From NCBI GenBank assembly GCA_902801465.1, contig CADCIH010000005.1, positions 62,001-126,000 of the forward strand: a DNA stretch of 64,000 nt, read 5' to 3'. Of this stretch, positions 1-64,000 are shown piece by piece. A model generated the notes under the pieces. That model had not been told where the DNA came from, did not search any database, and saw only the letters and a list, made by a program, of their open reading frames with translations. Source of the DNA: an uncultured Bacteroidia bacterium (lineage in GTDB: Bacteria > Bacteroidota > Bacteroidia > Bacteroidales > F082). How positions within the stretch are numbered: position 1 is the stretch's first letter; every line of letters begins with the position of its first letter. The translations under genes and the position numbers were made by a program.

Positions 1-744
1 GAAATGTCCCATGATCACCATGTCAACCGCGTTCCTGCTCATCAGGTCCATGAAGGCGTATTGTTCGTCCTCTGGCAGGTTGGCTGCAGGAGTGGTAGTG
101 TAGTTGTAGGTGGTGCGGAAGAGCCAGTTGTGGCTGATGACGAAACAATAGCGGTACTCGGTGCGCTGGCTGAGTTGTTCCTCGAGCCAGTCCAACTGTC
201 TTCTGCCGTGCGTTCCGTTGCCCGAATCCAGGAAGATGAACAGGTCTTTCAGTCCTGAGACGGTGTTCACCGTGACGGTATAGGTGGAGGTGTGGAAATG
301 TTGCTTGTAGAACTTGGCGCAGTCGAAATACACGTCATGGTTTCCGATGATCGGGAAGCAGGGGTCGTTTTCGGCTTGGGTCAGCGGATCGAACATCATG
401 GCCGAATCGGCTAGGATGAATGGTCCTTCCCCACTCTCGTTGGCGAGGTCGCCGGCGATGATTGAGAAAACCGCTTCGGGATCGTTGCGTTCGATGGTGA
501 TATACTTGGCCAGACGTGAGTTGTCGTCGTTGATATGGCTGTCGGAGCAGGAATAGAAGGTGTAGTTGTCGGGCACGTTGTTGATGACGGGCATGCCGTT
601 TTGTTCGTTCCAGTCGAGCCAGTCGGCAACGCGTTGTTCGGTGTCACTGCGGTTGATGATCATGCCGGGGATGTCGAGGCGGTTACAGGAAGAGGCCATC
701 AAGAGTCCCAGGGCCAGGATAATGGTATAGGTGTGTTTTTTCAT
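1..744 (-). CDS. Calcineurin-like metallophosphoesterase lipoprotein (3' end outside window)
   Basis: This gene reads leftward and runs off the window edge, so only its first 248 residues are visible. It opens with a lipoprotein signal peptide ending in MASSC (Cys20), so the mature protein should be lipid-anchored. The phosphoesterase motifs follow in the expected order: SDSHI near residue 67, AGDL near 97, GNHD near 133, ISHNW near 203 and MGHF at the cut end. These place it in the calcineurin-like metallophosphatase superfamily, with Asp, His and Asn ligands for two metals. The substrate cannot be read from the sequence. It starts 5 bases after the stop of the upstream outer-membrane-like gene, so the two are probably co-transcribed. 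Confidence 0.85.
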   Translation of the reverse strand, partial: MKKHTYTIILALGLLMASSCNRLDIPGMIINRSDTEQRVADWLDWNEQNGMPVINNVPDNYTFYSCSDSHINDDNSRLAKYITIERNDPEAVFSIIAGDLANESGEGPFILADSAMMFDPLTQAENDPCFPIIGNHDVYFDCAKFYKQHFHTSTYTVTVNTVSGLKDLFIFLDSGNGTHGRRQLDWLEEQLSQRTEYRYCFVISHNWLFRTTYNYTTTPAANLPEDEQYAFMDLMSRNAVDMVIMGHF

Positions 745-749
745 GGCGA

Positions 750-1466
750 TCAGAAATTATCATAGGTGAAACCGAGGTTGATGAAGAAGCCGTTGTATTG
801 CGACGAGAGGTTGAGCACACCTGCGGGATGCAGTCCGGCTTCGCCGATGATGCGCCACTGTTCGTTGATGTCATAATAGCCGTGGATGGTATAATAGAAC
901 AAGGTGACGCGTTCGATGATGAACTCGCGGTAGTTGGAGATGCCACCGCCGATGTTCCAATGATGTTTGTTAATGGTAGGGTCGTCGGCAAACAAATTCC
1001 CCTCGATTTTGAACACCACGTTCATTGGCTCGAAGATGACGCCTTCTCCCCCGTTTTTTCTCAATGGAATCTCGGCGATATAGCGGTTGCAGAGGCCCAA
1101 TTGGAAGTTCCAGTGGAGGTTGCGGTAGCCCAGGGTGAGCATGGCATTGAACTCCTGAAGACCGTAGCTGGAGAAAAGACGGTAGAGGTAGCGGTTTTCG
1201 ATGTAGGCATAGTCCCAATCGGTAAAACCGTCAGTGCCAATTTGATAGGCTAGGTTGAAACTGTGCCTGGAGGGACCCGCTTGATAGCCTAGGTTAAGGC
1301 CGTTGCCGTTGTCGAATCTGGCATCGAAAGCCAAAACGGCGTTAGGGGTGAATTTCTGGGTCCGGTTGTAATCACCTTCGACGTTGAACCTGTATCGTGC
1401 GAAGCCTTGAGCGTAGGTCCCGATAGCTATGGAACTTAGTAGGACAAGAAGTAATAGTCGTCTCAT
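750..1466 (-). CDS. Outer-membrane beta-barrel-like protein, unknown function
   Basis: The 238-residue product starts with a cleavable signal peptide (MRRLLLLVLLSSIAIGTYAQ). The rest is rich in alternating aromatic and polar residues that look like amphipathic beta strands (NLGYQAG, RHSFNLAYQIG, FNAMLTLGYRN), and it ends in Phe, as outer-membrane barrels usually do. I do not recognise a named family. It is first in a two-gene leftward unit with the phosphoesterase lipoprotein. A reverse-strand TATCTTTG element lies about 20 bases upstream of its ATG. A small outer-membrane protein is an inference from composition. Confidence 0.6.
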   Translation of the reverse strand: MRRLLLLVLLSSIAIGTYAQGFARYRFNVEGDYNRTQKFTPNAVLAFDARFDNGNGLNLGYQAGPSRHSFNLAYQIGTDGFTDWDYAYIENRYLYRLFSSYGLQEFNAMLTLGYRNLHWNFQLGLCNRYIAEIPLRKNGGEGVIFEPMNVVFKIEGNLFADDPTINKHHWNIGGGISNYREFIIERVTLFYYTIHGYYDINEQWRIIGEAGLHPAGVLNLSSQYNGFFINLGFTYDNF

Positions 1467-1477
1467 TTCAATTTTTT

Positions 1478-1510
1478 TTGTCGCGGCAAAGATAGGGTTT
1501 TTTATCTTTG
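1478..1510 (+). promoter_or_regulatory. Bacteroidota-type promoter of nnr
   Basis: A TTG at 1478-1480 is followed, after 22 bases, by TATCTTTG at 1503-1510. This matches the Bacteroidota -33/-7 arrangement. The ATG chosen for nnr is 16 bases past the -7 box, which excludes the upstream TTG at 1508 as a start. Confidence 0.65.
1487..1494 (-). promoter_or_regulatory. Bacteroidota -7 element for the 750-1466 unit
   Basis: On the reverse strand this reads TATCTTTG, a match to the Bacteroidota housekeeping -7 consensus TAnnTTTG. It lies about 20 bases upstream of the leftward gene and inside the spacer of the rightward nnr promoter, so the two promoters overlap. Confidence 0.55.
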
Positions 1511-1525
1511 CAAAAAATCTGGCTT

Positions 1526-3001
1526 ATGAAAATACTAAGCATTGAAAAGATTCGGGAAGCCGACCGTTACACCATTGAGAACGAACCTATCAGATCGATT
1601 GAACTGATGGAACGTGCTGCAGGACAGGCTTCTGAATGGTTGTCGCAACGACTTAAGCCCGACAACGAAGTAATGGTTTTTTGCGGCACGGGCAATAATG
1701 GCGGCGATGGTTTTGTAGTGGCAGAGCATCTATACCAAAAAGGGGTTGAACCTAAAGTGTTTATGGTTGGCGACCCTCACAAGATGAGTCTCGACTGTAA
1801 GGATGAAGTATGGATTCTAGAAACTAACACTGGCTTAAAACCAAACCAAATCCACACGGCGGATGATTTCCCCGCTTTTAACGGTGGAGAGATCATTATT
1901 GATGCTTTGTTTGGCTCAGGCTTGAACCGCCCAATCACAGGAATCGCAGCTGACCTTATTAATTATCTGAACCAACAGAACGCCATTCGCATTTCCATTG
2001 ATATTGCTTCGGGATTATTCGCTGATAGTTACTATCCCACGGCCACCATCTTCAAACCTGATTATACCCTCACCTTCCAGATGCCAAAACTGGCGTTCAT
2101 GATGCCCGAAAACGATCCATACGTCGGTCAACTGGAAGTCTTGGATATCCAATTACATCCTCATTATTTACTTGAAGTAGAAACAAATAACTTCTTGGTT
2201 GATAAAGAGATGATAAAACCGATTATCCATAAAAGACCAAAGTATTCGCATAAAGGAACCTACGGTCACGCATTGTTGGTGGCGGGTTCGGAAGGCAAGA
2301 CTGGCGCAGCCATTTTGGGTGCCAAATCCTGTTTAAGAACAGGCGTGGGATTGCTCTCCGTGAAGTTGCCTCAATCGGCTTGGCCCCCCTTGCAAACATC
2401 CCTTCCCGAGGCGATGATGCAAGTGGATGACAAGTTGGATGCCTTTAATGCCATTGGTGTCGGCCCGGGTTTAAGCACCTCCGATGATGCCCAACGGACC
2501 CTGAAACGCCTTATTCAAGACGCACACGTGCCGCTGGTAATGGATGCCGATGCCCTCAACATCCTTGCCGAGAACAAGACATGGCTATCGTTTTTGCCGC
2601 CAAAAACCATCCTCACCCCCCATCCCAAGGAGTTTGAGCGGTTGTTCGGCAGGACCTCCGACTCGTTTGAACGGCTGGATTTGTTACGGAATATGGCCAT
2701 AGCTCACAACATCATCATCGTGTTGAAAGGCGCCCACACCGCCGTGGCAATGCCCAACGGCACGGTATTTTTCAACAGCACGGGCAATCCCGGCATGGCC
2801 ACCGCCGGCAGCGGCGACGTGCTCACCGGCATGGTCCTCTCGCTCCTCGCCCAGCGTTACACCCCCGAGGAAGCCGCTGTTTTGGGAGTTTACCTCCACG
2901 GATTGGCTGGGGATATCGCCGCCTCTGAGGTTGGTCAGGAGGCATTAATCGCCTCGGATATCACTGAACATATTGGTAAAGCATATATGTCATTGCAATG
3001 A
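1526..3001 (+). CDS. nnr: Bifunctional NAD(P)H-hydrate epimerase / ADP-dependent hydrate dehydratase
   Basis: The enzyme repairs hydrated NAD(P)H: the N-terminal YjeF_N domain epimerises R- to S-NAD(P)HX and the C-terminal ribokinase-like domain dehydrates S-NAD(P)HX using ADP. The epimerase half spans about residues 1-215 and shows GTGNNGGDGFVVA and IDALFGSGLNR. The dehydratase half spans about 225-490 and shows VGPGLS, MDADALN and TAGSGDVLTGM. The 491-residue length fits the fused bacterial form. The start at MKILSIEKIREAD follows a good promoter. Its stop overlaps the rlmD start in an ATGA, so the two are translationally coupled. Confidence 0.95.
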   Translation: MKILSIEKIREADRYTIENEPIRSIELMERAAGQASEWLSQRLKPDNEVMVFCGTGNNGGDGFVVAEHLYQKGVEPKVFMVGDPHKMSLDCKDEVWILETNTGLKPNQIHTADDFPAFNGGEIIIDALFGSGLNRPITGIAADLINYLNQQNAIRISIDIASGLFADSYYPTATIFKPDYTLTFQMPKLAFMMPENDPYVGQLEVLDIQLHPHYLLEVETNNFLVDKEMIKPIIHKRPKYSHKGTYGHALLVAGSEGKTGAAILGAKSCLRTGVGLLSVKLPQSAWPPLQTSLPEAMMQVDDKLDAFNAIGVGPGLSTSDDAQRTLKRLIQDAHVPLVMDADALNILAENKTWLSFLPPKTILTPHPKEFERLFGRTSDSFERLDLLRNMAIAHNIIIVLKGAHTAVAMPNGTVFFNSTGNPGMATAGSGDVLTGMVLSLLAQRYTPEEAAVLGVYLHGLAGDIAASEVGQEALIASDITEHIGKAYMSLQ

Positions 3002-4425
3002 AACAGAAAAAACAACCCGAATATCTGGAAAACGTAGAGATAGTCGATGCCGGCAGCGAAGGCATGTCGGTGGCCAAGCCCGAAGGCCGTGTCATCTTCA
3101 TTCCCTTTGGGGTGCCTGGCGATATTGTCGATATTGAAGTCTTCAAGAAGAAAAAGAACTACCTTGAAGGTCGCATCCTAAATATCAAGAAACCGTCGGA
3201 GAAACGGGTGCAGCCTGTGTGTCAACACTTCGGTCTTTGCGGCGGCTGCAAATGGCAGCAGATGGACTACCAATGGCAGATCTATTACAAGCAAAAGCAG
3301 GTGAAGGACAATTTTGACAGGATTGGTAAGATCGAATATCCTGAGATCAAGCCCATATTAGGGTGTGAAAAGCAATATTTCTATCGTAATAAATTGGAGT
3401 ATGCCTTTTCGAACCGCAAGTGGCTCATCGATGGCGCTCCTGCTGGGACCTACGGTGAGGACGATTGCAAGGGTTTGGGATTCCATTTGCCGCAACTGTT
3501 CGACCGTGTGGTGGACATTGAGCAATGTCATTTGCAGGCTGATCCTTCGAACGACATTCGGTTGTTTGTCAGGCAGTTCACTTTGGATCGCCGTCTCTCT
3601 TATTATAACGTCCGTCATCACGAAGGCCTGATGCGCAACTTGGTGATCCGTTGCAACTCGAAGGGTGAGTTCATGGTGATCCTTGTTATTAATGAAGAGA
3701 ACGCGGTGGTCCGCAACGAGTTGGTGCCTGCCTTGGAACAGCGTTTTCCGCAGATTGTCTCTCTCTTGTTGGTTATCAACAACAAGGCCAACGATGTCAT
3801 TAATGACTTGCCTTTCGAATGTTTGAAGGGTGACCCATTCTTGTTGGAGACGATGGCTTCTCCCCGACCTGGGTTCCCCGATTTGAAGTTCCGTATCGGT
3901 CCAGTCTCGTTTTTCCAGACCAACGTGTATCAGGCGGAAAGGCTTTATAGGGCCGCGTTTGACCTTGCTGACGTGAAGGGAGGCGAGTTGATGTACGACC
4001 TCTACACCGGAACAGGCACCATCGCACAGTATTTCTCCCGTTTCGTGAAGCGTGTGGTGGGTATCGAGTATGTGGAGGAAGCCATTGCCGATGCCAAGGT
4101 CAACGCCTCTATTAATGGTATCGACAACTGCACGTTTTATGCTGGCGATATGGCCAAGATCTTCACCGATGAGTTCATCGAGGCCAACGGGCGTCCCGAC
4201 TTCATTGTGACCGACCCGCCACGAGCCGGCATGGCCGAGAAGGTGGTGGAGCAGTTGCTTAAGATCAGGGCACCGAAGATGGTGTATGTGAGCTGCAATC
4301 CCGCCACTCAGGCACGTGATTTACAGCTGTTGTCATCGGCATACGAGGTGAAAGCCGTTCAGCCGGTGGACATGTTCCCGCATACCCAGCATGTGGAGAA
4401 TGTCACTCTCTTGGAATTAAGGTAG
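2998..4425 (+). CDS. rlmD: 23S rRNA (uracil-C5)-methyltransferase, RlmD/RumA family
   Basis: This SAM-dependent enzyme makes 5-methyluridine in 23S rRNA. An N-terminal TRAM domain (about residues 8-65) is followed by the iron-sulfur cluster cysteines in CQHFGLCGGC near residue 75 and a fourth Cys near 177 (EQCHL). The C-terminal Rossmann domain shows YDLYTGTGTIAQY, TDPPRAGM and the catalytic YVSCNP. The length of 475 residues is normal. It is coupled to nnr by an ATGA overlap, and its last 23 bases overlap the end of the convergent aroK gene. RlmD is chosen over other uracil-methyltransferase paralogues because the full Fe-S motif is present, but the exact target base is inferred. Confidence 0.9.
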   Translation: MKQKKQPEYLENVEIVDAGSEGMSVAKPEGRVIFIPFGVPGDIVDIEVFKKKKNYLEGRILNIKKPSEKRVQPVCQHFGLCGGCKWQQMDYQWQIYYKQKQVKDNFDRIGKIEYPEIKPILGCEKQYFYRNKLEYAFSNRKWLIDGAPAGTYGEDDCKGLGFHLPQLFDRVVDIEQCHLQADPSNDIRLFVRQFTLDRRLSYYNVRHHEGLMRNLVIRCNSKGEFMVILVINEENAVVRNELVPALEQRFPQIVSLLLVINNKANDVINDLPFECLKGDPFLLETMASPRPGFPDLKFRIGPVSFFQTNVYQAERLYRAAFDLADVKGGELMYDLYTGTGTIAQYFSRFVKRVVGIEYVEEAIADAKVNASINGIDNCTFYAGDMAKIFTDEFIEANGRPDFIVTDPPRAGMAEKVVEQLLKIRAPKMVYVSCNPATQARDLQLLSSAYEVKAVQPVDMFPHTQHVENVTLLELR

Positions 4426-4906
4426 CCAAGGTTTCTACGTCGCAGTTTTCCCCTTTGAAGGTCAATTGGGCTTGTTCGTAGAACGGCAGTCGTTCAGCGT
4501 AGTTACTACGTATGTAGGTTTCCAATTCCTCTGGTGGGCGGTCGTAGATCAAGGGGCGTTTCACTTTGGATTGGGAAAGGCGAACAATGGCTGATTCTGG
4601 ACTGATTTTCAGGAACACGGTGAATCCATGCTGCTTCATCCACTCCATATTATTATTGAAGCAGGGCGTGCCTCCCCCGGTGGCGATGACGGCGTTGTCG
4701 AGCGACAGGGTGTCGTGGAGGATCTGGGTCTCGAGTTTCCGGTACAGTTCAGCGTCGTATTTGTGGAAAAAGTCGTTGATGGAGATCTTATATCGTTCCT
4801 CAAAGAGCCTGTCGGTGTCGTAGGACTCCCAGCCCAGTTGTTTGGCCAACCGCTTGGAGGTGGTCGACTTTCCAGCACCCATATATCCGACTAGATAGAT
4901 TCTCAT
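4403..4906 (-). CDS. aroK: Shikimate kinase
   Basis: The product phosphorylates shikimate at O3 with ATP, a step of chorismate synthesis in the cytoplasm. The 167-residue protein has the Walker A motif GYMGAGKST at residues 7-15, DTDRLFEER (shikimate and Mg contact), ATGGGTPCF, and the lid-region arginines in KVKRPLIYDRP. Length and motif order are typical for the family. It is convergent with rlmD and overlaps it by 23 bases. A reverse-strand TATTTTTG lies about 30 bases upstream of the start. Confidence 0.95.
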   Translation of the reverse strand: MRIYLVGYMGAGKSTTSKRLAKQLGWESYDTDRLFEERYKISINDFFHKYDAELYRKLETQILHDTLSLDNAVIATGGGTPCFNNNMEWMKQHGFTVFLKISPESAIVRLSQSKVKRPLIYDRPPEELETYIRSNYAERLPFYEQAQLTFKGENCDVETLATLIPRE

Positions 4907-4935
4907 GTTGTTCGTCGTGGTTCAATTTTTTTTTG

Positions 4936-4943
4936 CAAAAATA
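4936..4943 (-). promoter_or_regulatory. Bacteroidota -7 element for aroK
   Basis: The reverse strand reads TATTTTTG, matching TAnnTTTG, about 30 bases before the aroK start. No clear -33 TTG is visible at the usual distance. Confidence 0.45.
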
Positions 4944-4965
4944 CGAAAAGAATCAATTTTTTGTT

Positions 4966-4973
4966 TAATTTTG
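4966..4973 (+). promoter_or_regulatory. Bacteroidota -7 element for the 5012 gene
   Basis: TAATTTTG matches TAnnTTTG and lies 38 bases before the ATG of the large T9SS cargo gene. Confidence 0.5.
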
Positions 4974-5011
4974 CATCCAAACACATTTATTATTAACCAA
5001 TTTTAATAACT

Positions 5012-6979
5012 ATGAAAAAGGTATTTACATTAGTTCTTGCGATGACTTTGGTCATTACAAGTTTCGCTCAAGTGAAGAGTGTTTCAAAGAAATCTGCTTT
5101 GACAAAGGCTGAGAAGACCTACACTTTCACGGGCTTCGAAGAACGTGATTATGCCAATGTTCCTCTTAATCCCAGAGGCATGATGACCACTCCTGAACAA
5201 ACCGAGTTGGCATTTACCGCCTATGACTGGCAGACGAATGCCGGTCCGAGAAACTACACTGCTGTTTGGCCTGATGGCTTTGCTGTGATGTGCTACACCC
5301 TTGCTACTGACCAATCATTTAGCGATCGTGGTACCGGTCTTGCCTGGTTTGACCCGGCTGTCGGTGAATGGGAATTCAATGAAGGCCGTGCTGAAAGCGT
5401 TAAGACTGGTTTCGGCTCAATCTCCCGCTACAAGGAAAACGGTCTGGTAATCGCTGCCCACACCGCCACTGACTGCAGAATCTTCATCGTTGAAGATTTC
5501 CGTAACGACCCCACCCAGAGCTTCAGTGATGGCATCGTGCTTCCCACTGCCACTGGTGTTGATCCTTGCTGGCCTGTGGTACAGTGCTCAGGTCCCAACC
5601 TTGATATCATCCATGTCCTTTGCACCAACAGCGGTGCCAAGATTACACCTCCTGATAGCGCCGGTGAAGATCCCATCATTTATTATTGCTACAAGGATGG
5701 TGAATGGACCCATCAATACGAAGTCCTTCCCAGTCTTGACGCCGATCATCTTTCAGACGGCGGTTCCAACATTACCTATTTCCTGGATTACGATCCTGCC
5801 AAGCCGAACCGTGTTGGTTTCATTGTCAACAACGCTTGGAGCGATGGTAAGGCCGTTATCTCCGAAGACAATGGCGAGACTTGGAATGAAAGAGTGTTCT
5901 ACCAACATCCTGGCATCAACGAAGCATACACTGCCGATGCACTTGCTTTCATGTATCCTCGTTGGACTGATGCTTGTTTCGACAGCAATGACAACTTGCA
6001 TTTGGTTTATGCCTACAACGGCGCTAATGAAGGTGCCGGTTCTGATGGATACTATCCGAGCGTTGGCGGTATCGGCTACTGGAGTGAAATTCTTCCTAAA
6101 AACGATTCTTGCGTTGGCGGTATCGGTGAAGTTGGCGGACCTTTCATCATGGACTCCACCTACCTCAGTCAGGACATCTATGGTACTTCTGAGTATTGGT
6201 CAGACCAAACCCACAGCCCACTTCCGGAATACGTTGGCGACCTCGTGATTGTTGATGACGATGGTAATGTTCTTGGTTGGGATGCTTCCGAAGGTAACTT
6301 CCCGAGCAGCAACACCTTGTCTTGGCAGGAGCATGGCTCATACAACAGCGGTAAGACCGACTTCTGTACCATGTACTATGACAAGGCTACCGACAGAGTT
6401 TTCGCTTTCTGGTCAATGATTGCTGGTAATGCCACAGACATGTATGTCTGCTCAGAAAACAACAAGTATTATTACAGGTTGTTCGGTAACATTTCTGTTA
6501 ACGGTGGCCGTACTTGGGAAGGTACATTCCAAGTTATTACTGACTTCATGGCCATTTATGATGAAATGGTCTATGGTCAAGTAATTCCGTATGTTTACAC
6601 TGACGAAGAAGGCGATTATCTGTGGCTGTGCTATCAGAATGACCAAATTGCTGGTGCATACGTAATGAACAGTGACAATGGTGAAGACCCCGATCCCGAT
6701 GATAACTATTATCGTGCAGTGAAGATTCATGTCAACTACATGTGGGACGATGTTGAGGAGAACACCGTGGAGGTTCCCACCACCATGAAGGTTTATCCCA
6801 ACCCCGCCAATGGTACTTTCACCATGGACCTCAACCAAGCTTCCGACGTCAACATCTTCAATGTCGCCGGTCAGCTGGTGAAGACCTACAAGAACGTCAA
6901 GAACCTCAACGTGAACCTCGAGGCTGGTGTCTACTTCGTGCAAGCTGGCAACCAGACCCAAAAGGTCGTGGTTCTCTAA
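5012..6979 (+). CDS. T9SS-secreted beta-propeller-like protein with Asp-box repeats
   Basis: The 655-residue protein has a signal peptide (MKKVFTLVLAMTLVITSFAQ) and a C-terminal type IX sorting domain of about 70 residues starting near MKVYPNPANGTF and ending in QKVVVL. It should therefore cross the outer membrane by T9SS and be surface-attached or released. Two Asp-box motifs of the BNR/sialidase type are visible, SEDNGETW near residue 284 and SVNGGRTW near 494, which suggests a beta-propeller. I see no catalytic set that would identify a sialidase, so the function stays open. It is probably a single-gene unit: a promoter element lies upstream and a strong terminator downstream. Confidence 0.8.
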   Translation: MKKVFTLVLAMTLVITSFAQVKSVSKKSALTKAEKTYTFTGFEERDYANVPLNPRGMMTTPEQTELAFTAYDWQTNAGPRNYTAVWPDGFAVMCYTLATDQSFSDRGTGLAWFDPAVGEWEFNEGRAESVKTGFGSISRYKENGLVIAAHTATDCRIFIVEDFRNDPTQSFSDGIVLPTATGVDPCWPVVQCSGPNLDIIHVLCTNSGAKITPPDSAGEDPIIYYCYKDGEWTHQYEVLPSLDADHLSDGGSNITYFLDYDPAKPNRVGFIVNNAWSDGKAVISEDNGETWNERVFYQHPGINEAYTADALAFMYPRWTDACFDSNDNLHLVYAYNGANEGAGSDGYYPSVGGIGYWSEILPKNDSCVGGIGEVGGPFIMDSTYLSQDIYGTSEYWSDQTHSPLPEYVGDLVIVDDDGNVLGWDASEGNFPSSNTLSWQEHGSYNSGKTDFCTMYYDKATDRVFAFWSMIAGNATDMYVCSENNKYYYRLFGNISVNGGRTWEGTFQVITDFMAIYDEMVYGQVIPYVYTDEEGDYLWLCYQNDQIAGAYVMNSDNGEDPDPDDNYYRAVKIHVNYMWDDVEENTVEVPTTMKVYPNPANGTFTMDLNQASDVNIFNVAGQLVKTYKNVKNLNVNLEAGVYFVQAGNQTQKVVVL

Positions 6980-7003
6980 GATCCATTCTTAGTTAGACAA
7001 GAA

Positions 7004-7038
7004 ACAGGGACGTCAATCGACGCCCCTGTTTTTTTTGT
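7004..7038 (+). terminator. Intrinsic terminator after the 5012 gene
   Basis: ACAGGG and CGTC pair with GACG and CCCTGT around an AATC loop with one mismatch in the stem, followed by a run of eight or more T. It lies 25 bases after the stop codon. Confidence 0.85.
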
Positions 7039-7079
7039 GCCAATTGTTAATAAATTGCCCCTTTTTGTTGATAAATCCC

Positions 7080-7111
7080 AAGCCTTCCTTGTTTACAACA
7101 AGGAGGGCTTT
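7080..7111 (+). other. Strong stem-loop upstream of the giant cargo gene
   Basis: AAGCC and TCCTTGT pair with ACAAGGA and GGCTT around a short loop, with one internal mismatch. It has no T-run directly after it and sits immediately before the TATTTTTG promoter element of the next gene, inside the spacer where RNA polymerase would bind. It could be a second terminator remnant or a regulator site. Confidence 0.6.
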
Positions 7112-7114
7112 ACG

Positions 7115-7122
7115 TATTTTTG
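7115..7122 (+). promoter_or_regulatory. Bacteroidota -7 element for the giant cargo gene
   Basis: TATTTTTG matches TAnnTTTG and lies 68 bases before the ATG at 7191. A TTG at 7089-7091 lies 23 bases upstream, within the left arm of the preceding stem-loop. Confidence 0.5.
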
Positions 7123-7190
7123 TAAGATGGCTATTTGGAAGAATGAATGATCTAAATTATTAAATATCAATTAATTAAATTATCAACAAA

Positions 7191-10100
7191 ATGAAACGTA
7201 AGTTTACTCTTTTTCTGACAATGCTTTTGTTGTCAACGTTCCTTATCCAACCTGTTGGATCGATGGGACAAACAAGAGATGAAGTGGTAGCCTATACCTT
7301 GGATGGCACCGTTACAGGTGGCAGCAATGGATATGCAACCGAAAGTGAGATTACACAAAATGGTATGACATGGATGGTTACAGGTAACACTACCATAAAT
7401 CCATGGCGTATCGGCGGAAAGAACCTCTCGGGTGAAGACCGCCCGGTTTATTCTACTGGGACACTTAGCGACAACATCACAAAGATTGTCGTTACCCATG
7501 GAACTGCTTCCAGCATCACAGTCAATTCGATGACCCTCATCGTATCGGCCAATGCCGATTTCAGCAATGCTACCAGCACGTTGACAGGTGATTTCGTGGC
7601 AAGCAGCACCACCACGTTCAACAGACCCGCCAATGCGGATTGGACCAACAAGTATTACAAAATCGTTTACAACGTTTCTGTAACCGGTGGCACAAACCGT
7701 TACCTACAGTTTATCAGCGCTGAGTTTTACAAGGAAAGCGGCGGCGGCACCATGCAAACCGTGGCCACCCCAACCTTCTCCCCTGCCGCCGGTACCTATA
7801 ACACGGCCCAGAACGTGACCATCAGCACCACCACCGATGGCGCCACCATCTATTACACCACCGATGGCACCGACCCGACACTCAACAGCACTGTCTATTC
7901 ATCTGCTATCGCAGTCAGCGAGACGAAAACGCTGAAAGCCATGGCCGTGAAAGCTGGCATGAACAACAGCGCCGTGGCTACCGCCCTCTATACCATCCAG
8001 GCCGCTCCAACACTGATGGATATCGCCGATGCCAGAGCACTGGCAAACAATGAATATGCACTGGTGCAAGGTATCGTGACCTTCATCGACGGTCGCAACG
8101 TTTATGTGCAAGATGCCACTGCCGGTATCGACCTCTATCTGAACAGCAATACAGTGCCTCAAGGCTTGGCCCTTGGCGATAAGGTTCAAGCCTACGGTAA
8201 AAAGACAGTGTTTAACGGCCTTATCGAACTCACCTCAATAAATGGTGGCGACGCCTCCCAATTCAGCGTCATCTCCACTGGCAACACCTTGCCTCTGGCT
8301 GTGAAGACCATTGCCGAAATCAATGCCGACGCCGTCGGTAACAACATGCTTCAGTCCACTCGCGTGCAGATCGTGGAAGCTACCGTTGGCACCATCAACA
8401 CCAACAACAACACTCCCATCACACAAGGTGAAAACTCCATTAACATCTACAAGATGCCCGTTGTTGACGGCCTTGTAGAAGGTAATGTGATTACTGTTAC
8501 TGGTATCATCGGCTGCTACAACGCTCCTCAGCTGCGTGTCGCCAATGCCAACGACATCACCGTACAGACTGCAACTACGACCTATACCGTTAACATCGCC
8601 GATGGCATCACCAACGGCACGGTGACCGCTGAACCGACCACTGCCGCCGAAGGTACTCCCATCACCGTGACAGCCACACCTGACAACAATTTTGAACTGA
8701 CCGCTTTGACTTATAGTTACACGGGTACAGCTCCTATTGACATTTTGGAAGCGAAACAGTTTACCATGCCGGCTGCGGATGTCACCATCAATGCGACATT
8801 CAGCCCAGTCTCAACTCCGGCTGTGGAAACGGCATATACCTTGATTACCAATGCCAACGCACTGATATCCGGTGAGAAATACATCATCGTCGGTATCAAG
8901 GGAGAGGGTTACAAGGCCTTAGGAAAACAGGCTACTAACAATAGAGTGGCTGTTGACGTCACCCCTGTCAACAATGTCGTCACCGTCACACCTGCTTCCC
9001 AAAGCGGTGAAGATGCCGTCTATGAACTCACTTTGGGCCAAACTGACGGTAAATGGACCTTGTACGATGCCGCTACCGGAGGATACCTCTATGCCGCCAG
9101 CTCTACGTCAAACTATTTGAAAGTGCAAGCGACCAACGATGCCAATGGCCAATGGACTATTGAGATTGCCTCGACTGGCGTGGCAACCATCAAGGCACAG
9201 GGTACCAATACCCGTAACTGGCTCCGCCTCAACAGCAACGGCTCACCGTTCTCCTGCTACGGTTCAGGCCAACTCGATGTGTATCTCTACAAAGCCGGTG
9301 ACGTTCCCACTCCGCCCACTCCTACCTACTATGCCGTCAACGTGGCTCAAGTCACCAACGGAACGGTAGATGTCAGCGCCACCCAAGCCCAGGAAGGCGA
9401 CACCATCTATGTGACGGCCACTCCTGAAACCAACTACGAACTCACCACGCTGACCTATAGCTATACCGGGGCTACTCCTATTGATATTAAGGAAGCCAAA
9501 CAGTTCGTCATGCCTGCTGATGATGTCACCGTCAACGCTACCTTCACCCAGATGCAGACCGTGGCTACTCCGGTGCTGAGCCTTGCCGCTGGCACCTTCA
9601 TCCAAGCCCAGGAGGTGAGTATCACCTGTGCCACCGAAGGAGCTACCATCTATTATACCCTCGACGGTACCGATCCCACCGCTAACAGCAGTGTCTATTC
9701 GCAAGCCCTCAACATCAGTGAGACTACCACGGTGAAGGCCATGGCTGTCAAGGAAGGACTTGTCAACAGTGCCATCGTCTCTGCAACCTACACCTTCCCC
9801 ACCCTGATGACCATAGCCGACGTCAAGGCTTTGAATACCAATGAATACGCTTTGGTACAAGGTGTGGTGACCTTCATCGACGGTCGCAACATCTATGTGC
9901 AGGATGCTACCGCTGGTATCGACCTCTACCTGAACAGCAATACGGTGCCTAGCACTCTCGCTTTGGGCGACTTGGTCCTGGCATACGGTAAGAAGGCAGT
10001 CTATAACGGCCTTATCGAACTGTCAGGAATCAACGGCGGCAACGCCAACCAGTTCGTGGTGGTTTCCAATGGTAATGAACTGCCTATGGCTGTCGCTACC

Positions 10101-13100
10101 ATTGCTGATATCTTGGCTGACAACCAGACTGGAGCCAACCTGTTGCAATCCACTCGCGTGAAGATAGAAGACGCCATCATCGGTGCCATCAATACTTCCA
10201 ACAACACGCCTATCACCCAAGGTGAAAATACCTTGAACATATACAAGATGCCTGCTGTTGAAGGCATGCTTGAAAATGACATTGTCACAGTGATCGGTGT
10301 CATCGGCTGCTATAACGCTCCCCAACTGCGTGTCGCCAGTGCCGATGATGTGACCTTCGAGCATCCCATCTATCCCACCTTGGTGGTCAATCCGGATGCC
10401 GTCGCTGGTCTCAACTACACCGAAGGCCAAGGTCCGTCGGATCCCAAAATGTTCAACCTGAGCGCAAGCAACTTGGTGGGTGCCGCCTATGTATATCCTT
10501 CGGCCAACTACCAGATTTCATCGGTCGGTGGCGACCTCTTCGCTCCCGAGAACTGCATCAGCATCAGCGGCGCGGCCAACTTCAACAACCTCCACATCTA
10601 TGTTCGTTTGAAGGCTGGTTTGGAACTGGGCGACTATGACGAGGTCATCAGCGTCTGGTCAGAGGGTGCCGACTCGGTGTACGTCCCTGTCAGCGGCAGC
10701 GTCATGGAGCCTCAGGTGGCCAGCGACTATGTCCGTCTCACCGAACTCTCGCAGCTGAACAACGGCGCCAAGGTCATTTTCGCCGCCCGTTTCGATGAGA
10801 ACGCCAACGACTACTATGCCATGACCGCTCAGGCCTCAGGCAAGCCCACTGGCGTGCTCTTCACCAGCATCACCGAGACTGCCGAGACCCTTCCGAGTTC
10901 CATCGCCGACGCCGATAGCCTCTATTACTGGACGGTGGCCACCGATGGCACCAACTACACCTTCACCACCGCCGGCGGCGACGTGCTTGGCTATACCAGC
11001 AGCACCAACTTCGCCACAGGTGGCGACAACACCGCTTGGACCATCACTACCGGTACTTCCGAGGCTGGTGCCATGGTTCCCGAATACACTGGTTTCGTCA
11101 TCACCAACGGCAATGTCACCAACAGAGCCTTTGCCTTGAACAGCAACCACAACTTTGGTCCTTACCACACCCAGAACCTCAATGGCAACGGATACAACTT
11201 CTTCCTCGACATGTTCGTCATCGGCGGCACCGGCACCATGGTCTGCGCAACGCCTACCTTCACTCCTGCCGCTGGTACTTATTATGAGGAACAAGAGATT
11301 ACCATCAGCTGCGCCACGGCTGACGCCACCATCTATTACACTTTGGATGGCAGCGATCCTACCGCCAACAGCACGGTTTATACGGAACCCATTGTCCTCA
11401 ATGAGAACACCACTGTCAAGGCCATCGCCATGAAGGAAGGCTATGAGGACAGTGAGATTGCTGAAGCCGAGTATGTGTTTGTGCTCGATGCTGTCGTCAT
11501 CTTCAACCAGGATTGGGAAGGCGAGATGAACGGCTGGACCTTCGTCAGCGTGGAAGGCAACAAGCCTTGGACCGTCGCCCAATATCAGGGCAACCACTAT
11601 GCCAACGCCAACGGCTACAACGGCGGCGTCAACGAGCAGTGGTGCATCTCCCCTGCTTTCAGCCTTGAACAATATAGCGATGTGACCCTCTCTTTCCTTA
11701 ATGCCAAGAACTACACCGGTCCGGATATGCAGCTGTTCTTCTCGAACGACTACGACGGTTCCGACCCGACTGCTGCCAGCTGGACTGAGCTGACCTTCGA
11801 GAAGTCGACCGGCTCTTACACTTGGACCGAGTCAGGCATCATCGAATTCATTGGCTTTGCTGGCGACGAATGCTATATCGGCTTCAAATACACTTCCACT
11901 GAGACCGAGGCCGCTGCTTGGGAGATCGACGACATCATGCTGATGGGCTTCACCTCCGACCCGGTGCTGACTGTCACCCCGCTCAGCCTGACCTTCAGCT
12001 ATGTCGAAGGCAACGGTCCGTCTAACGAACAAGCCATCTCGATTTCAGGTTTCAACTTGACCGAGAATGTCGATATCATTATTGAAGGTGTTGATTTCCA
12101 AATGTCAGATGAGTCTGGCGAAGACTTCGTTCCGATGGCTGTGTACAATATTGAGCCTTATGAAGGCGCTGTTGATGAGGTTATCTATGTGAGAATGGCT
12201 GAAGGTCTGGCCGTCGGCACTTACACCACTACTATTAATGTGGCTTCTGAACTCGACGACATCACCGTGACACTGAACGGCACCGTCACCGAGCCCATCC
12301 AGGGTGGTGATTGGAACCGTATCGGTTCGCTGGCCGACCTCCACAACGGCGACCAGGTGGTCATCGCCTCGCGTTACGACGCCACCGTGGGCGACGGCTA
12401 TTATGCCATGACCGCTGGAGTCTCAGGCAAACCCGACGGCGTGCTCTTCACCTCGGTGAACAGCAACGGCGTGGAGACCCTACCCGATGAAATCGTGGCC
12501 GACATCGAGACCTTCGTCTGGAATGTCACCGTGAACGACACCATCATCACCTTGACCAACGCTGATGGAGCTATGCTCGGTTACAGCAGCAGCACCAACT
12601 TCGCCGGTGACGTCAACACCGACTGGGGCATCACCTTCGGCACCGCCGGTGAGAACGCCATGGTGCCCAACTACAGCGGCTTCGTCATCACCAATGTGAA
12701 CACACCGAACCGTGGCATCGCCAAGAACGCCAACCACAAGTTCGGTGCCTACTCCACCAGCAACATCAACAATGCTGACTACAACTTCTATCTCGACCTC
12801 TTCGTGCTTGGCGGCACTGCCACTCAGACCGTTGCCACTCCTGTGTTCAGCGTGGCTTCGGGTACTTATTACGAAGACTTTGAGGTGGAGATCACCTGTG
12901 CCACCGAAGGCGCTGTCATCTACTACACCAACGACGGTACAGAACCTACCGCTGAGTCGATGGTGTACAGCGCTCCCATCCATGTGGATGCCGACGTGAC
13001 CCTGAAGGCCATCGCCATGATGGAAGGCTACGAGAACAGCGGCGTCGCCACTGCCAACTACGTCATCATCATCGGTCAGACAGTCATCCTCAACCAGGAT

Positions 13101-13796
13101 TGGGAAGGCGAGATGAACGGCTGGACCTTTGTTACCGTTGAAGGCAACAAGCCTTGGACTGTGTCCACCTACGGCGGAAACCACTACGCTTACGCCAATG
13201 GTTACAATGATGATGTCGACAACGAACAGTGGTGCATCTCACCTGCGTTCGACCTCACCTTCTTCCAAGACGTTGTCCTGACCTTCCGCAATGCTAAGAA
13301 CTACACCGGTCCAGATCTCGAACTCTTCTTTGCTGACGACTACGATGGTCAGGATCCTACCGCAGCCTCATGGCAACCGCTTAGCTTTAATATGTCGGCA
13401 GGCGGTTACGAATGGACTGAGTCTGGCGAGATTTCCCTTGACGGCTTCCACGGTGAGAGCTGCAATATCGCCTTCCGTTACATCAGCAACGTTGACGAAG
13501 GCGCTGCCGCTTGGGAGGTCGACGACATCTTGATCCTTGGCACCGACTATGACGCTGTTGAGGAGACTGAGTTGACGAACGTGAACCTCTGGAACCACAA
13601 TGACGAGATTGTTGTGGAGAACAACACCAACGGCAACTTGCAGATGGTGGTGTTCAACCTCCTGGGCCAGCCGGTCTATACACAGACCATCGGCGTAGGT
13701 AGTGTCAGATTCTCGCACAACCTCGCCAAGGGCGTCTATGTGGTCACCCTGCAAAACAGCAATGATCGCATGGCAGTCAAGATGATTGTGAGATAA
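7191..13796 (+). CDS. Giant modular T9SS surface protein (2,201 residues)
   Basis: After a signal peptide the modules read in order: a unique N-terminal domain (about 28-185); a chitobiase C-terminal-like beta module (188-270, GATIYYTTDGTDPT); an OB-fold-like domain (274-457, VTFIDGRN); an InlB-like B repeat (465-540); a unique stretch; a second InlB-like repeat; a second chitobiase-like module; a second OB-like domain (870-1055). Then comes a four-module block twice: Ig-like, a GYTSSTNFA or GYSSSTNFA domain, chitobiase-like, choice-of-anchor J (QDWEGEMNGWTF). A type IX sorting domain ends the protein, with LLGQPVYTQ and the final MIVR. No catalytic domain is apparent, so an adhesive or matrix role is inferred. 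The module count probably grew by internal duplication. Confidence 0.85.
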   Translation: MKRKFTLFLTMLLLSTFLIQPVGSMGQTRDEVVAYTLDGTVTGGSNGYATESEITQNGMTWMVTGNTTINPWRIGGKNLSGEDRPVYSTGTLSDNITKIVVTHGTASSITVNSMTLIVSANADFSNATSTLTGDFVASSTTTFNRPANADWTNKYYKIVYNVSVTGGTNRYLQFISAEFYKESGGGTMQTVATPTFSPAAGTYNTAQNVTISTTTDGATIYYTTDGTDPTLNSTVYSSAIAVSETKTLKAMAVKAGMNNSAVATALYTIQAAPTLMDIADARALANNEYALVQGIVTFIDGRNVYVQDATAGIDLYLNSNTVPQGLALGDKVQAYGKKTVFNGLIELTSINGGDASQFSVISTGNTLPLAVKTIAEINADAVGNNMLQSTRVQIVEATVGTINTNNNTPITQGENSINIYKMPVVDGLVEGNVITVTGIIGCYNAPQLRVANANDITVQTATTTYTVNIADGITNGTVTAEPTTAAEGTPITVTATPDNNFELTALTYSYTGTAPIDILEAKQFTMPAADVTINATFSPVSTPAVETAYTLITNANALISGEKYIIVGIKGEGYKALGKQATNNRVAVDVTPVNNVVTVTPASQSGEDAVYELTLGQTDGKWTLYDAATGGYLYAASSTSNYLKVQATNDANGQWTIEIASTGVATIKAQGTNTRNWLRLNSNGSPFSCYGSGQLDVYLYKAGDVPTPPTPTYYAVNVAQVTNGTVDVSATQAQEGDTIYVTATPETNYELTTLTYSYTGATPIDIKEAKQFVMPADDVTVNATFTQMQTVATPVLSLAAGTFIQAQEVSITCATEGATIYYTLDGTDPTANSSVYSQALNISETTTVKAMAVKEGLVNSAIVSATYTFPTLMTIADVKALNTNEYALVQGVVTFIDGRNIYVQDATAGIDLYLNSNTVPSTLALGDLVLAYGKKAVYNGLIELSGINGGNANQFVVVSNGNELPMAVATIADILADNQTGANLLQSTRVKIEDAIIGAINTSNNTPITQGENTLNIYKMPAVEGMLENDIVTVIGVIGCYNAPQLRVASADDVTFEHPIYPTLVVNPDAVAGLNYTEGQGPSDPKMFNLSASNLVGAAYVYPSANYQISSVGGDLFAPENCISISGAANFNNLHIYVRLKAGLELGDYDEVISVWSEGADSVYVPVSGSVMEPQVASDYVRLTELSQLNNGAKVIFAARFDENANDYYAMTAQASGKPTGVLFTSITETAETLPSSIADADSLYYWTVATDGTNYTFTTAGGDVLGYTSSTNFATGGDNTAWTITTGTSEAGAMVPEYTGFVITNGNVTNRAFALNSNHNFGPYHTQNLNGNGYNFFLDMFVIGGTGTMVCATPTFTPAAGTYYEEQEITISCATADATIYYTLDGSDPTANSTVYTEPIVLNENTTVKAIAMKEGYEDSEIAEAEYVFVLDAVVIFNQDWEGEMNGWTFVSVEGNKPWTVAQYQGNHYANANGYNGGVNEQWCISPAFSLEQYSDVTLSFLNAKNYTGPDMQLFFSNDYDGSDPTAASWTELTFEKSTGSYTWTESGIIEFIGFAGDECYIGFKYTSTETEAAAWEIDDIMLMGFTSDPVLTVTPLSLTFSYVEGNGPSNEQAISISGFNLTENVDIIIEGVDFQMSDESGEDFVPMAVYNIEPYEGAVDEVIYVRMAEGLAVGTYTTTINVASELDDITVTLNGTVTEPIQGGDWNRIGSLADLHNGDQVVIASRYDATVGDGYYAMTAGVSGKPDGVLFTSVNSNGVETLPDEIVADIETFVWNVTVNDTIITLTNADGAMLGYSSSTNFAGDVNTDWGITFGTAGENAMVPNYSGFVITNVNTPNRGIAKNANHKFGAYSTSNINNADYNFYLDLFVLGGTATQTVATPVFSVASGTYYEDFEVEITCATEGAVIYYTNDGTEPTAESMVYSAPIHVDADVTLKAIAMMEGYENSGVATANYVIIIGQTVILNQDWEGEMNGWTFVTVEGNKPWTVSTYGGNHYAYANGYNDDVDNEQWCISPAFDLTFFQDVVLTFRNAKNYTGPDLELFFADDYDGQDPTAASWQPLSFNMSAGGYEWTESGEISLDGFHGESCNIAFRYISNVDEGAAAWEVDDILILGTDYDAVEETELTNVNLWNHNDEIVVENNTNGNLQMVVFNLLGQPVYTQTIGVGSVRFSHNLAKGVYVVTLQNSNDRMAVKMIVR
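8012..10351 (+). repeat. Internal duplication of the OB-like module, offset 1,791 bp
   Basis: The stretch around 8012-8560 recurs around 9803-10351. An exact anchor is the CTTCATCGAC at 8081 and again at 9872, an offset of 1,791 bases or 597 codons, so the frame is kept. By eye the DNA copies stay close to 85-90% alike in the best 80 bases. Confidence 0.8.
10374..13545 (+). repeat. Four-module tandem duplication, offset 1,587 bp
   Basis: The block Ig-like, GYxSSTNFA domain, chitobiase-like module, choice-of-anchor J domain occupies about 10374-11950 and again about 11961-13545. The anchor CAACCAGGATTGGGAAGG occurs at 11504 and 13091, an offset of 1,587 bases or 529 codons. Copies are diverged, so this is not a very recent event. 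Confidence 0.8.
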
Positions 13797-13823
13797 TCTT
13801 GACCCTTGAGGTAACTTTGCGTA

Positions 13824-13893
13824 GCGAGGCACCCCAAAAGGCACCTTAGAAACGAACCGAAGGGAGTTTCTTAGTGCCGTTGGGGTGCCTCGC
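13824..13893. terminator. 70-base inverted repeat between convergent genes
   Basis: GCGAGGCACCCCAA at 13824-13837 is the exact complement of the 14 bases at 13880-13893. Inside it GGCAC pairs with GTGCC and AGAAAC with GTTTCT, leaving a loop of about 12 bases. It lies between the convergent giant cargo gene and the fucosidase gene, so a bidirectional terminator is likely, although it lacks clear T-runs and is longer than usual. Confidence 0.6.
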
Positions 13894-13920
13894 ACGTTAA
13901 GGGGTTTCCTTCGTTGCTTA

Positions 13921-15267
13921 TTAATAGGCAGAAACTCTATAGAAAGTCACCGGGGCTTTGGTCTTGATGATGCGAATCCTGAGCTTTTCCATCGTGGCAG
14001 GCTTGAAGCGGATGATGCGCTTGAATCCGATGGTGGTCATCTCGTCATCAGTCTCAACAGGAAGCCATTTTCCGTTTCGGTAATAGCTGACGGAGAAACG
14101 TTCCACGTGTTGGCCGAATAACACGTCTTCCTCGAGCACCACATGGCTTACCTCAGTGGGATTATGGAAAGTGTAAACCCATTCGGGGTGGACTCCTTCG
14201 TCGTGGACGGTCGGCTGAAGTCCTTCCAATAAGTTGTTGGTGAAGGTTTGCTGAAGGGTTTGGTACCACTCCACCGCTCTTAAGGAGTCTTCGGGACTGA
14301 TCTTGCCGTTGAGAGCTACGGGAAAATTCAGCAGAAGACTGGCGTTGCGGCCCACGCTGTGATAGTAGATGTCGAGCAGCTGTTCCAATGATTTGGGTTG
14401 CTCGTTTTCGTGATAGAACCAGCCTGGACGGATGGAGACATCCACTTCGGCAGGAAGCCAGTGCTCGCCATCGGGGATGCCGGTCGCCAGTAATTTGGTG
14501 TTGTTGAGGTCGCCGAAATCGAGCGTATAGTTGCACCATTGGGTGGCCTTTGCAATGCCTTCTTCGTTGCCGATCCAACGTAAGGTAGGTACGGTTCCTC
14601 CAAAGATCATCGTGTTCGGGTATTTCGACCAGATGATGTCGCGGGCTGTTTCATATTGATAATATTCCTCCGCTTTTATGGAGCGTGTTTCATTAGCTCC
14701 TCCGTACCAACCGTTACCACCGTTAGCCCCGTCGAACCAGAACTCGAAGAAGGGTCCGTAATGGTCCACCAACTCTTGGATTTGCCGGTGATACAACTCC
14801 ACATATTCTTCGGTGCCGTATGAAGCCTGATGTCGATCCCAAGGCGACAGATACACTCCGAATAGCAGGCCGTGTTTACGGCATGCTTCACAGAGTTCCC
14901 CTACCACATCGCCTTGGCCGTTTTTGTACGGTGAGTTTTTAATCGAGTAGTCGGTGGTCTCCGTCGGCCAGAGGCAGAAGCCGTCGTGGTGTTTGGCGGT
15001 GAGGATCACCCCTTTCATGCCGCAGGCCTTGAGGGTCAGCACCCATTGTTCGCAGTCCAAATCCGACGGATTGAATGTTTCGGCAGGCGTGTCGCCATAG
15101 CCCCATTCCATATCATTGAAGGTGTTCAGCCCGAAATGGATAAAGGCGTAGGTTTCCAAACGTTGCCATTCCAGCTGTTGCTGTGTGGGTACGGGGCCGA
15201 TAGGCTCAGGATGACGGGTGCATGCCACCGTTGTCAGGAGAATCAAGAAAAATGCAAATCGTTTCAT
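13921..15267 (-). CDS. Alpha-L-fucosidase, GH29 family, lipoprotein
   Basis: The enzyme removes terminal alpha-L-fucose from glycans. The start at 15267 gives a lipoprotein signal ending in TTVAC, so the enzyme should be anchored in the periplasm or on the outer membrane. GH29 marks include FIHFGLNTF, AKHHDGFCLW, YLSPWDRH, and FWFDGANG near residue 177, which holds the catalytic nucleophile Asp. A beta-sandwich-like C-terminal part follows (about residues 345-448). The 448-residue length fits the family. It faces away from galK across a shared intergenic region, which suggests linked use of fucose- and galactose-containing glycans. Confidence 0.92.
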   Translation of the reverse strand: MKRFAFFLILLTTVACTRHPEPIGPVPTQQQLEWQRLETYAFIHFGLNTFNDMEWGYGDTPAETFNPSDLDCEQWVLTLKACGMKGVILTAKHHDGFCLWPTETTDYSIKNSPYKNGQGDVVGELCEACRKHGLLFGVYLSPWDRHQASYGTEEYVELYHRQIQELVDHYGPFFEFWFDGANGGNGWYGGANETRSIKAEEYYQYETARDIIWSKYPNTMIFGGTVPTLRWIGNEEGIAKATQWCNYTLDFGDLNNTKLLATGIPDGEHWLPAEVDVSIRPGWFYHENEQPKSLEQLLDIYYHSVGRNASLLLNFPVALNGKISPEDSLRAVEWYQTLQQTFTNNLLEGLQPTVHDEGVHPEWVYTFHNPTEVSHVVLEEDVLFGQHVERFSVSYYRNGKWLPVETDDEMTTIGFKRIIRFKPATMEKLRIRIIKTKAPVTFYRVSAY

Positions 15268-15286
15268 TTTTTTCAAATTTTCAATG

Positions 15287-15294
15287 CAAATATA
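15287..15294 (-). promoter_or_regulatory. Bacteroidota -7 element for the fucosidase gene
   Basis: The reverse strand reads TATATTTG, matching TAnnTTTG, about 20 bases before the fucosidase start. Confidence 0.5.
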
Positions 15295-15343
15295 ATTGAT
15301 TTTTTTTGTAAATTGCGCCCTTAAACCAATACGATGGATAACT

Positions 15344-16489
15344 ATGAGCATCAATGAATTAAAAAATGTCTTTGCCGAGCGTTTCGGCAGCGAGGGCGTG
15401 GTTTACACCTCGCCGGGACGTATCAACCTGATTGGCGAACATACTGATTATAACGGAGGCTTTGTGTTTCCGGGTGCTATCGACAAGGGCATCTACGCTG
15501 CCATCCGAATCAATGATTTAAATAAGGTGCGCGCATACTCCATCGATTATGAAGGGTACTGCGAGTTCGGTCTGAACGAAGAGGACAAACCTGCAGAGGC
15601 TTGGGCCCGCTATATCTTCGGCGTATGCCGTGAGATTCAGAAACGCGGCTATTCGATGAAAGGTTTCGACACCGTGTTTTACGGCAATGTGCCGCTGGGT
15701 GCGGGCATGTCGTCATCAGCAGCACTGGAGAGCACCTTCGCTTTTGCGCTCAATGACTTGCTGAATCTCAATATCGACAAGTTCGAGTTGGCCCGCATCG
15801 GCCAGGCCACGGAACATAATTATGTCGGCGTGAAGTGCGGTATCATGGACCAATTTGCCTCGCTCTTCGGCAAGGCCGGTCACCTGATGCGCCTCAATTG
15901 CGCCACGATGGAATTTGAATACTTCCCCTTCAATCCCAAAGGTTACAAGGTCGTATTGCTCGATACCGTCGTGAAACACGAGTTAGCTTCTTCGGCTTAC
16001 AACCGTCGCCGTGAGTCATGCGAGAACGCCTGTGCCCATATCGCTGCCAAGCATCCCGAGGTGAAATACTTGAGTGATGCGACCATGGCCATGCTTAACG
16101 AGATCGATGTGGAGATTCCCGCCGAGGACTACATGCGCGCGGAATATGTCATCGGTGAAAAGCAGCGTGTCCTTGATGTGTGCGACGCCTTGGAAAAAGG
16201 TGACTATGAGACCGTTGGCGACCGCATGTATGGCACCCACTACGGCATGAGCAAGCTCTACGAGGTGAGCTGCGAAGAGTTGGATTACCTCAACGACATC
16301 GCCAAGGAATGCGGCGTGACCGGTTCCCGCGTGATGGGTGGCGGCTTCGGTGGATGCACGATCAACCTTGTCAAAGAAGATTTATATGATGCATTCATCA
16401 CAACCGCAAAAGAAAAATTCGCCGCTAAGTTCGGTCATGAACCGAAGGTTTATGATGTCGTGATTTCGGATGGTGCCCGCAGACTGTAA
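15344..16489 (+). CDS. galK: Galactokinase
   Basis: The enzyme phosphorylates galactose to galactose-1-phosphate with ATP in the cytoplasm, the first committed Leloir step. GHMP-kinase motifs are clear: GRINLIGEHTDYNGG near residue 26, PLGAGMSSSAALE near 120, and GGGFGGCTIN near 337. The start at MSINELKNVF gives 381 residues, a normal GalK length; the longer upstream frame has no support. It leads a rightward set with a T9SS protein, a nucleotidyltransferase, galM and a sugar permease. No galT is found next to it. Confidence 0.95.
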   Translation: MSINELKNVFAERFGSEGVVYTSPGRINLIGEHTDYNGGFVFPGAIDKGIYAAIRINDLNKVRAYSIDYEGYCEFGLNEEDKPAEAWARYIFGVCREIQKRGYSMKGFDTVFYGNVPLGAGMSSSAALESTFAFALNDLLNLNIDKFELARIGQATEHNYVGVKCGIMDQFASLFGKAGHLMRLNCATMEFEYFPFNPKGYKVVLLDTVVKHELASSAYNRRRESCENACAHIAAKHPEVKYLSDATMAMLNEIDVEIPAEDYMRAEYVIGEKQRVLDVCDALEKGDYETVGDRMYGTHYGMSKLYEVSCEELDYLNDIAKECGVTGSRVMGGGFGGCTINLVKEDLYDAFITTAKEKFAAKFGHEPKVYDVVISDGARRL

Positions 16490-16494
16490 TAATC

Positions 16495-19143
16495 ATGAGA
16501 CGATACATCGTCATAGTGCTTGTGCTTTTCTCCTCTCTGGGTCTTCTGGCTCAGGATCCGCCGCAGGAGCTTTGCGTCGGCTGCATGGGCTTTGCCTGCT
16601 GGCAACCTCCCGAGAATCCCGATGGGTTGTTGGGGTATCGCCTTTGGCTTGAAGGTAATGTGATAGGCGATGTTGATACCATTGAATATCAGATTGATAC
16701 AGACACTTTGCAGAACTTCATGGAATACACTTTCTCTGTAGCTGCCATTTATCCTGAAGGTCTGTCCGAAGTTGTGTCGTTCCTTTTCCAGTATCGTCCT
16801 TCCTATTATTATGACCCTCCCAGGAATTTCAAGGGAAGGTTTATCGATGAAAACAAGGTGAAGCTGACCTGGACTGCCTATTACAGGGATAATAAAGAGC
16901 AAAGTCAAGAGCAAAGTCATTCGTCATGGGTCGGTTATGTCACTCATCCTGGCGCAGGGTATAACAACGGTTGGGACATCAGTGCGTTGCATGATGGATT
17001 GACCGCTTACGGGTTCAATGTGAATCACGACGAAGGGCTTTGGATCATGGATCAGTTTCATGTACCCGATGGATGGACGGCTGGTGGCATTTACGGTTTC
17101 GGGTTTTTCCTCTTTCAAGACGCCACGCCCATATCAACAATTAATGGTGCCTATATGGCTGTTTACGATGGTGACCCTCTGAACGGTGGGCAGCTTATTG
17201 CAGGCAGCTTGGACACCTTGACTCCCAGTTCCTCGTATATGGCACAAGTATATCGCACCAGCGAGGATGATTTCACCGAAGTAAACCGACCTGTGACATG
17301 CATTAATGTCGGTCTTAATCCTGGAGAAATCCCAGCTGGGCCAACCTATTGGTTTATAGTTTCTTTCACGGGTTCGCTGAAAGGTGGTGTGTATGCTGTT
17401 CCATGCACTGCTTTGGGTCAAACCACCACGGGTGAGGCTCGAATCTATGACCCGGAAAATGGCTGGCAACCCCTTCTTGACCCTGGGACAGGCACACAAC
17501 AGGGTATAGCATTTTATACTGGTGGTCCCGGCAACGGAGGTGTTTACCCTGCGGAATACAGCGACCTTTACCGCGATGGCGAACTCATTGCCCATGGGAT
17601 TGGTCAAGGGTATTCGGATCATGAATACATTGATGAGAACGTGACGCCTGGCGTTCATAGTTATAGTTTAGTGAATGTCTATTACGATGGTTGGGAACAA
17701 TTATGCCTGAACAAGTCGGAATACGTAACTATCGACGTGCGACGCTGCTATCCACCGAAAAACTTTGAGGTGGAATCTGCGTCTTTGGACGACAATCTGA
17801 CGGTCAGCCACCTCACCTGGGACGAAGAAGACGACATTCCGCAGCGTGAAGACATCAAGACCTTCTATGAGATATACCGTAAACGTTTCGGCGACAATCA
17901 TTTCAATTTAATAGGTGTCCTGCATAAAGACGAGGGCCTTGACTCGTTCGAATATTATGACACCGTTCCGGAGGGTATCTATTATTACCGAATCAATGAT
18001 TACAATGTATATCCATCGGGCTCTGTCCAAAGCAGCTATGCTGGGCAATATGGCGACTGCGACATTCCTTATTGGGTGGATACGGATATTCCTGTCAGTG
18101 CCGAGTTGCAATGGAATAATGGATCCGAAGGCGCAATGGTTCATTGGGGCGAACTTGTTGAGGGCGAACTTCGTTATGACAACGGTGAGTTTATCGACGT
18201 TTATGACGATTCAAACGAAGAGCATCAATGGGGTATCTGCATCAATTACGGCGGACCACATCGTTTTTCGCTATTAAAATCCGTTTCGCTTTATACTGTG
18301 GCTGACGGAAACTATGACATTTTGGTTTACGAAGGCTATAATCAACCGGAAACGCTTCTTGCCCAAAAAACAGTACAACTTTCGGGCACTAATCAATGGC
18401 ATACGGTGAGCATTGACAGCATCTGTGTTTTTGGTTACTCCCCCTTGTGGATCACAATTCGCACACAAAACATCGACCAACCAATGGCATACGGAGGCAA
18501 TAATGGTTCATCGGATAACGGTCGTTGGATTTATAATCCCGGTAACCACAGATGGGATAAGACCTATATTGACGGTTCTTTCATGATCAGAGCCAACTAC
18601 AGCACCCGATTCAATGTCGAGGATTGGCCTCTTGTTCCGGAACCGTCGTTTGGAGTGTTGCACTACAACTTGTATCGGTCAACGGATCATCATGACAATG
18701 AGTTGGTGGCAACCATACCATTCACCCTCGACTTCAATTATTATGTGGAGTATTTCGATCCTCACGATGACCCAACGCAAGAATGTTATTATTATCAGTT
18801 GACCTTAACCTACCGTGATGGTGAGGATGGCTCGTATTGCGAGACCACGCCCATGCCCAATTCGGACAATCCTTTGGTTGATTGGGCGGAAGTCTGCACC
18901 ACTTGGGAATCGGAAGAAACAGCTGATGACCAAGCCATGTTGTATCCCAACCCCACGACAGGCCTTCAGACTATTACTATGGAGCGTTTCCACCATGCCG
19001 AAGTTTATGACCTGACAGGTCGATTGATGAAACACAGCAATAGCAACACTTTGGATTTCAGTAATTTAACGAAAGGTATATACATATTGAAAATAGTCGA
19101 TAATTCAGGAAACATCATTAATAAAAAAGTTATCAAACAATAA
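16495..19143 (+). CDS. T9SS-secreted multidomain protein with fibronectin-like segments
   Basis: The 882-residue protein has a signal peptide (MRRYIVIVLVLFSSLGLLAQ) and a C-terminal type IX sorting domain starting near AMLYPNPTTGLQ and ending NKKVIKQ. Fibronectin III-like segments are suggested near residues 35-100 and 410-510 (HLTWDEEDD, YEIYRKR). A beta-sandwich stretch near 575-690 (YNQPETLLAQ, LWITIRT) resembles part of the cargo protein at 62829. It starts 5 bases after galK, so a surface protein lies inside the galactose operon. Galactoside binding is a possible role, but nothing in the sequence proves it. Confidence 0.75.
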   Translation: MRRYIVIVLVLFSSLGLLAQDPPQELCVGCMGFACWQPPENPDGLLGYRLWLEGNVIGDVDTIEYQIDTDTLQNFMEYTFSVAAIYPEGLSEVVSFLFQYRPSYYYDPPRNFKGRFIDENKVKLTWTAYYRDNKEQSQEQSHSSWVGYVTHPGAGYNNGWDISALHDGLTAYGFNVNHDEGLWIMDQFHVPDGWTAGGIYGFGFFLFQDATPISTINGAYMAVYDGDPLNGGQLIAGSLDTLTPSSSYMAQVYRTSEDDFTEVNRPVTCINVGLNPGEIPAGPTYWFIVSFTGSLKGGVYAVPCTALGQTTTGEARIYDPENGWQPLLDPGTGTQQGIAFYTGGPGNGGVYPAEYSDLYRDGELIAHGIGQGYSDHEYIDENVTPGVHSYSLVNVYYDGWEQLCLNKSEYVTIDVRRCYPPKNFEVESASLDDNLTVSHLTWDEEDDIPQREDIKTFYEIYRKRFGDNHFNLIGVLHKDEGLDSFEYYDTVPEGIYYYRINDYNVYPSGSVQSSYAGQYGDCDIPYWVDTDIPVSAELQWNNGSEGAMVHWGELVEGELRYDNGEFIDVYDDSNEEHQWGICINYGGPHRFSLLKSVSLYTVADGNYDILVYEGYNQPETLLAQKTVQLSGTNQWHTVSIDSICVFGYSPLWITIRTQNIDQPMAYGGNNGSSDNGRWIYNPGNHRWDKTYIDGSFMIRANYSTRFNVEDWPLVPEPSFGVLHYNLYRSTDHHDNELVATIPFTLDFNYYVEYFDPHDDPTQECYYYQLTLTYRDGEDGSYCETTPMPNSDNPLVDWAEVCTTWESEETADDQAMLYPNPTTGLQTITMERFHHAEVYDLTGRLMKHSNSNTLDFSNLTKGIYILKIVDNSGNIINKKVIKQ

Positions 19144-19148
19144 ACACA

Positions 19149-20054
19149 ATGAAACCAACATTATTAGTTTTAGCCGCTGGTATGGGCTCGCGTTACGGTG
19201 CCCTGAAGCAGATGGACGGCGTAGGTCCGAACAACGAAGCCATCCTCGATTATTCCATTTACGACGCCAAGCGCGCCGGTTTCGGCAAGGTGGTATTTGT
19301 GATCCGCGAGGACTTCGCCGAGGCGTTCAAGAAAGTGAACAACGCCGAGAAATTCGGTATTCCCGTGGAATATGTGTATCAGTCGCTCGACAAGCTGCCG
19401 GAAGGCTTCAGCGTGCCTGAAGGCCGTGTGAAACCTTGGGGCACCTGCCATGCCGTGCTGATGGCCAAGGACGTGATTCATGAACCCTTCGCCGCCATCA
19501 ACGCCGACGACTTCTACGGCAAGGAAGCCTACGAAGTACTGGCACAATACCTCATGGAATGCGAAGGCAAGACGGGCGCCTACAGCATGGTGGCCTACAA
19601 GTTGCGCAACACCATGTCGGACTTCGGCACGGTGAGCCGCGGCATCTGCACCGCCGACGAAGAAGGCCATCTCCAGACCATCGTGGAACGCACCGCCATC
19701 GGCCACACCGAGGACGGCGGCGCCGCCTACACCGACGAGACCGGCAGCCATCCGCTGGATATGGACTCGCTGGTGTCGATGAATTTCTTCGGATTTACCC
19801 CCGACTTCTTCGCCTATTCCGAAAAGGGTTTCGTCGAGTTCCTGAAAGGCCCCGCCCAAACCAACATCAAGGCCGAGTTCTTCATCCCGCTGATGGTCAA
19901 CCAGAGCATCCACGACGGCTCAGCCAAGCTGAAGGTGCTCTCGAGCAACGCCTCGTGGTTCGGCGTCACCTACAAGGAAGACAAACCCGACGTGATGCGC
20001 AAGATCCGCGAGCTGATTGAAAAGGGCGTTTATCCCAATAAATTATGGAATTAG
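19149..20054 (+). CDS. Sugar-1-phosphate nucleotidyltransferase, possibly acting on galactose-1-phosphate
   Basis: The 301-residue protein carries the NTP-transferase signature LVLAAGMGSRYGALKQMDG at residues 5-23 and the metal-binding INADDFYG near 118. It should join a nucleoside triphosphate to a sugar-1-phosphate. Its place between galK and galM, with no galT in the operon, suggests that it turns galactose-1-phosphate directly into UDP-galactose with UTP. That substrate is an inference; glucose-1-phosphate or another sugar is possible. Its last codons and TAG stop lie inside a 7-base repeat array, so the extreme C-terminus (LWN) seems to come from the repeat. Confidence 0.75.
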   Translation: MKPTLLVLAAGMGSRYGALKQMDGVGPNNEAILDYSIYDAKRAGFGKVVFVIREDFAEAFKKVNNAEKFGIPVEYVYQSLDKLPEGFSVPEGRVKPWGTCHAVLMAKDVIHEPFAAINADDFYGKEAYEVLAQYLMECEGKTGAYSMVAYKLRNTMSDFGTVSRGICTADEEGHLQTIVERTAIGHTEDGGAAYTDETGSHPLDMDSLVSMNFFGFTPDFFAYSEKGFVEFLKGPAQTNIKAEFFIPLMVNQSIHDGSAKLKVLSSNASWFGVTYKEDKPDVMRKIRELIEKGVYPNKLWN

Positions 20055-20144
20055 GAATTCGGAATGCGGAATTCGGAATTCGGAATTCGGAATTTCCTTA
20101 TCTGAAAAGCAATTCCGCATTCCGCATTCATAATTCCGAATTTA
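20047..20144. repeat. Heptad-repeat inverted element, copy 1
   Basis: The left arm holds seven 7-base units of the type GGAATTC or GGAATTA from 20047 to 20095. The core CCTTATCTGAAAAGC occupies 20096-20110. The right arm, inverted, carries units of the type ATTCCGC and ATTCATA to 20144. The stop codon of the nucleotidyltransferase gene (20052-20054) lies in the left arm. The core and the first 27 bases of the right arm recur at 28859-28900 with one difference. Confidence 0.9.
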
Positions 20145-20151
20145 AAACAGT

Positions 20152-21207
20152 ATGAACATCGAAGTAAAAACCTGGGGCAAGACCCCTGACGGGAAGGACA
20201 TCAAGCTCTACACGATGACCAATGCCAACGGCATCAGTGTGCAGCTGTGCGACATCGGTGCGGGCATCGTCAGCATTCTCACCCCCGACCGTAATGGTCA
20301 AATGGATGACATCGTGCTGGGTTACCCTGATCCTTTGTCGTACTACGGCGACGGTCCCTGCGCAGGCAAGATTCCGGGACGTTTCGCCAACCGCATCGCC
20401 AACGGGCGCTTCAAGATCGATGACGTGGAATACCAATTGGACCTGAACACGGGTGATGGCAAGCACCATCTTCACGGAGGTCCCATCGGATTCTCCAACC
20501 AGAAATGGGCCAGCCGCATCGAAGGCGAGAGCGTGGTGTTCACCTATCTTAGCGCTGACGGTGAGGCAGGCTATCCCGGCGAGATGGTGGCCAAAGCGCG
20601 TTACACCCTCAACGACGAGAATGAGTTGAACCTGAGACTTGGAGCTTGGACTACGGCGCCTACCATCGTCAACATGACCAACCATACGTACTTCAACCTG
20701 AAGGGCGAAGGCCATGGTGACATCCTCGACCATAAGCTGAAGCTGAACGCCTCACGCTGGTTGCCCGCCACCGACGAGCTCATCACCACTGGCGAGATGG
20801 CTTTTGTGAACGACACGCCCATGGACTTCACTGAAGGCAAGCTCATTGGTTGCGACATTCACGCTGACTTCGACGCGTTGGTCAACGGCAAGGGCTACGA
20901 CAGCTGTTGGGTGATCGATGATATCGCCAAGGACAAGCTGTGCCTGGCTGCTGAACTGTCGCATGAGGGCAGCGGCCGTATGGTACAGCTTTATACCACC
21001 CAACCTGGCATTCAGGTCTATACCGGCAACTGGCTGAGCGGATGTCCAGAGGGTAAAAACGGCCATGTGTACCACGATTACGAGGGTGTGGCGCTTGAAT
21101 GCCAGGCCCTCCCCGACTCGCCTAACAAGCCGAATTTCCCGAACACCTTCCTTCGTCCAGGTGAGGAATATAAGGAAATAATCATATTTAAGTTTTCAAA
21201 CTTTTAG
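20152..21207 (+). CDS. galM: Aldose 1-epimerase (galactose mutarotase)
   Basis: GalM interconverts the alpha and beta anomers of galactose and so feeds galactokinase. The 351-residue protein shows the family's GRFANRIANGRF near residue 80, HHLHGGPIGF near 105 (first catalytic His), NMTNHTYFNL near 173 (second His), and a C-terminal LECQALPDSPN with FRPGEEY-type ending (LRPGEEYKE), where the acid/base Glu lies. No signal peptide is seen, so it is cytoplasmic. It lies 35 bases before the permease gene. Confidence 0.93.
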   Translation: MNIEVKTWGKTPDGKDIKLYTMTNANGISVQLCDIGAGIVSILTPDRNGQMDDIVLGYPDPLSYYGDGPCAGKIPGRFANRIANGRFKIDDVEYQLDLNTGDGKHHLHGGPIGFSNQKWASRIEGESVVFTYLSADGEAGYPGEMVAKARYTLNDENELNLRLGAWTTAPTIVNMTNHTYFNLKGEGHGDILDHKLKLNASRWLPATDELITTGEMAFVNDTPMDFTEGKLIGCDIHADFDALVNGKGYDSCWVIDDIAKDKLCLAAELSHEGSGRMVQLYTTQPGIQVYTGNWLSGCPEGKNGHVYHDYEGVALECQALPDSPNKPNFPNTFLRPGEEYKEIIIFKFSNF

Positions 21208-21242
21208 TTGTTTTTGACAATAGTTTTAAATCTAATATTTCT

Positions 21243-22544
21243 ATGGAAACAACCGTTAAAAAACAAAACTTCACCATCCCGATCATAGTGATGATACTCT
21301 TGTTCGGAATGATTTCGTTTGTCACCAACTTGGCATCGCCCATGGGTGACATTCTGAAAAACCAGTTCAACATCCCTAATTGGCAGGGTACCTTGGGTGT
21401 GTTCGCCAACTTCATCGCGTACGCGGTGATGGGTATTCCTTCAGGTAACCTGCTTCAGAAGAAGGGCTACAAGAAAACGGCACTCATCGCAGTGATCGTA
21501 GGCTTGGTCGGTGTCGGTATCCAGACCCTTTCAGGTGTCTTTGGAAGCTTTGCCGTTTACCTCCTTGGCGCGTTTGTGGCTGGTTTCAGCATGTGTTTGC
21601 TTAACACCGTCGTCAACCCGATGCTGAACCGTCTGGGTGGTGGTGGCAACAAGGGCAACCAGCTCATCCAGATTGGAGGTTCCTTCAATTCGTTGTGTGG
21701 CACTGCCGTTATCATCATCACTGGCCTGCTCATCCCCAGCATCGTGGATGCCAAGATCAGCGATGTCTTCCCGTTGATGTTCACCGCAATGGGTATCTTC
21801 GCTTTTGCTTTCCTCGTCATCTTGTTGACCAAGATCCCTGAGAATGAGCAAAGCCAAAAGACCGTTGCTCAAGTCAAGGGCGGTAAAGGCCCCATGGCTT
21901 TCCGTCACTTCGTACTCGGTGCCATTGCCATCTTCATCTATGTCGGTGTTGAGGTAGGTATCCCGAATGTCCTGAATAAATGGCTCCAGAATCCACAACT
22001 CAACGTGCTTGGTGATGGCGTCAATGCTGAAGCTGTGGCTGGTTCGGTTGCGGCCACCTATTGGTTCCTGATGCTTATCGGGCGTTTGATTGGTGGTATT
22101 ATTGGTAGCAAAGTATCGGCAAAGGCAATGCTTACCACGGTGTCGGTTATCGGTATTGTCCTCACCCTTCTGGCCATGTTTGGTCCTTCCTCGATGGTTA
22201 AGTTCCCCGCTTTCAACGGAGCTCATGGTTTCGGAATGGAGAACATCCCGCTCAACGCAGCTTTCTTGGTTTGCATTGGTCTCTGCACTTCAGTGATGTG
22301 GGGTGGCATCTTCAACCTTGCTGTTGAAGGTTTGGGAAAATATACCGAAAAGGCATCCGGCATCTTCATGGCTTTGGTTTGTGGCGGTGGCATCCTGCCT
22401 TTGTTACAAAATGCCATCGTCGATGGTTTGGATGGTGTTGGTTACCTCCAGAGTTACTGGGTGATCGTCATCGGTCTGGCTTTCTTGCTCTTCTATGCTC
22501 TTTGGGGCTCGAAGAACGTTAATAAGGACATCCCTGTGGAGTAA
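21243..22544 (+). CDS. Glucose/galactose (FucP-type) MFS sugar permease
   Basis: The 433-residue protein is a 12-span major facilitator of the fucose/glucose/galactose:proton symporter type. Supporting marks are SFVTNLASPMGDILKNQF near residue 20, a PSGNLLQKKGYKK loop between spans 2 and 3, LNTVVNPMLNRLGGGG near residue 121, and a second-half WGGIFNLAVEGLG. It should bring galactose or glucose across the inner membrane and closes the galK operon. Its stop codon is part of a short UUCG hairpin shared with the convergent hydrolase gene. Confidence 0.88.
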   Translation: METTVKKQNFTIPIIVMILLFGMISFVTNLASPMGDILKNQFNIPNWQGTLGVFANFIAYAVMGIPSGNLLQKKGYKKTALIAVIVGLVGVGIQTLSGVFGSFAVYLLGAFVAGFSMCLLNTVVNPMLNRLGGGGNKGNQLIQIGGSFNSLCGTAVIIITGLLIPSIVDAKISDVFPLMFTAMGIFAFAFLVILLTKIPENEQSQKTVAQVKGGKGPMAFRHFVLGAIAIFIYVGVEVGIPNVLNKWLQNPQLNVLGDGVNAEAVAGSVAATYWFLMLIGRLIGGIIGSKVSAKAMLTTVSVIGIVLTLLAMFGPSSMVKFPAFNGAHGFGMENIPLNAAFLVCIGLCTSVMWGGIFNLAVEGLGKYTEKASGIFMALVCGGGILPLLQNAIVDGLDGVGYLQSYWVIVIGLAFLLFYALWGSKNVNKDIPVE

Positions 22545-22555
22545 CTTCGGTTACT
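22540..22555. other. UUCG-tetraloop hairpin joining two stop codons
   Basis: AGTAAC and GTTACT pair perfectly around TTCG. The left arm contains the TAA of the permease gene and the right arm contains the TAA (reverse strand) of the hydrolase gene. Only 6 bases separate the two convergent reading frames. There is no T-run, so it may act as an mRNA 3' end stabiliser rather than a classic terminator. Confidence 0.7.
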
Positions 22556-23513
22556 TCACACGGATTTTCCTTCCGATACGAAGGACATCCGTTTTTTTCA
22601 TGTTGTTAAGCTTACAGAGCTTGGCGACAGTAGTCTTATGATTGGCGGCAATCTTTCCCAAGGTGTCGCCTTTCTTTATTGTATAATACTGAGCCTGTTG
22701 ATAGTCCGGCTTCGACGGCTTGGAGTCGATCACTGCGAAAGAATGTTTGCCGTCCAAGTCGTTGTAAGCCGCGTTCATGATCGACGATGAGATGGTGTAT
22801 TCGCGGTTGACGGGTCGCAGCGAGTCGTTCAGGTTGTGAGAGAACAGCCAGTCATAGGTGCTTTGAAGATAGAAGATGCGTGCAAGGTGGGAATGACCTT
22901 CCTTGGGCAGCTTGTCGAACAGCAGACGGCTGGTGTCGCCACATTGTATCATGGTGTTGACGACGCGTTCGGAGTATCTGACGGGCACGTCTTTGTCGGC
23001 GGTGCCGTGGATGATCCACAGTGGCACTTCGGTGAGTCCGCAGAGCGAGTCGATGGACGCCCCGCCGCATAAGGCCATGGCTGCAGCCACCTTGTCGGGA
23101 TATGTCGCTGTGAAGTTGATGGTGCCATAGCCGCCCAGGCTCATCCCGAGCACATAGAGGCGACAGGTGTCGACGGCATAATGTTCTTTCACCCAGTCGT
23201 ACACCTCCATCACTTTGTCGGGTTTCCAGGAGACGATATTCGTTTGGGGGGCGACGACGAAGGCATCGATGTCGCGACCTCTTTTCATGGCATCGATGGG
23301 ACCGTAACGCAGCACGTTGGCCAGGTTCTTTCCGCAGAGGCTTCTTCCGTGAAGGAACAGCACAACGGGTTTGTCGGCGATGGTATCGTTGTAATCTTCA
23401 GGTACATAGAGCCAAAAGTCGTAACCGTCCTTGATGGAGTCACGACAAGCGATCAACTGTGCCGATACCAGCATGGGCATCAGGCACAAACACAATATCA
23501 ACAGCTTTTTCAT
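22551..23513 (-). CDS. Secreted alpha/beta-hydrolase (esterase-like) with C-terminal LysM domain
   Basis: The 320-residue protein has a signal peptide (MKKLLILCLCLMPMLVSAQ). An alpha/beta-hydrolase domain follows with an oxyanion-side LFLHGRSLCG near residue 53, the nucleophile elbow GMSLGG near 125, an Asp candidate in HGTADKDVPV near 193 and a His in KEGHSH near 215. The last 45 residues form a LysM peptidoglycan-binding domain (YTIKKGDTLGKIA). The protein is therefore probably a periplasmic esterase or peptidase tethered to the cell wall. The substrate is unknown. It is convergent with the sugar permease. Confidence 0.85.
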   Translation of the reverse strand: MKKLLILCLCLMPMLVSAQLIACRDSIKDGYDFWLYVPEDYNDTIADKPVVLFLHGRSLCGKNLANVLRYGPIDAMKRGRDIDAFVVAPQTNIVSWKPDKVMEVYDWVKEHYAVDTCRLYVLGMSLGGYGTINFTATYPDKVAAAMALCGGASIDSLCGLTEVPLWIIHGTADKDVPVRYSERVVNTMIQCGDTSRLLFDKLPKEGHSHLARIFYLQSTYDWLFSHNLNDSLRPVNREYTISSSIMNAAYNDLDGKHSFAVIDSKPSKPDYQQAQYYTIKKGDTLGKIAANHKTTVAKLCKLNNMKKTDVLRIGRKIRVK

Positions 23514-23540
23514 GAAGAAGATAACGACCTTTGCCGGGAT

Positions 23541-25004
23541 TTATTGTTTCCTCACCGGGTCGCAAGTCAGTCCCACTCCAAGTTTCTTGAAGATTTTGCG
23601 GTCGACCTCGCTGAGCATGACGGTGGAATGCACCTGGCAGCCTTCGAATTGTGGGAGTACTTCCAGAGCCTTGCGGCAGTTCTCGTTTTCTGGGCTTAGC
23701 ACGGAGAGGGCAATGAGCACTTCGTCGGTGTGGAGGCGCGGGTTGTTGCCGCGGAGGTATTCCACTTTGGTCTTCTGGATGGGCTCGATCATATACTGAG
23801 GGATGAGTTTCAGATCGTGGTCGATGCCTGCCAGGTACTTGGTGGCGTTGAGGATGAGGGCGGCGCTGGGGCCCAGCAGTGTGCTAGTCTCTGCGGTGAT
23901 GATGGTTCCGTCGGCGAGTTCGATGGCGGTGCAGTCCACTCCGCTTCTTTCTTTGCGTTCACGGGCGGCCACTACGCACTTACGGTCTTCGACGCTAATC
24001 TTGGCTTGGTTGAGGAGGGTTTTGATCTTGGTCACCTCGTTCTCGTTGCCTCCCCCATCGGCCATGGTGTTCAGTGCGGTGAAGTAACGGCGTATGATCT
24101 CGTCGTTGGCGGCTTTGCAGCACACCTCGTCGTCGCTGATGCAGAAGCCCACCATGTTCACACCCATGTCGGTAGGCGACTTATAGGGGCACTTTCCGTA
24201 GATGCCCTCGAACAGGGCGTGCAACACGGGGAAGATCTCCACGTCGCGGTTGTAGTTGACGGCCACTTTGCCGTAAGCCTCAAGATGCAGAGGATCGATC
24301 ATGTTGACGTCGGCGAGGTCGGCGGTGGCCGCTTCGTATGCCATGTTGACGGGGTGTTTCAGCGGGAGGTTCCACACGGGGAAGGTCTCGAACTTGGCGT
24401 AGCCCGCGTTGATGCCACGTTTCTGTTCGTTGTAGAGTTGGCTGAGGCATACGGCCATCTTGCCGCTGCCGGGACCTGGAGCGGTGACGATGACCAGGGG
24501 ACGGGTGGTCTCCACGTAGTCGTTTTTGCCAAAGCCCTCGTCGGAGTCGATGAGTTCCACGTTGTGCGGATAGCCGTCGATGAGGTAATGGTAGTATGCC
24601 TTGATGCCGAGATGTTCCAGTCGTTTGCGGAAGGCGACGGCGCTACTTTGTCCGTTGTAGTGGGTGATGACCACGCTGCTCACCAGGAAGCCACGTTTTT
24701 GGAACTCGTTGCGGAGACGAAGCACATCCACGTCGTAGGTGATGCCCAAGTCGCTGCGCATCTTGTTTTTCTCGATGTCGGTGGCACTGATTACGATGAT
24801 GATCTCGGCGCTGTCGCTCAGGTTCTGGAGCATTTGCAACTTGCTGTCTGGCTTGAATCCAGGCAGCACGCGGCTGGCATGATGGTCGTCGAAGAGTTTT
24901 CCTCCCAACTCCAGATACAGCTTGTTACCGAATTGGCTAATACGTTCGCGGATGTGTTCACTTTGTATCTTCAGATACTTTTCGTTGTCGAAGCCTATTT
25001 TCAT
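23541..25004 (-). CDS. DUF1846 family protein
   Basis: The 487-residue cytoplasmic protein matches the DUF1846 family in length and in conserved stretches such as MKIGFDNEKYLKIQSEHI at the start, ARVLPGF-like SRVLPGFKPDSK, VTAPGPGSGKMAVCLSQLY near residue 173, and MGVNMVGFCISDD near 280. The PGPGSGK stretch resembles a nucleotide-binding loop. The family is structurally known but its biochemical role is not settled, so I assign no function. Its start overlaps the stop of the upstream MauE-thioredoxin gene by an ATGA, which suggests linked expression. Confidence 0.88.
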   Translation of the reverse strand: MKIGFDNEKYLKIQSEHIRERISQFGNKLYLELGGKLFDDHHASRVLPGFKPDSKLQMLQNLSDSAEIIIVISATDIEKNKMRSDLGITYDVDVLRLRNEFQKRGFLVSSVVITHYNGQSSAVAFRKRLEHLGIKAYYHYLIDGYPHNVELIDSDEGFGKNDYVETTRPLVIVTAPGPGSGKMAVCLSQLYNEQKRGINAGYAKFETFPVWNLPLKHPVNMAYEAATADLADVNMIDPLHLEAYGKVAVNYNRDVEIFPVLHALFEGIYGKCPYKSPTDMGVNMVGFCISDDEVCCKAANDEIIRRYFTALNTMADGGGNENEVTKIKTLLNQAKISVEDRKCVVAARERKERSGVDCTAIELADGTIITAETSTLLGPSAALILNATKYLAGIDHDLKLIPQYMIEPIQKTKVEYLRGNNPRLHTDEVLIALSVLSPENENCRKALEVLPQFEGCQVHSTVMLSEVDRKIFKKLGVGLTCDPVRKQ

Positions 25005-25927
25005 GGTTCACTGGTGTTTTCGAAGAATTCCTTGACCACTTTCTCGTTCACTTCCCGGAAATCGTACTCCTTGTAAATTTTGCCATTGTCAAGAAGGATG
25101 ATGATGGGGATCGCCCCGTTGGTAAGCTTCATGAGAAAGATGGGGTCGTCGTATATGATGTATGGTAGTTTTTTTGACTCTGATTCGATGAAGAAGTTCT
25201 TCACCTGTTCCTCGGAACCCATGAAGACATATTGGATGTTTTCTTCCGGGAAGCCATTGTGCTCCTGCATCAGGCCAATCTTTTTCGCAGCTATCTTGCA
25301 GTAGTCACAACTAGCTGAGAAAATACCGACCATTTTTCTTCCTTCATTCAGTTTGAGGGAGTCCAGTGGAGGGTTTTGTATGGCGTAATACAACAAGTTG
25401 GGCTCGACGTATCCATACAGGGGTTCGCTGTCATAATAGAAGTTGTCAGGGGGTGATGCCACGAATACCGCGGCGGTGCATCCAATCACGATGCCGGCCA
25501 CTGTCAGTACTTTTCGCTTAAGAGGCTTTTCTTTTACCTTATAGATTAATGCGAACAGGATTAGCAGTACAGCGTTTTTGAGGATGGTCTGCCAGGGATT
25601 GAATTCCACCATCTCACCGAAGCAATGGCAGTTGTCGGTGCGTCCCAGTATGAGAGCGTAGGCCATGAGGAGTGTGTAGCACACAAGCATCGTCACACAG
25701 CCCCACCATACCGGCTTGTGAAGGCGGTTGATGACCAGCCCGATGCCTAGTATGAGTTCCGCTATGATGGCGATTCGGGCAATGATGAACGAAGCGGATA
25801 GGTTGAAGATGTGGTAGCTATAGATGTAAAGCTCAAACTTGTCCATATCGGCGACCTTGAGTATGGCGGAAAGGATGAACACCAGTCCGAGAACTACTTT
25901 CAAGATAAGGGCAAGTCGCTGTCTCAT
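25001..25927 (-). CDS. DoxX/MauE-type membrane protein fused to a thioredoxin-like domain
   Basis: The 308-residue protein has four or five membrane spans in residues 1-165 and carries the Cys pair NCHCFG near residue 99, typical of MauE-like proteins. A thioredoxin-like domain follows from about 175 to the end, with the active-site motif CDYC near residue 205 and the cis-Pro region TNGAIPIIILL near 270. Such fusions pass electrons across the membrane or make disulfides in envelope proteins. Its stop overlaps the DUF1846 start (ATGA). Redox function is family-based; the partner proteins are unknown. Confidence 0.8.
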   Translation of the reverse strand: MRQRLALILKVVLGLVFILSAILKVADMDKFELYIYSYHIFNLSASFIIARIAIIAELILGIGLVINRLHKPVWWGCVTMLVCYTLLMAYALILGRTDNCHCFGEMVEFNPWQTILKNAVLLILFALIYKVKEKPLKRKVLTVAGIVIGCTAAVFVASPPDNFYYDSEPLYGYVEPNLLYYAIQNPPLDSLKLNEGRKMVGIFSASCDYCKIAAKKIGLMQEHNGFPEENIQYVFMGSEEQVKNFFIESESKKLPYIIYDDPIFLMKLTNGAIPIIILLDNGKIYKEYDFREVNEKVVKEFFENTSEP

Positions 25928-25941
25928 AAAAAAAACAATAA

Positions 25942-25964
25942 GGACGGCTAAAAACTAGCCGTCC
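25942..25964 (-). terminator. Intrinsic terminator after the small lipoprotein gene
   Basis: On the reverse strand GGACGGCTA pairs exactly with TAGCCGTCC around a T-rich 5-base loop, followed by TTATTG and a run of eight T. It separates the 92-residue lipoprotein gene from the MauE-thioredoxin unit. Confidence 0.85.
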
Positions 25965-25982
25965 ACCAAAATGTTGATTAAT

Positions 25983-26261
25983 TCAATTATTACCGCCGTG
26001 GTTTGTTAGTTGGTTGATAATATGCTCAAACCAGTTTTCATCTTCATCCAGATGAACCTCTTTACAAGTCACTTGCCCCCACCCTACGATTTCTTTTGCT
26101 TTGTCATTGCAAGTGCCATGTTCCATCATGTAGTAGTCTTCGCCCAACATGACGTCCTCGTTGTCGACGTATGCAAAACACTGGCAGTATTTTACCTTTT
26201 GGCAGGAAGAGAATGCCAATACCAGGAATGTGAATGCTATGACGAGGATGCCTTTTTTCAT
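25983..26261 (-). CDS. Small cysteine-rich lipoprotein
   Basis: The start at 26261 gives a 92-residue product with a lipoprotein signal ending in AFSSC. The mature part is acidic and has several further cysteines (YCQC, GTCND, VTCKE), which may form disulfides. I do not recognise a family. The next upstream possible start is a TTG inside the promoter region and was not used. A TAATTTTG promoter element on the reverse strand lies 10 bases upstream and a terminator follows the gene, so it is a single-gene unit. Confidence 0.65.
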   Translation of the reverse strand: MKKGILVIAFTFLVLAFSSCQKVKYCQCFAYVDNEDVMLGEDYYMMEHGTCNDKAKEIVGWGQVTCKEVHLDEDENWFEHIINQLTNHGGNN

Positions 26262-26270
26262 AACGTTGCG

Positions 26271-26278
26271 CAAAATTA
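26271..26278 (-). promoter_or_regulatory. Bacteroidota -7 element for the small lipoprotein gene
   Basis: The reverse strand reads TAATTTTG, matching TAnnTTTG, only 9 bases before the chosen ATG, which implies a very short leader. Confidence 0.45.
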
Positions 26279-26298
26279 CAAAATTCTTTTTAAAAAAA

Positions 26299-26760
26299 TC
26301 AAAAACCTTTCAATTGTTTTTCGACGTCGCGGCGAGAGTCTTTGGTCTTGAGTGATTCGCGCTTGTCGTAGTAATGTTTGCCTCGAGCCAGGGCGATGTC
26401 GAGTTTTGCCAGACCTTTATCATTAATAAAAAGCACCACGGGGATGATGGTCAGGCCTTTCTCTTGTACCTTGGTTTTGAGTTTTCGCAGTTCCCGTGCG
26501 GTGAGTAGCAGTTTACGGTCGCGTTTGGGATCGTGGTTGTTGAAGCTGCCGCGTTCGTATTCGGCGATGTGCATCCCAACAACAAAGAGCTCGTCGCCCT
26601 TGAAGGTGCAGTATGAGTCGGCCAAACTGGCTTTGCCGTTGCGGATTGACTTGATCTCAGTCCCTGTCAGCACGATGCCTGCTGTGATCCGATCCATGAG
26701 GAAATACTCATGCTCGGCGCGTTTGTTCTTTATATTAATAGTGTTGTTTTTCTTCTCCAT
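26299..26760 (-). CDS. smpB: SsrA-binding protein SmpB
   Basis: SmpB binds tmRNA and brings it to stalled ribosomes for trans-translation. The 153-residue protein shows the family's [10 protein letters not shown] near residue 12, [13 protein letters not shown] near 28, the [15 protein letters not shown] stretch near 64, RKLLLTARE near 83, and a basic C-terminal tail ([16 protein letters not shown]). The start at 26760 was chosen because the upstream extension overlaps the preceding gene. It follows the beta-barrel-like gene by 2 bases, so the two are probably co-transcribed. Confidence 0.95.
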
Positions 26761-26762
26761 TG

Positions 26763-27314
26763 TTAAAATCCAATGCAATAGCCCACCCTGATCACGAAGG
26801 GACTGGCGTATGGGCTGTAATAGTCCCACGATAGATTGTAGAGTATCGAATAATACGTATAGCTGTTGCCCCAATATTGGCGATATCCACCTCCAACAAA
26901 GACGGAGTTATACCAAGAGGAAGCACTGGTTTCTATTGCCTTTCCACTGACCAGAAGGCACATCTCTTCGTCTTCGGCTTGAAGATATAAGCCTCTAAAA
27001 ATCTCATAGTTGAGGTAGGCCGACCCGCTGAAGTAATGGCAAAAATAGTTGCCGTAGTTATAGTTGCGGTAATGATAATATAGGTCATATCCCAGACGGA
27101 CACCGGCTTCCAAGCTGCGTGTCAGGCGGTAGCCAGCTTGGGGGGCCACTCCCACATAGAAGCTGCTATTGTAGAATCCAAGACCGAAATCACCTCCAAC
27201 GACCACTTTTTTCTTCATATATTCGGGACCACCGAAGGTTTGGGCGCTGAGTTGTTGCGTTACTGTAACGGCCAGAATCATAGCCACTGCTAAAGTGAAT
27301 AATCTCTTCATCAT
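26763..27314 (-). CDS. Small outer-membrane beta-barrel-like protein
   Basis: The start at MMKRLFTLA (27314) gives a 183-residue protein with a signal peptide ending near TVTQQLSAQ. The mature part has repeated Tyr/Gly-rich strands ([29 protein letters not shown]) and ends in [11 protein letters not shown], a C-terminal Phe strand typical of outer-membrane barrels. No named family is recognised. A TATCTTTG promoter element lies about 16 bases upstream on the reverse strand. smpB follows after 2 bases. Confidence 0.65.
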
Positions 27315-27329
27315 TATACGATTTTGCTG

Positions 27330-27337
27330 CAAAGATA
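27330..27337 (-). promoter_or_regulatory. Bacteroidota -7 element for the barrel gene and smpB
   Basis: The reverse strand reads TATCTTTG, an ideal TAnnTTTG match, 15 bases before the start at 27314. Confidence 0.55.
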
Positions 27338-27368
27338 GTTAATAATAGGCAAAATGAATAAAAATAGC

Positions 27369-27376
27369 TAATTTTG
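27369..27376 (+). promoter_or_regulatory. Bacteroidota -7 element for the 27393 lipoprotein gene
   Basis: TAATTTTG matches TAnnTTTG and ends 16 bases before the ATG, the same spacing as seen for nnr and trmD. Confidence 0.55.
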
Positions 27377-27392
27377 TGCCAAATTTCGAGTA

Positions 27393-28838
27393 ATGAAACG
27401 ATACTGCATCCTTATACTGTTTCTTTTGACCTTGTTTTCCGCTTGTCGCAAGGAGAACGCCATCAGCACTGATCCCAGTCATCGCCTGTCGTTTTCGGTT
27501 GATACGGTGATGTTCGACACGGTGTTCACCACCCTAGGCTCTTCGACGCATCAGTTGAAGGTTTACAACCCTTATAAAGAAGACCTCAGCATCAGTGAGA
27601 TCCGTTTGATGGGCGGCGAACAGTCGAGGTTCAAGCTCAACTTCGACGGTGAGGCGGGCACGGTGTTTCAGGATAAGATCGTTCCTGCCAATGACAGTCT
27701 CTTCGCTTTCCTGAAGGTCACCATCGACCCTTCCGATGTGAACACTCCTTTTATTGTGGAGGACAGCATCATGTTCATCACCAATGGGAACACCCAGATG
27801 GTCAAGTTGGTGGCATACGGACAGAATGCGCGTTACATCGTGGCCGACCGTGTTATTACAGGTTATCCGAAGTTCAAGATCATCGCTGACAGTCTCGAGA
27901 CGGTGCATTGGACCAATGAACTGCCCTATGTGATCTATGGTTATGCTTTGATTAATTCCTACGGCACCCTTCATATCCACGAGGGCACGCAGATCTATGT
28001 GCATGATGGTGGTGGCATCTGGTCGTGGAGCGACGGGCAGCTCATTATCGAAGGCACGGCGGAGAATCCCGTGGTGATTCAGGGCGACCGTCTGGAACCG
28101 TTTTTCAAGAACCAACCGGGACAGTGGGACCGTATCTGGTTGATGGATGCACGTCCCGACGCTGACCATCTCATCGACCACGCCGTCATCCGGAATGGTT
28201 TTATAGGCATCCAGGCCGAGTCGTTCATCCATGCGACGCAGGCGGCTTTGCGCATTAATAACACCATAATCGAGAATCTGACGGGCATGGGTATTTATGC
28301 CGTGCTTTATGCCATCGAGGCCAACAATGTGGTCATCGACAACTGCGGGCAGTATGCCATTGCTGTCACACAGGGTGGCGACTATCTGTTGCGGCATTGC
28401 ACCTTGGGCAATTACTGGTGGCAGTCGCCGCGCACCACTTCTTCGTTGTTCATTTCCAACTATGTGGATCAGGATGGCGAGCATTACGAGTTCCCGTTCC
28501 ATTGGGAAATGTACAATAGCATTGTGTACGGTGCTCAGGAGGAGGAGTTTGGCTCGGCTTTGGCGGCGCAGGAGTACGATACCACCTATCTGTTCGACCA
28601 TTGCTTGATGAAGACCAGCAAGTTTAGCAATGACGCTCCTGGCTTCAATGCCTGCATCTTCAACCAGGATCCTCTGTTTGTGGATTATCGCAGTTACGAC
28701 CTTCATCTGAGTGATGTCCTCTCCCCTGCTGTCGGCGCTGGCAGTCCGGTGATTGCCAACGAAGTTCCTTTCGATATCGAGGGTAAGGATCGGAGGAACA
28801 CTCCGGATCTGGGGGCGATTCAGTTAATGCGGAATTAG
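27393..28838 (+). CDS. Lipoprotein with right-handed beta-helix
   Basis: The 481-residue protein has a lipoprotein signal ending in LFSAC. An Ig-like first part (about 30-150) leads into repeated beta-helix-type strands with turns such as NNTIIENLTGMGIY and NVVIDNCGQYAI, and ends with a choice-of-anchor Q type finish (SPAVGAGSPV, then DLGAIQ). It is likely an envelope or surface protein that binds or cuts polysaccharide; no catalytic residues can be assigned. The final codons (MRN) and the TAG stop fall inside the second heptad element, so the C-terminus may have been set by that insertion. Confidence 0.75.
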   Translation: MKRYCILILFLLTLFSACRKENAISTDPSHRLSFSVDTVMFDTVFTTLGSSTHQLKVYNPYKEDLSISEIRLMGGEQSRFKLNFDGEAGTVFQDKIVPANDSLFAFLKVTIDPSDVNTPFIVEDSIMFITNGNTQMVKLVAYGQNARYIVADRVITGYPKFKIIADSLETVHWTNELPYVIYGYALINSYGTLHIHEGTQIYVHDGGGIWSWSDGQLIIEGTAENPVVIQGDRLEPFFKNQPGQWDRIWLMDARPDADHLIDHAVIRNGFIGIQAESFIHATQAALRINNTIIENLTGMGIYAVLYAIEANNVVIDNCGQYAIAVTQGGDYLLRHCTLGNYWWQSPRTTSSLFISNYVDQDGEHYEFPFHWEMYNSIVYGAQEEEFGSALAAQEYDTTYLFDHCLMKTSKFSNDAPGFNACIFNQDPLFVDYRSYDLHLSDVLSPAVGAGSPVIANEVPFDIEGKDRRNTPDLGAIQLMRN

Positions 28839-28916
28839 GAATTATGAATGCGGAATTACCTTGTCTGAAAAGCAATTCCGCATTCCGCATTCATAATTCC
28901 TAATTCCTAATTCTTA
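28828..28916. repeat. Heptad-repeat inverted element, copy 2
   Basis: The left arm holds 7-base units of the type GCGGAAT and TAGGAAT from 28828. The core CCTTGTCTGAAAAGC lies at 28859-28873. The inverted right arm has units of the type ATTCCGC and ATTCCTA to 28916. The TAG stop of the beta-helix lipoprotein (28836-28838) is in the left arm and the stop of the convergent lpxD (28914-28916) is at the end of the right arm. Confidence 0.9.
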
Positions 28917-29855
28917 CTCCGGATGGTCTCGGTAATAATCCTTTAACAAATCGGGAAGTTTACGCATGGCGGCTTGTTCGCGCCATTGCTTGCGGACATC
29001 TTGGGCGGGAACGCCGAAGACGGCCTTGCCGGGTTCGATGTTCTTGTCCACGGCAGAGGTGGCCAGCACCACGGCGCCTTCGCCGATGACGAGGTCCTTG
29101 TTGACGCACACACGTCCCCACAGAATCACGTCGTCTTCGATGCGGGTGACGCCGGCAATGGCGGCATGGCTGCCTATGAGGCAGTTGCGTCCGATATAAC
29201 TGTCGTGGCCAACCTGGCAATGGTTGTCCATCTTGGTTCCGCGGCGGATGGTGGTGTCGCTGGTGACACCTTTGTCGATGCTGCACAAAGCACCGATCTC
29301 CACATCATCCTCAATCACCACGCGGCCAAACGACTCGAACTTCTTGTAGCTGTCGGCCCGGCGTTGGAAATAATAGGCGTCGGCACCGATCACACTGCCA
29401 GAGTGGATGATGACGTTGTCGCCAATCACACAGTAGTCGTAGATGGTGACATTGGGATGGATGATGCAGTTTTTGCCGATAACGGCATGGTTCCCGACAA
29501 AAGAGCCGGGCATCACGATGGTCCCCTCGCCTATCTCTGCCGAGGGACTGATGGCCTCGGTGCAGGTCTCCTTGGGACGGTAATGACGCATCGCACGGAG
29601 AAAGGCATCGAAAGGATCGTCGTGAATGAGCAGGGCCTTGCCCTCGGGGCATTCCACGCGCTTGTTGATCAAGACTACCGTGGCCGCCGAGTTCAAGGCC
29701 TTGCCATAATACTTGGGGTGATCCACAAAGGTCACGTCGCCGGGCTCAACCTTATGAATCTCGTTGAAGCCCGTGATGGGGAACTTCGGGTCACCGACAT
29801 ATTCCGCGCCGATCATCTCGGCGAGTTTTTTCAATGTGGTCTGCGGGATTTTCAT
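28914..29855 (-). CDS. lpxD: UDP-3-O-acylglucosamine N-acyltransferase, LpxD family
   Basis: LpxD adds the N-linked 3-hydroxyacyl chain to UDP-acylglucosamine in lipid A synthesis. The start at MKIPQTTLKK gives 313 residues. An N-terminal uridine-binding domain (about 1-95) is followed by a left-handed beta-helix of hexapeptide repeats (IGEGTIVMPGSFVGNHAVIG) and a C-terminal helix. The likely catalytic His is in HCQVGHDSYIG near residue 214. The start codon shares one base with the stop of efp (TGATG), so the pair is translationally coupled. Bacteroidales often carry more than one LpxD paralogue, so the exact acyl acceptor is not certain. Confidence 0.85.
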   Translation of the reverse strand: MKIPQTTLKKLAEMIGAEYVGDPKFPITGFNEIHKVEPGDVTFVDHPKYYGKALNSAATVVLINKRVECPEGKALLIHDDPFDAFLRAMRHYRPKETCTEAISPSAEIGEGTIVMPGSFVGNHAVIGKNCIIHPNVTIYDYCVIGDNVIIHSGSVIGADAYYFQRRADSYKKFESFGRVVIEDDVEIGALCSIDKGVTSDTTIRRGTKMDNHCQVGHDSYIGRNCLIGSHAAIAGVTRIEDDVILWGRVCVNKDLVIGEGAVVLATSAVDKNIEPGKAVFGVPAQDVRKQWREQAAMRKLPDLLKDYYRDHPE

Positions 29856-30418
29856 CAGGCTTTCACACGTTCGCAATATTCACCGGTGCGGGTGTCCACA
29901 CGGATCATATCGTCGGTGTTGATGAACAGAGGCACACGGACCATGGCGCCAGTCTCAACGGTAGCTTCCTTCAGAGCGTTGGTGGCAGTGTTGCCCTTCT
30001 CGCCAGGCTCGGTGTAGGTGACTTGCAGCACGGTCTTCACAGGCATCTCAGCGTACAGGATGGTCTCTGTTGAAGCATCAACCACGACGTCGACGATGTC
30101 GTTTTCCTTCATGAACTTCACACCTGTGATGTTGTCGCCGGCGATCGGAATCTGATCGTAGGTCTCGGTGTGCATGAAGATGAAGTCTTCACCTTCCTTG
30201 TAAAGGAACTGGTAAGGACGGTGTTCCACGCGGACATCTTCCAGCTTCACACCGATGTCGAATCTCTTTTCAAGTACGTTGCCGCTGAGGACATCCTTCA
30301 GCTTGATACGCATGATAGTGTTGCCTTTACCGGGCTTAACATGTTGGAAGTCAATGCAGAAATAAATCTTTCCGTCCATGCGGATGGCGCTTCCGATCTT
30401 TACATCTTGACTAAGCAT
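29855..30418 (-). CDS. efp: Translation elongation factor P
   Basis: EF-P rescues ribosomes stalled at consecutive prolines. The 187-residue protein has the three-domain layout and the KPGKGN loop near residue 28-33, where Lys31 corresponds to the modified Lys of other EF-Ps. The C-terminal domain carries GAMVRVPLFINTDDMIRVDTR. No modification gene lies next to it in this window. It is followed by lpxD with a TGATG overlap. A TAATTTTG element and a period-7 repeat lie in its leader. Confidence 0.95.
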   Translation of the reverse strand: MLSQDVKIGSAIRMDGKIYFCIDFQHVKPGKGNTIMRIKLKDVLSGNVLEKRFDIGVKLEDVRVEHRPYQFLYKEGEDFIFMHTETYDQIPIAGDNITGVKFMKENDIVDVVVDASTETILYAEMPVKTVLQVTYTEPGEKGNTATNALKEATVETGAMVRVPLFINTDDMIRVDTRTGEYCERVKA

Positions 30419-30420
30419 AG

Positions 30421-30457
30421 TTCAAATTTATAATTGTTAATTTAGAATTTTGAATTA
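30421..30457. repeat. Heptad array upstream of efp
   Basis: The tetranucleotide AATT recurs at 30425, 30432, 30439, 30446 and 30453, a strict 7-base period over five units. It starts 2 bases upstream of the efp start codon, so here the array is the mRNA leader instead of a gene end. Confidence 0.7.
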
Positions 30458-30463
30458 AAGAGG

Positions 30464-30471
30464 CAAAATTA
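30464..30471 (-). promoter_or_regulatory. Bacteroidota -7 element for efp
   Basis: The reverse strand reads TAATTTTG, matching TAnnTTTG, 45 bases before the efp start. The heptad array would form most of the untranslated leader. Confidence 0.5.
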
Positions 30472-30531
30472 CGAAAAAAAGTTAAAACTCTGTATTTTTT
30501 TATCAAGAATTAGGGAATTGGGGGTAAATCT

Positions 30532-30822
30532 TCACTTGAAGACAATGTCGGTAAGCACCTCGCGGCCTGCCAATTGGTTGAGGTTTTTCATTAAAACCGA
30601 CTTCGAATAGCTCAGTTCGTTGCGGAGGCTGTCGGAGGTGAGTCTCACGAAAAGCACACCTTCTTTAATATAAAGGTCTTTGGTGTATTGTGCGATGAAA
30701 GGGCCCACAATGCTTTCCCAGCCGTTGATGATGTTGACCTCATTGAGGTAGCCGGGACCGCGCCGCTCTTCGTAGAAGGCCTTGATCAGCTCGCCTATCG
30801 TGTTCTGGTTCGGGTCATTCAT
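30532..30822 (-). CDS. DUF721 (DciA-like) protein
   Basis: The 96-residue protein fits the DUF721 family, which includes DciA, the ancestral partner of the replicative helicase in many bacteria. The supporting stretches are TIGELIKAFYEE near residue 8, WESIVGPFIAQYT near 35, and a C-terminal KNLNQLAGREVLTDIVF. It overlaps the end of recF by 8 bases. Linkage with recF is a common arrangement for this family. A role in helicase loading is inferred from the family; the sequence itself shows only the conserved fold. Confidence 0.8.
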   Translation of the reverse strand: MNDPNQNTIGELIKAFYEERRGPGYLNEVNIINGWESIVGPFIAQYTKDLYIKEGVLFVRLTSDSLRNELSYSKSVLMKNLNQLAGREVLTDIVFK

Positions 30823-31930
30823 GTTCGATGAGTTTTACGTGCCCCGCCTCCACCTCGAAGATGCGGTGGCTGATGTTTGTGTCTTCAAAAAGCCGCTCGA
30901 TGCGTTGCTGTTGGGTGTCGGTGATGAACACTTGCCCGAAATGGTCGTCGCCCACCAGACGCACCAACTTCATCACCCGTTGGTCGTCGAGTTTGTCGAA
31001 GATGTCGTCCAACAACAAAATGGGTTTGTAGCCGATCTTCTGGTAGTTGTATTCGAACTGGGCCAATCGGATGGAGACCACGAACGATTTCTGTTGGCCT
31101 TGCGAGCCGAACTTCTTCAGAGGATGTCCGTCGAGGAAAAAATCCAGGTCGTCCTTATGAATGCCAACATTGGTGTAACACGAGTAGGTGTCCTGTTGAA
31201 GATTCTCTTCAAGAAGTTGATGTAACGACTTGGTATCCAATTTTGAAGAGTATTTTACTTGAACCTTTTCTTTAGCACCGGAAACCACTTCGTAGTAGTG
31301 TTGGAAGATGGGATGGAACTCTTCGAGGAACTGCTTGCGTTTGAGGTGGATGTCGTCGGCGCAGGTACAGAGTTGGTCGTCCCAGAGTTGCAGTAGCGAG
31401 CGGTCGAAATGGTGTGTGTCGGCGAACTGTCGGAGTTGCATGTTGCGTTGCAGCAGTGCGCGGTTGTATTTGAGCAGTGCGCTGAGGTAGAGCGGGTCGA
31501 ACTGTGAGATGACGCCATCGATGAACTTGCGTCGCAGTTCGCTGCCGTCGTTGATGAGGTCGCGGTCGTAGGGTGAGATCATCACAAGGGGGAACTTCCC
31601 GATATGGTCGGAGAGGCGGTCATATTCTTTTTTGTTGAAGCGGAACGACTTCTTGGCGTCGCGTTTCTGGACGCACGACACCAGCTCGTTTTCCTTGTCG
31701 TCGAAGCCATAAGTCCCATGGATGCTGAAGAAGTCCTGGTCGTGCCGGATGTTGAGCTTGTCGGTGGCCCCGAAGAAGCTCTTGCAGAACGAGAGGTAAT
31801 AGATGGAATCGAGGATGTTGGTCTTCCCTGCCCCGTTGAGGCCGACGAAGCAGTTCACGTTCTCCGAGAACGTCAGGTCGGCGCTCTCGCAGTTCTTGAA
31901 GTTGGCCAGTCTCAATTCTTTCAGGTACAT
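30815..31930 (-). CDS. recF: DNA replication and repair protein RecF
   Basis: RecF loads RecA at single-strand gaps through an ABC-type ATPase cycle. The 371-residue protein has the N-terminal FKNCESADL, the Walker A GLNGAGKTN near residue 30, the signature-region KKFGSQGQQKSFVVSIRLAQ near 265-285, and the Walker B PILLLDDIFDKLDD near 300. It begins directly after the porQ stop (TAAATG) and overlaps the DUF721 gene by 8 bases, so porQ, recF and DUF721 form one tight unit. Confidence 0.95.
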   Translation of the reverse strand: MYLKELRLANFKNCESADLTFSENVNCFVGLNGAGKTNILDSIYYLSFCKSFFGATDKLNIRHDQDFFSIHGTYGFDDKENELVSCVQKRDAKKSFRFNKKEYDRLSDHIGKFPLVMISPYDRDLINDGSELRRKFIDGVISQFDPLYLSALLKYNRALLQRNMQLRQFADTHHFDRSLLQLWDDQLCTCADDIHLKRKQFLEEFHPIFQHYYEVVSGAKEKVQVKYSSKLDTKSLHQLLEENLQQDTYSCYTNVGIHKDDLDFFLDGHPLKKFGSQGQQKSFVVSIRLAQFEYNYQKIGYKPILLLDDIFDKLDDQRVMKLVRLVGDDHFGQVFITDTQQQRIERLFEDTNISHRIFEVEAGHVKLIEHE

Positions 31931-32962
31931 TTAGAACTTATTGAGATCCATGGTGATGGTGAGGTAGTTGGGCGACATGACGACGCTTCTGCGCGAGCGG
32001 GCGTAGCTGATTTCGAACATTTTGATTTTGACGGCGAGTCCGGCAGAGAATCCCACCAAGGTGCGTTCTTTTGGGACGTCCATGGCATAGCGTTGTCCAT
32101 AGTCGAAGGCGGAGCGCAGCACGATGTTTTTGCCCAGGGTGAGTTCGCCGCCTATGACCAGGTGACAGGCCGCATTGCGTATAAACTGGGCGACTTTGCT
32201 TTCCTCTTCCAATTGGCCGGTGATCGGGTTGGTGTGTTGTTCGATGTAGGTGGGTGTCATCATGAGCTTGTTCCAGTGCTGGATGTCGTCATACCAAAGC
32301 ATCACGGTCACGGGCAGGTGTTCTAGCTTGCGTGATGCGCCGAAATCGATTGAGAAAGGCAGCGGGTCGCGTGAGGAGTTGATGTTGTTGAACAGTTGGG
32401 TGCCGATGTTACGGGCGTTGAGTGAGAAGGTCCATCCGCTGTTGCTATGGTACATGCCGGCCACATCGACGGCGAGGGCTCCGGCGGAATAGCTTTCGTA
32501 TTGGATGCCTGCGTATTTCACTGCGGCGCCGATGTTCCAGTTGGGGGTGAGCTGTCGTCCCCATCCGATGTTCACTGAAAAGTCGGAACAGCCGAAATTG
32601 CCAGTGATCACGCCGCTTTCCGAGGTTTCGTCGAAATGGCCGTAGTTGTGGTACTGCACGGTGGCGGCATAGCTGCCGATGCTGTTGAAGGTGTGGGCGT
32701 ATTGAAGTGTTGCGAAGTTGATGTCGGTGTAATAATCCACGTATGAGAGTCCCATCTTGTTGTTCATTCCCTCGCCGATGGTGGCGGGGTTGAAGGTGGC
32801 CAATTGGATGTCGTTGTCGTAAACGGGCAGCGGCAGTCCCCCCAAGGCGGCTACGCGAGCGGAGTTGGTGGTCCTCAGGAACGAGTAGGTTCCGTTGGTC
32901 TGTTGCGCTGTCGCCCCCACAGCTAACAGTAGAGCCAATATGGTGATTACACGCTTTCGCAT
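31931..32962 (-). CDS. porQ: Type IX secretion system protein PorQ
   Basis: PorQ is an outer-membrane barrel of the T9SS attachment complex that handles cargo carrying C-terminal sorting domains. The 343-residue protein has a signal peptide ending in ATAQ, the conserved start YSFLRTTNSARVAALGG near residue 25, and a C-terminal Phe (MDLNKF). At least six genes in this window encode matching cargo. It is directly followed by recF without a gap. Upstream lies a heptad array and then nusB. Confidence 0.92.
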   Translation of the reverse strand: MRKRVITILALLLAVGATAQQTNGTYSFLRTTNSARVAALGGLPLPVYDNDIQLATFNPATIGEGMNNKMGLSYVDYYTDINFATLQYAHTFNSIGSYAATVQYHNYGHFDETSESGVITGNFGCSDFSVNIGWGRQLTPNWNIGAAVKYAGIQYESYSAGALAVDVAGMYHSNSGWTFSLNARNIGTQLFNNINSSRDPLPFSIDFGASRKLEHLPVTVMLWYDDIQHWNKLMMTPTYIEQHTNPITGQLEEESKVAQFIRNAACHLVIGGELTLGKNIVLRSAFDYGQRYAMDVPKERTLVGFSAGLAVKIKMFEISYARSRRSVVMSPNYLTITMDLNKF

Positions 32963-32972
32963 AATTGTTTAA

Positions 32973-33049
32973 TATCTTTTAACTTTTAACTTTTATCTTT
33001 TATCTCTTATCTCTTAACTTTCCGTTCTCCGTTCTCCGTTTTCCACTCA
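32973..33049. repeat. Heptad array between nusB and porQ
   Basis: Eleven 7-base units run without a gap. The first seven are of the TAACTTT or TATCTCT type, three are of the CCGTTCT type, and the last is degenerate. The stop codon of nusB (33047-33049, reverse strand) lies in the last unit. Confidence 0.85.
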
Positions 33050-34006
33050 CACCAGCCCTCTCCCCGTCTTCATGATCTTTCCATCGGCATTGAGTTTTTC
33101 TGAGAGCTTGTCGAGGATTCCGTTCACGAAACGGCGGCTGTCGGGGGTGCTGTAGTATTTCGAGATCTCGATATATTCGTTGATGGTGACTTTCACCGGG
33201 ATGTCATGGAACTGTTGGAACTCTGTCAAGGCCATGAAGATGATGATTTTGTCCATCAAGGCGATGCGGTCGTAGTCCCAGTTGGAGATGTTGGCTTTCA
33301 CTAGTTCGCGATACTCATCGGCGTTTTTCATGGTGAGACGGAACAGTCGCACGATGAAGTTCTTGTCGTCGTTGGTCTCGCCGTTTTCGGTCTTGAAAGC
33401 GGCTGGGATCTTGGTGTCGGGACCGAAGTCCTCTTCCATCTCGTTGAAGAATTTCCAGAGGAGGAACAGGCAGATTTGGTAATCGCTATTGAAGACCAGG
33501 TTTTTGTCGGAATAGAAGTCGAACAGCACGTCGTCCTCGGCCATATAGTTGTCGATGATGCTGAGGATTAGTTTTTTATCGAGTGCGAAGCTGCTTTTTT
33601 CGCTATTCATATATTCCTGGTATTCAGGATATTCACGCATCCTGTTGTAGAAACCACGGATGAAGTCCTCTCGGTCGTTGTCCCAGTTGATCTTGTACTT
33701 TTCCTGAAGAGCCTGGAGGTCGCGGTTGTTTTCGAGGGCGTTGATGACGCGGTTGTTGACGAACTTGCGGTTCGGGTTGAGGTCTTCCTGTGTGGGGAAG
33801 TTTTTGTGCATGTTCTCCTCGATGCGGCGTTCGGCGAAGCATTTCACCTCGACCCAGAATGTCAGTTGGCGGATAAATAGTTCATAAAGGCTGTCAACAC
33901 TGTCGAGAAGACGGCGTTCGGCGGCCAGCAGGTCAGTCTCTTCGGCTTGATGGTAGGCGTAGATCTGCTGCAACACCTTGACTCTCAAAAACCTTCTGTT
34001 AAGCAT
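33047..34006 (-). CDS. nusB: Transcription antitermination factor NusB (long form)
   Basis: NusB works with NusE in antitermination of rRNA transcription. The 319-residue protein is about twice the length of the E. coli protein, as is usual for Bacteroidales. The N-terminal LRVKVLQQIYAYHQAE and the C-terminal IPVKVTINEYIEISKYY and RRFVNGILDKL are the conserved NusB stretches, separated by an insertion rich in acidic and aromatic residues. A TAAATTTG promoter element lies about 30 bases upstream. The stop codon falls at the edge of a heptad array. Confidence 0.93.
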   Translation of the reverse strand: MLNRRFLRVKVLQQIYAYHQAEETDLLAAERRLLDSVDSLYELFIRQLTFWVEVKCFAERRIEENMHKNFPTQEDLNPNRKFVNNRVINALENNRDLQALQEKYKINWDNDREDFIRGFYNRMREYPEYQEYMNSEKSSFALDKKLILSIIDNYMAEDDVLFDFYSDKNLVFNSDYQICLFLLWKFFNEMEEDFGPDTKIPAAFKTENGETNDDKNFIVRLFRLTMKNADEYRELVKANISNWDYDRIALMDKIIIFMALTEFQQFHDIPVKVTINEYIEISKYYSTPDSRRFVNGILDKLSEKLNADGKIMKTGRGLV

Positions 34007-34038
34007 AAAAAGAAAAAATTGTTCATTGGTTTAAACTG

Positions 34039-34046
34039 CAAATTTA
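34039..34046 (-). promoter_or_regulatory. Bacteroidota -7 element for nusB
   Basis: The reverse strand reads TAAATTTG, matching TAnnTTTG, about 33 bases before the nusB start. It lies 14 bases from the rightward ferritin element, so the two promoters are divergent and overlap. Confidence 0.5.
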
Positions 34047-34059
34047 CTAAAAAATTATT

Positions 34060-34067
34060 TACCTTTG
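34060..34067 (+). promoter_or_regulatory. Bacteroidota -7 element for the ferritin gene
   Basis: TACCTTTG matches TAnnTTTG and lies 42 bases before the ferritin ATG. Confidence 0.55.
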
Positions 34068-34109
34068 CAATCATTATTGAAAACTTCAAAACTTTAAAAA
34101 TTAAAAACT

Positions 34110-34625
34110 ATGATTAGCAAAAAATTGGCAAAAGCCATCAACGACCAGATCAACGCTGAGATGTGGTCGGCCTATCTCTATCTGAGCATGTCGCAGGACA
34201 TCTACGCCAAAGGTTTCAAGGGCATCGCCCACTGGTACAAAGTCCAGTTCCTCGAGGAACAGGCCCATGCCGCCATCATGATCAACTATCTGCATTCGCA
34301 GGACGAAAAGGTGATTCTCGCCCCCATCGCCAAGGTGCAAACCAGTTGGAAGACCGTCTTGGCTGCTTTTGAGGACACCCTCGCCCACGAGAAGAAGGTG
34401 ACCGCCATGATCAATAATCTGTGCGACATCGCCGACGAGGACCACGACCGCGCCGCAGCCAACTTCCTGGCTTGGTTCATCGACGAGCAAGTCGAGGAAG
34501 AGGAGAACGCCCGCGACCTCATCGCCCAATGCAAGATGATCGACGGCCACATGGGTGGCATGATGATGCTCGACAAAGAGCTCGGTGCCCGCGAGTACCA
34601 CACTCCTTCACCGCTGAAAGATTAA
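34110..34625 (+). CDS. Ferritin (bacterial non-haem type)
   Basis: The protein oxidises Fe(II) and stores iron in a 24-subunit shell. The 171-residue sequence shows the ferroxidase ligands in AEMWSAYLYL near residue 17, EEQAHA near 50 (Glu and His), the Glu in EDTLAHEKK near 90-94, and DEQVEEEE near 127-130. Length is typical. It is a single-gene unit between a divergent promoter region and a bidirectional terminator. No haem-binding Met is apparent, which favours the FtnA type over bacterioferritin. Confidence 0.93.
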   Translation: MISKKLAKAINDQINAEMWSAYLYLSMSQDIYAKGFKGIAHWYKVQFLEEQAHAAIMINYLHSQDEKVILAPIAKVQTSWKTVLAAFEDTLAHEKKVTAMINNLCDIADEDHDRAAANFLAWFIDEQVEEEENARDLIAQCKMIDGHMGGMMMLDKELGAREYHTPSPLKD

Positions 34626-34676
34626 AACGGAACCCCGAAGGGCTCACCGACCGAAAGGGAGGTAAAACGGAAAATT

Positions 34677-34704
34677 AAAAGCCTCGCAATACTGCGAGGC
34701 TTTT
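34677..34704. terminator. Bidirectional intrinsic terminator
   Basis: GCCTCGCA pairs exactly with TGCGAGGC around a 4-base loop, flanked by AAAA on the left and TTTT on the right. It can stop both the ferritin transcript and the convergent subtilase transcript. Confidence 0.85.
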
Positions 34705-34728
34705 ATTGTTGTTAGGAAAAACTTCCGC

Positions 34729-36381
34729 TTACTTGGTGATGATCACTTTCACGGTTTGTGAAGCGTTCTCGGCGTCGGCTTTGATGAAGTAAACGCCGTT
34801 GCTCAGGTCGTTCAAATACCTCTCAAAGGTAGTGTGGTTCAAACCGTTGAAGTGATAGGTCTTGAGCATGTGGCCCATGACGTCATACACGCTGAGTTCG
34901 GCGATGCTGACTTCGTTGAGGCGGATGTGGACTTCGCCTTTGGACGGATTGGGAAACACTGAGAGGATGTTGTTCTGGGCTGTGAAGGTGTCGTCGACAT
35001 GAAGCACTTCGAAGGCGGCGGAGAAATCAGGGATGCCGTAACCGTATTTGCTGTCGGGATTGTCGGCACGGTTGCCGCATTGGCGCACCACGTCGCAGAT
35101 CTCCTGAACCGAGGCGTACGGGAAGGCTTGGCGCAGGCAAGCCACGGCGCCAGCTAAAACGGGGCATGAGAACGAAGTTCCACTTCCATTGTAATAATCG
35201 CCCCACCAACCGCCAGGATTGCCAGAGGCAACATAGGTGTCCTCTCCCATTGCCATTACGTCGGGTTTGATGCGTCCGTCGTAGGTGGGACCCACCGAGC
35301 TGAAGTCGGCGCGGTTGCCGTTGGCGTCAACAGCACCCACGGTGAGGATGTGCTCTGCATCAGCGGGAATGCCCAGCGTGCAGTAGCCGTCATATTCGTT
35401 GCCAGCCGAGTTCATGCAGATAATGCCACGAGAAGCGGCAATCTCGGCACCGATGGTCATCGGGGCGGTGTGACCGTCGTAATGTTCCAGAGGATGATTC
35501 CACTGGCTCATGTCGAAATCGATGTAGCCCAGCGAGGTGGAGCAAACGTCAACACCCAGGCTGTCGGCATATTCGGCGCCTGAAACCCAGTTGTATTCCT
35601 CAATGATGTTTTCTTGATCGCCATCCTCTGTGTGGAACAGGTAGTAGGAGGCTTTTGGGGCAGTTCCCACCATGTTGTTCGGGTCGTAAGCTCCCATCGT
35701 GCTAAGGCAAGAGGTGCCGTGGGTGCTTTGCGTATACACCGAAGTGCTGCCATAGACGAAGTCGCGGGTGCCGAGCAGACGGCCTTCCTGTCGCATGTTG
35801 TCGAAACAGGAATGGATGTCGGTGCCCTCAAAACCGCCGTCCAACACAGCGATGACTACGCCGGTTCCATCGTAACCCATGTCGTGCAGCTGGTTCACCT
35901 TAAGCTGATACACCTGGTCGTGGGCGCCTCCGTAAAAGTCTTTCGCATTGCGTGCCAACCCGGAGTTCTTCATCTCAAACGAAAGGTTTTCCTCCTTTCG
36001 GAGCTGGGCTTCTGGATGGTTCTCGCAATTTCTTACAACTTCAATAAAATCAAGTGCATTAATAGCGTCAATTATAGTGCTACTTGAAGCATAGATCGAA
36101 ACACCGTTCAACCATTTAGAGGGGTTAATCAGAGTGGCGCCGCAGTCGGCGACGGCTTGCAGATACTGCGGATTAACTGGGATGTCATACTCGTCGATGG
36201 CAATGCCGAGACGGGCACGGCGGTCCAAGGCGCGCTGGCTGAGGTACTCCTCGGGGGCGTCGATGGAATAAGGTGAGTCGTTCTTGTCGGTGAACTGCAC
36301 CCAGTAGGTGTTGGTGGCAATCTGTGCCTTGGCAAAGACAACGGCCACCAAAGCTATGAGCAATAAGGATAATTTCTTCAT
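34729..36381 (-). CDS. Subtilisin-like (S8) serine protease with T9SS sorting domain
   Basis: The 550-residue protein has a signal peptide (ending AKAQ), a propeptide-like region, and an S8 catalytic domain. The triad is visible as Asp in AVLDGGFEG near residue 180, His in STHGTSCLSTM near 220 and Ser in SGTSFSCPVLAG near 405, with NSAGNEYDG providing the oxyanion Asn. A type IX sorting domain starts near SVFPNPSKGE and ends VIITK. It should be an exported, surface-bound or released protease. A TATCTTTG element lies 30 bases upstream. Confidence 0.93.
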   Translation of the reverse strand: MKKLSLLLIALVAVVFAKAQIATNTYWVQFTDKNDSPYSIDAPEEYLSQRALDRRARLGIAIDEYDIPVNPQYLQAVADCGATLINPSKWLNGVSIYASSSTIIDAINALDFIEVVRNCENHPEAQLRKEENLSFEMKNSGLARNAKDFYGGAHDQVYQLKVNQLHDMGYDGTGVVIAVLDGGFEGTDIHSCFDNMRQEGRLLGTRDFVYGSTSVYTQSTHGTSCLSTMGAYDPNNMVGTAPKASYYLFHTEDGDQENIIEEYNWVSGAEYADSLGVDVCSTSLGYIDFDMSQWNHPLEHYDGHTAPMTIGAEIAASRGIICMNSAGNEYDGYCTLGIPADAEHILTVGAVDANGNRADFSSVGPTYDGRIKPDVMAMGEDTYVASGNPGGWWGDYYNGSGTSFSCPVLAGAVACLRQAFPYASVQEICDVVRQCGNRADNPDSKYGYGIPDFSAAFEVLHVDDTFTAQNNILSVFPNPSKGEVHIRLNEVSIAELSVYDVMGHMLKTYHFNGLNHTTFERYLNDLSNGVYFIKADAENASQTVKVIITK

Positions 36382-36410
36382 TTTGTGTTTGATTTTAAAG
36401 ATTTAAGGGG

Positions 36411-36418
36411 CAAAGATA
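36411..36418 (-). promoter_or_regulatory. Bacteroidota -7 element for the subtilase gene
   Basis: The reverse strand reads TATCTTTG, matching TAnnTTTG, 30 bases before the protease start. It is part of a divergent pair with the trmD promoter 13 bases away. Confidence 0.55.
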
Positions 36419-36430
36419 CAAAGATTTTCG

Positions 36431-36438
36431 TACTTTTG
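36431..36438 (+). promoter_or_regulatory. Bacteroidota -7 element for trmD
   Basis: TACTTTTG matches TAnnTTTG and ends 16 bases before the trmD ATG. Confidence 0.55.
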
Positions 36439-36454
36439 ACAAAAATTTCAAATT

Positions 36455-37147
36455 ATGCGCATCGATATCATTGCCATCTTTCCTGAGATGTTCCAAGGGC
36501 CTTTTACTGAGTCAATTATCAAACGAGCTCTCAATAAGGGCATTGTGGAAATCGAGCTTCACAACCTTAGGGACTATAGCACTGACAAACACAAGAAGGT
36601 CGACGACTATCCTTTCTCGGCCGGCGCGGGAATGGTGATGATGATAGAGCCGGTGGACAACTGCATCACGCATCTGAAAAGCCAACGGGACTACGATGAA
36701 GTGATCTATATGAGCCCCGACGGGGAGATGCTTGACCAGCCGCTCTGTAACCAACTCTCTCTGAAAGAGAACCTCATCATCCTCTGCGGCCATTACAAAG
36801 GCATCGACGAACGCATCCGTGAGCATCTCATCACCCGTGAGATCTCCATCGGCAACTATGTGCTCTCAGGGGGCGAACTCGGTGCCGCCGTGCTCGTCGA
36901 CAGTCTGGTGCGATTGCTGCCTGGCGCCTTGGGTGACGAGACCTCTGCCCTCTCCGACTCGTTCCAGGACGGACTGGTCTCCCCTCCCGTCTATACCCGC
37001 CCTCGTGTTTATAAAGGATGGGAGGTCCCGGAAATCCTTTTGTCGGGCAACGACTTGAAGATTAATGAGTGGAAACTTGAGCAAGCTTGGAAAAGAACCA
37101 AGGAACGCCGCCCGGAAATGTACGAAAAATTGAAAAAAAGCGAATAA
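36455..37147 (+). CDS. trmD: tRNA (guanine-N1)-methyltransferase TrmD
   Basis: TrmD methylates G37 of tRNAs and prevents frameshifting. The 230-residue protein has the start [37 protein letters not shown] near residue 109, and the knotted SAM site [18 protein letters not shown] near 130. The catalytic Asp region [11 protein letters not shown] is present near 160. It precedes rplS, a common gene order. Each gene appears to have its own promoter here. Confidence 0.95.
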
Positions 37148-37148
37148 A

Positions 37149-37181
37149 TTGTGTCCATCATTAGATTTTTTTGTATATTTG
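37149..37181 (+). promoter_or_regulatory. Bacteroidota-type promoter of rplS
   Basis: TTG at 37149-37151 and TATATTTG at 37174-37181 are 22 bases apart, the same spacing as in the nnr promoter. The ATG of rplS is 43 bases downstream through an A/T-only stretch. Confidence 0.65.
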
Positions 37182-37224
37182 CACCCGTTTTTGACGAAAA
37201 ATATATAAAAAAATATTATATAAA

Positions 37225-37581
37225 ATGAAGAACACATTAATTCAATTCGTTGAGGATCAAGTCGTTGTAAAAGACTTTCCCAAGTTTAGAGCTGGTGACA
37301 CAGTCACCGTCACTTACAAGATTGTTGAAGGCAACAAGGAACGTCTTCAGAAGTTCCAGGGTGTTGTCCTGAAACGCAGCGGTTGCGGCAAGACTGCCAC
37401 CTTCACCGTGAGAAAGATATCGAACAATATCGGTGTCGAGCGTTGCTTCCCCGTCGCCTCTCCCATGATCGACAGCATCGAGCTGAACAAGGAAGGCGCC
37501 GTCCGCAAGTCACGTATCTACTACCTCAGAGGTCTCCGTGGTAAGAAAGCCCGTATCAAGGAAGCCAAACGCAAGGACTAA
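37225..37581 (+). CDS. rplS: 50S ribosomal protein L19
   Basis: L19 sits at the 30S-50S interface of the ribosome. The 118-residue protein shows the conserved FRAGDTVTVTYKI near residue 21, ERLQKFQGVVLKR near 36, FTVRKISNNIGVERCFP near 62, and the C-terminal RKSRIYYLRGLRGKKARIKE. Length is typical. It lies downstream of trmD with its own promoter and is followed by a strong terminator. Confidence 0.97.
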   Translation: MKNTLIQFVEDQVVVKDFPKFRAGDTVTVTYKIVEGNKERLQKFQGVVLKRSGCGKTATFTVRKISNNIGVERCFPVASPMIDSIELNKEGAVRKSRIYYLRGLRGKKARIKEAKRKD

Positions 37582-37601
37582 TTCCTCGACAAGAGTTTAT
37601 C

Positions 37602-37634
37602 AAAAAAATCCCGACCGATTGGCCGGGATTTTTT
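37602..37634. terminator. Bidirectional intrinsic terminator after rplS
   Basis: AATCCCG pairs with CGGGATT, with an inner CC/GG pair around GATT. Seven A precede the stem and eight or more T follow, so it can act for rplS and for the convergent gltS. Confidence 0.85.
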
Positions 37635-39050
37635 TTATTGGTTTTCCGTTCTCCGTTTAAAAACCTTCTTCCTAAGCATAAACACCGTTAGTACCGCCCA
37701 GAATACGACCAATATCCCCAAGGTTATCCAGGTGGACTGGAGACTCTGAGGAGCTATGCCCACCAGCAGCAGCACTGGGAAGCCTAATACCACTGCGGCA
37801 AGAGCCTGCAAAACCAGGTTGTTGGCAGCCGGAGTCTCAAACTTCGGGTCGATCTCACGCAATAGGATCATGCCATTCGAGGCGGTACCGGTAAGCATGC
37901 CGAACATCGAGAAGAAGCCTTCGTACTTGTAATCGGGATACAGATGCTTGCTGATCCACAGCACGTACACAAAGGTGACGATGGCGCCAAGCGCACAGAT
38001 GATGCTGAAAGGCAACACAAACTTGCCGAATTCATCGAAACTGATGGCAGCGGTGCCAGCCACAATCATGATGTCGAAACAGAAACCTCCGATACGGTTC
38101 AACATGTAATTATTAATGTATTCGCGTTCCATGATGCGTTGTTTCTTGAACACTTTCAGGATGTTCTTGAAAGCGATGCCGAACAGGGTGCCCAACAGGA
38201 AGTTGAATCCCCACAGCAACGGTTTCAACGTGTTGGTGCCGAAGTTGCCCAAATCCATCCCTTGGATCCAGTTGGTGAACAGATACACTAGGAAATACAC
38301 AAAGAGCACCATGCAGATCTGCACCGACAACTTGTCGATCGACTCGGCATCGGGGATCTCCCCTTTGCCCTCATAGTCCTCCAGCTTGTTGACTTGAGCC
38401 GCTTCAATCTTCTTGGAAGACAGCTTGCCTTTGCGTCTCAAAATATTCATGTAGATGACGCCAATCAGGCTTCCCACAATGAAACCCATCGCAGCAATGG
38501 AAAGGCCGAAGTCGGCTCCCGCAAAGTCGATGCCTTGGGCTTCTGCCCATCCTGTGTAGATCTTACCAATGTTCAGCGCTTGGCCAGGTCCTTGTCCGTA
38601 GCCCATCGGCAACAGCAGACCTGCGGCATAGAAGAACTTCTTTCCGACAAGGAAGAAAAGGATGGAGACGACCAGACCTATGATGCCTTGGATGACATAG
38701 GTGGCAGCCGTCAAAGCACCTGTCTCGATGACCTTCATGCCCGACGATTTCGACTCCACTTTATTGTTTTTCAGCGCCAGCGCCACAAAGCCCAGACCAA
38801 GGGCATGGTAAGTGACAATCTCCATCATGGGCTTGTTGATGATCTCGCGGCATCCTGGGAAAGCCTTGAACAACAGAAGCAACAGACCGCCCAGCAAGGC
38901 GGAAGGCAGAAGGCTCTTCTTCAGGAAGGGAATTTGGGTCCTCAGCACATTGCCCAAGAGCAAGGCGACAGCGAGGATACAGAACTGGACCAACCATTGC
39001 CAGGCCTCGGGCCGGTCAAAGGTCATTACGGAAACGTCTAGTATTGTCAT
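37635..39050 (-). CDS. gltS: Sodium:glutamate symporter (GltS/ESS family)
   Basis: The 471-residue inner-membrane protein has about 11-12 spans and two ESS-family re-entrant signatures: GYGQGPGQALNIGKIYTG near residue 153 and GMLTGTASNGMILLREIDP near 390. It should import glutamate with sodium. The length is within the family range, slightly long because of a cytoplasmic loop near 225-250. The C-terminal RRTENQ is encoded by a short CCGTTCT-type heptad stretch. The gene is convergent with rplS and divergent from the chromate-transporter pair. Confidence 0.88.
   Translation of the reverse strand: MTILDVSVMTFDRPEAWQWLVQFCILAVALLLGNVLRTQIPFLKKSLLPSALLGGLLLLLFKAFPGCREIINKPMMEIVTYHALGLGFVALALKNNKVESKSSGMKVIETGALTAATYVIQGIIGLVVSILFFLVGKKFFYAAGLLLPMGYGQGPGQALNIGKIYTGWAEAQGIDFAGADFGLSIAAMGFIVGSLIGVIYMNILRRKGKLSSKKIEAAQVNKLEDYEGKGEIPDAESIDKLSVQICMVLFVYFLVYLFTNWIQGMDLGNFGTNTLKPLLWGFNFLLGTLFGIAFKNILKVFKKQRIMEREYINNYMLNRIGGFCFDIMIVAGTAAISFDEFGKFVLPFSIICALGAIVTFVYVLWISKHLYPDYKYEGFFSMFGMLTGTASNGMILLREIDPKFETPAANNLVLQALAAVVLGFPVLLLVGIAPQSLQSTWITLGILVVFWAVLTVFMLRKKVFKRRTENQ
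37642..37659. repeat. Short heptad stretch in the gltS 3' end
   Basis: Two to three 7-base units of the TTTTCCG and TTCTCCG type occur, the same units as in the array between nusB and porQ. They lie inside the last codons of gltS, 5 bases before its stop. Confidence 0.5.
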
Positions 39051-39069
39051 GGTTATCGAAATTAGTATG

Positions 39070-39077
39070 CAAACGTA
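39070..39077 (-). promoter_or_regulatory. Bacteroidota -7 element for gltS
   Basis: The reverse strand reads TACGTTTG, matching TAnnTTTG, 19 bases before the gltS start. Confidence 0.5.
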
Positions 39078-39111
39078 CTAATTTTATTTAGACCATCCAA
39101 AACAAAAGTGT

Positions 39112-39119
39112 TATTTTTG
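39112..39119 (+). promoter_or_regulatory. Bacteroidota -7 element nearly touching the chromate transporter start
   Basis: TATTTTTG matches TAnnTTTG but ends only 4 bases before the ATG at 39124. If used, transcription would start at or just inside the reading frame, giving a leaderless message. Confidence 0.4.
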
Positions 39120-39123
39120 CGCC

Positions 39124-39687
39124 ATGAAAATCATCTGGCAGCTGTTCTCTACCTTTTTCAAGATAGGCGCCTTCACCCTGGGCGGAGGCTATGCCATGTT
39201 GTCAATGGTGGAGAAGGCGGTGGTTGACAAAAAGCAATGGATTCCTTCGGATGAGTTCTGGGACATGATTGCCATCGTGCAGTCGTTGCCTGGGGTGTTT
39301 GCTGTGAACACCGCCTTGTATGTAGGTCGTCGCATCGCTGGAAAAAAAGGTGCGGCAGCAGCCATGTTGGGTGCCATCCTCCCCTCCATCGTCATCATAC
39401 TGCTGTTGGCTACCATCTTCAGGGAATACCGCGACCTTCCTGTGGTGGAACGCATCTTCAAGGGTATCCGTCCCTGTGTGGTGGCGCTGATTCTAGCCCC
39501 TTCGTTAAGGATGATCAAGTCGGCCAAGCTCAACTGGAAGACTGCTGTCATCCCCGTTGTCACCGTTGCGCTGATCTGGTGGCTGAAGGTCTCCCCTGCC
39601 TGGGTTATCCTGACTGCCATTGCGGGTAGTGTTGTCTACGCGCTTATTATTAATAAAAAGGTAAGACAGAAGGAGGCGGAGCCATGA
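39124..39687 (+). CDS. Chromate transporter family (CHR) protein, first half-size subunit
   Basis: The 187-residue membrane protein is a single CHR domain with the conserved FFKIGAFTLGGGYAML near residue 11 and QSLPGVFAVNTALYVG near 58. Full-size ChrA has two such domains; here they are split into two genes that overlap by an ATGA, and the subunits probably pair. The family exports chromate or takes up sulfate-like anions in characterised cases, but many members have unknown substrates. Six membrane spans are likely. Confidence 0.85.
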   Translation: MKIIWQLFSTFFKIGAFTLGGGYAMLSMVEKAVVDKKQWIPSDEFWDMIAIVQSLPGVFAVNTALYVGRRIAGKKGAAAAMLGAILPSIVIILLLATIFREYRDLPVVERIFKGIRPCVVALILAPSLRMIKSAKLNWKTAVIPVVTVALIWWLKVSPAWVILTAIAGSVVYALIINKKVRQKEAEP

Positions 39688-40223
39688 TTTACCTGCAGCT
39701 GCTTTGGGTATTTATAAAGATAGGTGTGCTTGGCTTCGGCGGAGGTTATGCCATGCTCTCGTTGATCCAGCACGAAGTGGTTGACCACTATGCTTGGATG
39801 ACCACCACCGAGTTTGCCGACATGGTTGCCATCTCACAGATGACCCCGGGACCTATCTCCATTAATATGGCTACCTATGTTGGCTATACGGCTGGAGGCT
39901 TTGGAGGTTCGCTCCTTGCCTCTTTCGCCTTGTGCCTGCCTTCGATCATCATGGTTTACTTTGTCATACGTCTGATGACCAGCAAAAAGACTGGAGCGTT
40001 TATGAGTAACCTGCTCAAAGGTCTTAAGCCTGCCATCGCGGGACTGATCTTCGCGGCTGGTCTTTCCATGATGAATGCGCAGAACTTCGTTCAGATAGGA
40101 AAAGGCGAGAACAATATCAGCATTGTGATATGTGTCCTCGCCTTTGTGGCCTCCTATTTCTTCAAGGCCAACCCGATTCTTTTGATTGTGCTTTCGGGGG
40201 TAGTTGGATATTTCGTGTATTAA
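39684..40223 (+). CDS. Chromate transporter family (CHR) protein, second half-size subunit
   Basis: The 179-residue membrane protein is the partner of the preceding gene. It shows FIKIGVLGFGGGYAML near residue 10 and ISQMTPGPISINMATYVGY near 50, the second-domain form of the CHR signature. Its start overlaps the stop of the first subunit (ATGA). Its own stop shares the palindrome TTAA with the convergent acyl-CoA ligase gene, so the two frames overlap by 4 bases. Confidence 0.85.
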   Translation: MIYLQLLWVFIKIGVLGFGGGYAMLSLIQHEVVDHYAWMTTTEFADMVAISQMTPGPISINMATYVGYTAGGFGGSLLASFALCLPSIIMVYFVIRLMTSKKTGAFMSNLLKGLKPAIAGLIFAAGLSMMNAQNFVQIGKGENNISIVICVLAFVASYFFKANPILLIVLSGVVGYFVY

Positions 40224-41998
40224 TTCTCAGCAAACATCTTGTCGATCACGTCTTTGTATTTGGCGGTGATGGCACGGCGCTTCACTTTCAATGTGGGGGT
40301 GATTAATCCGTTGCCCACACTCCATTCGTCGGCGATGAGCGTGAATTTCTTGATCTTCTCCGTCTCACCAAGACCTTTGTTCATTTCCTGCACCTCCTTG
40401 AAGAACAACTTCTGGACTTCGGGCAGGTTGATCACCTGTTCGGGTGTCGTGAAACGTATCTTTTCCTTGGCGCACCAGCCTTTCAGGAAGGCGAAGCTAG
40501 GCACGATGAGGGCGCCGGCGAACTTCTGGTTCTCACCTACCACTACAATCTGCTCAATCAGCTTGGAACCTGTGAACTTGGTCTCGATGACATCGGGGTT
40601 GATGTATTTGCCACCTGATGTCTTGAAGAGGCTCTTGATACGTCCGGTGATCATGAGCAGTCCATTCTCGTTGAACTGGCCCATGTCGCCCGTGTGGAAC
40701 CATCCGTCGCTGTCGATGACTTCGGCGGTGAGCTCGGGGTGTTTGTAGTAGCCCATCATGACATTATGGCCGCGGCAAACGATCTCCCCTTCTTCCGTGA
40801 TCTTCACATCCACACCTCTCAAGGGCGGGCCTACGCAACCTACCTCACGCTGGTGGGCTCCTTTGTTACTCACTGCGATCACCGGCGAGGTCTCAGTCAA
40901 GCCGTAGCCTTCGAACACTGGCATCTGGATGGCGGAGAAGAAAGCGGCGATTTTGTGGTTCAAGGCTGCGGCACCTGACACCACACGCTCAAAACGGTCG
41001 GCGCCAATCTTTGCGCGGATCTTGGAATAGACCAGCTTGTCGGCGATACGAAGCTTCAGGTTGTAGAGCCAGTCGCGCTCGTTGTCGTCGATCTTGTAAC
41101 GTTCAGCCAAATGCACTGCCCAGAAGAAGATGGACTTTGATGCGCCAGACATCTTCTTTCCGGAGGCGATGATGCCGTCATAGAAACGCTCCAGTACACG
41201 AGGCACGCAGCACATCATCGAGGGACGCAGTTCCTTGATGTTGTCGGCCAGTGTGGCGAGGCTCTCCGCATAATAGATCGCCATGCCGAGGTATTGGTAG
41301 GTGTAGATCAGCAGACGTTCGTAAGCGTGGCACTCGGGAAGGAACGAGAAAGCGATGCTTCCGGGTTTGCACGGGATGATGTCGTACACGCCCAGCACTT
41401 GGTTGATGACGTTGGAGTGCGAGAGCATCACGCCCTTCGGGGTTCCGGTGGTTCCCGAGGTGTAGATGAGCGTCATGCAGTCGCTGCTTTTCACGGCTGC
41501 CTTGCGGCGTTCGAGCTCCTCTTTGTGAGGATGCAGGGTGCCTAAGGCGATGATTTGGTCGAAATAAGGATATTTATCGCGGTCCACCATGGTATAGACA
41601 TACTTGATGGATGGGATGTCTGACAACACGTTGGTCACCTTGTTCATCACGGCCACGCCGTCGAGGAACACCAGCTTGGCCTCACAGTCGTTCAGGATGT
41701 AATGGTAGTCCTCCTGGCTGATGGTCGGATAGATGGGCACGTTGATGGCGCCAATCTGCATGACCGCCATGTCGATGATGTTCCATTCGGGACGGTTGCT
41801 CACGATAAACGCCACCTTGTCTCCCACCTCAATGCCAAGCTCGATCAAAGCCCAACTCAACTTGTCGGTGAGTTCGATGTATTCCTTCATGCTGTATTTG
41901 CGCCACTCGCCGTCCTTTTTGCCGGCAAGGGCTACAGGCTGGTCGGGATACTTCTCCAAATAATTCGGCAGAAGGTCGAATATTCGTTTGATTTCCAT
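40220..41998 (-). CDS. Long-chain fatty acid-CoA ligase (AMP-forming)
   Basis: The enzyme activates fatty acids with ATP and CoA. The 592-residue protein has the AMP-binding P-loop LIYTSGTTGTPKGVMLSHSN near residue 178, FLPECHAYER near 222, the GYGLTETSPVIAV motif near 360, the TGDMGQFNENGLLMITGRIK hinge region near 440, and the catalytic Lys in the C-terminal TPTLKVKRRAI. Length and motif order match the Bacteroidetes long-chain type. It is cytoplasmic or membrane-associated and has its own promoter element. Confidence 0.9.
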   Translation of the reverse strand: MEIKRIFDLLPNYLEKYPDQPVALAGKKDGEWRKYSMKEYIELTDKLSWALIELGIEVGDKVAFIVSNRPEWNIIDMAVMQIGAINVPIYPTISQEDYHYILNDCEAKLVFLDGVAVMNKVTNVLSDIPSIKYVYTMVDRDKYPYFDQIIALGTLHPHKEELERRKAAVKSSDCMTLIYTSGTTGTPKGVMLSHSNVINQVLGVYDIIPCKPGSIAFSFLPECHAYERLLIYTYQYLGMAIYYAESLATLADNIKELRPSMMCCVPRVLERFYDGIIASGKKMSGASKSIFFWAVHLAERYKIDDNERDWLYNLKLRIADKLVYSKIRAKIGADRFERVVSGAAALNHKIAAFFSAIQMPVFEGYGLTETSPVIAVSNKGAHQREVGCVGPPLRGVDVKITEEGEIVCRGHNVMMGYYKHPELTAEVIDSDGWFHTGDMGQFNENGLLMITGRIKSLFKTSGGKYINPDVIETKFTGSKLIEQIVVVGENQKFAGALIVPSFAFLKGWCAKEKIRFTTPEQVINLPEVQKLFFKEVQEMNKGLGETEKIKKFTLIADEWSVGNGLITPTLKVKRRAITAKYKDVIDKMFAEN

Positions 41999-42033
41999 AT
42001 TATTAGATGCTCGTTTTCAATCCAAACAAACTG

Positions 42034-42041
42034 CAAAAATA
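42034..42041 (-). promoter_or_regulatory. Bacteroidota -7 element for the acyl-CoA ligase gene
   Basis: The reverse strand reads TATTTTTG, matching TAnnTTTG, about 35 bases before the start at 41998. Confidence 0.5.
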
Positions 42042-42073
42042 AAAATAATTTGGATATTGCCAATAAAAACTTT

Positions 42074-42982
42074 TTAAATGCACATAAACACCAATGCGGC
42101 AATTACCATCAACAATGGGACGATCTTGCTGCGGATGTTCTTCTCTTTGAAGAAGATGACGCCATAGGCAAATGACACCAGCAGCCGCACACCATATAAT
42201 ATTAATGGAATCAGCACGATGACCGCCGCTTTATGGTTGAGGCCGGAAAGGTAAATCACATCGGCGATGGAGACGAAGAGGGCCATCAGTACGATGCCTC
42301 CCCTCCATTCGAAAGGCTGCTCGCTGCGTTTGGGACGCCAGATGGCGAAATACATTATTGCCATCATCAGGAAGTCGTAGACAGTGTACCAGGCCTGGAT
42401 GGTGGTGGGTGAAATCGACTCGCCGCTGAGCAGGAACTTGTCGTAAACACCACTCAAAGCCACCAATACGGCCGAACCCAACAGCATGTAGACCCATTTG
42501 TTGGTCTTGAAATGGATGCCCTCCAACTTGCCGCTGCGATTCATGAGATAGAATGACACCAGGGCTAGCACAACGCCTAGCCACTGCATCCAAGTGAGGC
42601 GTTCTTGGAAGATGGCAAACAGCAACAGCAGCGAAATGGCGGGCCGTAATTGGTTGACAGGCCCCACCACCGTGATAGGCAGGTTTTTCATTGCCGAATA
42701 GCTGAACATCCATGACACCAATATCAAGGCGGTTTTTCCAAAAACCAACAAATGCTGACGGGCTGTCAGGGGCTCCACATAGAACTGCTTCCAAAAAGCG
42801 CCGTCGTACCAACCCGGGCTAAAATGCGAGGTGATGATTAAAGGAAGAAAAATGAGTCCGCTGATAAGCGTACTGTAAAACAATACCGGGATAATGGCGT
42901 TTCCGACCACGGTCCTTTTCTTGAAGATATCATAAAAGCCTAAGAGAAAGGCAGATATCAATGACAGGAGAACCCACTGCAT
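42074..42982 (-). CDS. EamA/DMT-family permease
   Basis: The start at MQWVLLSLIS gives a 302-residue protein with about ten membrane spans, the usual size for the drug/metabolite transporter superfamily. Two EamA repeats are suggested: about 1-140 (FGKTALILVSWMFSYSAMKN, GPVNQLRPAISLL) and about 160-300 (HKAAVIVLIPLILYGVRLL). The substrate cannot be predicted from the sequence. A TATTTTTG element lies about 25 bases upstream, suggesting a single-gene unit. Confidence 0.78.
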   Translation of the reverse strand: MQWVLLSLISAFLLGFYDIFKKRTVVGNAIIPVLFYSTLISGLIFLPLIITSHFSPGWYDGAFWKQFYVEPLTARQHLLVFGKTALILVSWMFSYSAMKNLPITVVGPVNQLRPAISLLLLFAIFQERLTWMQWLGVVLALVSFYLMNRSGKLEGIHFKTNKWVYMLLGSAVLVALSGVYDKFLLSGESISPTTIQAWYTVYDFLMMAIMYFAIWRPKRSEQPFEWRGGIVLMALFVSIADVIYLSGLNHKAAVIVLIPLILYGVRLLVSFAYGVIFFKEKNIRSKIVPLLMVIAALVFMCI

Positions 42983-43006
42983 TTCGTTTTCTTTGTTTTG
43001 AGGCCA

Positions 43007-43014
43007 CAAAAATA
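43007..43014 (-). promoter_or_regulatory. Bacteroidota -7 element for the EamA permease gene
   Basis: The reverse strand reads TATTTTTG, matching TAnnTTTG, about 24 bases before the chosen start at 42982. Confidence 0.5.
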
Positions 43015-43042
43015 GTCATTATTCCCTATATTAATAACAAAA

Positions 43043-43086
43043 TGTCAAATTGTCATACGTAAATCAACAAAACTGACGAATTGGCA
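43043..43086 (+). promoter_or_regulatory. Pair of matching imperfect palindromes upstream of clpB
   Basis: TGTCAAATTGTCA (43043-43055) and TGACGAATTGGCA (43074-43086) fit one pattern, TGnCnAATTGnCA. Their starts are 31 bases apart, close to three helical turns, so they face the same side of the DNA. No TAnnTTTG element is seen before clpB. These could be operators or activator sites for heat-shock control; this is an inference. Confidence 0.45.
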
Positions 43087-43149
43087 TTTTTACGGGATTG
43101 GTGAACAATTTGATGGTGTGGGGGTCAAAAGTTTTAAAAATCAAAATCT

Positions 43150-45231
43150 ATGGAAAACAAGTATGAATCGTTGAACCGCTATGCCAAGAACTTGAATGAA
43201 TTGGCGAAAGCGGGTAAGTTAGACCCTGTAATCGGGCGTGATGAGGAGATAAGGCGTGTGCTGCAGATCCTGTCGCGCCGTACCAAGAACAATCCTATCC
43301 TGATTGGTGAGCCTGGCGTGGGCAAGACCGCCATTGTGGAAGGTCTCGCCCAGCGTGTAATGAACGGCGACGTGCCGGAGAATCTGAAGAGCAAGAAAGT
43401 GTTCTCGCTCGACATGGGTGCCTTGATAGCAGGCGCCAAATACCAAGGTGAGTTTGAGGAACGTCTGAAGAGTGTCATCAAGGAAGTGGTCGACAGCGCT
43501 GGCGAGGTGGTGTTGTTTATCGATGAGATACACACCTTGGTGGGTGCGGGTGCCACTGGAGGCGCCATGGACGCAGCCAACATCCTGAAGCCTGCCCTTT
43601 CGCGTGGTGAGCTGCAATGCATCGGCGCCACCACCTTGAAAGAATACCAGCAGTATTTCGAGAAGGACAAGGCCTTGGAACGTCGTTTCCAGATTGTCAT
43701 GGTCGACGAGCCTGACGAAGCCTCGGCCATCTCCATCTTGCGTGGACTGAAGGAACGTTACGAGAACCATCATCATATCCGTATCCTCGATGAGGCCATC
43801 GTGGCTGCCGTGCAGCTCTCGGTGCGTTATATCAGCGACCGTTTCTTGCCCGACAAGGCCATCGACCTGATTGATGAGGCCGCTGCCCGTTTGCGTCTGC
43901 AGATCGACTCGGTGCCGGAGGACCTCGAGAATGTGGAACGCGCCATACGTCAGCTTGAAATAGAACGCGAGGCACTGAAACGTGAGAACGACACCAAGAA
44001 GGTCCAGGAAATCAGTATGGAACTGGAGAAACTCAACGCCAAGAAGGCGGAGATCAAGCATAAATGGGAGCAGGAACGCCATTTCGTGGAGATCATCCAG
44101 AAAGAAAAGAACAACATCGAACAATACAAACACCAGGCTGCCGCCGCCGAGCGCGAAGGCGACTATGGCCGGGTGGCTGAACTGCGTTACGGCAAGATCC
44201 GTGATGCAGAGACTGCCATCGAGCAGGCCAAGGCTGAACTCAACAGGGTTCAGGGCGACCATCCTTTGATCGACGAAGAGGTCTCCTACCAGGATGTGGC
44301 GGAGATTGTGTCGCGTTGGACAGGTATCCCGGTAAAGAAAATGATGCAGAGCGAGCGTGAGAAGTTGCTTCATCTTGAAGAAGAACTGCACAAGCGTGTG
44401 GTGGGTCAAGACGAGGCCATCCGTGCCGTCAGCGACGCCATCCGTCGTAGCCGCGCGGGCTTGCAGGATGCCAAACGTCCTATTGGTTCCTTCATCTTCA
44501 TGGGTACCACAGGCGTTGGTAAGACCGAACTGGCCAAGGCTCTGGCCGAGTTCCTGTTCGACAACGAGAACAACATGGTGCGTATCGACATGTCGGAATA
44601 CCAGGAGCGTCACACCGTATCGCGTTTGATAGGCGCGCCTCCAGGATATGTCGGCTACGAAGAGAGCGGCCAACTCACTGAAGCTGTACGACGTAAGCCG
44701 TACTCGGTGATCTTGCTCGATGAAATCGAGAAAGCTCACCCGGATGTCTTCAACATCCTGCTTCAGGTGCTCGACGATGGACGTCTGACCGATAATAAAG
44801 GACGTACTGTCGACTTCAAGAACACCATTGTCATCATGACCTCCAATGTAGGTGCTGGCCTCAAAGACCGTGAAGCTGTCATCAACGAGTTGCGTCAGGT
44901 GATGCGCCCCGAGTTCTTGAACCGTATTGATGAGATTATCGTTTTCGACGACCTCAGCGAGAGCCAAATCGCCGAAGTGGTACGGATGCAGTTCAACCGC
45001 GTCAAGAAGATGCTGGCCGAAAACAGCATCACCATCGACATCACCGACGAAGCCGTGGAACTCATCGCCCATCAGAGCTACGACCCACAGTACGGCGCAC
45101 GTCCTGTGAAGCGTATGATGCAGCGTGAACTGCTCAACGAGCTGTCAAAAATGATCATCGCTGATAAAGTCGATAGGACCAAACCCATCACCGTCACCGT
45201 AAAAGACGGAGCCCTCCACTTCGAAAACTAA
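43150..45231 (+). CDS. clpB: ClpB-type disaggregase lacking the N-terminal domain
   Basis: ClpB pulls polypeptides out of aggregates with DnaK. The 693-residue protein has AAA-1 with GEPGVGKT near residue 57 and FIDEIHT near 125, a coiled-coil middle domain from about 255 to 375 (heptad-rich, ending near [12 protein letters not shown]), and AAA-2 with GTTGVGKTE near 455 and [10 protein letters not shown] near 525. The middle domain separates it from ClpA and ClpC. Full-length ClpB is about 860 residues; the first 150 (Clp_N) are absent, and the 140 bases upstream do not encode them. The stop lies in a heptad array. Confidence 0.92.
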
Positions 45232-45256
45232 TTCTTAATTCTTAATTCTTAATTCT
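45229..45256. repeat. Heptad array between convergent clpB and trkH
   Basis: Four exact copies of the unit TAATTCT run from 45229 to 45256. The first TAA is the clpB stop, and the trkH stop (45256-45258, reverse strand) overlaps the array's last base. In three consecutive units the TAA falls in all three reading frames. Confidence 0.9.
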
Positions 45257-46770
45257 CACCCCCTCACTCCCTTCGTCGTCATCCACGTGGACTTGAAGAA
45301 AATCAACAACACGGTGATGATTTCCAGACGACCGAGGAGCATGTCGGCTGACAAAATCCATTTGGCAGCCGTTGGCAGATCAGCCAAGCTAGCACCTGGG
45401 CCTGTGGCCCCCGAGCCCATGCCCAGGTTGCTGAAACATGTCAAAAAAGCAACACTGGCATCTTCCAGGTCCATCCCTACCCAACTCAATACGAAAACAT
45501 TGATAACAAAAAGGATCAAAAACCACGAAAGGAAATTGCACACCCTTCGTACCGTGATGTCGTCAACAGACTGTCCTGAGATTTTTACGGAATACATCCC
45601 GGTTGGATGAATCAACTCGTTCAATGCATTCTTGATGAATTTCACAATCACCATGATGCGAACCATCTTGATACCGCCGCTGGCGGATCCTGCGCAACCA
45701 CCGATGATCTGCATCAACAAGGTTGGAATCACAAAGAGCATTCCCCACAGGTCGTAGTTGGAGTTTTGCGATGAAAAGCCTGTGTTGGATAACATCGAGG
45801 TCACGTGAAACAGCGAGGTTTTGAACAAGTCCTTCCCTCCTTCCGGATAGCTGGCCAGTTGTTGCTCAGTGACTCCATCGATCCTTGGTGCGACGAGGAA
45901 TAGAGTGATGAAAAATAAAGTCATCACTATTATTGATATAAAATAAACCCTAACCTCTTCGTTTTTAAAGATTAGATTCCAGCGTCCGGCGGCAAGGAAG
46001 TAAAACATCGAGAAGTTGATGGCGGAGAGAAACATAAATGCGACGGCCACGTATTCGATGTAGTTGGACTGGTAATAGGCGAGGCTGTCCTGATGGGTGC
46101 TGTAACCGCCGGTGGAAATGGTGGTAAAGGCGTGGCATACCGCGTCGAAAACCGACATTGGGCCCATGGCGTACATAAAGGCGCAAAGCACGGTCATAAA
46201 GATGTAAATACCCCATAGGATGCGTGAGGTGACATGCATCGAGGGCGAGAGTTTCTCAACGCTCAAGCCAGGTGCCTCGGCGGCGAAGAGACTGGCTTTT
46301 TTTGAACCTTTAGCCACTGAAGGAATAAAGGCCAAGGTGAACACCACGATACCTAATCCTCCCAGCCATTGCATGATGGCGCGCCAGAAGAGGATGCCGT
46401 GAGTCTGGTCATCTACGTTCTTCAAGATGGTTGACCCCGTAGTGGTGAAGCCTGAGATGGTCTCGAAAAAGGCATCGGTAACGTTGGTGATGGATCCGCT
46501 TAGAAGGAAAGGAAACATCCCGAAAAGGGAGAACAGTATCCATGACAGTGACACGATCACAAAGGTGTCGTCGTTGTCGAAGGCTTTCTTTCTCCACCGT
46601 CCGAAAAGGTACAGTCCCAGTCCCACCCCACCTGTGATGGCGGCGGTGATCAGAAAGGCAGGGTAATCGTTTTCGCCGCATTTTACATGAAAAAACCACG
46701 ACACTGCCGCCGTTAGCAGCAGTGCCGCGGTCTCAATGAATAAGAGTACCCCGAAAAGCCTGCTTTTCAT
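45256..46770 (-). CDS. trkH: Potassium uptake protein TrkH
   Basis: TrkH is the membrane channel subunit of a Trk/Ktr-type potassium importer. The 504-residue protein shows the four pore-loop repeats: TTTGSTI near residue 110, FTTISTGGYST near 222, LSNTGFSSQN near 325, and FSNLGMGSG near 445. About ten to twelve membrane segments are visible. A TrkA regulatory subunit is needed in characterised systems and is not in this window. The gene is followed by a DUF2750 gene upstream with a 3-base gap, so they may be co-transcribed. Confidence 0.93.
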   Translation of the reverse strand: MKSRLFGVLLFIETAALLLTAAVSWFFHVKCGENDYPAFLITAAITGGVGLGLYLFGRWRKKAFDNDDTFVIVSLSWILFSLFGMFPFLLSGSITNVTDAFFETISGFTTTGSTILKNVDDQTHGILFWRAIMQWLGGLGIVVFTLAFIPSVAKGSKKASLFAAEAPGLSVEKLSPSMHVTSRILWGIYIFMTVLCAFMYAMGPMSVFDAVCHAFTTISTGGYSTHQDSLAYYQSNYIEYVAVAFMFLSAINFSMFYFLAAGRWNLIFKNEEVRVYFISIIVMTLFFITLFLVAPRIDGVTEQQLASYPEGGKDLFKTSLFHVTSMLSNTGFSSQNSNYDLWGMLFVIPTLLMQIIGGCAGSASGGIKMVRIMVIVKFIKNALNELIHPTGMYSVKISGQSVDDITVRRVCNFLSWFLILFVINVFVLSWVGMDLEDASVAFLTCFSNLGMGSGATGPGASLADLPTAAKWILSADMLLGRLEIITVLLIFFKSTWMTTKGVRG

Positions 46771-46773
46771 AGT

Positions 46774-47187
46774 TTAGCCTTGCCAAGGTTCTGCCCAACC
46801 TTCGCCGTAGTCGAAACCGGGCTCATCCTCATCGTCATCCTCCTCGTGGTACGAGTCGTCAGCTTGGGGTTTCACCCATTTGAGAAATTTGGCCGAGGCG
46901 ATGGCGGTGATCTCACCGTCTTTCGCGGGCGACACGGCGATGTCGATCTCGTCGCGTGTCAGTTCCTTAAGCCACACGGCGAGTTCCGAGAAACCCATCT
47001 CGGTGACCTCGTAGTCGGCCCAGTCCTCCACCGCAGCAGCACGGGCTAGTTCCTCCGACTCCCATACGGGGATGTAGGAGTTGCCGTCGCTGTCTTCAAG
47101 CATGGCGAACATTCCGGTCATGGCTTCAAGAAGCCACACCTGATGGGTCTGTGAGATGGTCTCGAGAAAAGGCTGGATGTCTTTCAT
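46774..47187 (-). CDS. DUF2750 family protein
   Basis: The 137-residue cytoplasmic protein fits DUF2750 by QTHQVWLLEAMTGMFAMLED near residue 13, IPVWESEELARA near 39, and MGFSELAVWL near 64. The C-terminus is very acidic (EEDDDEDEPGFDYG). The family has no established function. It lies between yidC and trkH with gaps of 3 bases on each side, so it is probably part of a yidC-DUF2750-trkH transcript, which hints at a membrane-related role without proving one. Confidence 0.78.
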   Translation of the reverse strand: MKDIQPFLETISQTHQVWLLEAMTGMFAMLEDSDGNSYIPVWESEELARAAAVEDWADYEVTEMGFSELAVWLKELTRDEIDIAVSPAKDGEITAIASAKFLKWVKPQADDSYHEEDDDEDEPGFDYGEGWAEPWQG

Positions 47188-47190
47188 GGC

Positions 47191-49146
47191 TTAGCGTCTT
47201 GAGTTTCTCGCCTGTTGTTGTTGCATCTTCTGTGCTTCTTCAAGGCGTTGTTGGAAACGTGATTTCTTTTGGGGTTTTCTCTTGTTTTCCTCGATGGTCG
47301 CACGAACTTTGTCCTCGTTGATCATTCTGCGGAACACGAACATCTGGATGAAGGTGATGATGTTGGCGAGCATGTAGTAGTAGCTCAAACCAGCCGAATA
47401 GCTGTTGAAGATACCAAGGAACATGATCGGCATGATGTACATCATGATCTTCATTCCTTTCATCTGGGGATTGGCCGTGGTGTCCATTTGCTTGTTGTTG
47501 ACATACGTGTAGATGAACGTGGTGATGGTCATCAGCAGGCAGAAGAGACTCACGTGGTCGCCGTAGAACGGGATGTTGAACGGCAGGTCCCAAATGCTAT
47601 CGTATGTGGAGAGGTCGTCGGCCCACAGGAACGACTGTTGGCGCAGTTCAATTGACGAGGGGAAGAACCTGAATACGGCGATGAGGATGGGGAACTGGAG
47701 CAGCATGGGGATGCATCCCGAGGTGGGACTTGCACCAGCTTGTCGTTGCAGTTCCATCACCGCCTGTTGTTTCTTCATGGCATCCTCTTCTTTGGGATAC
47801 TTGGCGCTGATGGCTTCCATCTCAGGTTTCAACACGCGGGTGATGGCGGTTGACTTGTAAGATTTGAAGGCAATCGGGAACAGGAGTATCTTGATGAGGA
47901 TGGTGAGGATGAGGATCACGATGCCGTAGTTCCATCCGTAGGATCCCAGCCAGTCGAACACATAGATGACTCCGTAGTTGATCCAGCGGATCAGGAAGAA
48001 GTTACCCACGTCGATCTGGCGCTGGAGCTTCAGGTCGTAGCTCTTCAGCGTCTTGAAGTGGTTGGGGCCGAAATAGAACGACATGGGGAACTCGTTGATT
48101 TCCGCGTTGCTGTTGTACGGAATCTCAAGGCTTGCCGCCATGGTCTTGAAGTAGCGGTCCGACTTGGGACCATCGGTATTGGCTGCGATTTTGGCACTGC
48201 TGAAACCGTTGCGGGCTACTAGCACATTGCAGAAGAAACGCTCTTTGAACGACACCCAGTTGATGCTGTAGTTGATGTTCTCCTCTTTGTGCTTGCGGTC
48301 GTCGAGACGATCCACTTCGTTCTCCGTCATTGGCTTATAGTACACCGTGGTGTTGATGAACCTGTCATTATCCTTTTCATGCTTGAGGATATCGACTTTC
48401 CAGTCGAGGTTCATGTAGTTGATGTTGTTGGCAATGACGTCGTTCAGACCTACCGTACGAAGGTCGAAGTCAAGCATGTAGTTGTCGTCGCGCAACGTAT
48501 AGACGTATTCGAGATACTTGTTCTCGTCACGTAGTCCGTTGATATCGTCGGCATAGGCGCGCAAAGTGAGCACGACATCATCGCCCTCGTTGGTGAACAT
48601 GTCGCCACCTTGGTAGGGCTTTCCGTTGACGAAAGGTTGGAAGTAGAGTTGGGAGGTATTGATGATACGGTTGTTGGCGAAGAACGAGAGGTCGAACACG
48701 GCGGTCTCCGGGTCGAAGTTGATCAAGGGCAGGGAGTCGAAGGTCCGATAGTCTTTCAGCTCCACTTGCTTGATGTAACCACCTTTGCTGGAGATGGTGA
48801 TCCGTTGGAGTTGGTTCTCCAAGGTCCATAATTGCTCCTCTCCCATCGAGGCCGAAGCAAAAGCGCCATATTTCTCACGGGTAAGTAGGTACTGATGTGC
48901 TGCGGCTGTGGCCGAGTCCATCTCGATCTCAGGTAGCGACGTCATGGCCTGTTCTTGGGCAACACTTTGTTGCTCTTCGGCAAGTCTGATTGAATCCATG
49001 ATGGCGGCCTCTTGGCGTGCCCTCATGATGGAGTCTTGGATGCGTCGCTGTTCAGCAAGCTCCTCTTTGGAAGGCTGCATGGAATACATCCAACCAAAGA
49101 GGACTGCTGCAATTAAAAGAAAACCTATAAGGGATGATTTGTTCAT
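47191..49146 (-). CDS. yidC: Membrane protein insertase YidC
   Basis: YidC inserts and folds inner-membrane proteins, with or without SecYEG. The 651-residue protein has an N-terminal span (residues 5-23), a large periplasmic beta domain (about 90-370), and the conserved core of five spans from about 375 on. Core marks are NYGIVILILTILIKILLFPI near 415, the hydrophilic-groove Arg in YKSTAITRVLKPEM, and GASPTSGCIPMLLQFPILIA near 475. The C-terminal tail is basic and Gln-rich (KKSRFQQRLEEAQK). Its start lies 2 bases from a heptad array that ends at the GAPDH stop. Confidence 0.95.
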   Translation of the reverse strand: MNKSSLIGFLLIAAVLFGWMYSMQPSKEELAEQRRIQDSIMRARQEAAIMDSIRLAEEQQSVAQEQAMTSLPEIEMDSATAAAHQYLLTREKYGAFASASMGEEQLWTLENQLQRITISSKGGYIKQVELKDYRTFDSLPLINFDPETAVFDLSFFANNRIINTSQLYFQPFVNGKPYQGGDMFTNEGDDVVLTLRAYADDINGLRDENKYLEYVYTLRDDNYMLDFDLRTVGLNDVIANNINYMNLDWKVDILKHEKDNDRFINTTVYYKPMTENEVDRLDDRKHKEENINYSINWVSFKERFFCNVLVARNGFSSAKIAANTDGPKSDRYFKTMAASLEIPYNSNAEINEFPMSFYFGPNHFKTLKSYDLKLQRQIDVGNFFLIRWINYGVIYVFDWLGSYGWNYGIVILILTILIKILLFPIAFKSYKSTAITRVLKPEMEAISAKYPKEEDAMKKQQAVMELQRQAGASPTSGCIPMLLQFPILIAVFRFFPSSIELRQQSFLWADDLSTYDSIWDLPFNIPFYGDHVSLFCLLMTITTFIYTYVNNKQMDTTANPQMKGMKIMMYIMPIMFLGIFNSYSAGLSYYYMLANIITFIQMFVFRRMINEDKVRATIEENKRKPQKKSRFQQRLEEAQKMQQQQARNSRR

Positions 49147-49147
49147 C

Positions 49148-49182
49148 TAACTTCTTACTTCTAACTTCTAACTTCTTAATAA
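49148..49182. repeat. Heptad array between GAPDH and yidC genes
   Basis: Five 7-base units of the TAACTTC or TTACTTC type, the last one degenerate, run from 49148 to 49182. The stop codon of the GAPDH gene (49176-49178, reverse strand) is in the last unit, and the yidC start codon is 2 bases outside the other end. Confidence 0.85.
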
Positions 49183-50624
49183 TACCTGTAGCTCTTCACC
49201 TCGCCGATATGGCGTGCGAGGCGGATCACCTGGTTGCTGTAGCCGAACTCGTTGTCGTACCACAGGTAGAGGATCACGGTCTTGCCGTCTTCGCTGACCT
49301 TGGTGGCGGGAGCGTCGAAGATGCAGGCGCAGCTGTCGCCGATGCCGTCGCTGCTGACGAACTCGGTGTTGCTGCTGAAGCGGATCTGCTCGATGAGGTT
49401 GCCTTCGAGGCAGGCCATACGGAAGGCCTCGTTGACTTCTTCGACGGTGGTCGGACGTTCAAGGTCGAGGGCGAGCACTGCCAATGACACGTCGGGCGTA
49501 GGAACGCGGACGGCGTTGCTGGTCAGCTTGCCTTTCAGTTCGGGGATGGCTTTGGCAGCGGCCTTGCCGGCACCGGTCTCGGTGATGACCATGTTCAAGG
49601 CGGCGCTACGGCCACGACGCTCTTTCTTGTGGTAGTTGTCCAGCAAGTTCTGGTCGTTGGTGTAGCTGTGGATGGTCTCGATATGGCCTTTCACGATGCC
49701 GAAGTTCTTTAACATGACTTCAAGGCCGGGCACGATGGCGTTGGTGGTGCAGCTGGCAGCTGAGAACACGTGTTCTTTCTCGAGGTCGAGGGTGTCTTGG
49801 TTGACGCCATAGACCACATTCGGGATGTCGCCCTTGCCAGGAGCGGTGAGCAGCACCTTGCTGACACCCTTGGCTTGGAGGTGACGTTCGAGTGACTCTC
49901 TGTCGCGGAAAGCGCCGGTGTTGTCGATCAACAGGGCGTCATTAATGCCATAGGCGGTGTAGTCGAGGTCCTCAGGGTTCTTGGCTTCAAGGAAGAGGAT
50001 CTTCTGGCCGTTGACCATCATGGCGTTCTCGCCGGGGACGGGAGTGCACACGCCGTGGAAATAACGGTGTACGGAGTCGGTGCGGAACAGGTTGATACGC
50101 TTGGCGATATCCTCGGGTGAGTTCTTGCGGGTGACGATGGCGCGGATGCGGAGGGCGTCGCCTCTGCCGGCCATCTCCGTCATCTCACGGCAGAGGATAC
50201 GGCCGATACGACCGAAACCGTAAAGGATGACATCCTGGTGTCTGTTGCTACGCGGGACGGCATCGATGATGTAGCCGAGTTTGTCGCGGACAAAAGCAGT
50301 GACGTCGTTGTTGTACTTGTCATGCTCGTCGGTCCATTCTGAGTTGAGTCGTCCGATGTCGATACGGGCAGGAGCCAGATTCTCTGCCAGCAAGGCCTTG
50401 GCGATCAGCAGTGAATCCTGAACGCGGACGGGCTTGCCCAGCACGGTGGCGGCACGAAGGTGCTTGTTGAGGATCTTGCCTGAACCGCGGTTCACCAACA
50501 GCGAACGCAACAGGATCAGTTCCACTGACTTGTCGTACCACAGCCTACCCACGATGTTGATGAGTTCGTTGGCGGCCTTCTCGTTTTCATTCCATGACTT
50601 AAGAGAGCTTTCGTAACTATCCAT
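49176..50624 (-). CDS. Glyceraldehyde-3-phosphate dehydrogenase (long Bacteroidales type)
   Basis: The start at MDSYESSLKSWNENE gives 482 residues, about 140 more than classical GAPDH because of an N-terminal helical extension. The NAD-binding YGFGRIGR lies near residue 135, and the catalytic Cys is in FSAASCTTNAIVPG near 300, with the substrate-binding His in IETIHSYTNDQN near 330 and the C-terminal WYDNEFGYSNQV. This long form is widespread in Bacteroidales. Direction (glycolytic or gluconeogenic) and NAD or NADP preference cannot be fixed from the sequence. A TATTTTTG element lies about 40 bases upstream. Confidence 0.9.
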   Translation of the reverse strand: MDSYESSLKSWNENEKAANELINIVGRLWYDKSVELILLRSLLVNRGSGKILNKHLRAATVLGKPVRVQDSLLIAKALLAENLAPARIDIGRLNSEWTDEHDKYNNDVTAFVRDKLGYIIDAVPRSNRHQDVILYGFGRIGRILCREMTEMAGRGDALRIRAIVTRKNSPEDIAKRINLFRTDSVHRYFHGVCTPVPGENAMMVNGQKILFLEAKNPEDLDYTAYGINDALLIDNTGAFRDRESLERHLQAKGVSKVLLTAPGKGDIPNVVYGVNQDTLDLEKEHVFSAASCTTNAIVPGLEVMLKNFGIVKGHIETIHSYTNDQNLLDNYHKKERRGRSAALNMVITETGAGKAAAKAIPELKGKLTSNAVRVPTPDVSLAVLALDLERPTTVEEVNEAFRMACLEGNLIEQIRFSSNTEFVSSDGIGDSCACIFDAPATKVSEDGKTVILYLWYDNEFGYSNQVIRLARHIGEVKSYRYY

Positions 50625-50660
50625 AATATCTTTTTTATAAGGTGAATAAATAGAATTTTG

Positions 50661-50668
50661 CAAAAATA
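50661..50668 (-). promoter_or_regulatory. Bacteroidota -7 element for the GAPDH gene
   Basis: The reverse strand reads TATTTTTG, matching TAnnTTTG, about 37 bases before the chosen start, and so supports 50624 over the upstream alternative start at 50663. Confidence 0.55.
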
Positions 50669-50705
50669 GGAATTAATTGCATTGAAACGCCAAACGAGGC
50701 GGAAT

Positions 50706-51284
50706 TTATTGCATCCGCTCGTTGACGACATCCCAATTGATGATTTGCCAGAGAGCTGACATGTAATCGGGACGGCGGTTACGATAGTCGATGTAATAGG
50801 CATGTTCCCACACGTCGAACGTCAGCAAGGGCTTCAGTCCGCGTTGCAAGGGGTTGCCGGCGTTGATCTCTTGGGTGATGACGAGTTTGCCTTCGTTGTC
50901 GGCCGAGAGCCATACCCAGCCCGATCCGAACAAGGTGGCGCCTTTCTTGGCGAATTCTTCCTTGAAGGCTTCAAACGAGCCAAACTGGGCGTCGATAGCC
51001 TGGGCGATCTTACCGACAGGGCGGTTGTCGGGACGTGCTGGACGGAACTGCAGGAAATAGAGGTTGTGGTTGAGGATTTGGCCTGCGTTGTTGAAGACGC
51101 CGCCTTCAGCGGTGCGCACGATGTCTTCCAGCGCCATTGTCTCATAGGGCGTGCCCACGATGGCGTTGTTCAGGTTGTTGACATAGGTTTGCAGGTGCTT
51201 GCCATGATGGAAGCCTATGGTCTCTTCGCTGATCATAGGCTCCAGTTCGTTGGCTTGATAAGGTAGTTTGATAAGTTCGAACAT
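50706..51284 (-). CDS. Superoxide dismutase (Fe/Mn family)
   Basis: The enzyme disproportionates superoxide. The start at MFELIKLPYQANELEP gives 192 residues. Metal ligands are visible: His in IGFHHGKHLQTYV near residue 25, His in ILNHNLYFLQF near 73, and Asp and His in TFDVWEHAYYIDYRNRRPDY near 155-159. The sequence is of the Fe/Mn type; the metal used is not decided by what I can see. A TATCTTTG promoter element lies 34 bases upstream of the start. It looks like a single-gene unit between rpoD and GAPDH. Confidence 0.94.
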   Translation of the reverse strand: MFELIKLPYQANELEPMISEETIGFHHGKHLQTYVNNLNNAIVGTPYETMALEDIVRTAEGGVFNNAGQILNHNLYFLQFRPARPDNRPVGKIAQAIDAQFGSFEAFKEEFAKKGATLFGSGWVWLSADNEGKLVITQEINAGNPLQRGLKPLLTFDVWEHAYYIDYRNRRPDYMSALWQIINWDVVNERMQ

Positions 51285-51317
51285 AATAAAAGTTTTAAGT
51301 GAATGATATATCACTTG

Positions 51318-51325
51318 CAAAGATA
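51318..51325 (-). promoter_or_regulatory. Bacteroidota -7 element for the superoxide dismutase gene
   Basis: The reverse strand reads TATCTTTG, matching TAnnTTTG, 34 bases before the ATG at 51284, and rules out the upstream in-frame start at 51320. Confidence 0.6.
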
Positions 51326-51331
51326 AAACTT

Positions 51332-52198
51332 TTATTGATTCGAATACATCTGATAGAGAGCAGAATTTGGATTGCTTTTCAAACGTTTCAGTGCGCGGTC
51401 CCTGATTTGGCGTGTGCGCTCACGCGAGATGCCCAAGTGGAGAGCGATTTCATCGAGTGAGTATTCACGTGGAGTGCCGATGCCATAGTACATGGTGATT
51501 ACGATGCGCTCCTTTTCCGAGAGGGTTTTCAGCGAACGCTGGATGGCGTTGTTGTTGGATTCGTTCTCGACGGCCTCGTCGGTGGCGACGGAGTCGGAAT
51601 CGACATATACATCGAGGAAGTTGCTGTCGTCTTCATCGTCGATAGGTGCGTCGGTCGAGATCTGATGCAGGTTCATGCCCAGCAGGGCGCGCACCTTCGA
51701 CTCGGGCATGTCGAGCTCGTTGGCGATCTCTTCTGTCGAGGGACGGCGCTGATATTCCTGTTCGAGCAAGGCGATGGTCTTCTTCAACTTACTGACGGCT
51801 CCCACCTGGTTCAAAGGCAGGCGGATGGTGCGGGCCTGTTCGGCGACCGCTTGTAGGATCGACTGACGGATCCACCATACTGCGTACGAGATGAACTTGA
51901 ACCCACGGGTTTCGTCGAAACGTTGTGCGGCCTTGATGAGGCCCACGTTACCCTCGTTGATCAGGTCTTGCAGCGAAAGTCCCTGGTTCTGGTATTGCTT
52001 GGCCACTGAGACCACGAAGCGCAGGTTGGCCCTGACCAGCTGGTCCAAGGCTTCCTGGTCGCCAGCCTTGATGCGACGTGAGAGTTCCACCTCTTCTTCG
52101 GGGGTGACCAAACGCTCCTTGGCGATGTCCTGAAGGTACTTCTCCAAGGTCCCAGCGTCACGGTTGGTGATGGATTTTGAGATTTTAAGTTGTTTCAT
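51332..52198 (-). CDS. rpoD: Primary RNA polymerase sigma factor (RpoD/SigA, Bacteroidota type)
   Basis: The 288-residue protein is the short housekeeping sigma factor of Bacteroidota, with no large region 1.1. Region 1.2 (LEKYLQDIAKERLVTPEEE), region 2 (LRFVVSVAKQYQNQGL, DLINEGNVGLIKAAQRFD, YAVWWIRQSI), region 3 and the region 4.2 helix-turn-helix (SLDEIALHLGISRERTRQIRDRAL) are complete. It should read the TAnnTTTG promoters seen throughout the window. Its ATG overlaps the stop of the htrA-like gene (ATGA), so its translation may be coupled to that protease gene. Confidence 0.95.
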   Translation of the reverse strand: MKQLKISKSITNRDAGTLEKYLQDIAKERLVTPEEEVELSRRIKAGDQEALDQLVRANLRFVVSVAKQYQNQGLSLQDLINEGNVGLIKAAQRFDETRGFKFISYAVWWIRQSILQAVAEQARTIRLPLNQVGAVSKLKKTIALLEQEYQRRPSTEEIANELDMPESKVRALLGMNLHQISTDAPIDDEDDSNFLDVYVDSDSVATDEAVENESNNNAIQRSLKTLSEKERIVITMYYGIGTPREYSLDEIALHLGISRERTRQIRDRALKRLKSNPNSALYQMYSNQ

Positions 52199-53601
52199 TG
52201 GTTGTTGGTTTTTTCCAGCTCGTTTTTCGAGTTGACAGACTTGCCGTTGATGGCGGTGATGATGAAGCCTTCGACGCCAGCACCTTGGAAGGCACCTTGA
52301 CGGATCTCCACGATCTTGAGACCGTTTTTGATGCGCAGGTTGCCCATCTCCTGTTGGCTAACGGGGCGTAGCACGATGCCCAGGGTGGCGTTGTAGAAGC
52401 TCTCCCCTTTCTTGACCACTTCGGTCGAGTTCGAGGCGTTGAGGAGTCCCACTTGGTAGGCGCGTTCTTCACCGTCGTGCACTACGTTCACGGTGACTTC
52501 GTCGCCGGGTCGGTACTGGTTGACGATTTCGGTCAGCTGTGTAGTGGTGTTCACCGCATTGCCGTTGATGCTCACGACCACGTCGCCAGTCTGGATTCCG
52601 GCTTTCTGAGCGGCACCACCATCGGTGAGTCCTGCTACATACACGCCTTTGATGTCTTTCATGCCGGCTTGTTTTGCGAGGTCGGCATTCATCTCGGCGA
52701 TTTGGATGCCTATGTAAGCGCGTTGGGTCTCTCCGTACATCAGAAGGTCGTCAACCACCTTGCGGACAATGTTCGAGGGTATCGCGAAGGAGTAGCCTTC
52801 ATAGGATCCCGTGTGGGATGCGATGGCGGCGTTGATGCCGATGAGTTCGCCCCGGGTGTTCACCAGTGCGCCGCCGCTGTTGCCGCGGTTCACTGCAGCG
52901 TCGGTCTGGATGAACGACTCCACGGTGCTGCCTTCTCCAAGGATGCCGATGTTACGTGCCTTGGCGCTCACGATGCCGGCGGTCACCGTTGATGTCAAGT
53001 TGAAAGGGTTGCCAACGGCGAGAACCCACTCGCCCACCTTCACCTTGTCGGAATCGCCAAACACCAGATAGTCGAAGTCACTGCCTTCCACCTTGATCAA
53101 TGCCAGGTCCGACGAGGGGTCGGTGCCGATGATGGTTGCCTGACGGACTACCTTATTATTAAAGGTGACCTCTACAGTGTTGGCTCCCTCCACCACGTGG
53201 TTGTTAGTGACGATATATCCGTCGGGCGAGAGCACCACGCCTGAGCCATAGGCTACCATGGTGTTGTTCTGCGTCTGCCCAGGGATACCATACAGGTGCT
53301 CAAGGAAAGCCCCGAAAAAGTCATTGTACGTAGGCGTGTTCTGGATGATGGTCGTCTTGATATGCACCACGGCGTTGACACTCGCCTCGGCCGCGTCTAC
53401 AAAATCAGGAGTGTTCTCGGTGGGCAAAAAGGCCGTGCGGTAAGTCTGCATCTCCGCCTGAGCCTGCTCGATCTCATTGTTCTCAACTGCCTGAGACATG
53501 GTCTCGGGAGTCGTAGTGCTTTCACATGCCGACAGCACGATAAGGGCCACAGCAACTGCGACCACCCTGATGGTGGTCATCCACATTCTTTTCATTCGCA
53601 T
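52195..53601 (-). CDS. HtrA/DegP-family serine protease with two PDZ domains
   Basis: The envelope protease degrades misfolded proteins. The 468-residue protein has a lipoprotein-like signal (ALIVLSAC near residue 25) and a trypsin-like domain with His in IVTNNHVVEG near 130, Asp in DPSSDLALIKV near 162 and Ser in AVNRGNSGGALVN near 237. Two PDZ domains follow, about 280-380 (GVYVAGLTDGGAAQKAGIQ) and 395-468; the second is short and ends in NQ. The gene directly precedes rpoD and overlaps it by 4 bases. Confidence 0.92.
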   Translation of the reverse strand: MRMKRMWMTTIRVVAVAVALIVLSACESTTTPETMSQAVENNEIEQAQAEMQTYRTAFLPTENTPDFVDAAEASVNAVVHIKTTIIQNTPTYNDFFGAFLEHLYGIPGQTQNNTMVAYGSGVVLSPDGYIVTNNHVVEGANTVEVTFNNKVVRQATIIGTDPSSDLALIKVEGSDFDYLVFGDSDKVKVGEWVLAVGNPFNLTSTVTAGIVSAKARNIGILGEGSTVESFIQTDAAVNRGNSGGALVNTRGELIGINAAIASHTGSYEGYSFAIPSNIVRKVVDDLLMYGETQRAYIGIQIAEMNADLAKQAGMKDIKGVYVAGLTDGGAAQKAGIQTGDVVVSINGNAVNTTTQLTEIVNQYRPGDEVTVNVVHDGEERAYQVGLLNASNSTEVVKKGESFYNATLGIVLRPVSQQEMGNLRIKNGLKIVEIRQGAFQGAGVEGFIITAINGKSVNSKNELEKTNNQ

Positions 53602-53670
53602 ATTTATAAAATAGTTTCGGTTTTCGTTGTTATTAATGCGCTTTTTCCGAGTTTATTGCACCAAAAAGTG

Positions 53671-53678
53671 TATTTTTG
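53671..53678 (+). promoter_or_regulatory. Bacteroidota -7 element for the GNAT-mltG-manB unit
   Basis: TATTTTTG matches TAnnTTTG and lies 42 bases before the ATG at 53721. The in-frame TTG inside this box is therefore not a start codon. Confidence 0.55.
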
Positions 53679-53720
53679 TCAAGAAAAAAGCGGGTGAATT
53701 ATAATCAAAAAACATGCCAC

Positions 53721-54242
53721 ATGTTCATTTCCGATGGAATTATTTCTATAAGAATAGCAGAGCCTGAAGATGCCTCCCTGATCTACCAGTGGGAGAACGA
53801 CAGAAGCCTCTGGAGGGTGAGTGAGACCAATGTGCCGACCTCCCTTTTCCAGATAGAACAGTTTCTATTAGGAAACTCTGACTTGTTTGGCAACAGGCAA
53901 CAACGGCTCATGATTCTCCTTAAAGGGGAAGAGCAACCTATAGGGAGCATCGACCTGTTCGATTACGATCCCGTCAACAGCCGCGTGGGTATAGGTGTGC
54001 TCGTTGAGAACGGCTACCGAGGCAAGGGATATGCAACCTCCGCCATGCGACTGTGTCTCGACTATCTCTTCAATAACCTGATGATTCATCAGGTACATTG
54101 CATCATCGATGTGACCAACGAGGAAAGCCATCGCCTGTTTCGTGGGTTGGGCTTCAGCGAAGGCGGCCGCCGCTCCGACTGGATCAAAACGCCCGAAGGA
54201 TATCTTGATGTGGTGTTCTATCAAAAAATCCACCAAGCATGA
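53721..54242 (+). CDS. GNAT-family N-acetyltransferase (RimJ/RimL-like)
   Basis: The start at MFISDGIISIRIAEPED gives 173 residues. The acetyl-CoA binding signature is ENGYRGKGYATSAMRLCLDY near residue 95, and the C-terminal IIDVTNEESHRLFRGLGF is the typical GNAT beta6-alpha4 stretch. It probably acetylates an amine of a small molecule or a protein N-terminus; the substrate is not visible. It overlaps mltG by an ATGA. The upstream in-frame TTG at 53676 lies in the promoter box, so I rejected it. Confidence 0.85.
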   Translation: MFISDGIISIRIAEPEDASLIYQWENDRSLWRVSETNVPTSLFQIEQFLLGNSDLFGNRQQRLMILLKGEEQPIGSIDLFDYDPVNSRVGIGVLVENGYRGKGYATSAMRLCLDYLFNNLMIHQVHCIIDVTNEESHRLFRGLGFSEGGRRSDWIKTPEGYLDVVFYQKIHQA

Positions 54243-55261
54243 AAAAGAAAATCTTCATAGGAATCATCGTTGTCATAGTAATGCTTGCCATTATGGCAGG
54301 CTATCAAGTTTACAACGCCGTCATGAAACCCAATGTGGCCGTTCACGGCCAAAAGGATTTCTCCTTGTTCATCCCCACGGGTGCCGACTTTGATCAAGTG
54401 AAGGATTCACTATATGGTAACGACCTTATCGTCAGCCACAAAAGTTTCGAGTGGTGGGCCGGACAAAGGGACTATACCGATGATGTGAAACCAGGACATT
54501 ATATCCTGCGCAACGGAATGAGCAACCGTCAGTTGTTAAACCTCCTTGATGGCGGGTTGCAGACTCCCGTCAAGGTGACCTTCAACAATATGCGTACTGT
54601 TGCCCAGCTGGCTGGTCGTATCGGTGAACAGATCGAGGCCGACTCTGCCGACATCGTGAACTATCTCAGTGACCCCTCCAACCTGGCTGATTTGGGCTTC
54701 AACCGACAAACCATTCCCGCCTTGTTCCTACCCAATACGTACGAATTCTATTGGAACACCAACGCGGCCCAGTTTGCTGAGAAGATGAAAAAGGAATACG
54801 AGAAATTTTGGAACGGTGAGCGGCTTGAGAAAGCCAAGAACATCGCCCTCTCTCCTGTCCAGGTAAGCATTTTGGCCTCCATCGTCGACAAGGAGACCAA
54901 CAAAACCGACGAGATGCCTAGAATCGCCGGGGTGTATCTCAACAGGCTTAGAAACGGATGGTTGCTTCAAGCCGACCCTACCCTGGTGTTTGCCGTAGGC
55001 GACTTCAACCTGAAACGGGTACTCAACATCCACAAGGAAGTTGAGTCTCCATACAATACCTACAAGTATCCAGGGCTGCCTCCTGGACCAATCTGCATTC
55101 CTTCATTGGCATCAATTAATGCGGTTTTGAATGCGGAGAAACACAATTATTATTATTTTTGCGCAAAAGATGACTTCTCGGGATATCATGTGTTTGCGAA
55201 AACGCTGACGGAACATAATAGGAATGCGCAGAGGTATCAGAGAGAGTTGGGGAGGAGATAA
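54239..55261 (+). CDS. mltG: Endolytic murein transglycosylase MltG
   Basis: MltG cuts nascent peptidoglycan strands and sets glycan chain length. The 340-residue protein has a single N-terminal membrane span (residues 5-25), a LysM-like region near 40-110, and the YceG catalytic domain with the active Glu in SILASIVDKETNKTDEM near 220 and the conserved PYNTYKYPGLPPGPICIP near 275. It overlaps the GNAT gene (ATGA), and its stop codon begins a heptad array that ends at the start of the next gene. Confidence 0.93.
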   Translation: MKKKIFIGIIVVIVMLAIMAGYQVYNAVMKPNVAVHGQKDFSLFIPTGADFDQVKDSLYGNDLIVSHKSFEWWAGQRDYTDDVKPGHYILRNGMSNRQLLNLLDGGLQTPVKVTFNNMRTVAQLAGRIGEQIEADSADIVNYLSDPSNLADLGFNRQTIPALFLPNTYEFYWNTNAAQFAEKMKKEYEKFWNGERLEKAKNIALSPVQVSILASIVDKETNKTDEMPRIAGVYLNRLRNGWLLQADPTLVFAVGDFNLKRVLNIHKEVESPYNTYKYPGLPPGPICIPSLASINAVLNAEKHNYYYFCAKDDFSGYHVFAKTLTEHNRNAQRYQRELGRR

Positions 55262-55305
55262 AAGTTAAGAGATAAAAGATAAAAGTTAAAAGTTAAAAGA
55301 TGAAA
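55257..55305. repeat. Heptad array between mltG and the manB fusion gene
   Basis: Seven 7-base units of the GATAAAA or GTTAAAA type run from 55257 to 55305 with no break. The mltG stop (55259-55261) is in the first unit and the next gene's ATG (55300-55302) is in the last, so the array fills the whole intergenic region. Confidence 0.9.
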
Positions 55306-57036
55306 GCATTTAAAGCGTATGACATCAGAGGGGAATGGGGCACCGACTTGAATGAGGAGATTGCCTATCGCATCGGTTATTTCCTTCATAGGATTCTGGA
55401 TGTTGACACTGTCCTGGTGGGTCGCGACATGAGGCTCTCGTCGGATGCCATGTTCGAAAACCTCACACGGGGTATTACCGATAGTGGCGTCAACGTTGAT
55501 GAGATTGGCCTTTCCACCACCCCGATGGTCTATTGGAGCACCGCCAAATATGGATACGATGCCTCGGTGATGATCACCGCCTCACACAACCCCAAGAACC
55601 ACAATGGACTGAAGATATCCAAAACCAACGCCCTTCCAGTGGGGTACGACACGGGGCTGAACCGTCTCGAAGCCTTTGTGGAAAGCGACGAACCCTGCGT
55701 TCCTGTTGCCAAAAAAGGCATCATCCGCCATAAAGAAGTAAAAGACGACTATCTGAAGTTTCAACTCGGCTATGTGGGTGACCTTTCCAACCTCAACATC
55801 GCGGTGGACTGCAGCAGTGGCATGTCGTCGCTGTTTGTCCATCAGCTCATCGGCAACGCCCATTACATCAACGATACGCTTGATGGTAACTTCCCCAGCC
55901 ATGAGCCCAATCCGCTCGAGGCCGTCAGCCAGGAACAGATCAAGGCACTGGTCAAAAAGGAAGGATGCGACATCGGGTTGCTGTTTGACGGTGATGCCGA
56001 CCGTATCACCTTCATCGACGAGCTGGGTAACTTCATATCGCCTGACTTGATGATCGCATTTCTAGGCAACTATTTTCTCGGTGAACGTCATGAGAAAGGC
56101 ATCGTGCTGCAAGACATCCGCAGCTCGCGTGCCATCCAAGAATACCTTAACCGCTACCAAGCCAAGGTGGAGACCTGGCGTGTGGGCCGTGCTTACGCCG
56201 CGTTGAAACTGCGTGAACTCGACGGTGTGTATGGTGGCGAGTTGGCCGGACACTATTATTTCCGCGACTTCTATTATTCCGACTCTGCCCTGTTGGCCGC
56301 CTCCATCGTGCTGCGCCTGCTGGCCGAGTTCAAGCGTCAAGGCCGCACCATGAGCTCCATTGTCAAGGAGATCTCCCAGTATCAGAACTCCGGTGAGATC
56401 AACTTCAAACTTGAACGCAAGCAGGAAGCCATGGATGCCGTGCGCGACCATTACACCGCCATCGAGAAGCCTGAACGTTACCTCGATTTCGACGGCTACC
56501 GGCTCGACTATCCTGACTGGTGGTTCAACATCAGGCCTTCCAATACCGAGCCATACCTTCGTTTCCTTGCCGAGGCCAAGGATGAGCATAGACTGAAAGA
56601 CGTGATTAAGAAGGTGACCGATATCGTCAAGACGTTCGCTTGCCTGTTGCTGTTCTGTGTCCTCTTTGCCGGATGCGGCCAAAACATCGAAAAATCGCGC
56701 ATACACTTCGACCGTGGGCTGGAACTGATGTACACCACAGCCTATTCCGCCAAAGCAGAGGAAGAGTTCACACTGGCCATCAAATACGACGAAAGCAACC
56801 CTGAGGCTTATTACTATCGCGGCTGCACCAAGTTCAACCAAGGCAAGTTCGACAGTGCCATCCTCGACTTTGAGAAGGCCATTGAACTCCGTCCAGGCTA
56901 TCAGGAAGCAGAGTTTTCCTTGGGCAGGATTTATTTCATCAAAAACGATTACGACATGGCGTGTTTCTACTACCGTTCCGCCCAGCTTCACGGACGGGAG
57001 AACATGGACGACTATGTCAAGTCGTGTCCCGAATAA
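55300..57036 (+). CDS. Phosphomannomutase/phosphoglucomutase fused in frame to a TPR lipoprotein
   Basis: Residues 1-445 are a complete alpha-D-phosphohexomutase: active Ser in MITASHNPKNHNGLKIS near 95, metal loop LLFDGDADRITF near 229, sugar-binding GGELAGHYYF near 314, and phosphate-binding RPSNTEPYLRF near 415. From about 439 the frame continues into what looks like a second protein: a hydrophobic stretch and lipobox (LFAGC, Cys459), then three TPR-like repeats (EAYYYRGCTKFNQGKFDSAI). A membrane segment in the middle of a cytoplasmic enzyme is odd. Either a stop was lost between two genes, or an in-frame GTG at 56602 or 56614 starts the lipoprotein separately. glmM follows after 23 bases. 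Confidence 0.85.
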   Translation: MKAFKAYDIRGEWGTDLNEEIAYRIGYFLHRILDVDTVLVGRDMRLSSDAMFENLTRGITDSGVNVDEIGLSTTPMVYWSTAKYGYDASVMITASHNPKNHNGLKISKTNALPVGYDTGLNRLEAFVESDEPCVPVAKKGIIRHKEVKDDYLKFQLGYVGDLSNLNIAVDCSSGMSSLFVHQLIGNAHYINDTLDGNFPSHEPNPLEAVSQEQIKALVKKEGCDIGLLFDGDADRITFIDELGNFISPDLMIAFLGNYFLGERHEKGIVLQDIRSSRAIQEYLNRYQAKVETWRVGRAYAALKLRELDGVYGGELAGHYYFRDFYYSDSALLAASIVLRLLAEFKRQGRTMSSIVKEISQYQNSGEINFKLERKQEAMDAVRDHYTAIEKPERYLDFDGYRLDYPDWWFNIRPSNTEPYLRFLAEAKDEHRLKDVIKKVTDIVKTFACLLLFCVLFAGCGQNIEKSRIHFDRGLELMYTTAYSAKAEEEFTLAIKYDESNPEAYYYRGCTKFNQGKFDSAILDFEKAIELRPGYQEAEFSLGRIYFIKNDYDMACFYYRSAQLHGRENMDDYVKSCPE

Positions 57037-57059
57037 TCAACTAATAAAGATAAAGAAAT

Positions 57060-58442
57060 ATGACACTCATCAAATCCATTTCCGGTATCCGCGGCACCAT
57101 CGGTGGTGTTCCCGGTGACAACCTCACTCCTATCGACATGGTGAAGTTCACAGCGGCTTTTGTGAAATTTGTCCAACGCAAGGGCATCCAGCGTCCCCGT
57201 ATCGTGGTAGGACGCGACGCACGCATGTCGGGCTTTTTTGTGAACCAAGTGGTATGCGGCACCTTGCAGGCCATGGGCGCCGATGTGCTCGACATCGGCC
57301 TGAGCACCACTCCTACCACTGAAATCGCCGTCACGGGACTGAAAGCCGATGCCGGCATCATCCTCACCGCGAGCCACAATCCGGCACAATGGAATGCCTT
57401 AAAGCTCCTCAATGAGAAGGGCGAGTTCATCTCCGCCGCTGAAGGCGCTTGGCTGCTCGACGTGGCCGCCAAGGACGAGTTCGAGTTCGTCACTATCGAC
57501 AAGATTGGTGGTTACCAGCAGATCGATGGATGGATGGACAAACATGTGGAGATGGTATGCCAACTGCCTCTGGTGAACAAAGAGGTGATCAAGGCCGCCC
57601 ATTTCAAGGTTGCTGTCGACGCAGTTAACAGCACTGGCGGCATCGCCATCCCGAAGATGCTCCGTGCCTTGGGCGTGGACGACATCCTGGAACTCAATTG
57701 CGAGCCTACGGGTAACTTTGCCCATACCCCCGAGCCGTTGGCACAAAACCTCACCGACATCTGCCGTTATGTGAAGGAACAAGGCTGCGACTTCGGCGTG
57801 GTGGTCGATCCCGATGTGGACCGTCTGGTATTTGTGAAGGAAGACGGCGAGCTGTTTGGCGAGGAGTACACTTTGGTGTCGGTGGCCGACTTCGTGCTAA
57901 AGCACACGCCTGGTCCGACCGTGTCGAACCTCTCCTCCACCCGTGCCCTGCGCGACGTGACACGTTCCTACGGACAGGAGTATGCCGCTGCTGCCGTGGG
58001 CGAGGTCAACGTGGTGGAGAAGATGAAGGAAGTGGGAGCCGTGATTGGCGGCGAAGGCAACGGAGGCGTCATCTATCCCGCCATCCACTATGGCCGCGAC
58101 GCTTTGGTAGGCACCGCACTGTTCCTCACCCAACTGGCCGAGAAGCGTATCAAATGCTCTGAGCTGAAGAAGACCTATCCCGCCTATTACATGTCGAAGA
58201 ACAAGATCCAGCTTACCCCCGACATGGATGTGGATGGCATCCTGGCCAAGTTTGCCGAAAAGTTCAAGGACGAGCAAGTGACTACTATCGACGGTGTGAA
58301 AATCGACTTCGAGGAAGGCTGGGTGCACCTTCGCAAGTCGAACACTGAGCCCATCATTCGCATCTATTCCGAAGGCAAGTCGGAGGCAGAGGCAGAGCGT
58401 TTTGCACAATTGATTTTGAGTTGCAAAGACATATTACAATGA
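57060..58442 (+). CDS. glmM: Phosphoglucosamine mutase
   Basis: GlmM converts glucosamine-6-phosphate to glucosamine-1-phosphate for UDP-GlcNAc and cell-wall synthesis. The 460-residue protein has the active Ser in LTASHNPAQWNALKL near 102, the metal loop VVVDPDVDRLVF near 248, the sugar loop GGEGNGGVIYP near 330, and phosphate-binding RKSNTEPIIRI near 430. It follows the manB-type fusion gene and overlaps the small basic protein gene by an ATGA. GlmM is preferred over PMM because of the GEGNGG loop and length. Confidence 0.9.
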   Translation: MTLIKSISGIRGTIGGVPGDNLTPIDMVKFTAAFVKFVQRKGIQRPRIVVGRDARMSGFFVNQVVCGTLQAMGADVLDIGLSTTPTTEIAVTGLKADAGIILTASHNPAQWNALKLLNEKGEFISAAEGAWLLDVAAKDEFEFVTIDKIGGYQQIDGWMDKHVEMVCQLPLVNKEVIKAAHFKVAVDAVNSTGGIAIPKMLRALGVDDILELNCEPTGNFAHTPEPLAQNLTDICRYVKEQGCDFGVVVDPDVDRLVFVKEDGELFGEEYTLVSVADFVLKHTPGPTVSNLSSTRALRDVTRSYGQEYAAAAVGEVNVVEKMKEVGAVIGGEGNGGVIYPAIHYGRDALVGTALFLTQLAEKRIKCSELKKTYPAYYMSKNKIQLTPDMDVDGILAKFAEKFKDEQVTTIDGVKIDFEEGWVHLRKSNTEPIIRIYSEGKSEAEAERFAQLILSCKDILQ

Positions 58443-58681
58443 AATCAAAGAAAAACAAGCGATCGCGGAGAAGCTACCAGTATCATGCGGTCACCTTCAA
58501 ACTCTCGCAGGGACAGTACCGTTCGCTGAGAAACTATTGTAAAGCCCGCAAGACTACGCCCATCAAGCTGATCAAGCGGTGTATCTCTCGGTTTATCAGT
58601 AACTATGAGTACGAGATTCCACCCGAGTTGTATGTCACCGAAAACCAGTTGGCGCTCTTTGAGGATGATCTTGGTGGCTGA
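58439..58681 (+). CDS. Small basic protein, unknown function
   Basis: The 80-residue product (starting MKSKKNKRSRRSYQYH) is very basic in its first half and acidic at the end (LALFEDDLGG). The central VTFKLSQGQYRSLRNYCKA followed by PIKLIKRCISRF could form a short strand and two helices like a ribbon-helix-helix DNA-binding fold, but this is only a guess. It is coupled to glmM by an ATGA overlap. The tRNA genes follow. Confidence 0.6.
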   Translation: MKSKKNKRSRRSYQYHAVTFKLSQGQYRSLRNYCKARKTTPIKLIKRCISRFISNYEYEIPPELYVTENQLALFEDDLGG

Positions 58682-58727
58682 TAATCAGCTTGTTGCTCTT
58701 TATTTTTAAAAAAAAGTAAAAAAATGG

Positions 58728-58757
58728 TTGCGGATACGAGTAAAAGACGTATCTTTG
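58728..58757 (+). promoter_or_regulatory. Bacteroidota-type promoter of the tRNA genes
   Basis: TTG at 58728-58730 and TATCTTTG at 58750-58757 are 19 bases apart. The mature tRNA-Ser starts 19 bases after the -7 box. Confidence 0.7.
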
Positions 58758-58776
58758 CACTCGCAATTCGCACCAC

Positions 58777-58865
58777 GGAGAGGTGGGTGAGTGGCTGAAA
58801 CCAACAGTTTGCTAAACTGTCGTATCCCGCAAGGGGTACCGGGGGTTCGAATCCCCCCTTCTCCG
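58777..58865 (+). tRNA. tRNA-Ser (GCU)
   Basis: The 89-base gene folds with acceptor GGAGAGG pairing with CTTCTCC, a D-arm, the anticodon loop TTGCTAA with anticodon GCT, the long variable arm of serine tRNAs (TATCCCGCAAGGGGTA), and the T-arm GGGGGTTCGAATCCCCC. It reads AGC and AGU codons. The terminal CCA is not fully encoded. Confidence 0.95.
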
Positions 58866-58875
58866 CAGAAAGAAA

Positions 58876-58902
58876 AAAGACGATGTTCATCGTCTTTTTT
58901 TT
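58876..58902 (+). terminator. Intrinsic terminator between the two tRNA genes
   Basis: AAGACGAT pairs exactly with ATCGTCTT around GTTC, with a run of eight T after the stem. It ends at the base before tRNA-Pro, so the second tRNA depends on read-through, RNA processing or an unseen promoter. Confidence 0.8.
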
Positions 58903-58976
58903 CGGGGTATGGCGCAGTTGGCTAGCGCACCTGCTTTGGGAGCAGGGGGTCGAAGGTTCAAGTCCTTTTGCCCCGA
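58903..58976 (+). tRNA. tRNA-Pro (UGG)
   Basis: The 74-base gene has the acceptor CGGGGTA pairing with TGCCCCG, D-arm GCGCAGTTGGCTAGCGC, anticodon stem CCTGC/GCAGG around TTTGGGA with anticodon TGG, and T-arm AAGGTTCAAGTCCTT. It reads CCA and, by wobble, other proline codons. CCA is not encoded. It starts directly after a terminator for tRNA-Ser. Confidence 0.95.
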
Positions 58977-58986
58977 CGGTTGAGCA

Positions 58987-59895
58987 TCAAGGAGTTACAA
59001 TAGGTTGTGACTCCTTTTTTGGTTCTACATGAACCACTACATGGGTTTCCTCTCCATATTGTTTTCGGAGCAAGTCCTCCACTTCCGAGGCCTTGTCATG
59101 GGCTTCTCTCAAACTGATCTCCCCATCCATCAAGATATGCATTTCGATGGCATAGTGGTTTCCGATCCTTCGTGTGCGAAGGTCGTGTGGCTCGGTTACG
59201 CCGGGTACCGATGCGGCCAATTGTAGAATCTTCTCCTCTACCTCTTCGGGCAGCGACTGTTCCATCAGGTCGCCGATACCGTCCTTAAGCAGGTCGAACG
59301 ACACCTTGACCAAGAAGGCACCCACCACCACCGAGGCGATTGGGTCGAGGATGGTCCATCGCTCCCCGAAATAGATGGCGCCTCCGATTCCAATGGCGGT
59401 GCCAACGGACGAGAGGGCGTCGCTGCGATGATGCCATGCGTTGGCCTCAACCGCCTTCGAGTTCAGTTTCTTCGCCATGACGATGGAATAGCGATAGACG
59501 GCCTCTTTGAGCACAATCGAAACGATTGCCGCCCAAAAAGCCAATTTCCCGGGTGCCTCCAACACCTCTCCATGGGCCCATGAGGCAATCTTCATAGCTC
59601 CTTTCACGATCACCCCGATGGCCACCGCCATCAGCGCAAATCCAATCACCGTCATGGCTAAGGTCTCGTATTTGCCGTGGCCGTAGTCGTGCGACTTGTC
59701 CTGGGGCTTACTGCTTATCTTGACAAAAACCAGTACGATGATGTCGGTGATAAAATCTGAAAACGAATGGATGGCATCCGCTATCATGGCCGAACTGTGT
59801 CCGATGACGCCGGCCAAGAACTTGAATATCAGTAGAATCACATTGACAAATCCACCAAAGACGGTTACCTTGTATATTTCTTTTTCCCTACTCAT
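58987..59895 (-). CDS. Cation diffusion facilitator (CDF) metal efflux transporter
   Basis: The 302-residue protein exports divalent metals such as zinc or iron by proton exchange. Six membrane spans are visible, with the metal-site residues in ADAIHSFSDFITD near residue 40 and ANAWHHRSDALSSVG near 152. The C-terminal cytoplasmic domain (about 210-290) has the dimerisation fold with HVEP near the end. Metal preference is not readable. The C-terminal coding bases also form a terminator hairpin. A TATTTTTG element lies about 45 bases upstream. Confidence 0.92.
   Translation of the reverse strand: MSREKEIYKVTVFGGFVNVILLIFKFLAGVIGHSSAMIADAIHSFSDFITDIIVLVFVKISSKPQDKSHDYGHGKYETLAMTVIGFALMAVAIGVIVKGAMKIASWAHGEVLEAPGKLAFWAAIVSIVLKEAVYRYSIVMAKKLNSKAVEANAWHHRSDALSSVGTAIGIGGAIYFGERWTILDPIASVVVGAFLVKVSFDLLKDGIGDLMEQSLPEEVEEKILQLAASVPGVTEPHDLRTRRIGNHYAIEMHILMDGEISLREAHDKASEVEDLLRKQYGEETHVVVHVEPKKESQPIVTP
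58988..59015. terminator. Bidirectional hairpin after tRNA-Pro overlapping the CDF gene end
   Basis: AAGGAGT and ACAA pair with TTGT and ACTCCTT around a short loop, with T6 after the stem on the forward strand. The hairpin includes the last codons and stop of the leftward CDF transporter gene. Confidence 0.65.
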
Positions 59896-59937
59896 TAGCT
59901 ATTTTCATTAAAAGGTGTCTTGTTTTACAATCCGAAA

Positions 59938-59945
59938 CAAAAATA
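59938..59945 (-). promoter_or_regulatory. Bacteroidota -7 element for the CDF gene
   Basis: The reverse strand reads TATTTTTG, matching TAnnTTTG, about 43 bases before the CDF start. It lies just downstream of the terminator of the preceding leftward gene. Confidence 0.5.
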
Positions 59946-59964
59946 CAAAATTTTCGAAAGAATG

Positions 59965-60026
59965 AAAAAAAGAGAACGACGGCGTAAGGAGTGCCTCGAA
60001 AAAAGGGACTCAAGGTGCCGTCGTTC
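59965..60026 (-). terminator. Intrinsic terminator after the LRR cargo gene
   Basis: On the reverse strand GAACGACGGC and GCCGTCGTTC pair exactly, enclosing a second imperfect stem, followed by CTC and a run of seven T. It ends the leftward transcript of the gene at 60069-60878. Confidence 0.8.
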
Positions 60027-60068
60027 AAAAACCCGCGATGTCCGCTCGCTAGGCCTGGAAATACACAA

Positions 60069-60878
60069 TTACTTAACCATAATTTTCTTCACCTCATTAC
60101 CAGCTTTCACAAAGTAAAAGCCTCTTGAAAGCCCTTGCAGATTAATGGTCTGCTTGTCGTCCACAAACAAGGTCTTGACGACACGCCCCATTTCGTCGGC
60201 AATAGTCACCATCCCATCGGCTTCAATGGTGAGAGATTCCGTAGCGGGATTGGGGTATATTTGCATAACGGCGGTTTCGGTCTCTCCAACGCCCACATGG
60301 CCGCAATCGTCATACAGTTGTATGCCTTGCCATTCCTCGGCAGCCTCGAAGGCTTCGATGCAGTTGCAGGGCACAACGATCTGTACATGGTCGTTGATAT
60401 CGGCAAATGCGTCATCCCAAAGGAAGAAAGGCTCGGTGGCGTGGATGTAAATGTAATCGAGCTCGTAACAATAACTGAAGGCGTTGGAGTTGATTTGTCT
60501 AATCCCCGCCGGAATATCGATGGTATTCAAAAGAGGACAATCGGCAAACGAGTGGAAACCGATGTTCACGATGTTATTGGGCAAGGTGACGCTAGTGAGG
60601 TTGATACAACCGTAGAAAGCCTCGCTGCCGATGTAGGTTACCCTAAACGACTGTCCATTGATTATTTCCGATTCTGGAATAACCACATCACCCGAGTATG
60701 TGTTTGGTTCGTCATTGTTGACAACAATCAGGATGGTCTCGCCACAACCCCCACCGGGAGCCTGTTGGGTTACTTTGCGGTAATAGATTCCGTTTACATA
60801 GTAATCGTAGGCTAAAGCGTTTTGGCAAAATATCAAGGTTGCCATGGTCAGAAGAGAAAAGATAAAAGTTCGTTTCAT
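60069..60878 (-). CDS. BspA-like leucine-rich-repeat protein with T9SS sorting domain
   Basis: The 269-residue protein has a signal peptide (ending QNALA), a region near 80-150 with BspA-type LRR units (YIGSEAFYGCINLTSVTLP and INSNAFSYCYELDYIYI), and a type IX sorting domain starting near MQIYPNPATESL and ending KKIMVK. BspA-like repeats act in surface binding in characterised proteins. This copy has only about three to four repeats. It is expected at the cell surface; the ligand is unknown. A terminator follows the gene. Confidence 0.85.
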   Translation of the reverse strand: MKRTFIFSLLTMATLIFCQNALAYDYYVNGIYYRKVTQQAPGGGCGETILIVVNNDEPNTYSGDVVIPESEIINGQSFRVTYIGSEAFYGCINLTSVTLPNNIVNIGFHSFADCPLLNTIDIPAGIRQINSNAFSYCYELDYIYIHATEPFFLWDDAFADINDHVQIVVPCNCIEAFEAAEEWQGIQLYDDCGHVGVGETETAVMQIYPNPATESLTIEADGMVTIADEMGRVVKTLFVDDKQTINLQGLSRGFYFVKAGNEVKKIMVK

Positions 60879-61041
60879 TTTTTGTATTTATTAATTGATA
60901 ATATAACCCTATTAGTTGCAAAAAATGTAAATTCATAACAGACGCAAGAAAAAAATGTCCGAAAACTTGAAAAAAACAAAAACTTTTGTTATTTTTCAGA
61001 AGTCCTTTGCAACTAAACTACCATAAAGACTATTTGAGAGA

Positions 61042-61575
61042 ATGGCTTCTTTCGAGACACACGGAGATAGCAGAAACAACCTTGCGGCAACCCCTGCCGA
61101 ATTCAACGCCTTGATACTTCGGCATAAGGCGATGATCTGGCATATCTGTTCCGACTATAGATTGGGGAATGTCTGGAGCCCGGAAGACTGTGTCCAAGAA
61201 GTGATAGCGAACCTCTGGCGAAGCATGAAGAGTTTTGAGGGACGCAGTTCGGAGAAGACATGGGTTTGGCGTGTCGCAACCAACACCATGCTGATGCTCC
61301 AACGGAAAGCCGTCAGAAGTCCACAAACGGAGTCCATCGAACTCGAAAGTGTTGATAAAAAGGACGAGTCTGTCAACGACAGTCAACAACAACTGAAACA
61401 GCTTATAGATGCGCTACCCGAAAATAGCGGTATCGTCATCCGAGCTTTCCTCGACGGGTTCTCCTACAAGGAAATCGCCCAGATGACCGGTGCCTCCGTG
61501 GGCGCTGTCGCCATGCGTATTGCGCGGCTTAAGCGGAAACTTAAATTAATGTACGAAAGGGAAAACAACTTATGA
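61042..61575 (+). CDS. ECF-type RNA polymerase sigma factor
   Basis: The 177-residue protein has sigma region 2 (FNALILRHKAMIWHIC, SPEDCVQEVIANLWRSM, KTWVWRVATN) and region 4 (YKEIAQMTGASVGAVAMRIARL). It should bring polymerase to a set of genes under envelope or stress control. It leads a rightward set and overlaps the next gene by an ATGA. No TAnnTTTG element is seen just upstream, so it may read its own promoter. The downstream gene is likely its membrane partner. Confidence 0.9.
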   Translation: MASFETHGDSRNNLAATPAEFNALILRHKAMIWHICSDYRLGNVWSPEDCVQEVIANLWRSMKSFEGRSSEKTWVWRVATNTMLMLQRKAVRSPQTESIELESVDKKDESVNDSQQQLKQLIDALPENSGIVIRAFLDGFSYKEIAQMTGASVGAVAMRIARLKRKLKLMYERENNL

Positions 61576-61979
61576 CTATGAAAAACGACATACACTCGTT
61601 GAACTCACGCTCTCAACGTGACGACTTCAATGCCCAATGGAAACGCCGCCAACAGTGGAAGGAACAAGCAGAGATGTCCGTGCCCGACGATGACACCTTT
61701 ATTAAATGGGCTGAAAAGGCACGGCAAAATGCCTCGGACGAAGAAATTAATATAACCACCTCCCCTATCCACCCGGACAGACGCTGGATACCCTACGTGG
61801 CAGCTGCCAGCGTCATCATCGGGATGAGCGTAATCGGACTGACTCGACAAGGTCAACACGAAAATTCGTTGCCTGTGGCCGAGGACATTACAGTGGAAGG
61901 CCAAACCATACACTTCATTTGCAACAATGGTTGTTCGGCCCAAGACATCATACTCTCAGCCTTCGAAGTCATTAAATAA
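61572..61979 (+). CDS. Single-span membrane protein, candidate anti-sigma factor
   Basis: The 135-residue protein has about 75 polar residues, one membrane span near 76-92 (YVAAASVIIGMSVIGL), and about 40 residues outside. This layout and the ATGA overlap with the ECF sigma gene fit an anti-sigma factor, although I see no zinc-finger anti-sigma motif. The outer part contains two Cys (CNNGCSAQ), which could form a redox-sensing pair. A second in-frame ATG at 61578 is equally possible as start. Confidence 0.6.
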   Translation: MTMKNDIHSLNSRSQRDDFNAQWKRRQQWKEQAEMSVPDDDTFIKWAEKARQNASDEEINITTSPIHPDRRWIPYVAAASVIIGMSVIGLTRQGQHENSLPVAEDITVEGQTIHFICNNGCSAQDIILSAFEVIK

Positions 61980-61994
61980 CCAAACACTAAGACG

Positions 61995-62798
61995 ATGAAA
62001 AGCCCTGTTCCATATATTGCCATGCTCCTTGCCATTGGGCTTGCCGCCTGTAAGGAAAGGACTGCACTGCCAGAGACCACTTCCTGTGAAAAAGCAGCGA
62101 TGGAATTATACTGCAAGTACGCTGGCAACGCCAATCTTACCGTGGCCTATCTCGGCAACTTGTCAGTCAACGGAAAGTGCATCGATGCCTTGATGCTGCA
62201 AGCCGACAATGAATCTGAGTGGGAAGCGTTGAAACGGGATTTCGGCATGATGCCTTATGACAGCGCCGGATTTGACTTTCCAAACGACGACAATTCTGTT
62301 ATGGTGGGTGTCGGTTTTGAAACCGATTTTCTTGACGAGGCCATCCTCGACACTGTGACCGACATCAGCCAAATCCCTGAAGAAGAAATTGAACGATACA
62401 CACTAATTGTGGCCGACAAGATCCGTGAAATCATGGAAAGCTTCCGGGCGCCCGACTCCTTGCTGCCCAACACCGCCATCATCATCGGTCAGGGTGAAAT
62501 AGAATATGAAGCTACTGACCATACTTATGACGATTACATTTTGACCGTTTCACGTAACATAGTCATCGGGCTTATAACCGAAAAAATCCAGGCTAAAAAG
62601 GCCCCAAGCCCCAATACGCAACGGCCGAAAGGACCTAATGATAACATCATGGACAACGCCCAAACACATGGTCATATCGGTTATATCACCGCTGCCGACA
62701 ACGACAATTGGGCTTTATGGCTATTCTTCTATGACGACCAAGAGGAATGCAATACCATCATCACACATATCAGCGAGGACATGATCATTAATTATTAA
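61995..62798 (+). CDS. Lipoprotein of the ECF locus, unknown function
   Basis: The 267-residue protein has a lipoprotein signal ending in GLAAC (Cys19). The mature part is acidic and has no motif I recognise. It follows the putative anti-sigma gene by 15 bases and precedes a T9SS cargo gene, so it is probably in the same transcript. A role in envelope sensing or in supporting the exported cargo is possible but not shown by sequence. Confidence 0.65.
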   Translation: MKSPVPYIAMLLAIGLAACKERTALPETTSCEKAAMELYCKYAGNANLTVAYLGNLSVNGKCIDALMLQADNESEWEALKRDFGMMPYDSAGFDFPNDDNSVMVGVGFETDFLDEAILDTVTDISQIPEEEIERYTLIVADKIREIMESFRAPDSLLPNTAIIIGQGEIEYEATDHTYDDYILTVSRNIVIGLITEKIQAKKAPSPNTQRPKGPNDNIMDNAQTHGHIGYITAADNDNWALWLFFYDDQEECNTIITHISEDMIINY

Positions 62799-62828
62799 TC
62801 AAATAACTATTAATCAAATCTATTATCC

Positions 62829-63701
62829 ATGAAGAAAAATCTATTTTTCTTTTTGATGTGCACATTAGCCGTGATCGGAATGGCACATGCACAAAACCGT
62901 GGCGAAATCCAATTGGATGCCATCGAAATGAACAACGTGGTGATTCCTCAGGACAGGATTCCTTCTGTGGGTTCCTGGTTCACCTATGTTGGCGACTATT
63001 CCTCACCAAGCATGATCGGCATCGGTATGCCTTTCAATTGGGGTTATATGCTTCCAGCGGAGTTGATGAGCGAGTACCATGGTTGCGCACTGACCCAATT
63101 CGGTTTCCTGGATGCCGGTGAAGAGCAGTTTGCCACTACTTATACCATCAACATTTACGTTGGCGGCGATTCAGCTCCCGAAACCCTTGTCTCCAGCCAA
63201 GAGTTTGAAATCACGGGTTTGGCCAGCGATGTGGTTACTTTCACCCTTGAGACCCCGGTGGAAATCGATGGCAAACAAAACATTTGGGTGACATTCTATC
63301 ATGACGGGTCCATTCAATATCCCGCTCCTGCCGGTGCCGACACTGGCAACCCCAACAGCCGTTGGATTGGCATCGACGGATATGGCTGGATGGATATGGC
63401 CTCCGCCAGCAGCGAGCCTTATAGCTGGCTGGCATGGGTTTATGTCGACGGATACGATTTGGTTGGCGAAAACAACCAATCTGTCACAATGTACCCCAAC
63501 CCAACTTCAGGTAAAGTGAATGTCGTCGCTTCCGACATCAAGCATATCACCGTGGTGAACACTCTCGGTCAACTGGTTTATGAAAACGACGCCGATGGAG
63601 ATGTGGCCACAATCGACATGAGTCCTTATCAAGCCGGTGTTTATGTAGTACGAGTGACTACGGAAAATGGCGAAATTGTAAAACTTGTTTCAAAAGAATA
63701 A
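62829..63701 (+). CDS. T9SS-secreted protein of the ECF locus
   Basis: The 290-residue protein has a signal peptide (ending AHAQ) and a type IX sorting domain starting near VTMYPNPTSGKV and ending VKLVSKE. The middle domain (about 60-210, with NIYVGGDSAPETLVSSQEF and IWVTFYHDG) resembles a beta-sandwich stretch in the cargo protein of the galactose operon (18230-18560), so a shared module type is likely. Function is unknown. It is followed 4 bases later by a redoxin-like gene. Confidence 0.78.
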   Translation: MKKNLFFFLMCTLAVIGMAHAQNRGEIQLDAIEMNNVVIPQDRIPSVGSWFTYVGDYSSPSMIGIGMPFNWGYMLPAELMSEYHGCALTQFGFLDAGEEQFATTYTINIYVGGDSAPETLVSSQEFEITGLASDVVTFTLETPVEIDGKQNIWVTFYHDGSIQYPAPAGADTGNPNSRWIGIDGYGWMDMASASSEPYSWLAWVYVDGYDLVGENNQSVTMYPNPTSGKVNVVASDIKHITVVNTLGQLVYENDADGDVATIDMSPYQAGVYVVRVTTENGEIVKLVSKE

Positions 63702-63705
63702 AGCT

Positions 63706-64000
63706 ATGAAGAGACTCTCCATTCTTATTGTGTTCCTTCTCTTTGGCGCAGGCCTTCACGCCCAACAGACCAACTTAACTCAAGCCGTGGACTTCACTGT
63801 CACCGACTGCCACGGACAAACCTACAATCTCTTTGATATCCTTGACAGAGGCCAAGCTGTTTTCATTGACTTCTTTTTCTACTCCTGTGGCCAATGTCAG
63901 GTCATTTCACCCTATATCACGGGCTCATACACCCAAATGGGCTGCAACATGCATGATGTGTTTTACATCGAAATCTCTTACATGGACAGTGATGCCGCAT
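63706..64000 (+). CDS. Secreted redoxin/thioredoxin-like protein (3' end outside window)
   Basis: Only the first 98 residues are in the window. A signal peptide (MKRLSILIVFLLFGAGLHAQ) is followed by a TlpA/AhpC-TSA-like start (DFTVTDCHGQTYNLFD) and the redox motif FYSCGQCQVISP near residue 64, a CxxC pair. It should act in thiol-disulfide exchange outside the cytoplasm. Extended family members in Bacteroidota can end in a T9SS sorting domain, which would lie beyond the edge. It starts 4 bases after the preceding cargo gene. Confidence 0.8.
   Translation, partial: MKRLSILIVFLLFGAGLHAQQTNLTQAVDFTVTDCHGQTYNLFDILDRGQAVFIDFFFYSCGQCQVISPYITGSYTQMGCNMHDVFYIEISYMDSDAA

Follow-up and report, generated by a model that had tools for sequence, protein, structure and literature searches.

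The STRR sequences that Mazel is said to have described in cyanobacteria in 1990 reportedly consist of short tandem heptads dispersed in the genome, as do the repeats reported here; to our knowledge, neither inverted pairs nor the invasion of protein loops is known for them. REP sequences with their RAYT transposases, and MITEs, are dispersed hairpins at gene ends, some with shared loops, and these traits recur here as well. Unlike REP/RAYT systems and MITEs, however, the present repeats have no fixed hairpin and no tie to the one Y1 transposase of this genome, and the transposase is missing in relatives that bear arrays.

The closest published parallels are heptameric long simple sequence repeats near the end of the upstream gene in Xanthomonas (GGGAATC) and Nostoc (GGGGA(C/T)T), as described in PMC4692102. 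The likeness to that account extends to intergenic arrays by the hundred, built of 7-base units in which some positions vary, and to variation in length and sequence among close relatives. One unit type per genome is given there (PMC4692102), whereas the present genome has several families, with inverted pairs, a core module that travels, units that take one another's place at the same site, and in-frame insertions into conserved proteins. Thus the LSSR/STRR features of head-to-tail 7-base units beyond chance, mainly intergenic position and variable length were all found, and a single consensus unit per genome was not. TAACTGA direct repeats occur in Beggiatoaceae, some Cyanobacteria and a few Bacteroidetes, and according to PMC4679880 they likewise form intergenic heptad arrays of patchy distribution with no known generator; that account has one unit lying mostly just upstream of starts in the main species, whereas the arrays described below lie at 3' ends, avoid starts and use many units. 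Rickettsia palindromic elements (Ogata 2000, 2002) are palindromes in frame in unrelated protein genes (review PMC10969869), comparable to the in-frame palindromes in SufS, MurE and an aspartokinase-like gene here. As characterized in that review, they measure ~150 bp and form families with a conserved peptide, while our elements have arms of 7-base units, free length and order, and many unpaired arrays. The arrays have traits in common with each known system and share all tested features with none. A search of the open PubMed Central literature found no account of heptad arrays in Bacteroidales that form inverted arms or invade protein loops in frame; gene-end heptad arrays are already known in other phyla, and it is the hairpins, the loop invasion and the switching of vocabulary that look new.

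A 7-base period with a restricted vocabulary

The window, the whole 64,000-nucleotide stretch of DNA analysed, comprises bases 62001-126000 of contig 5 of a 2.46-Mb genome (34 contigs, estimated 97.9% complete). The closest named records for its phosphoglucomutase-like gene (55300-57036) were uncultured Bacteroidales, many from the rumen or other animal guts. Arrays were called from 21-base windows with at least 18 matches at a given lag. Within the 64,000 nucleotides of the window, across lags 2-13, 87 such 21-base windows passed at lag 7 and none at any other lag, and when the range was widened to lags 2-30 they passed only at 7 and its multiples 14, 21 and 28. Eight arrays of exact 7-base period at gene ends had been proposed in the initial annotation. 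Six of these are clear by Tandem Repeats Finder, with period-7 arrays at 20047, 28831/28874, 32976/33021, 45229, 49146 and 55256; the other two are weak, and "exact" overstates matches that range from 69 to 100%. Two features of the window had been overlooked, namely that the arrays at 20047-20144 and 28828-28916 are inverted pairs with a common loop, and that a composite element lies at 34626-34676. Units were assigned by pattern rules to a few purine-rich families, chiefly F1 (AAAAGAT/AAAAGTT), F2 (GGAATTA, GGAATGC, AGAATTA etc.), F3 (AACGGAA, AGTGGAA, AACTGAA) and F4 (AGAAGT-like), and the features are as follows (J numbers designate junctions compared among relatives).

20042-20142, no strand: heptad-armed hairpin of F2 (GGAATTC/GGAATGC) in which the purine arm comes first; contains the gene stop TAG 20052-20054; its loop is CCTTATCTGAAAAGC.
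28831-28916, no strand: heptad-armed hairpin of F2, with a 100% stem across the arms as detected (28831-28907); loop CCTTGTCTGAAAAGC, that of 20042-20142; the two convergent genes have their stops at its ends.
30421-30457, no strand: degenerate stretch, rich in A/T, whose 7-base spacing is weak; it lies upstream of the gene at 29855-30418 (minus strand); period 14 only by Tandem Repeats Finder (J20).
32968-33049, minus strand: composite array in which F1 (AAAGATA/AAAGTTA) and F3 (AACGGAG/AACGGAA) adjoin with one orientation; the gene at 33047-34006 (minus strand) has its stop at the array's end; relatives differ (J23).
34626-34676, plus strand: module D, an AACGGAA unit, a ~30-base non-repetitive core (CCCCGAAGGGCTCACCGACC...GGGAGGT) and AAAACGGAAAA, between the gene stop at 34623-34625 and a terminator-like hairpin.
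37642-37659, minus strand: 2.5 TTCTCCG-like units in the last codons of the gene at 37635-39050 (minus strand); not listed by Tandem Repeats Finder (J28).
45224-45262, minus strand: array of four GAATTAA units (F2) between convergent genes; stop TAA 45229-45231 inside; the right gene's stop at 45256-45258 overlaps its end.
49144-49180, minus strand: array AGTTAGA/AGTAAGA (F4-like); stop of the gene at 49176-50663 (minus strand) inside; missing or different in relatives (J37).
55256-55306, plus strand: heptad array AGATAAA/AGTTAAA (F1); fills the whole spacer between the genes at 54239-55261 and 55300-57036, gives the stop TAA 55259-55261 and reaches the next ATG.

The genes flanking the last array are, by their sequences, presumably mltG-like (54239-55261) and phosphoglucomutase-like (55300-57036). 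As the array at 32968-33049 exemplifies, families can adjoin in register. The terminator-like hairpin directly past module D (AAAAGCCTCGC..GCGAGGCTTTT) lies at 34680-34720, and arrays were frequently seen between a gene stop and such a hairpin (e.g., J25).

The lag survey was extended to 864 kb of the genome (the window and 40 further stretches), in which a simple coding-model script called 653 genes with exact stops and approximate starts, which bounds all statements on position. Lag 7 yielded 147 arrays, of which 104 lay mostly between genes and 43 mostly in coding sequence, while each other lag from 4 to 13 gave 0-3 intergenic and 0-4 coding arrays (five or fewer in total per lag). A lag-7 signal no stronger than that at lags 6 and 8 in intergenic DNA had been named beforehand as the result that would speak against a 7-base period; in these 864 kb there were 104 intergenic arrays at lag 7 vs 0 and 3 at lags 6 and 8, respectively, and in 20 of 20 shuffles, in which each intergenic region was shuffled, no lag-7 array was obtained. 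By these gene calls only 89 of the 864 kb are intergenic, yet 104 of the 147 arrays were mostly so. A wider set of 181 arrays, called at a slightly lower threshold, comprised 36 arrays of F1, 60 of F2, 74 of F3, 7 of F4 and 4 others. A perfect unit pair was present in 168 of the 181; just 27 of the 1172 possible heptamer classes were used, and 11 classes covered 155 arrays.

Beyond this genome, the F1 pattern in three copies was found in 24 of the 99 genomes that a genome search counted for the genus, with this genome ranking first (68 matches; the next had 17). One stretch was taken from each of 20 further genomes in the genus, three of these stretches being nearly all masked; lag 7 was again the commonest lag, with different units: AGGGTTG/AGGGATG in G092, for example, and AATTGAC, TAATTCA and GACAACG types in G011. 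One G092 stretch (L133, G092:C1:1-20000) holds at 1167-7962 a dense cluster of AGGGTTG/AGGGATG/AGGGTTT arrays, mainly in one orientation. Period 7 is not universal, because 80 loci of more distant Bacteroidales gave about equal numbers of lag-7 and lag-8 arrays (42 vs 34). Several of these distant relatives (L023-L034) carry 8-base units, AACTGAAC/AACTGAAT, right before the start of the orthologous phosphoglucomutase-like gene, a period-8 counterpart.

Arrays are sorted by reading frame

It had been claimed that a gene's stop codon lies inside six of the eight window arrays, and letter-by-letter inspection confirmed this (20052-20054; 28836-28838 and 28914-28916; 33047-33049; 45229-45231; 49176-49178; 55259-55261). 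The following gene's start was also correctly placed within 55257-55305 (ATG 55300-55302), an atypical arrangement because starts are depleted in arrays: among the 143 arrays not wholly inside genes, 14 held a start vs 31.4 expected (minimum of the random placements, 20). The predicted excess of stops was borne out in the same 143 arrays, 89 of which held a stop vs a random mean of 53.0 and a maximum of 70 in 1000 placements, made within the same spacers so that A/T content is corrected for only indirectly. When arrays were read in the direction of the gene, 87 of 95 array-borne gene stops fell within the first 21 bases. Arrays occurred at 5 of 88 divergent, 28 of 90 convergent and 75 of 434 tandem junctions, and for unpaired arrays at tandem junctions in 464 kb the purine strand was the sense strand in 23 cases vs 7, with 2 ambiguous.

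Gene interiors held 33 of the 181 arrays, very unevenly by family: 0 of 36 for F1, 1 of 60 for F2 and 30 of 74 for F3 (Fisher p = 5e-12, F3 vs F1 and F2). The pure AACGGAA-family unit is stop-free in every frame, and the arrays of this family inside genes are in frame. When arrays were scored by actual stop content the contrast was weaker, with no stop in any of six frames in 14 of 33 interior vs 25 of 148 other arrays (p = 0.004). The near absence of the stop-bearing families F1 and F2 from gene interiors (1 of 96) is what would be expected from purifying selection on arrays that land anywhere, and such a pattern, as of arrays landing widely and being filtered by reading frame, accounts for the excess of stops with no special stop function. 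The initial suggestion that the arrays could be tolerated as all-frame stop cassettes is supported in part: genes do tolerate them at their ends and often take their stop from them, in 87 of 95 cases from the first 21 bases. A specific stop role is not supported, the largest family, F3, having no stop in its pure unit and 30 of its 74 arrays in genes.

Three conserved proteins illustrate the in-frame arrays (heptads in SufS and MurE orthologues were scored at 13 or more of 14 lag-7 matches). In the SufS-like cysteine desulfurase (Aminotran_5) of this genome a loop carries TENGKRKTESLPFSVFRFPFSV; among 16 fetched orthologues, of 90 genomes matching, six had heptads of several different units (this genome, G041, G065, G038, G025 and G032), six had other extra sequence and four a short loop. 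For MurE (Mur ligase), the 16 orthologues fetched of 98 genomes matching comprised nine with heptads in the same loop, one degenerate, four with an 8-residue loop and two with other sequence; in a MurE of G041, outside these 16, a single open frame runs through F3 units, module D and a CTCAACT array. A heptad hairpin lies in an aspartokinase-like protein (AA_kinase) of this genome and of G065, 2 of 14 fetched orthologues, and in none of the other 12. The shared insert site is not simply a matter of descent, because by SufS identity G041 (94%) is nearer to this genome than G065 (86%). In all three genes local loop codons were replaced rather than cleanly added to, and no target-site duplication was found there by eye; the frames are open and the rest of each protein is conserved. 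The SufS loop is evidently a landing place beyond heptads, because in G079 and G013 (L194 and L193) it holds a different, dispersed-looking sequence like TGTCATTGCGAGGAGC. In addition, an 809-residue frame without a Pfam match (L089:7779-10208) was seen to contain two separate F3 inserts.

Hairpins and turnover at orthologous sites

When inverted repeats were sought that had arms of at least 20 bases and loops up to ~45 bases, 45 heptad-armed hairpins were found in the 864 kb, 44 with the purine arm first, none with the pyrimidine arm first and one between, compared with 24, 9 and 20, respectively, for control hairpins without heptads. A count of pairs by another method gave 18 purine first and 0 pyrimidine first for this genome. 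The same order prevailed in G041 (7 of 7) and in G073, G025, G032, G038 and G065 taken together (9 of 9), G011 had one hairpin each way, and in G092 it was opposite (pyrimidine first 5, purine first 1, between 1). Universal purine-first polarity, which holds in this genome, is thus contradicted by G092, and polarity is tied to the unit family or the genome. In several hairpins the stem is perfect and the unit variants follow one another in mirrored order on the two arms, and arms of the same hairpin were more alike than swapped arms at any shift, in a test biased by the choice of hairpins for complementarity.

Loops were shared between loci as well. The two hairpins of the window have the loop CCTT(A/G)TCTGAAAAGC in common, ACCTCCGG occurs in four F2 hairpins, and TAGAGGG..TGTCGC in two. 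Module D (~50 bases, AACGGAACCCCGAAGGGCTCACCGACCGAA(C/A)GGGAGGTAAAACGG) recurs within AACGGAA arrays, nine times in the 864 kb (once in the window), and is present twice in G041; its ten-letter core had 17 matches in the 864 kb, and the units on its two sides tend to agree (ACGG on both or GTGG on both). Module D is the clearest sign of a defined non-repetitive block copied along with the heptads.

Arrays differ between species at the same sites, where relatives have other units, other lengths or nothing. Junctions J23, J25, J28, J34, J37 and J43 all differed among relatives. Between mltG and phosphoglucomutase, where the window has F1, G073 has an AGATAAA type, G025 has TTTAACC, and G079, G049, G038 and RGIG1545 have no array. 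The weak site at 37642-37659 (J28) corresponds to period-7 arrays in G073 and G032 and to a shorter run in G025, with none flagged in G079 or G038. Identity between the sister genomes G073 and G025 is 97% in the best pieces and 94% across an alignment of 31.8 kb, in which 10 of the 23 gaps of 3 bases or more fall in heptad arrays; of the remaining 13, eight lie in one diverged stretch and five elsewhere. The array changes between these two include one of a single unit and one in which both unit and orientation were exchanged, and array length differs at J25 and J28. At the 45231 junction relatives have other heptads, short spacers or no array, and their spacers hold unit-like seeds in the stop region, so that a local origin of these particular arrays from the stop region may be one of the possibilities, judging by those seeds.

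Origin of the arrays

We think it probable that the arrays form a fast-turning, genome-wide population of 7-base repeats that are copied or written into sites and then sorted by selection, copying being the step that we infer. New arrays would be copied or written from existing arrays or from another shared template, the simplest route being template switching and fold-back copying in repair or replication, with gain and loss of units afterwards. Arrival would have to be frequent enough for sister species to differ, and selection would purge arrays that break genes. An F1 or F2 array near a gene end would present an in-frame stop within about three units, and the gene would end there; AACGGAA arrays would be read through and so could survive in surface loops. 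Regarding the molecular route, we hold with moderate confidence that template switching and fold-back copying take place between arrays, followed by slippage.

The initial annotation had offered, as an alternative, that the arrays could be made by slippage or terminal addition. That a copying or writing process is needed, rather than chance, agrees with our results; simple slippage alone is insufficient, because the same few families of unit are met at many loci, inverted pairs are frequent and a non-repetitive module moves with the arrays. Between loci, the sharing of unit order exceeded within-array shuffles for F1 and F3 in a test that counted the arms of one locus as separate arrays. With arms merged per locus and a control in which half of the loci were reversed, the signal was weak for F1 and not above the control for F3 and F2; block copying of plain arrays is therefore not demonstrated, since sharing hardly beats this control. 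Adjacent identical units were slightly more frequent than in shuffles for F2 and not clearly so for F1 and F3 (reached by 66 and 49 of 500 shuffles, respectively). A trend of unit variants along arrays was seen in F1, with GAT before GTT (p = 0.012), and none was seen in F3.

A possible, though doubtful, variant is that a DNA-synthesis activity writes genome-specific heptads, placing 7-base words at breaks or replication ends, singly or as a polarised inverted pair. Each species would have its own small stock of such words, for the most part with the purines on one strand, and relatives would use different vocabularies. If this were true, gene ends, operon spacers and protein loops would be continuously rewritten.

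The 45 heptad-armed hairpins with their one-sided polarity, the shared loops, module D and the in-frame insertions into genes would also suit non-autonomous mobile hairpins of the REP, MITE or Rickettsia palindromic element sort, moved by a transposase in trans, with single arrays as half-elements. We regard this as unlikely, because arm length and unit order vary by copy, many arrays are unpaired and polarity is opposite in G092; inspection by eye showed no target-site duplication at the three invaded genes. Moreover, the 1.5 kb on either side of this genome's sole Y1 transposase (L113) are free of lag-7 arrays, and no Y1 transposase was found in the array-bearing G092, G051, G081 and G038.

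Slippage in situ, in which random 7-base duplications escape mismatch repair and grow locally and the units resemble one another through composition and selection for purine-rich, stop-bearing spacers, would account for the one- and two-unit length changes between sister genomes and for the slight excess of adjacent identical F2 units. In many prokaryotes, moreover, heptamers are more common than any other long simple repeat (Mrazek et al. 2007, cited in PMC4679880). As the sole process it is distinctly unlikely: the 181 arrays draw on just 27 of 1172 heptamer classes, adjacent identical units are not clearly in excess in F1 and F3, and inverted pairs and copies of module D lie beyond it, as does the same vocabulary in conserved proteins whose orthologues have no such local seed. 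MutS is also present in this genome.

Selected signals, such as 3'-end hairpins or leader repeats that serve termination, message stability or protein binding, would be in keeping with the 3'-end position, the avoidance of divergent spacers, the bias of the purine strand to the sense strand (23 vs 7) and the arrays upstream of starts in relatives. Since neither sequence, length nor presence is conserved at orthologous sites, 33 of 181 arrays lie in genes, starts are avoided in this genome, and separate terminator-like hairpins stand beside the arrays at J25 and J28, we consider this very unlikely. Heptad hairpins also occur inside genes. Telomerase-like terminal addition, in which a reverse transcriptase or polymerase extends the two 3' ends of a break with a purine-rich heptad and so makes purine-first inverted pairs, matches the strict period, the species-specific vocabulary and the polarity here (44 of 45) and in G041 (7 of 7), and is highly improbable given the opposite polarity in G092, the several templates that several families per genome would require, and the lack of a close relative of the sole RVT_1 protein found here in the array-bearing G092, G051, G081, G038, G063 and G068.

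The RVT_1 gene (G000:C5:60381-61577; L216:1303-2499) lies ~420 bases before the start of the window and is a homologue of the PADLOC model RT_UG26 (E = 7.6e-158), a name that denotes homology and not function; less than 200 bases upstream of it lie an F1 array and a stretch that is rich in G and may be structured. Close relatives of the protein (E < 1e-140) occur in 24 of the 98 genomes of the genus, a count that includes this one (G000), and a reverse transcriptase was rejected as the general generator given its absence from several array-bearing genomes. No paper joining UG26, reverse transcriptase and DRT was found in the open PubMed Central literature. Y1_Tnp, the only transposase family surveyed, was found in 70 of 98 genomes, a count from which incomplete genomes may hide copies, but G092 and G051 are 99% complete; a Y1 (RAYT-like) transposase was discarded as the general mover, having no arrays beside it and being missing in array-bearing genomes. 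Loss of mismatch repair or of the hairpin nuclease found no support: MutS scores above the cut-off, and an SbcC-like protein is present in this genome below the model cut-off, which 13 of 14 control genomes likewise fail to reach.

Heptameric repeats have been noted in several phyla, and a genus of at least 99 sampled genomes amounts to a comparative experiment on their origin. The same SufS and MurE loops are refilled with different heptad words, whereby arrival, replacement and changes of unit become datable between sister species. The arrays also represent a route by which repetitive DNA can add in-frame peptides to essential enzymes, and they counsel caution in such genomes, where gene-end stop codons and C-termini are partly determined by repeats.
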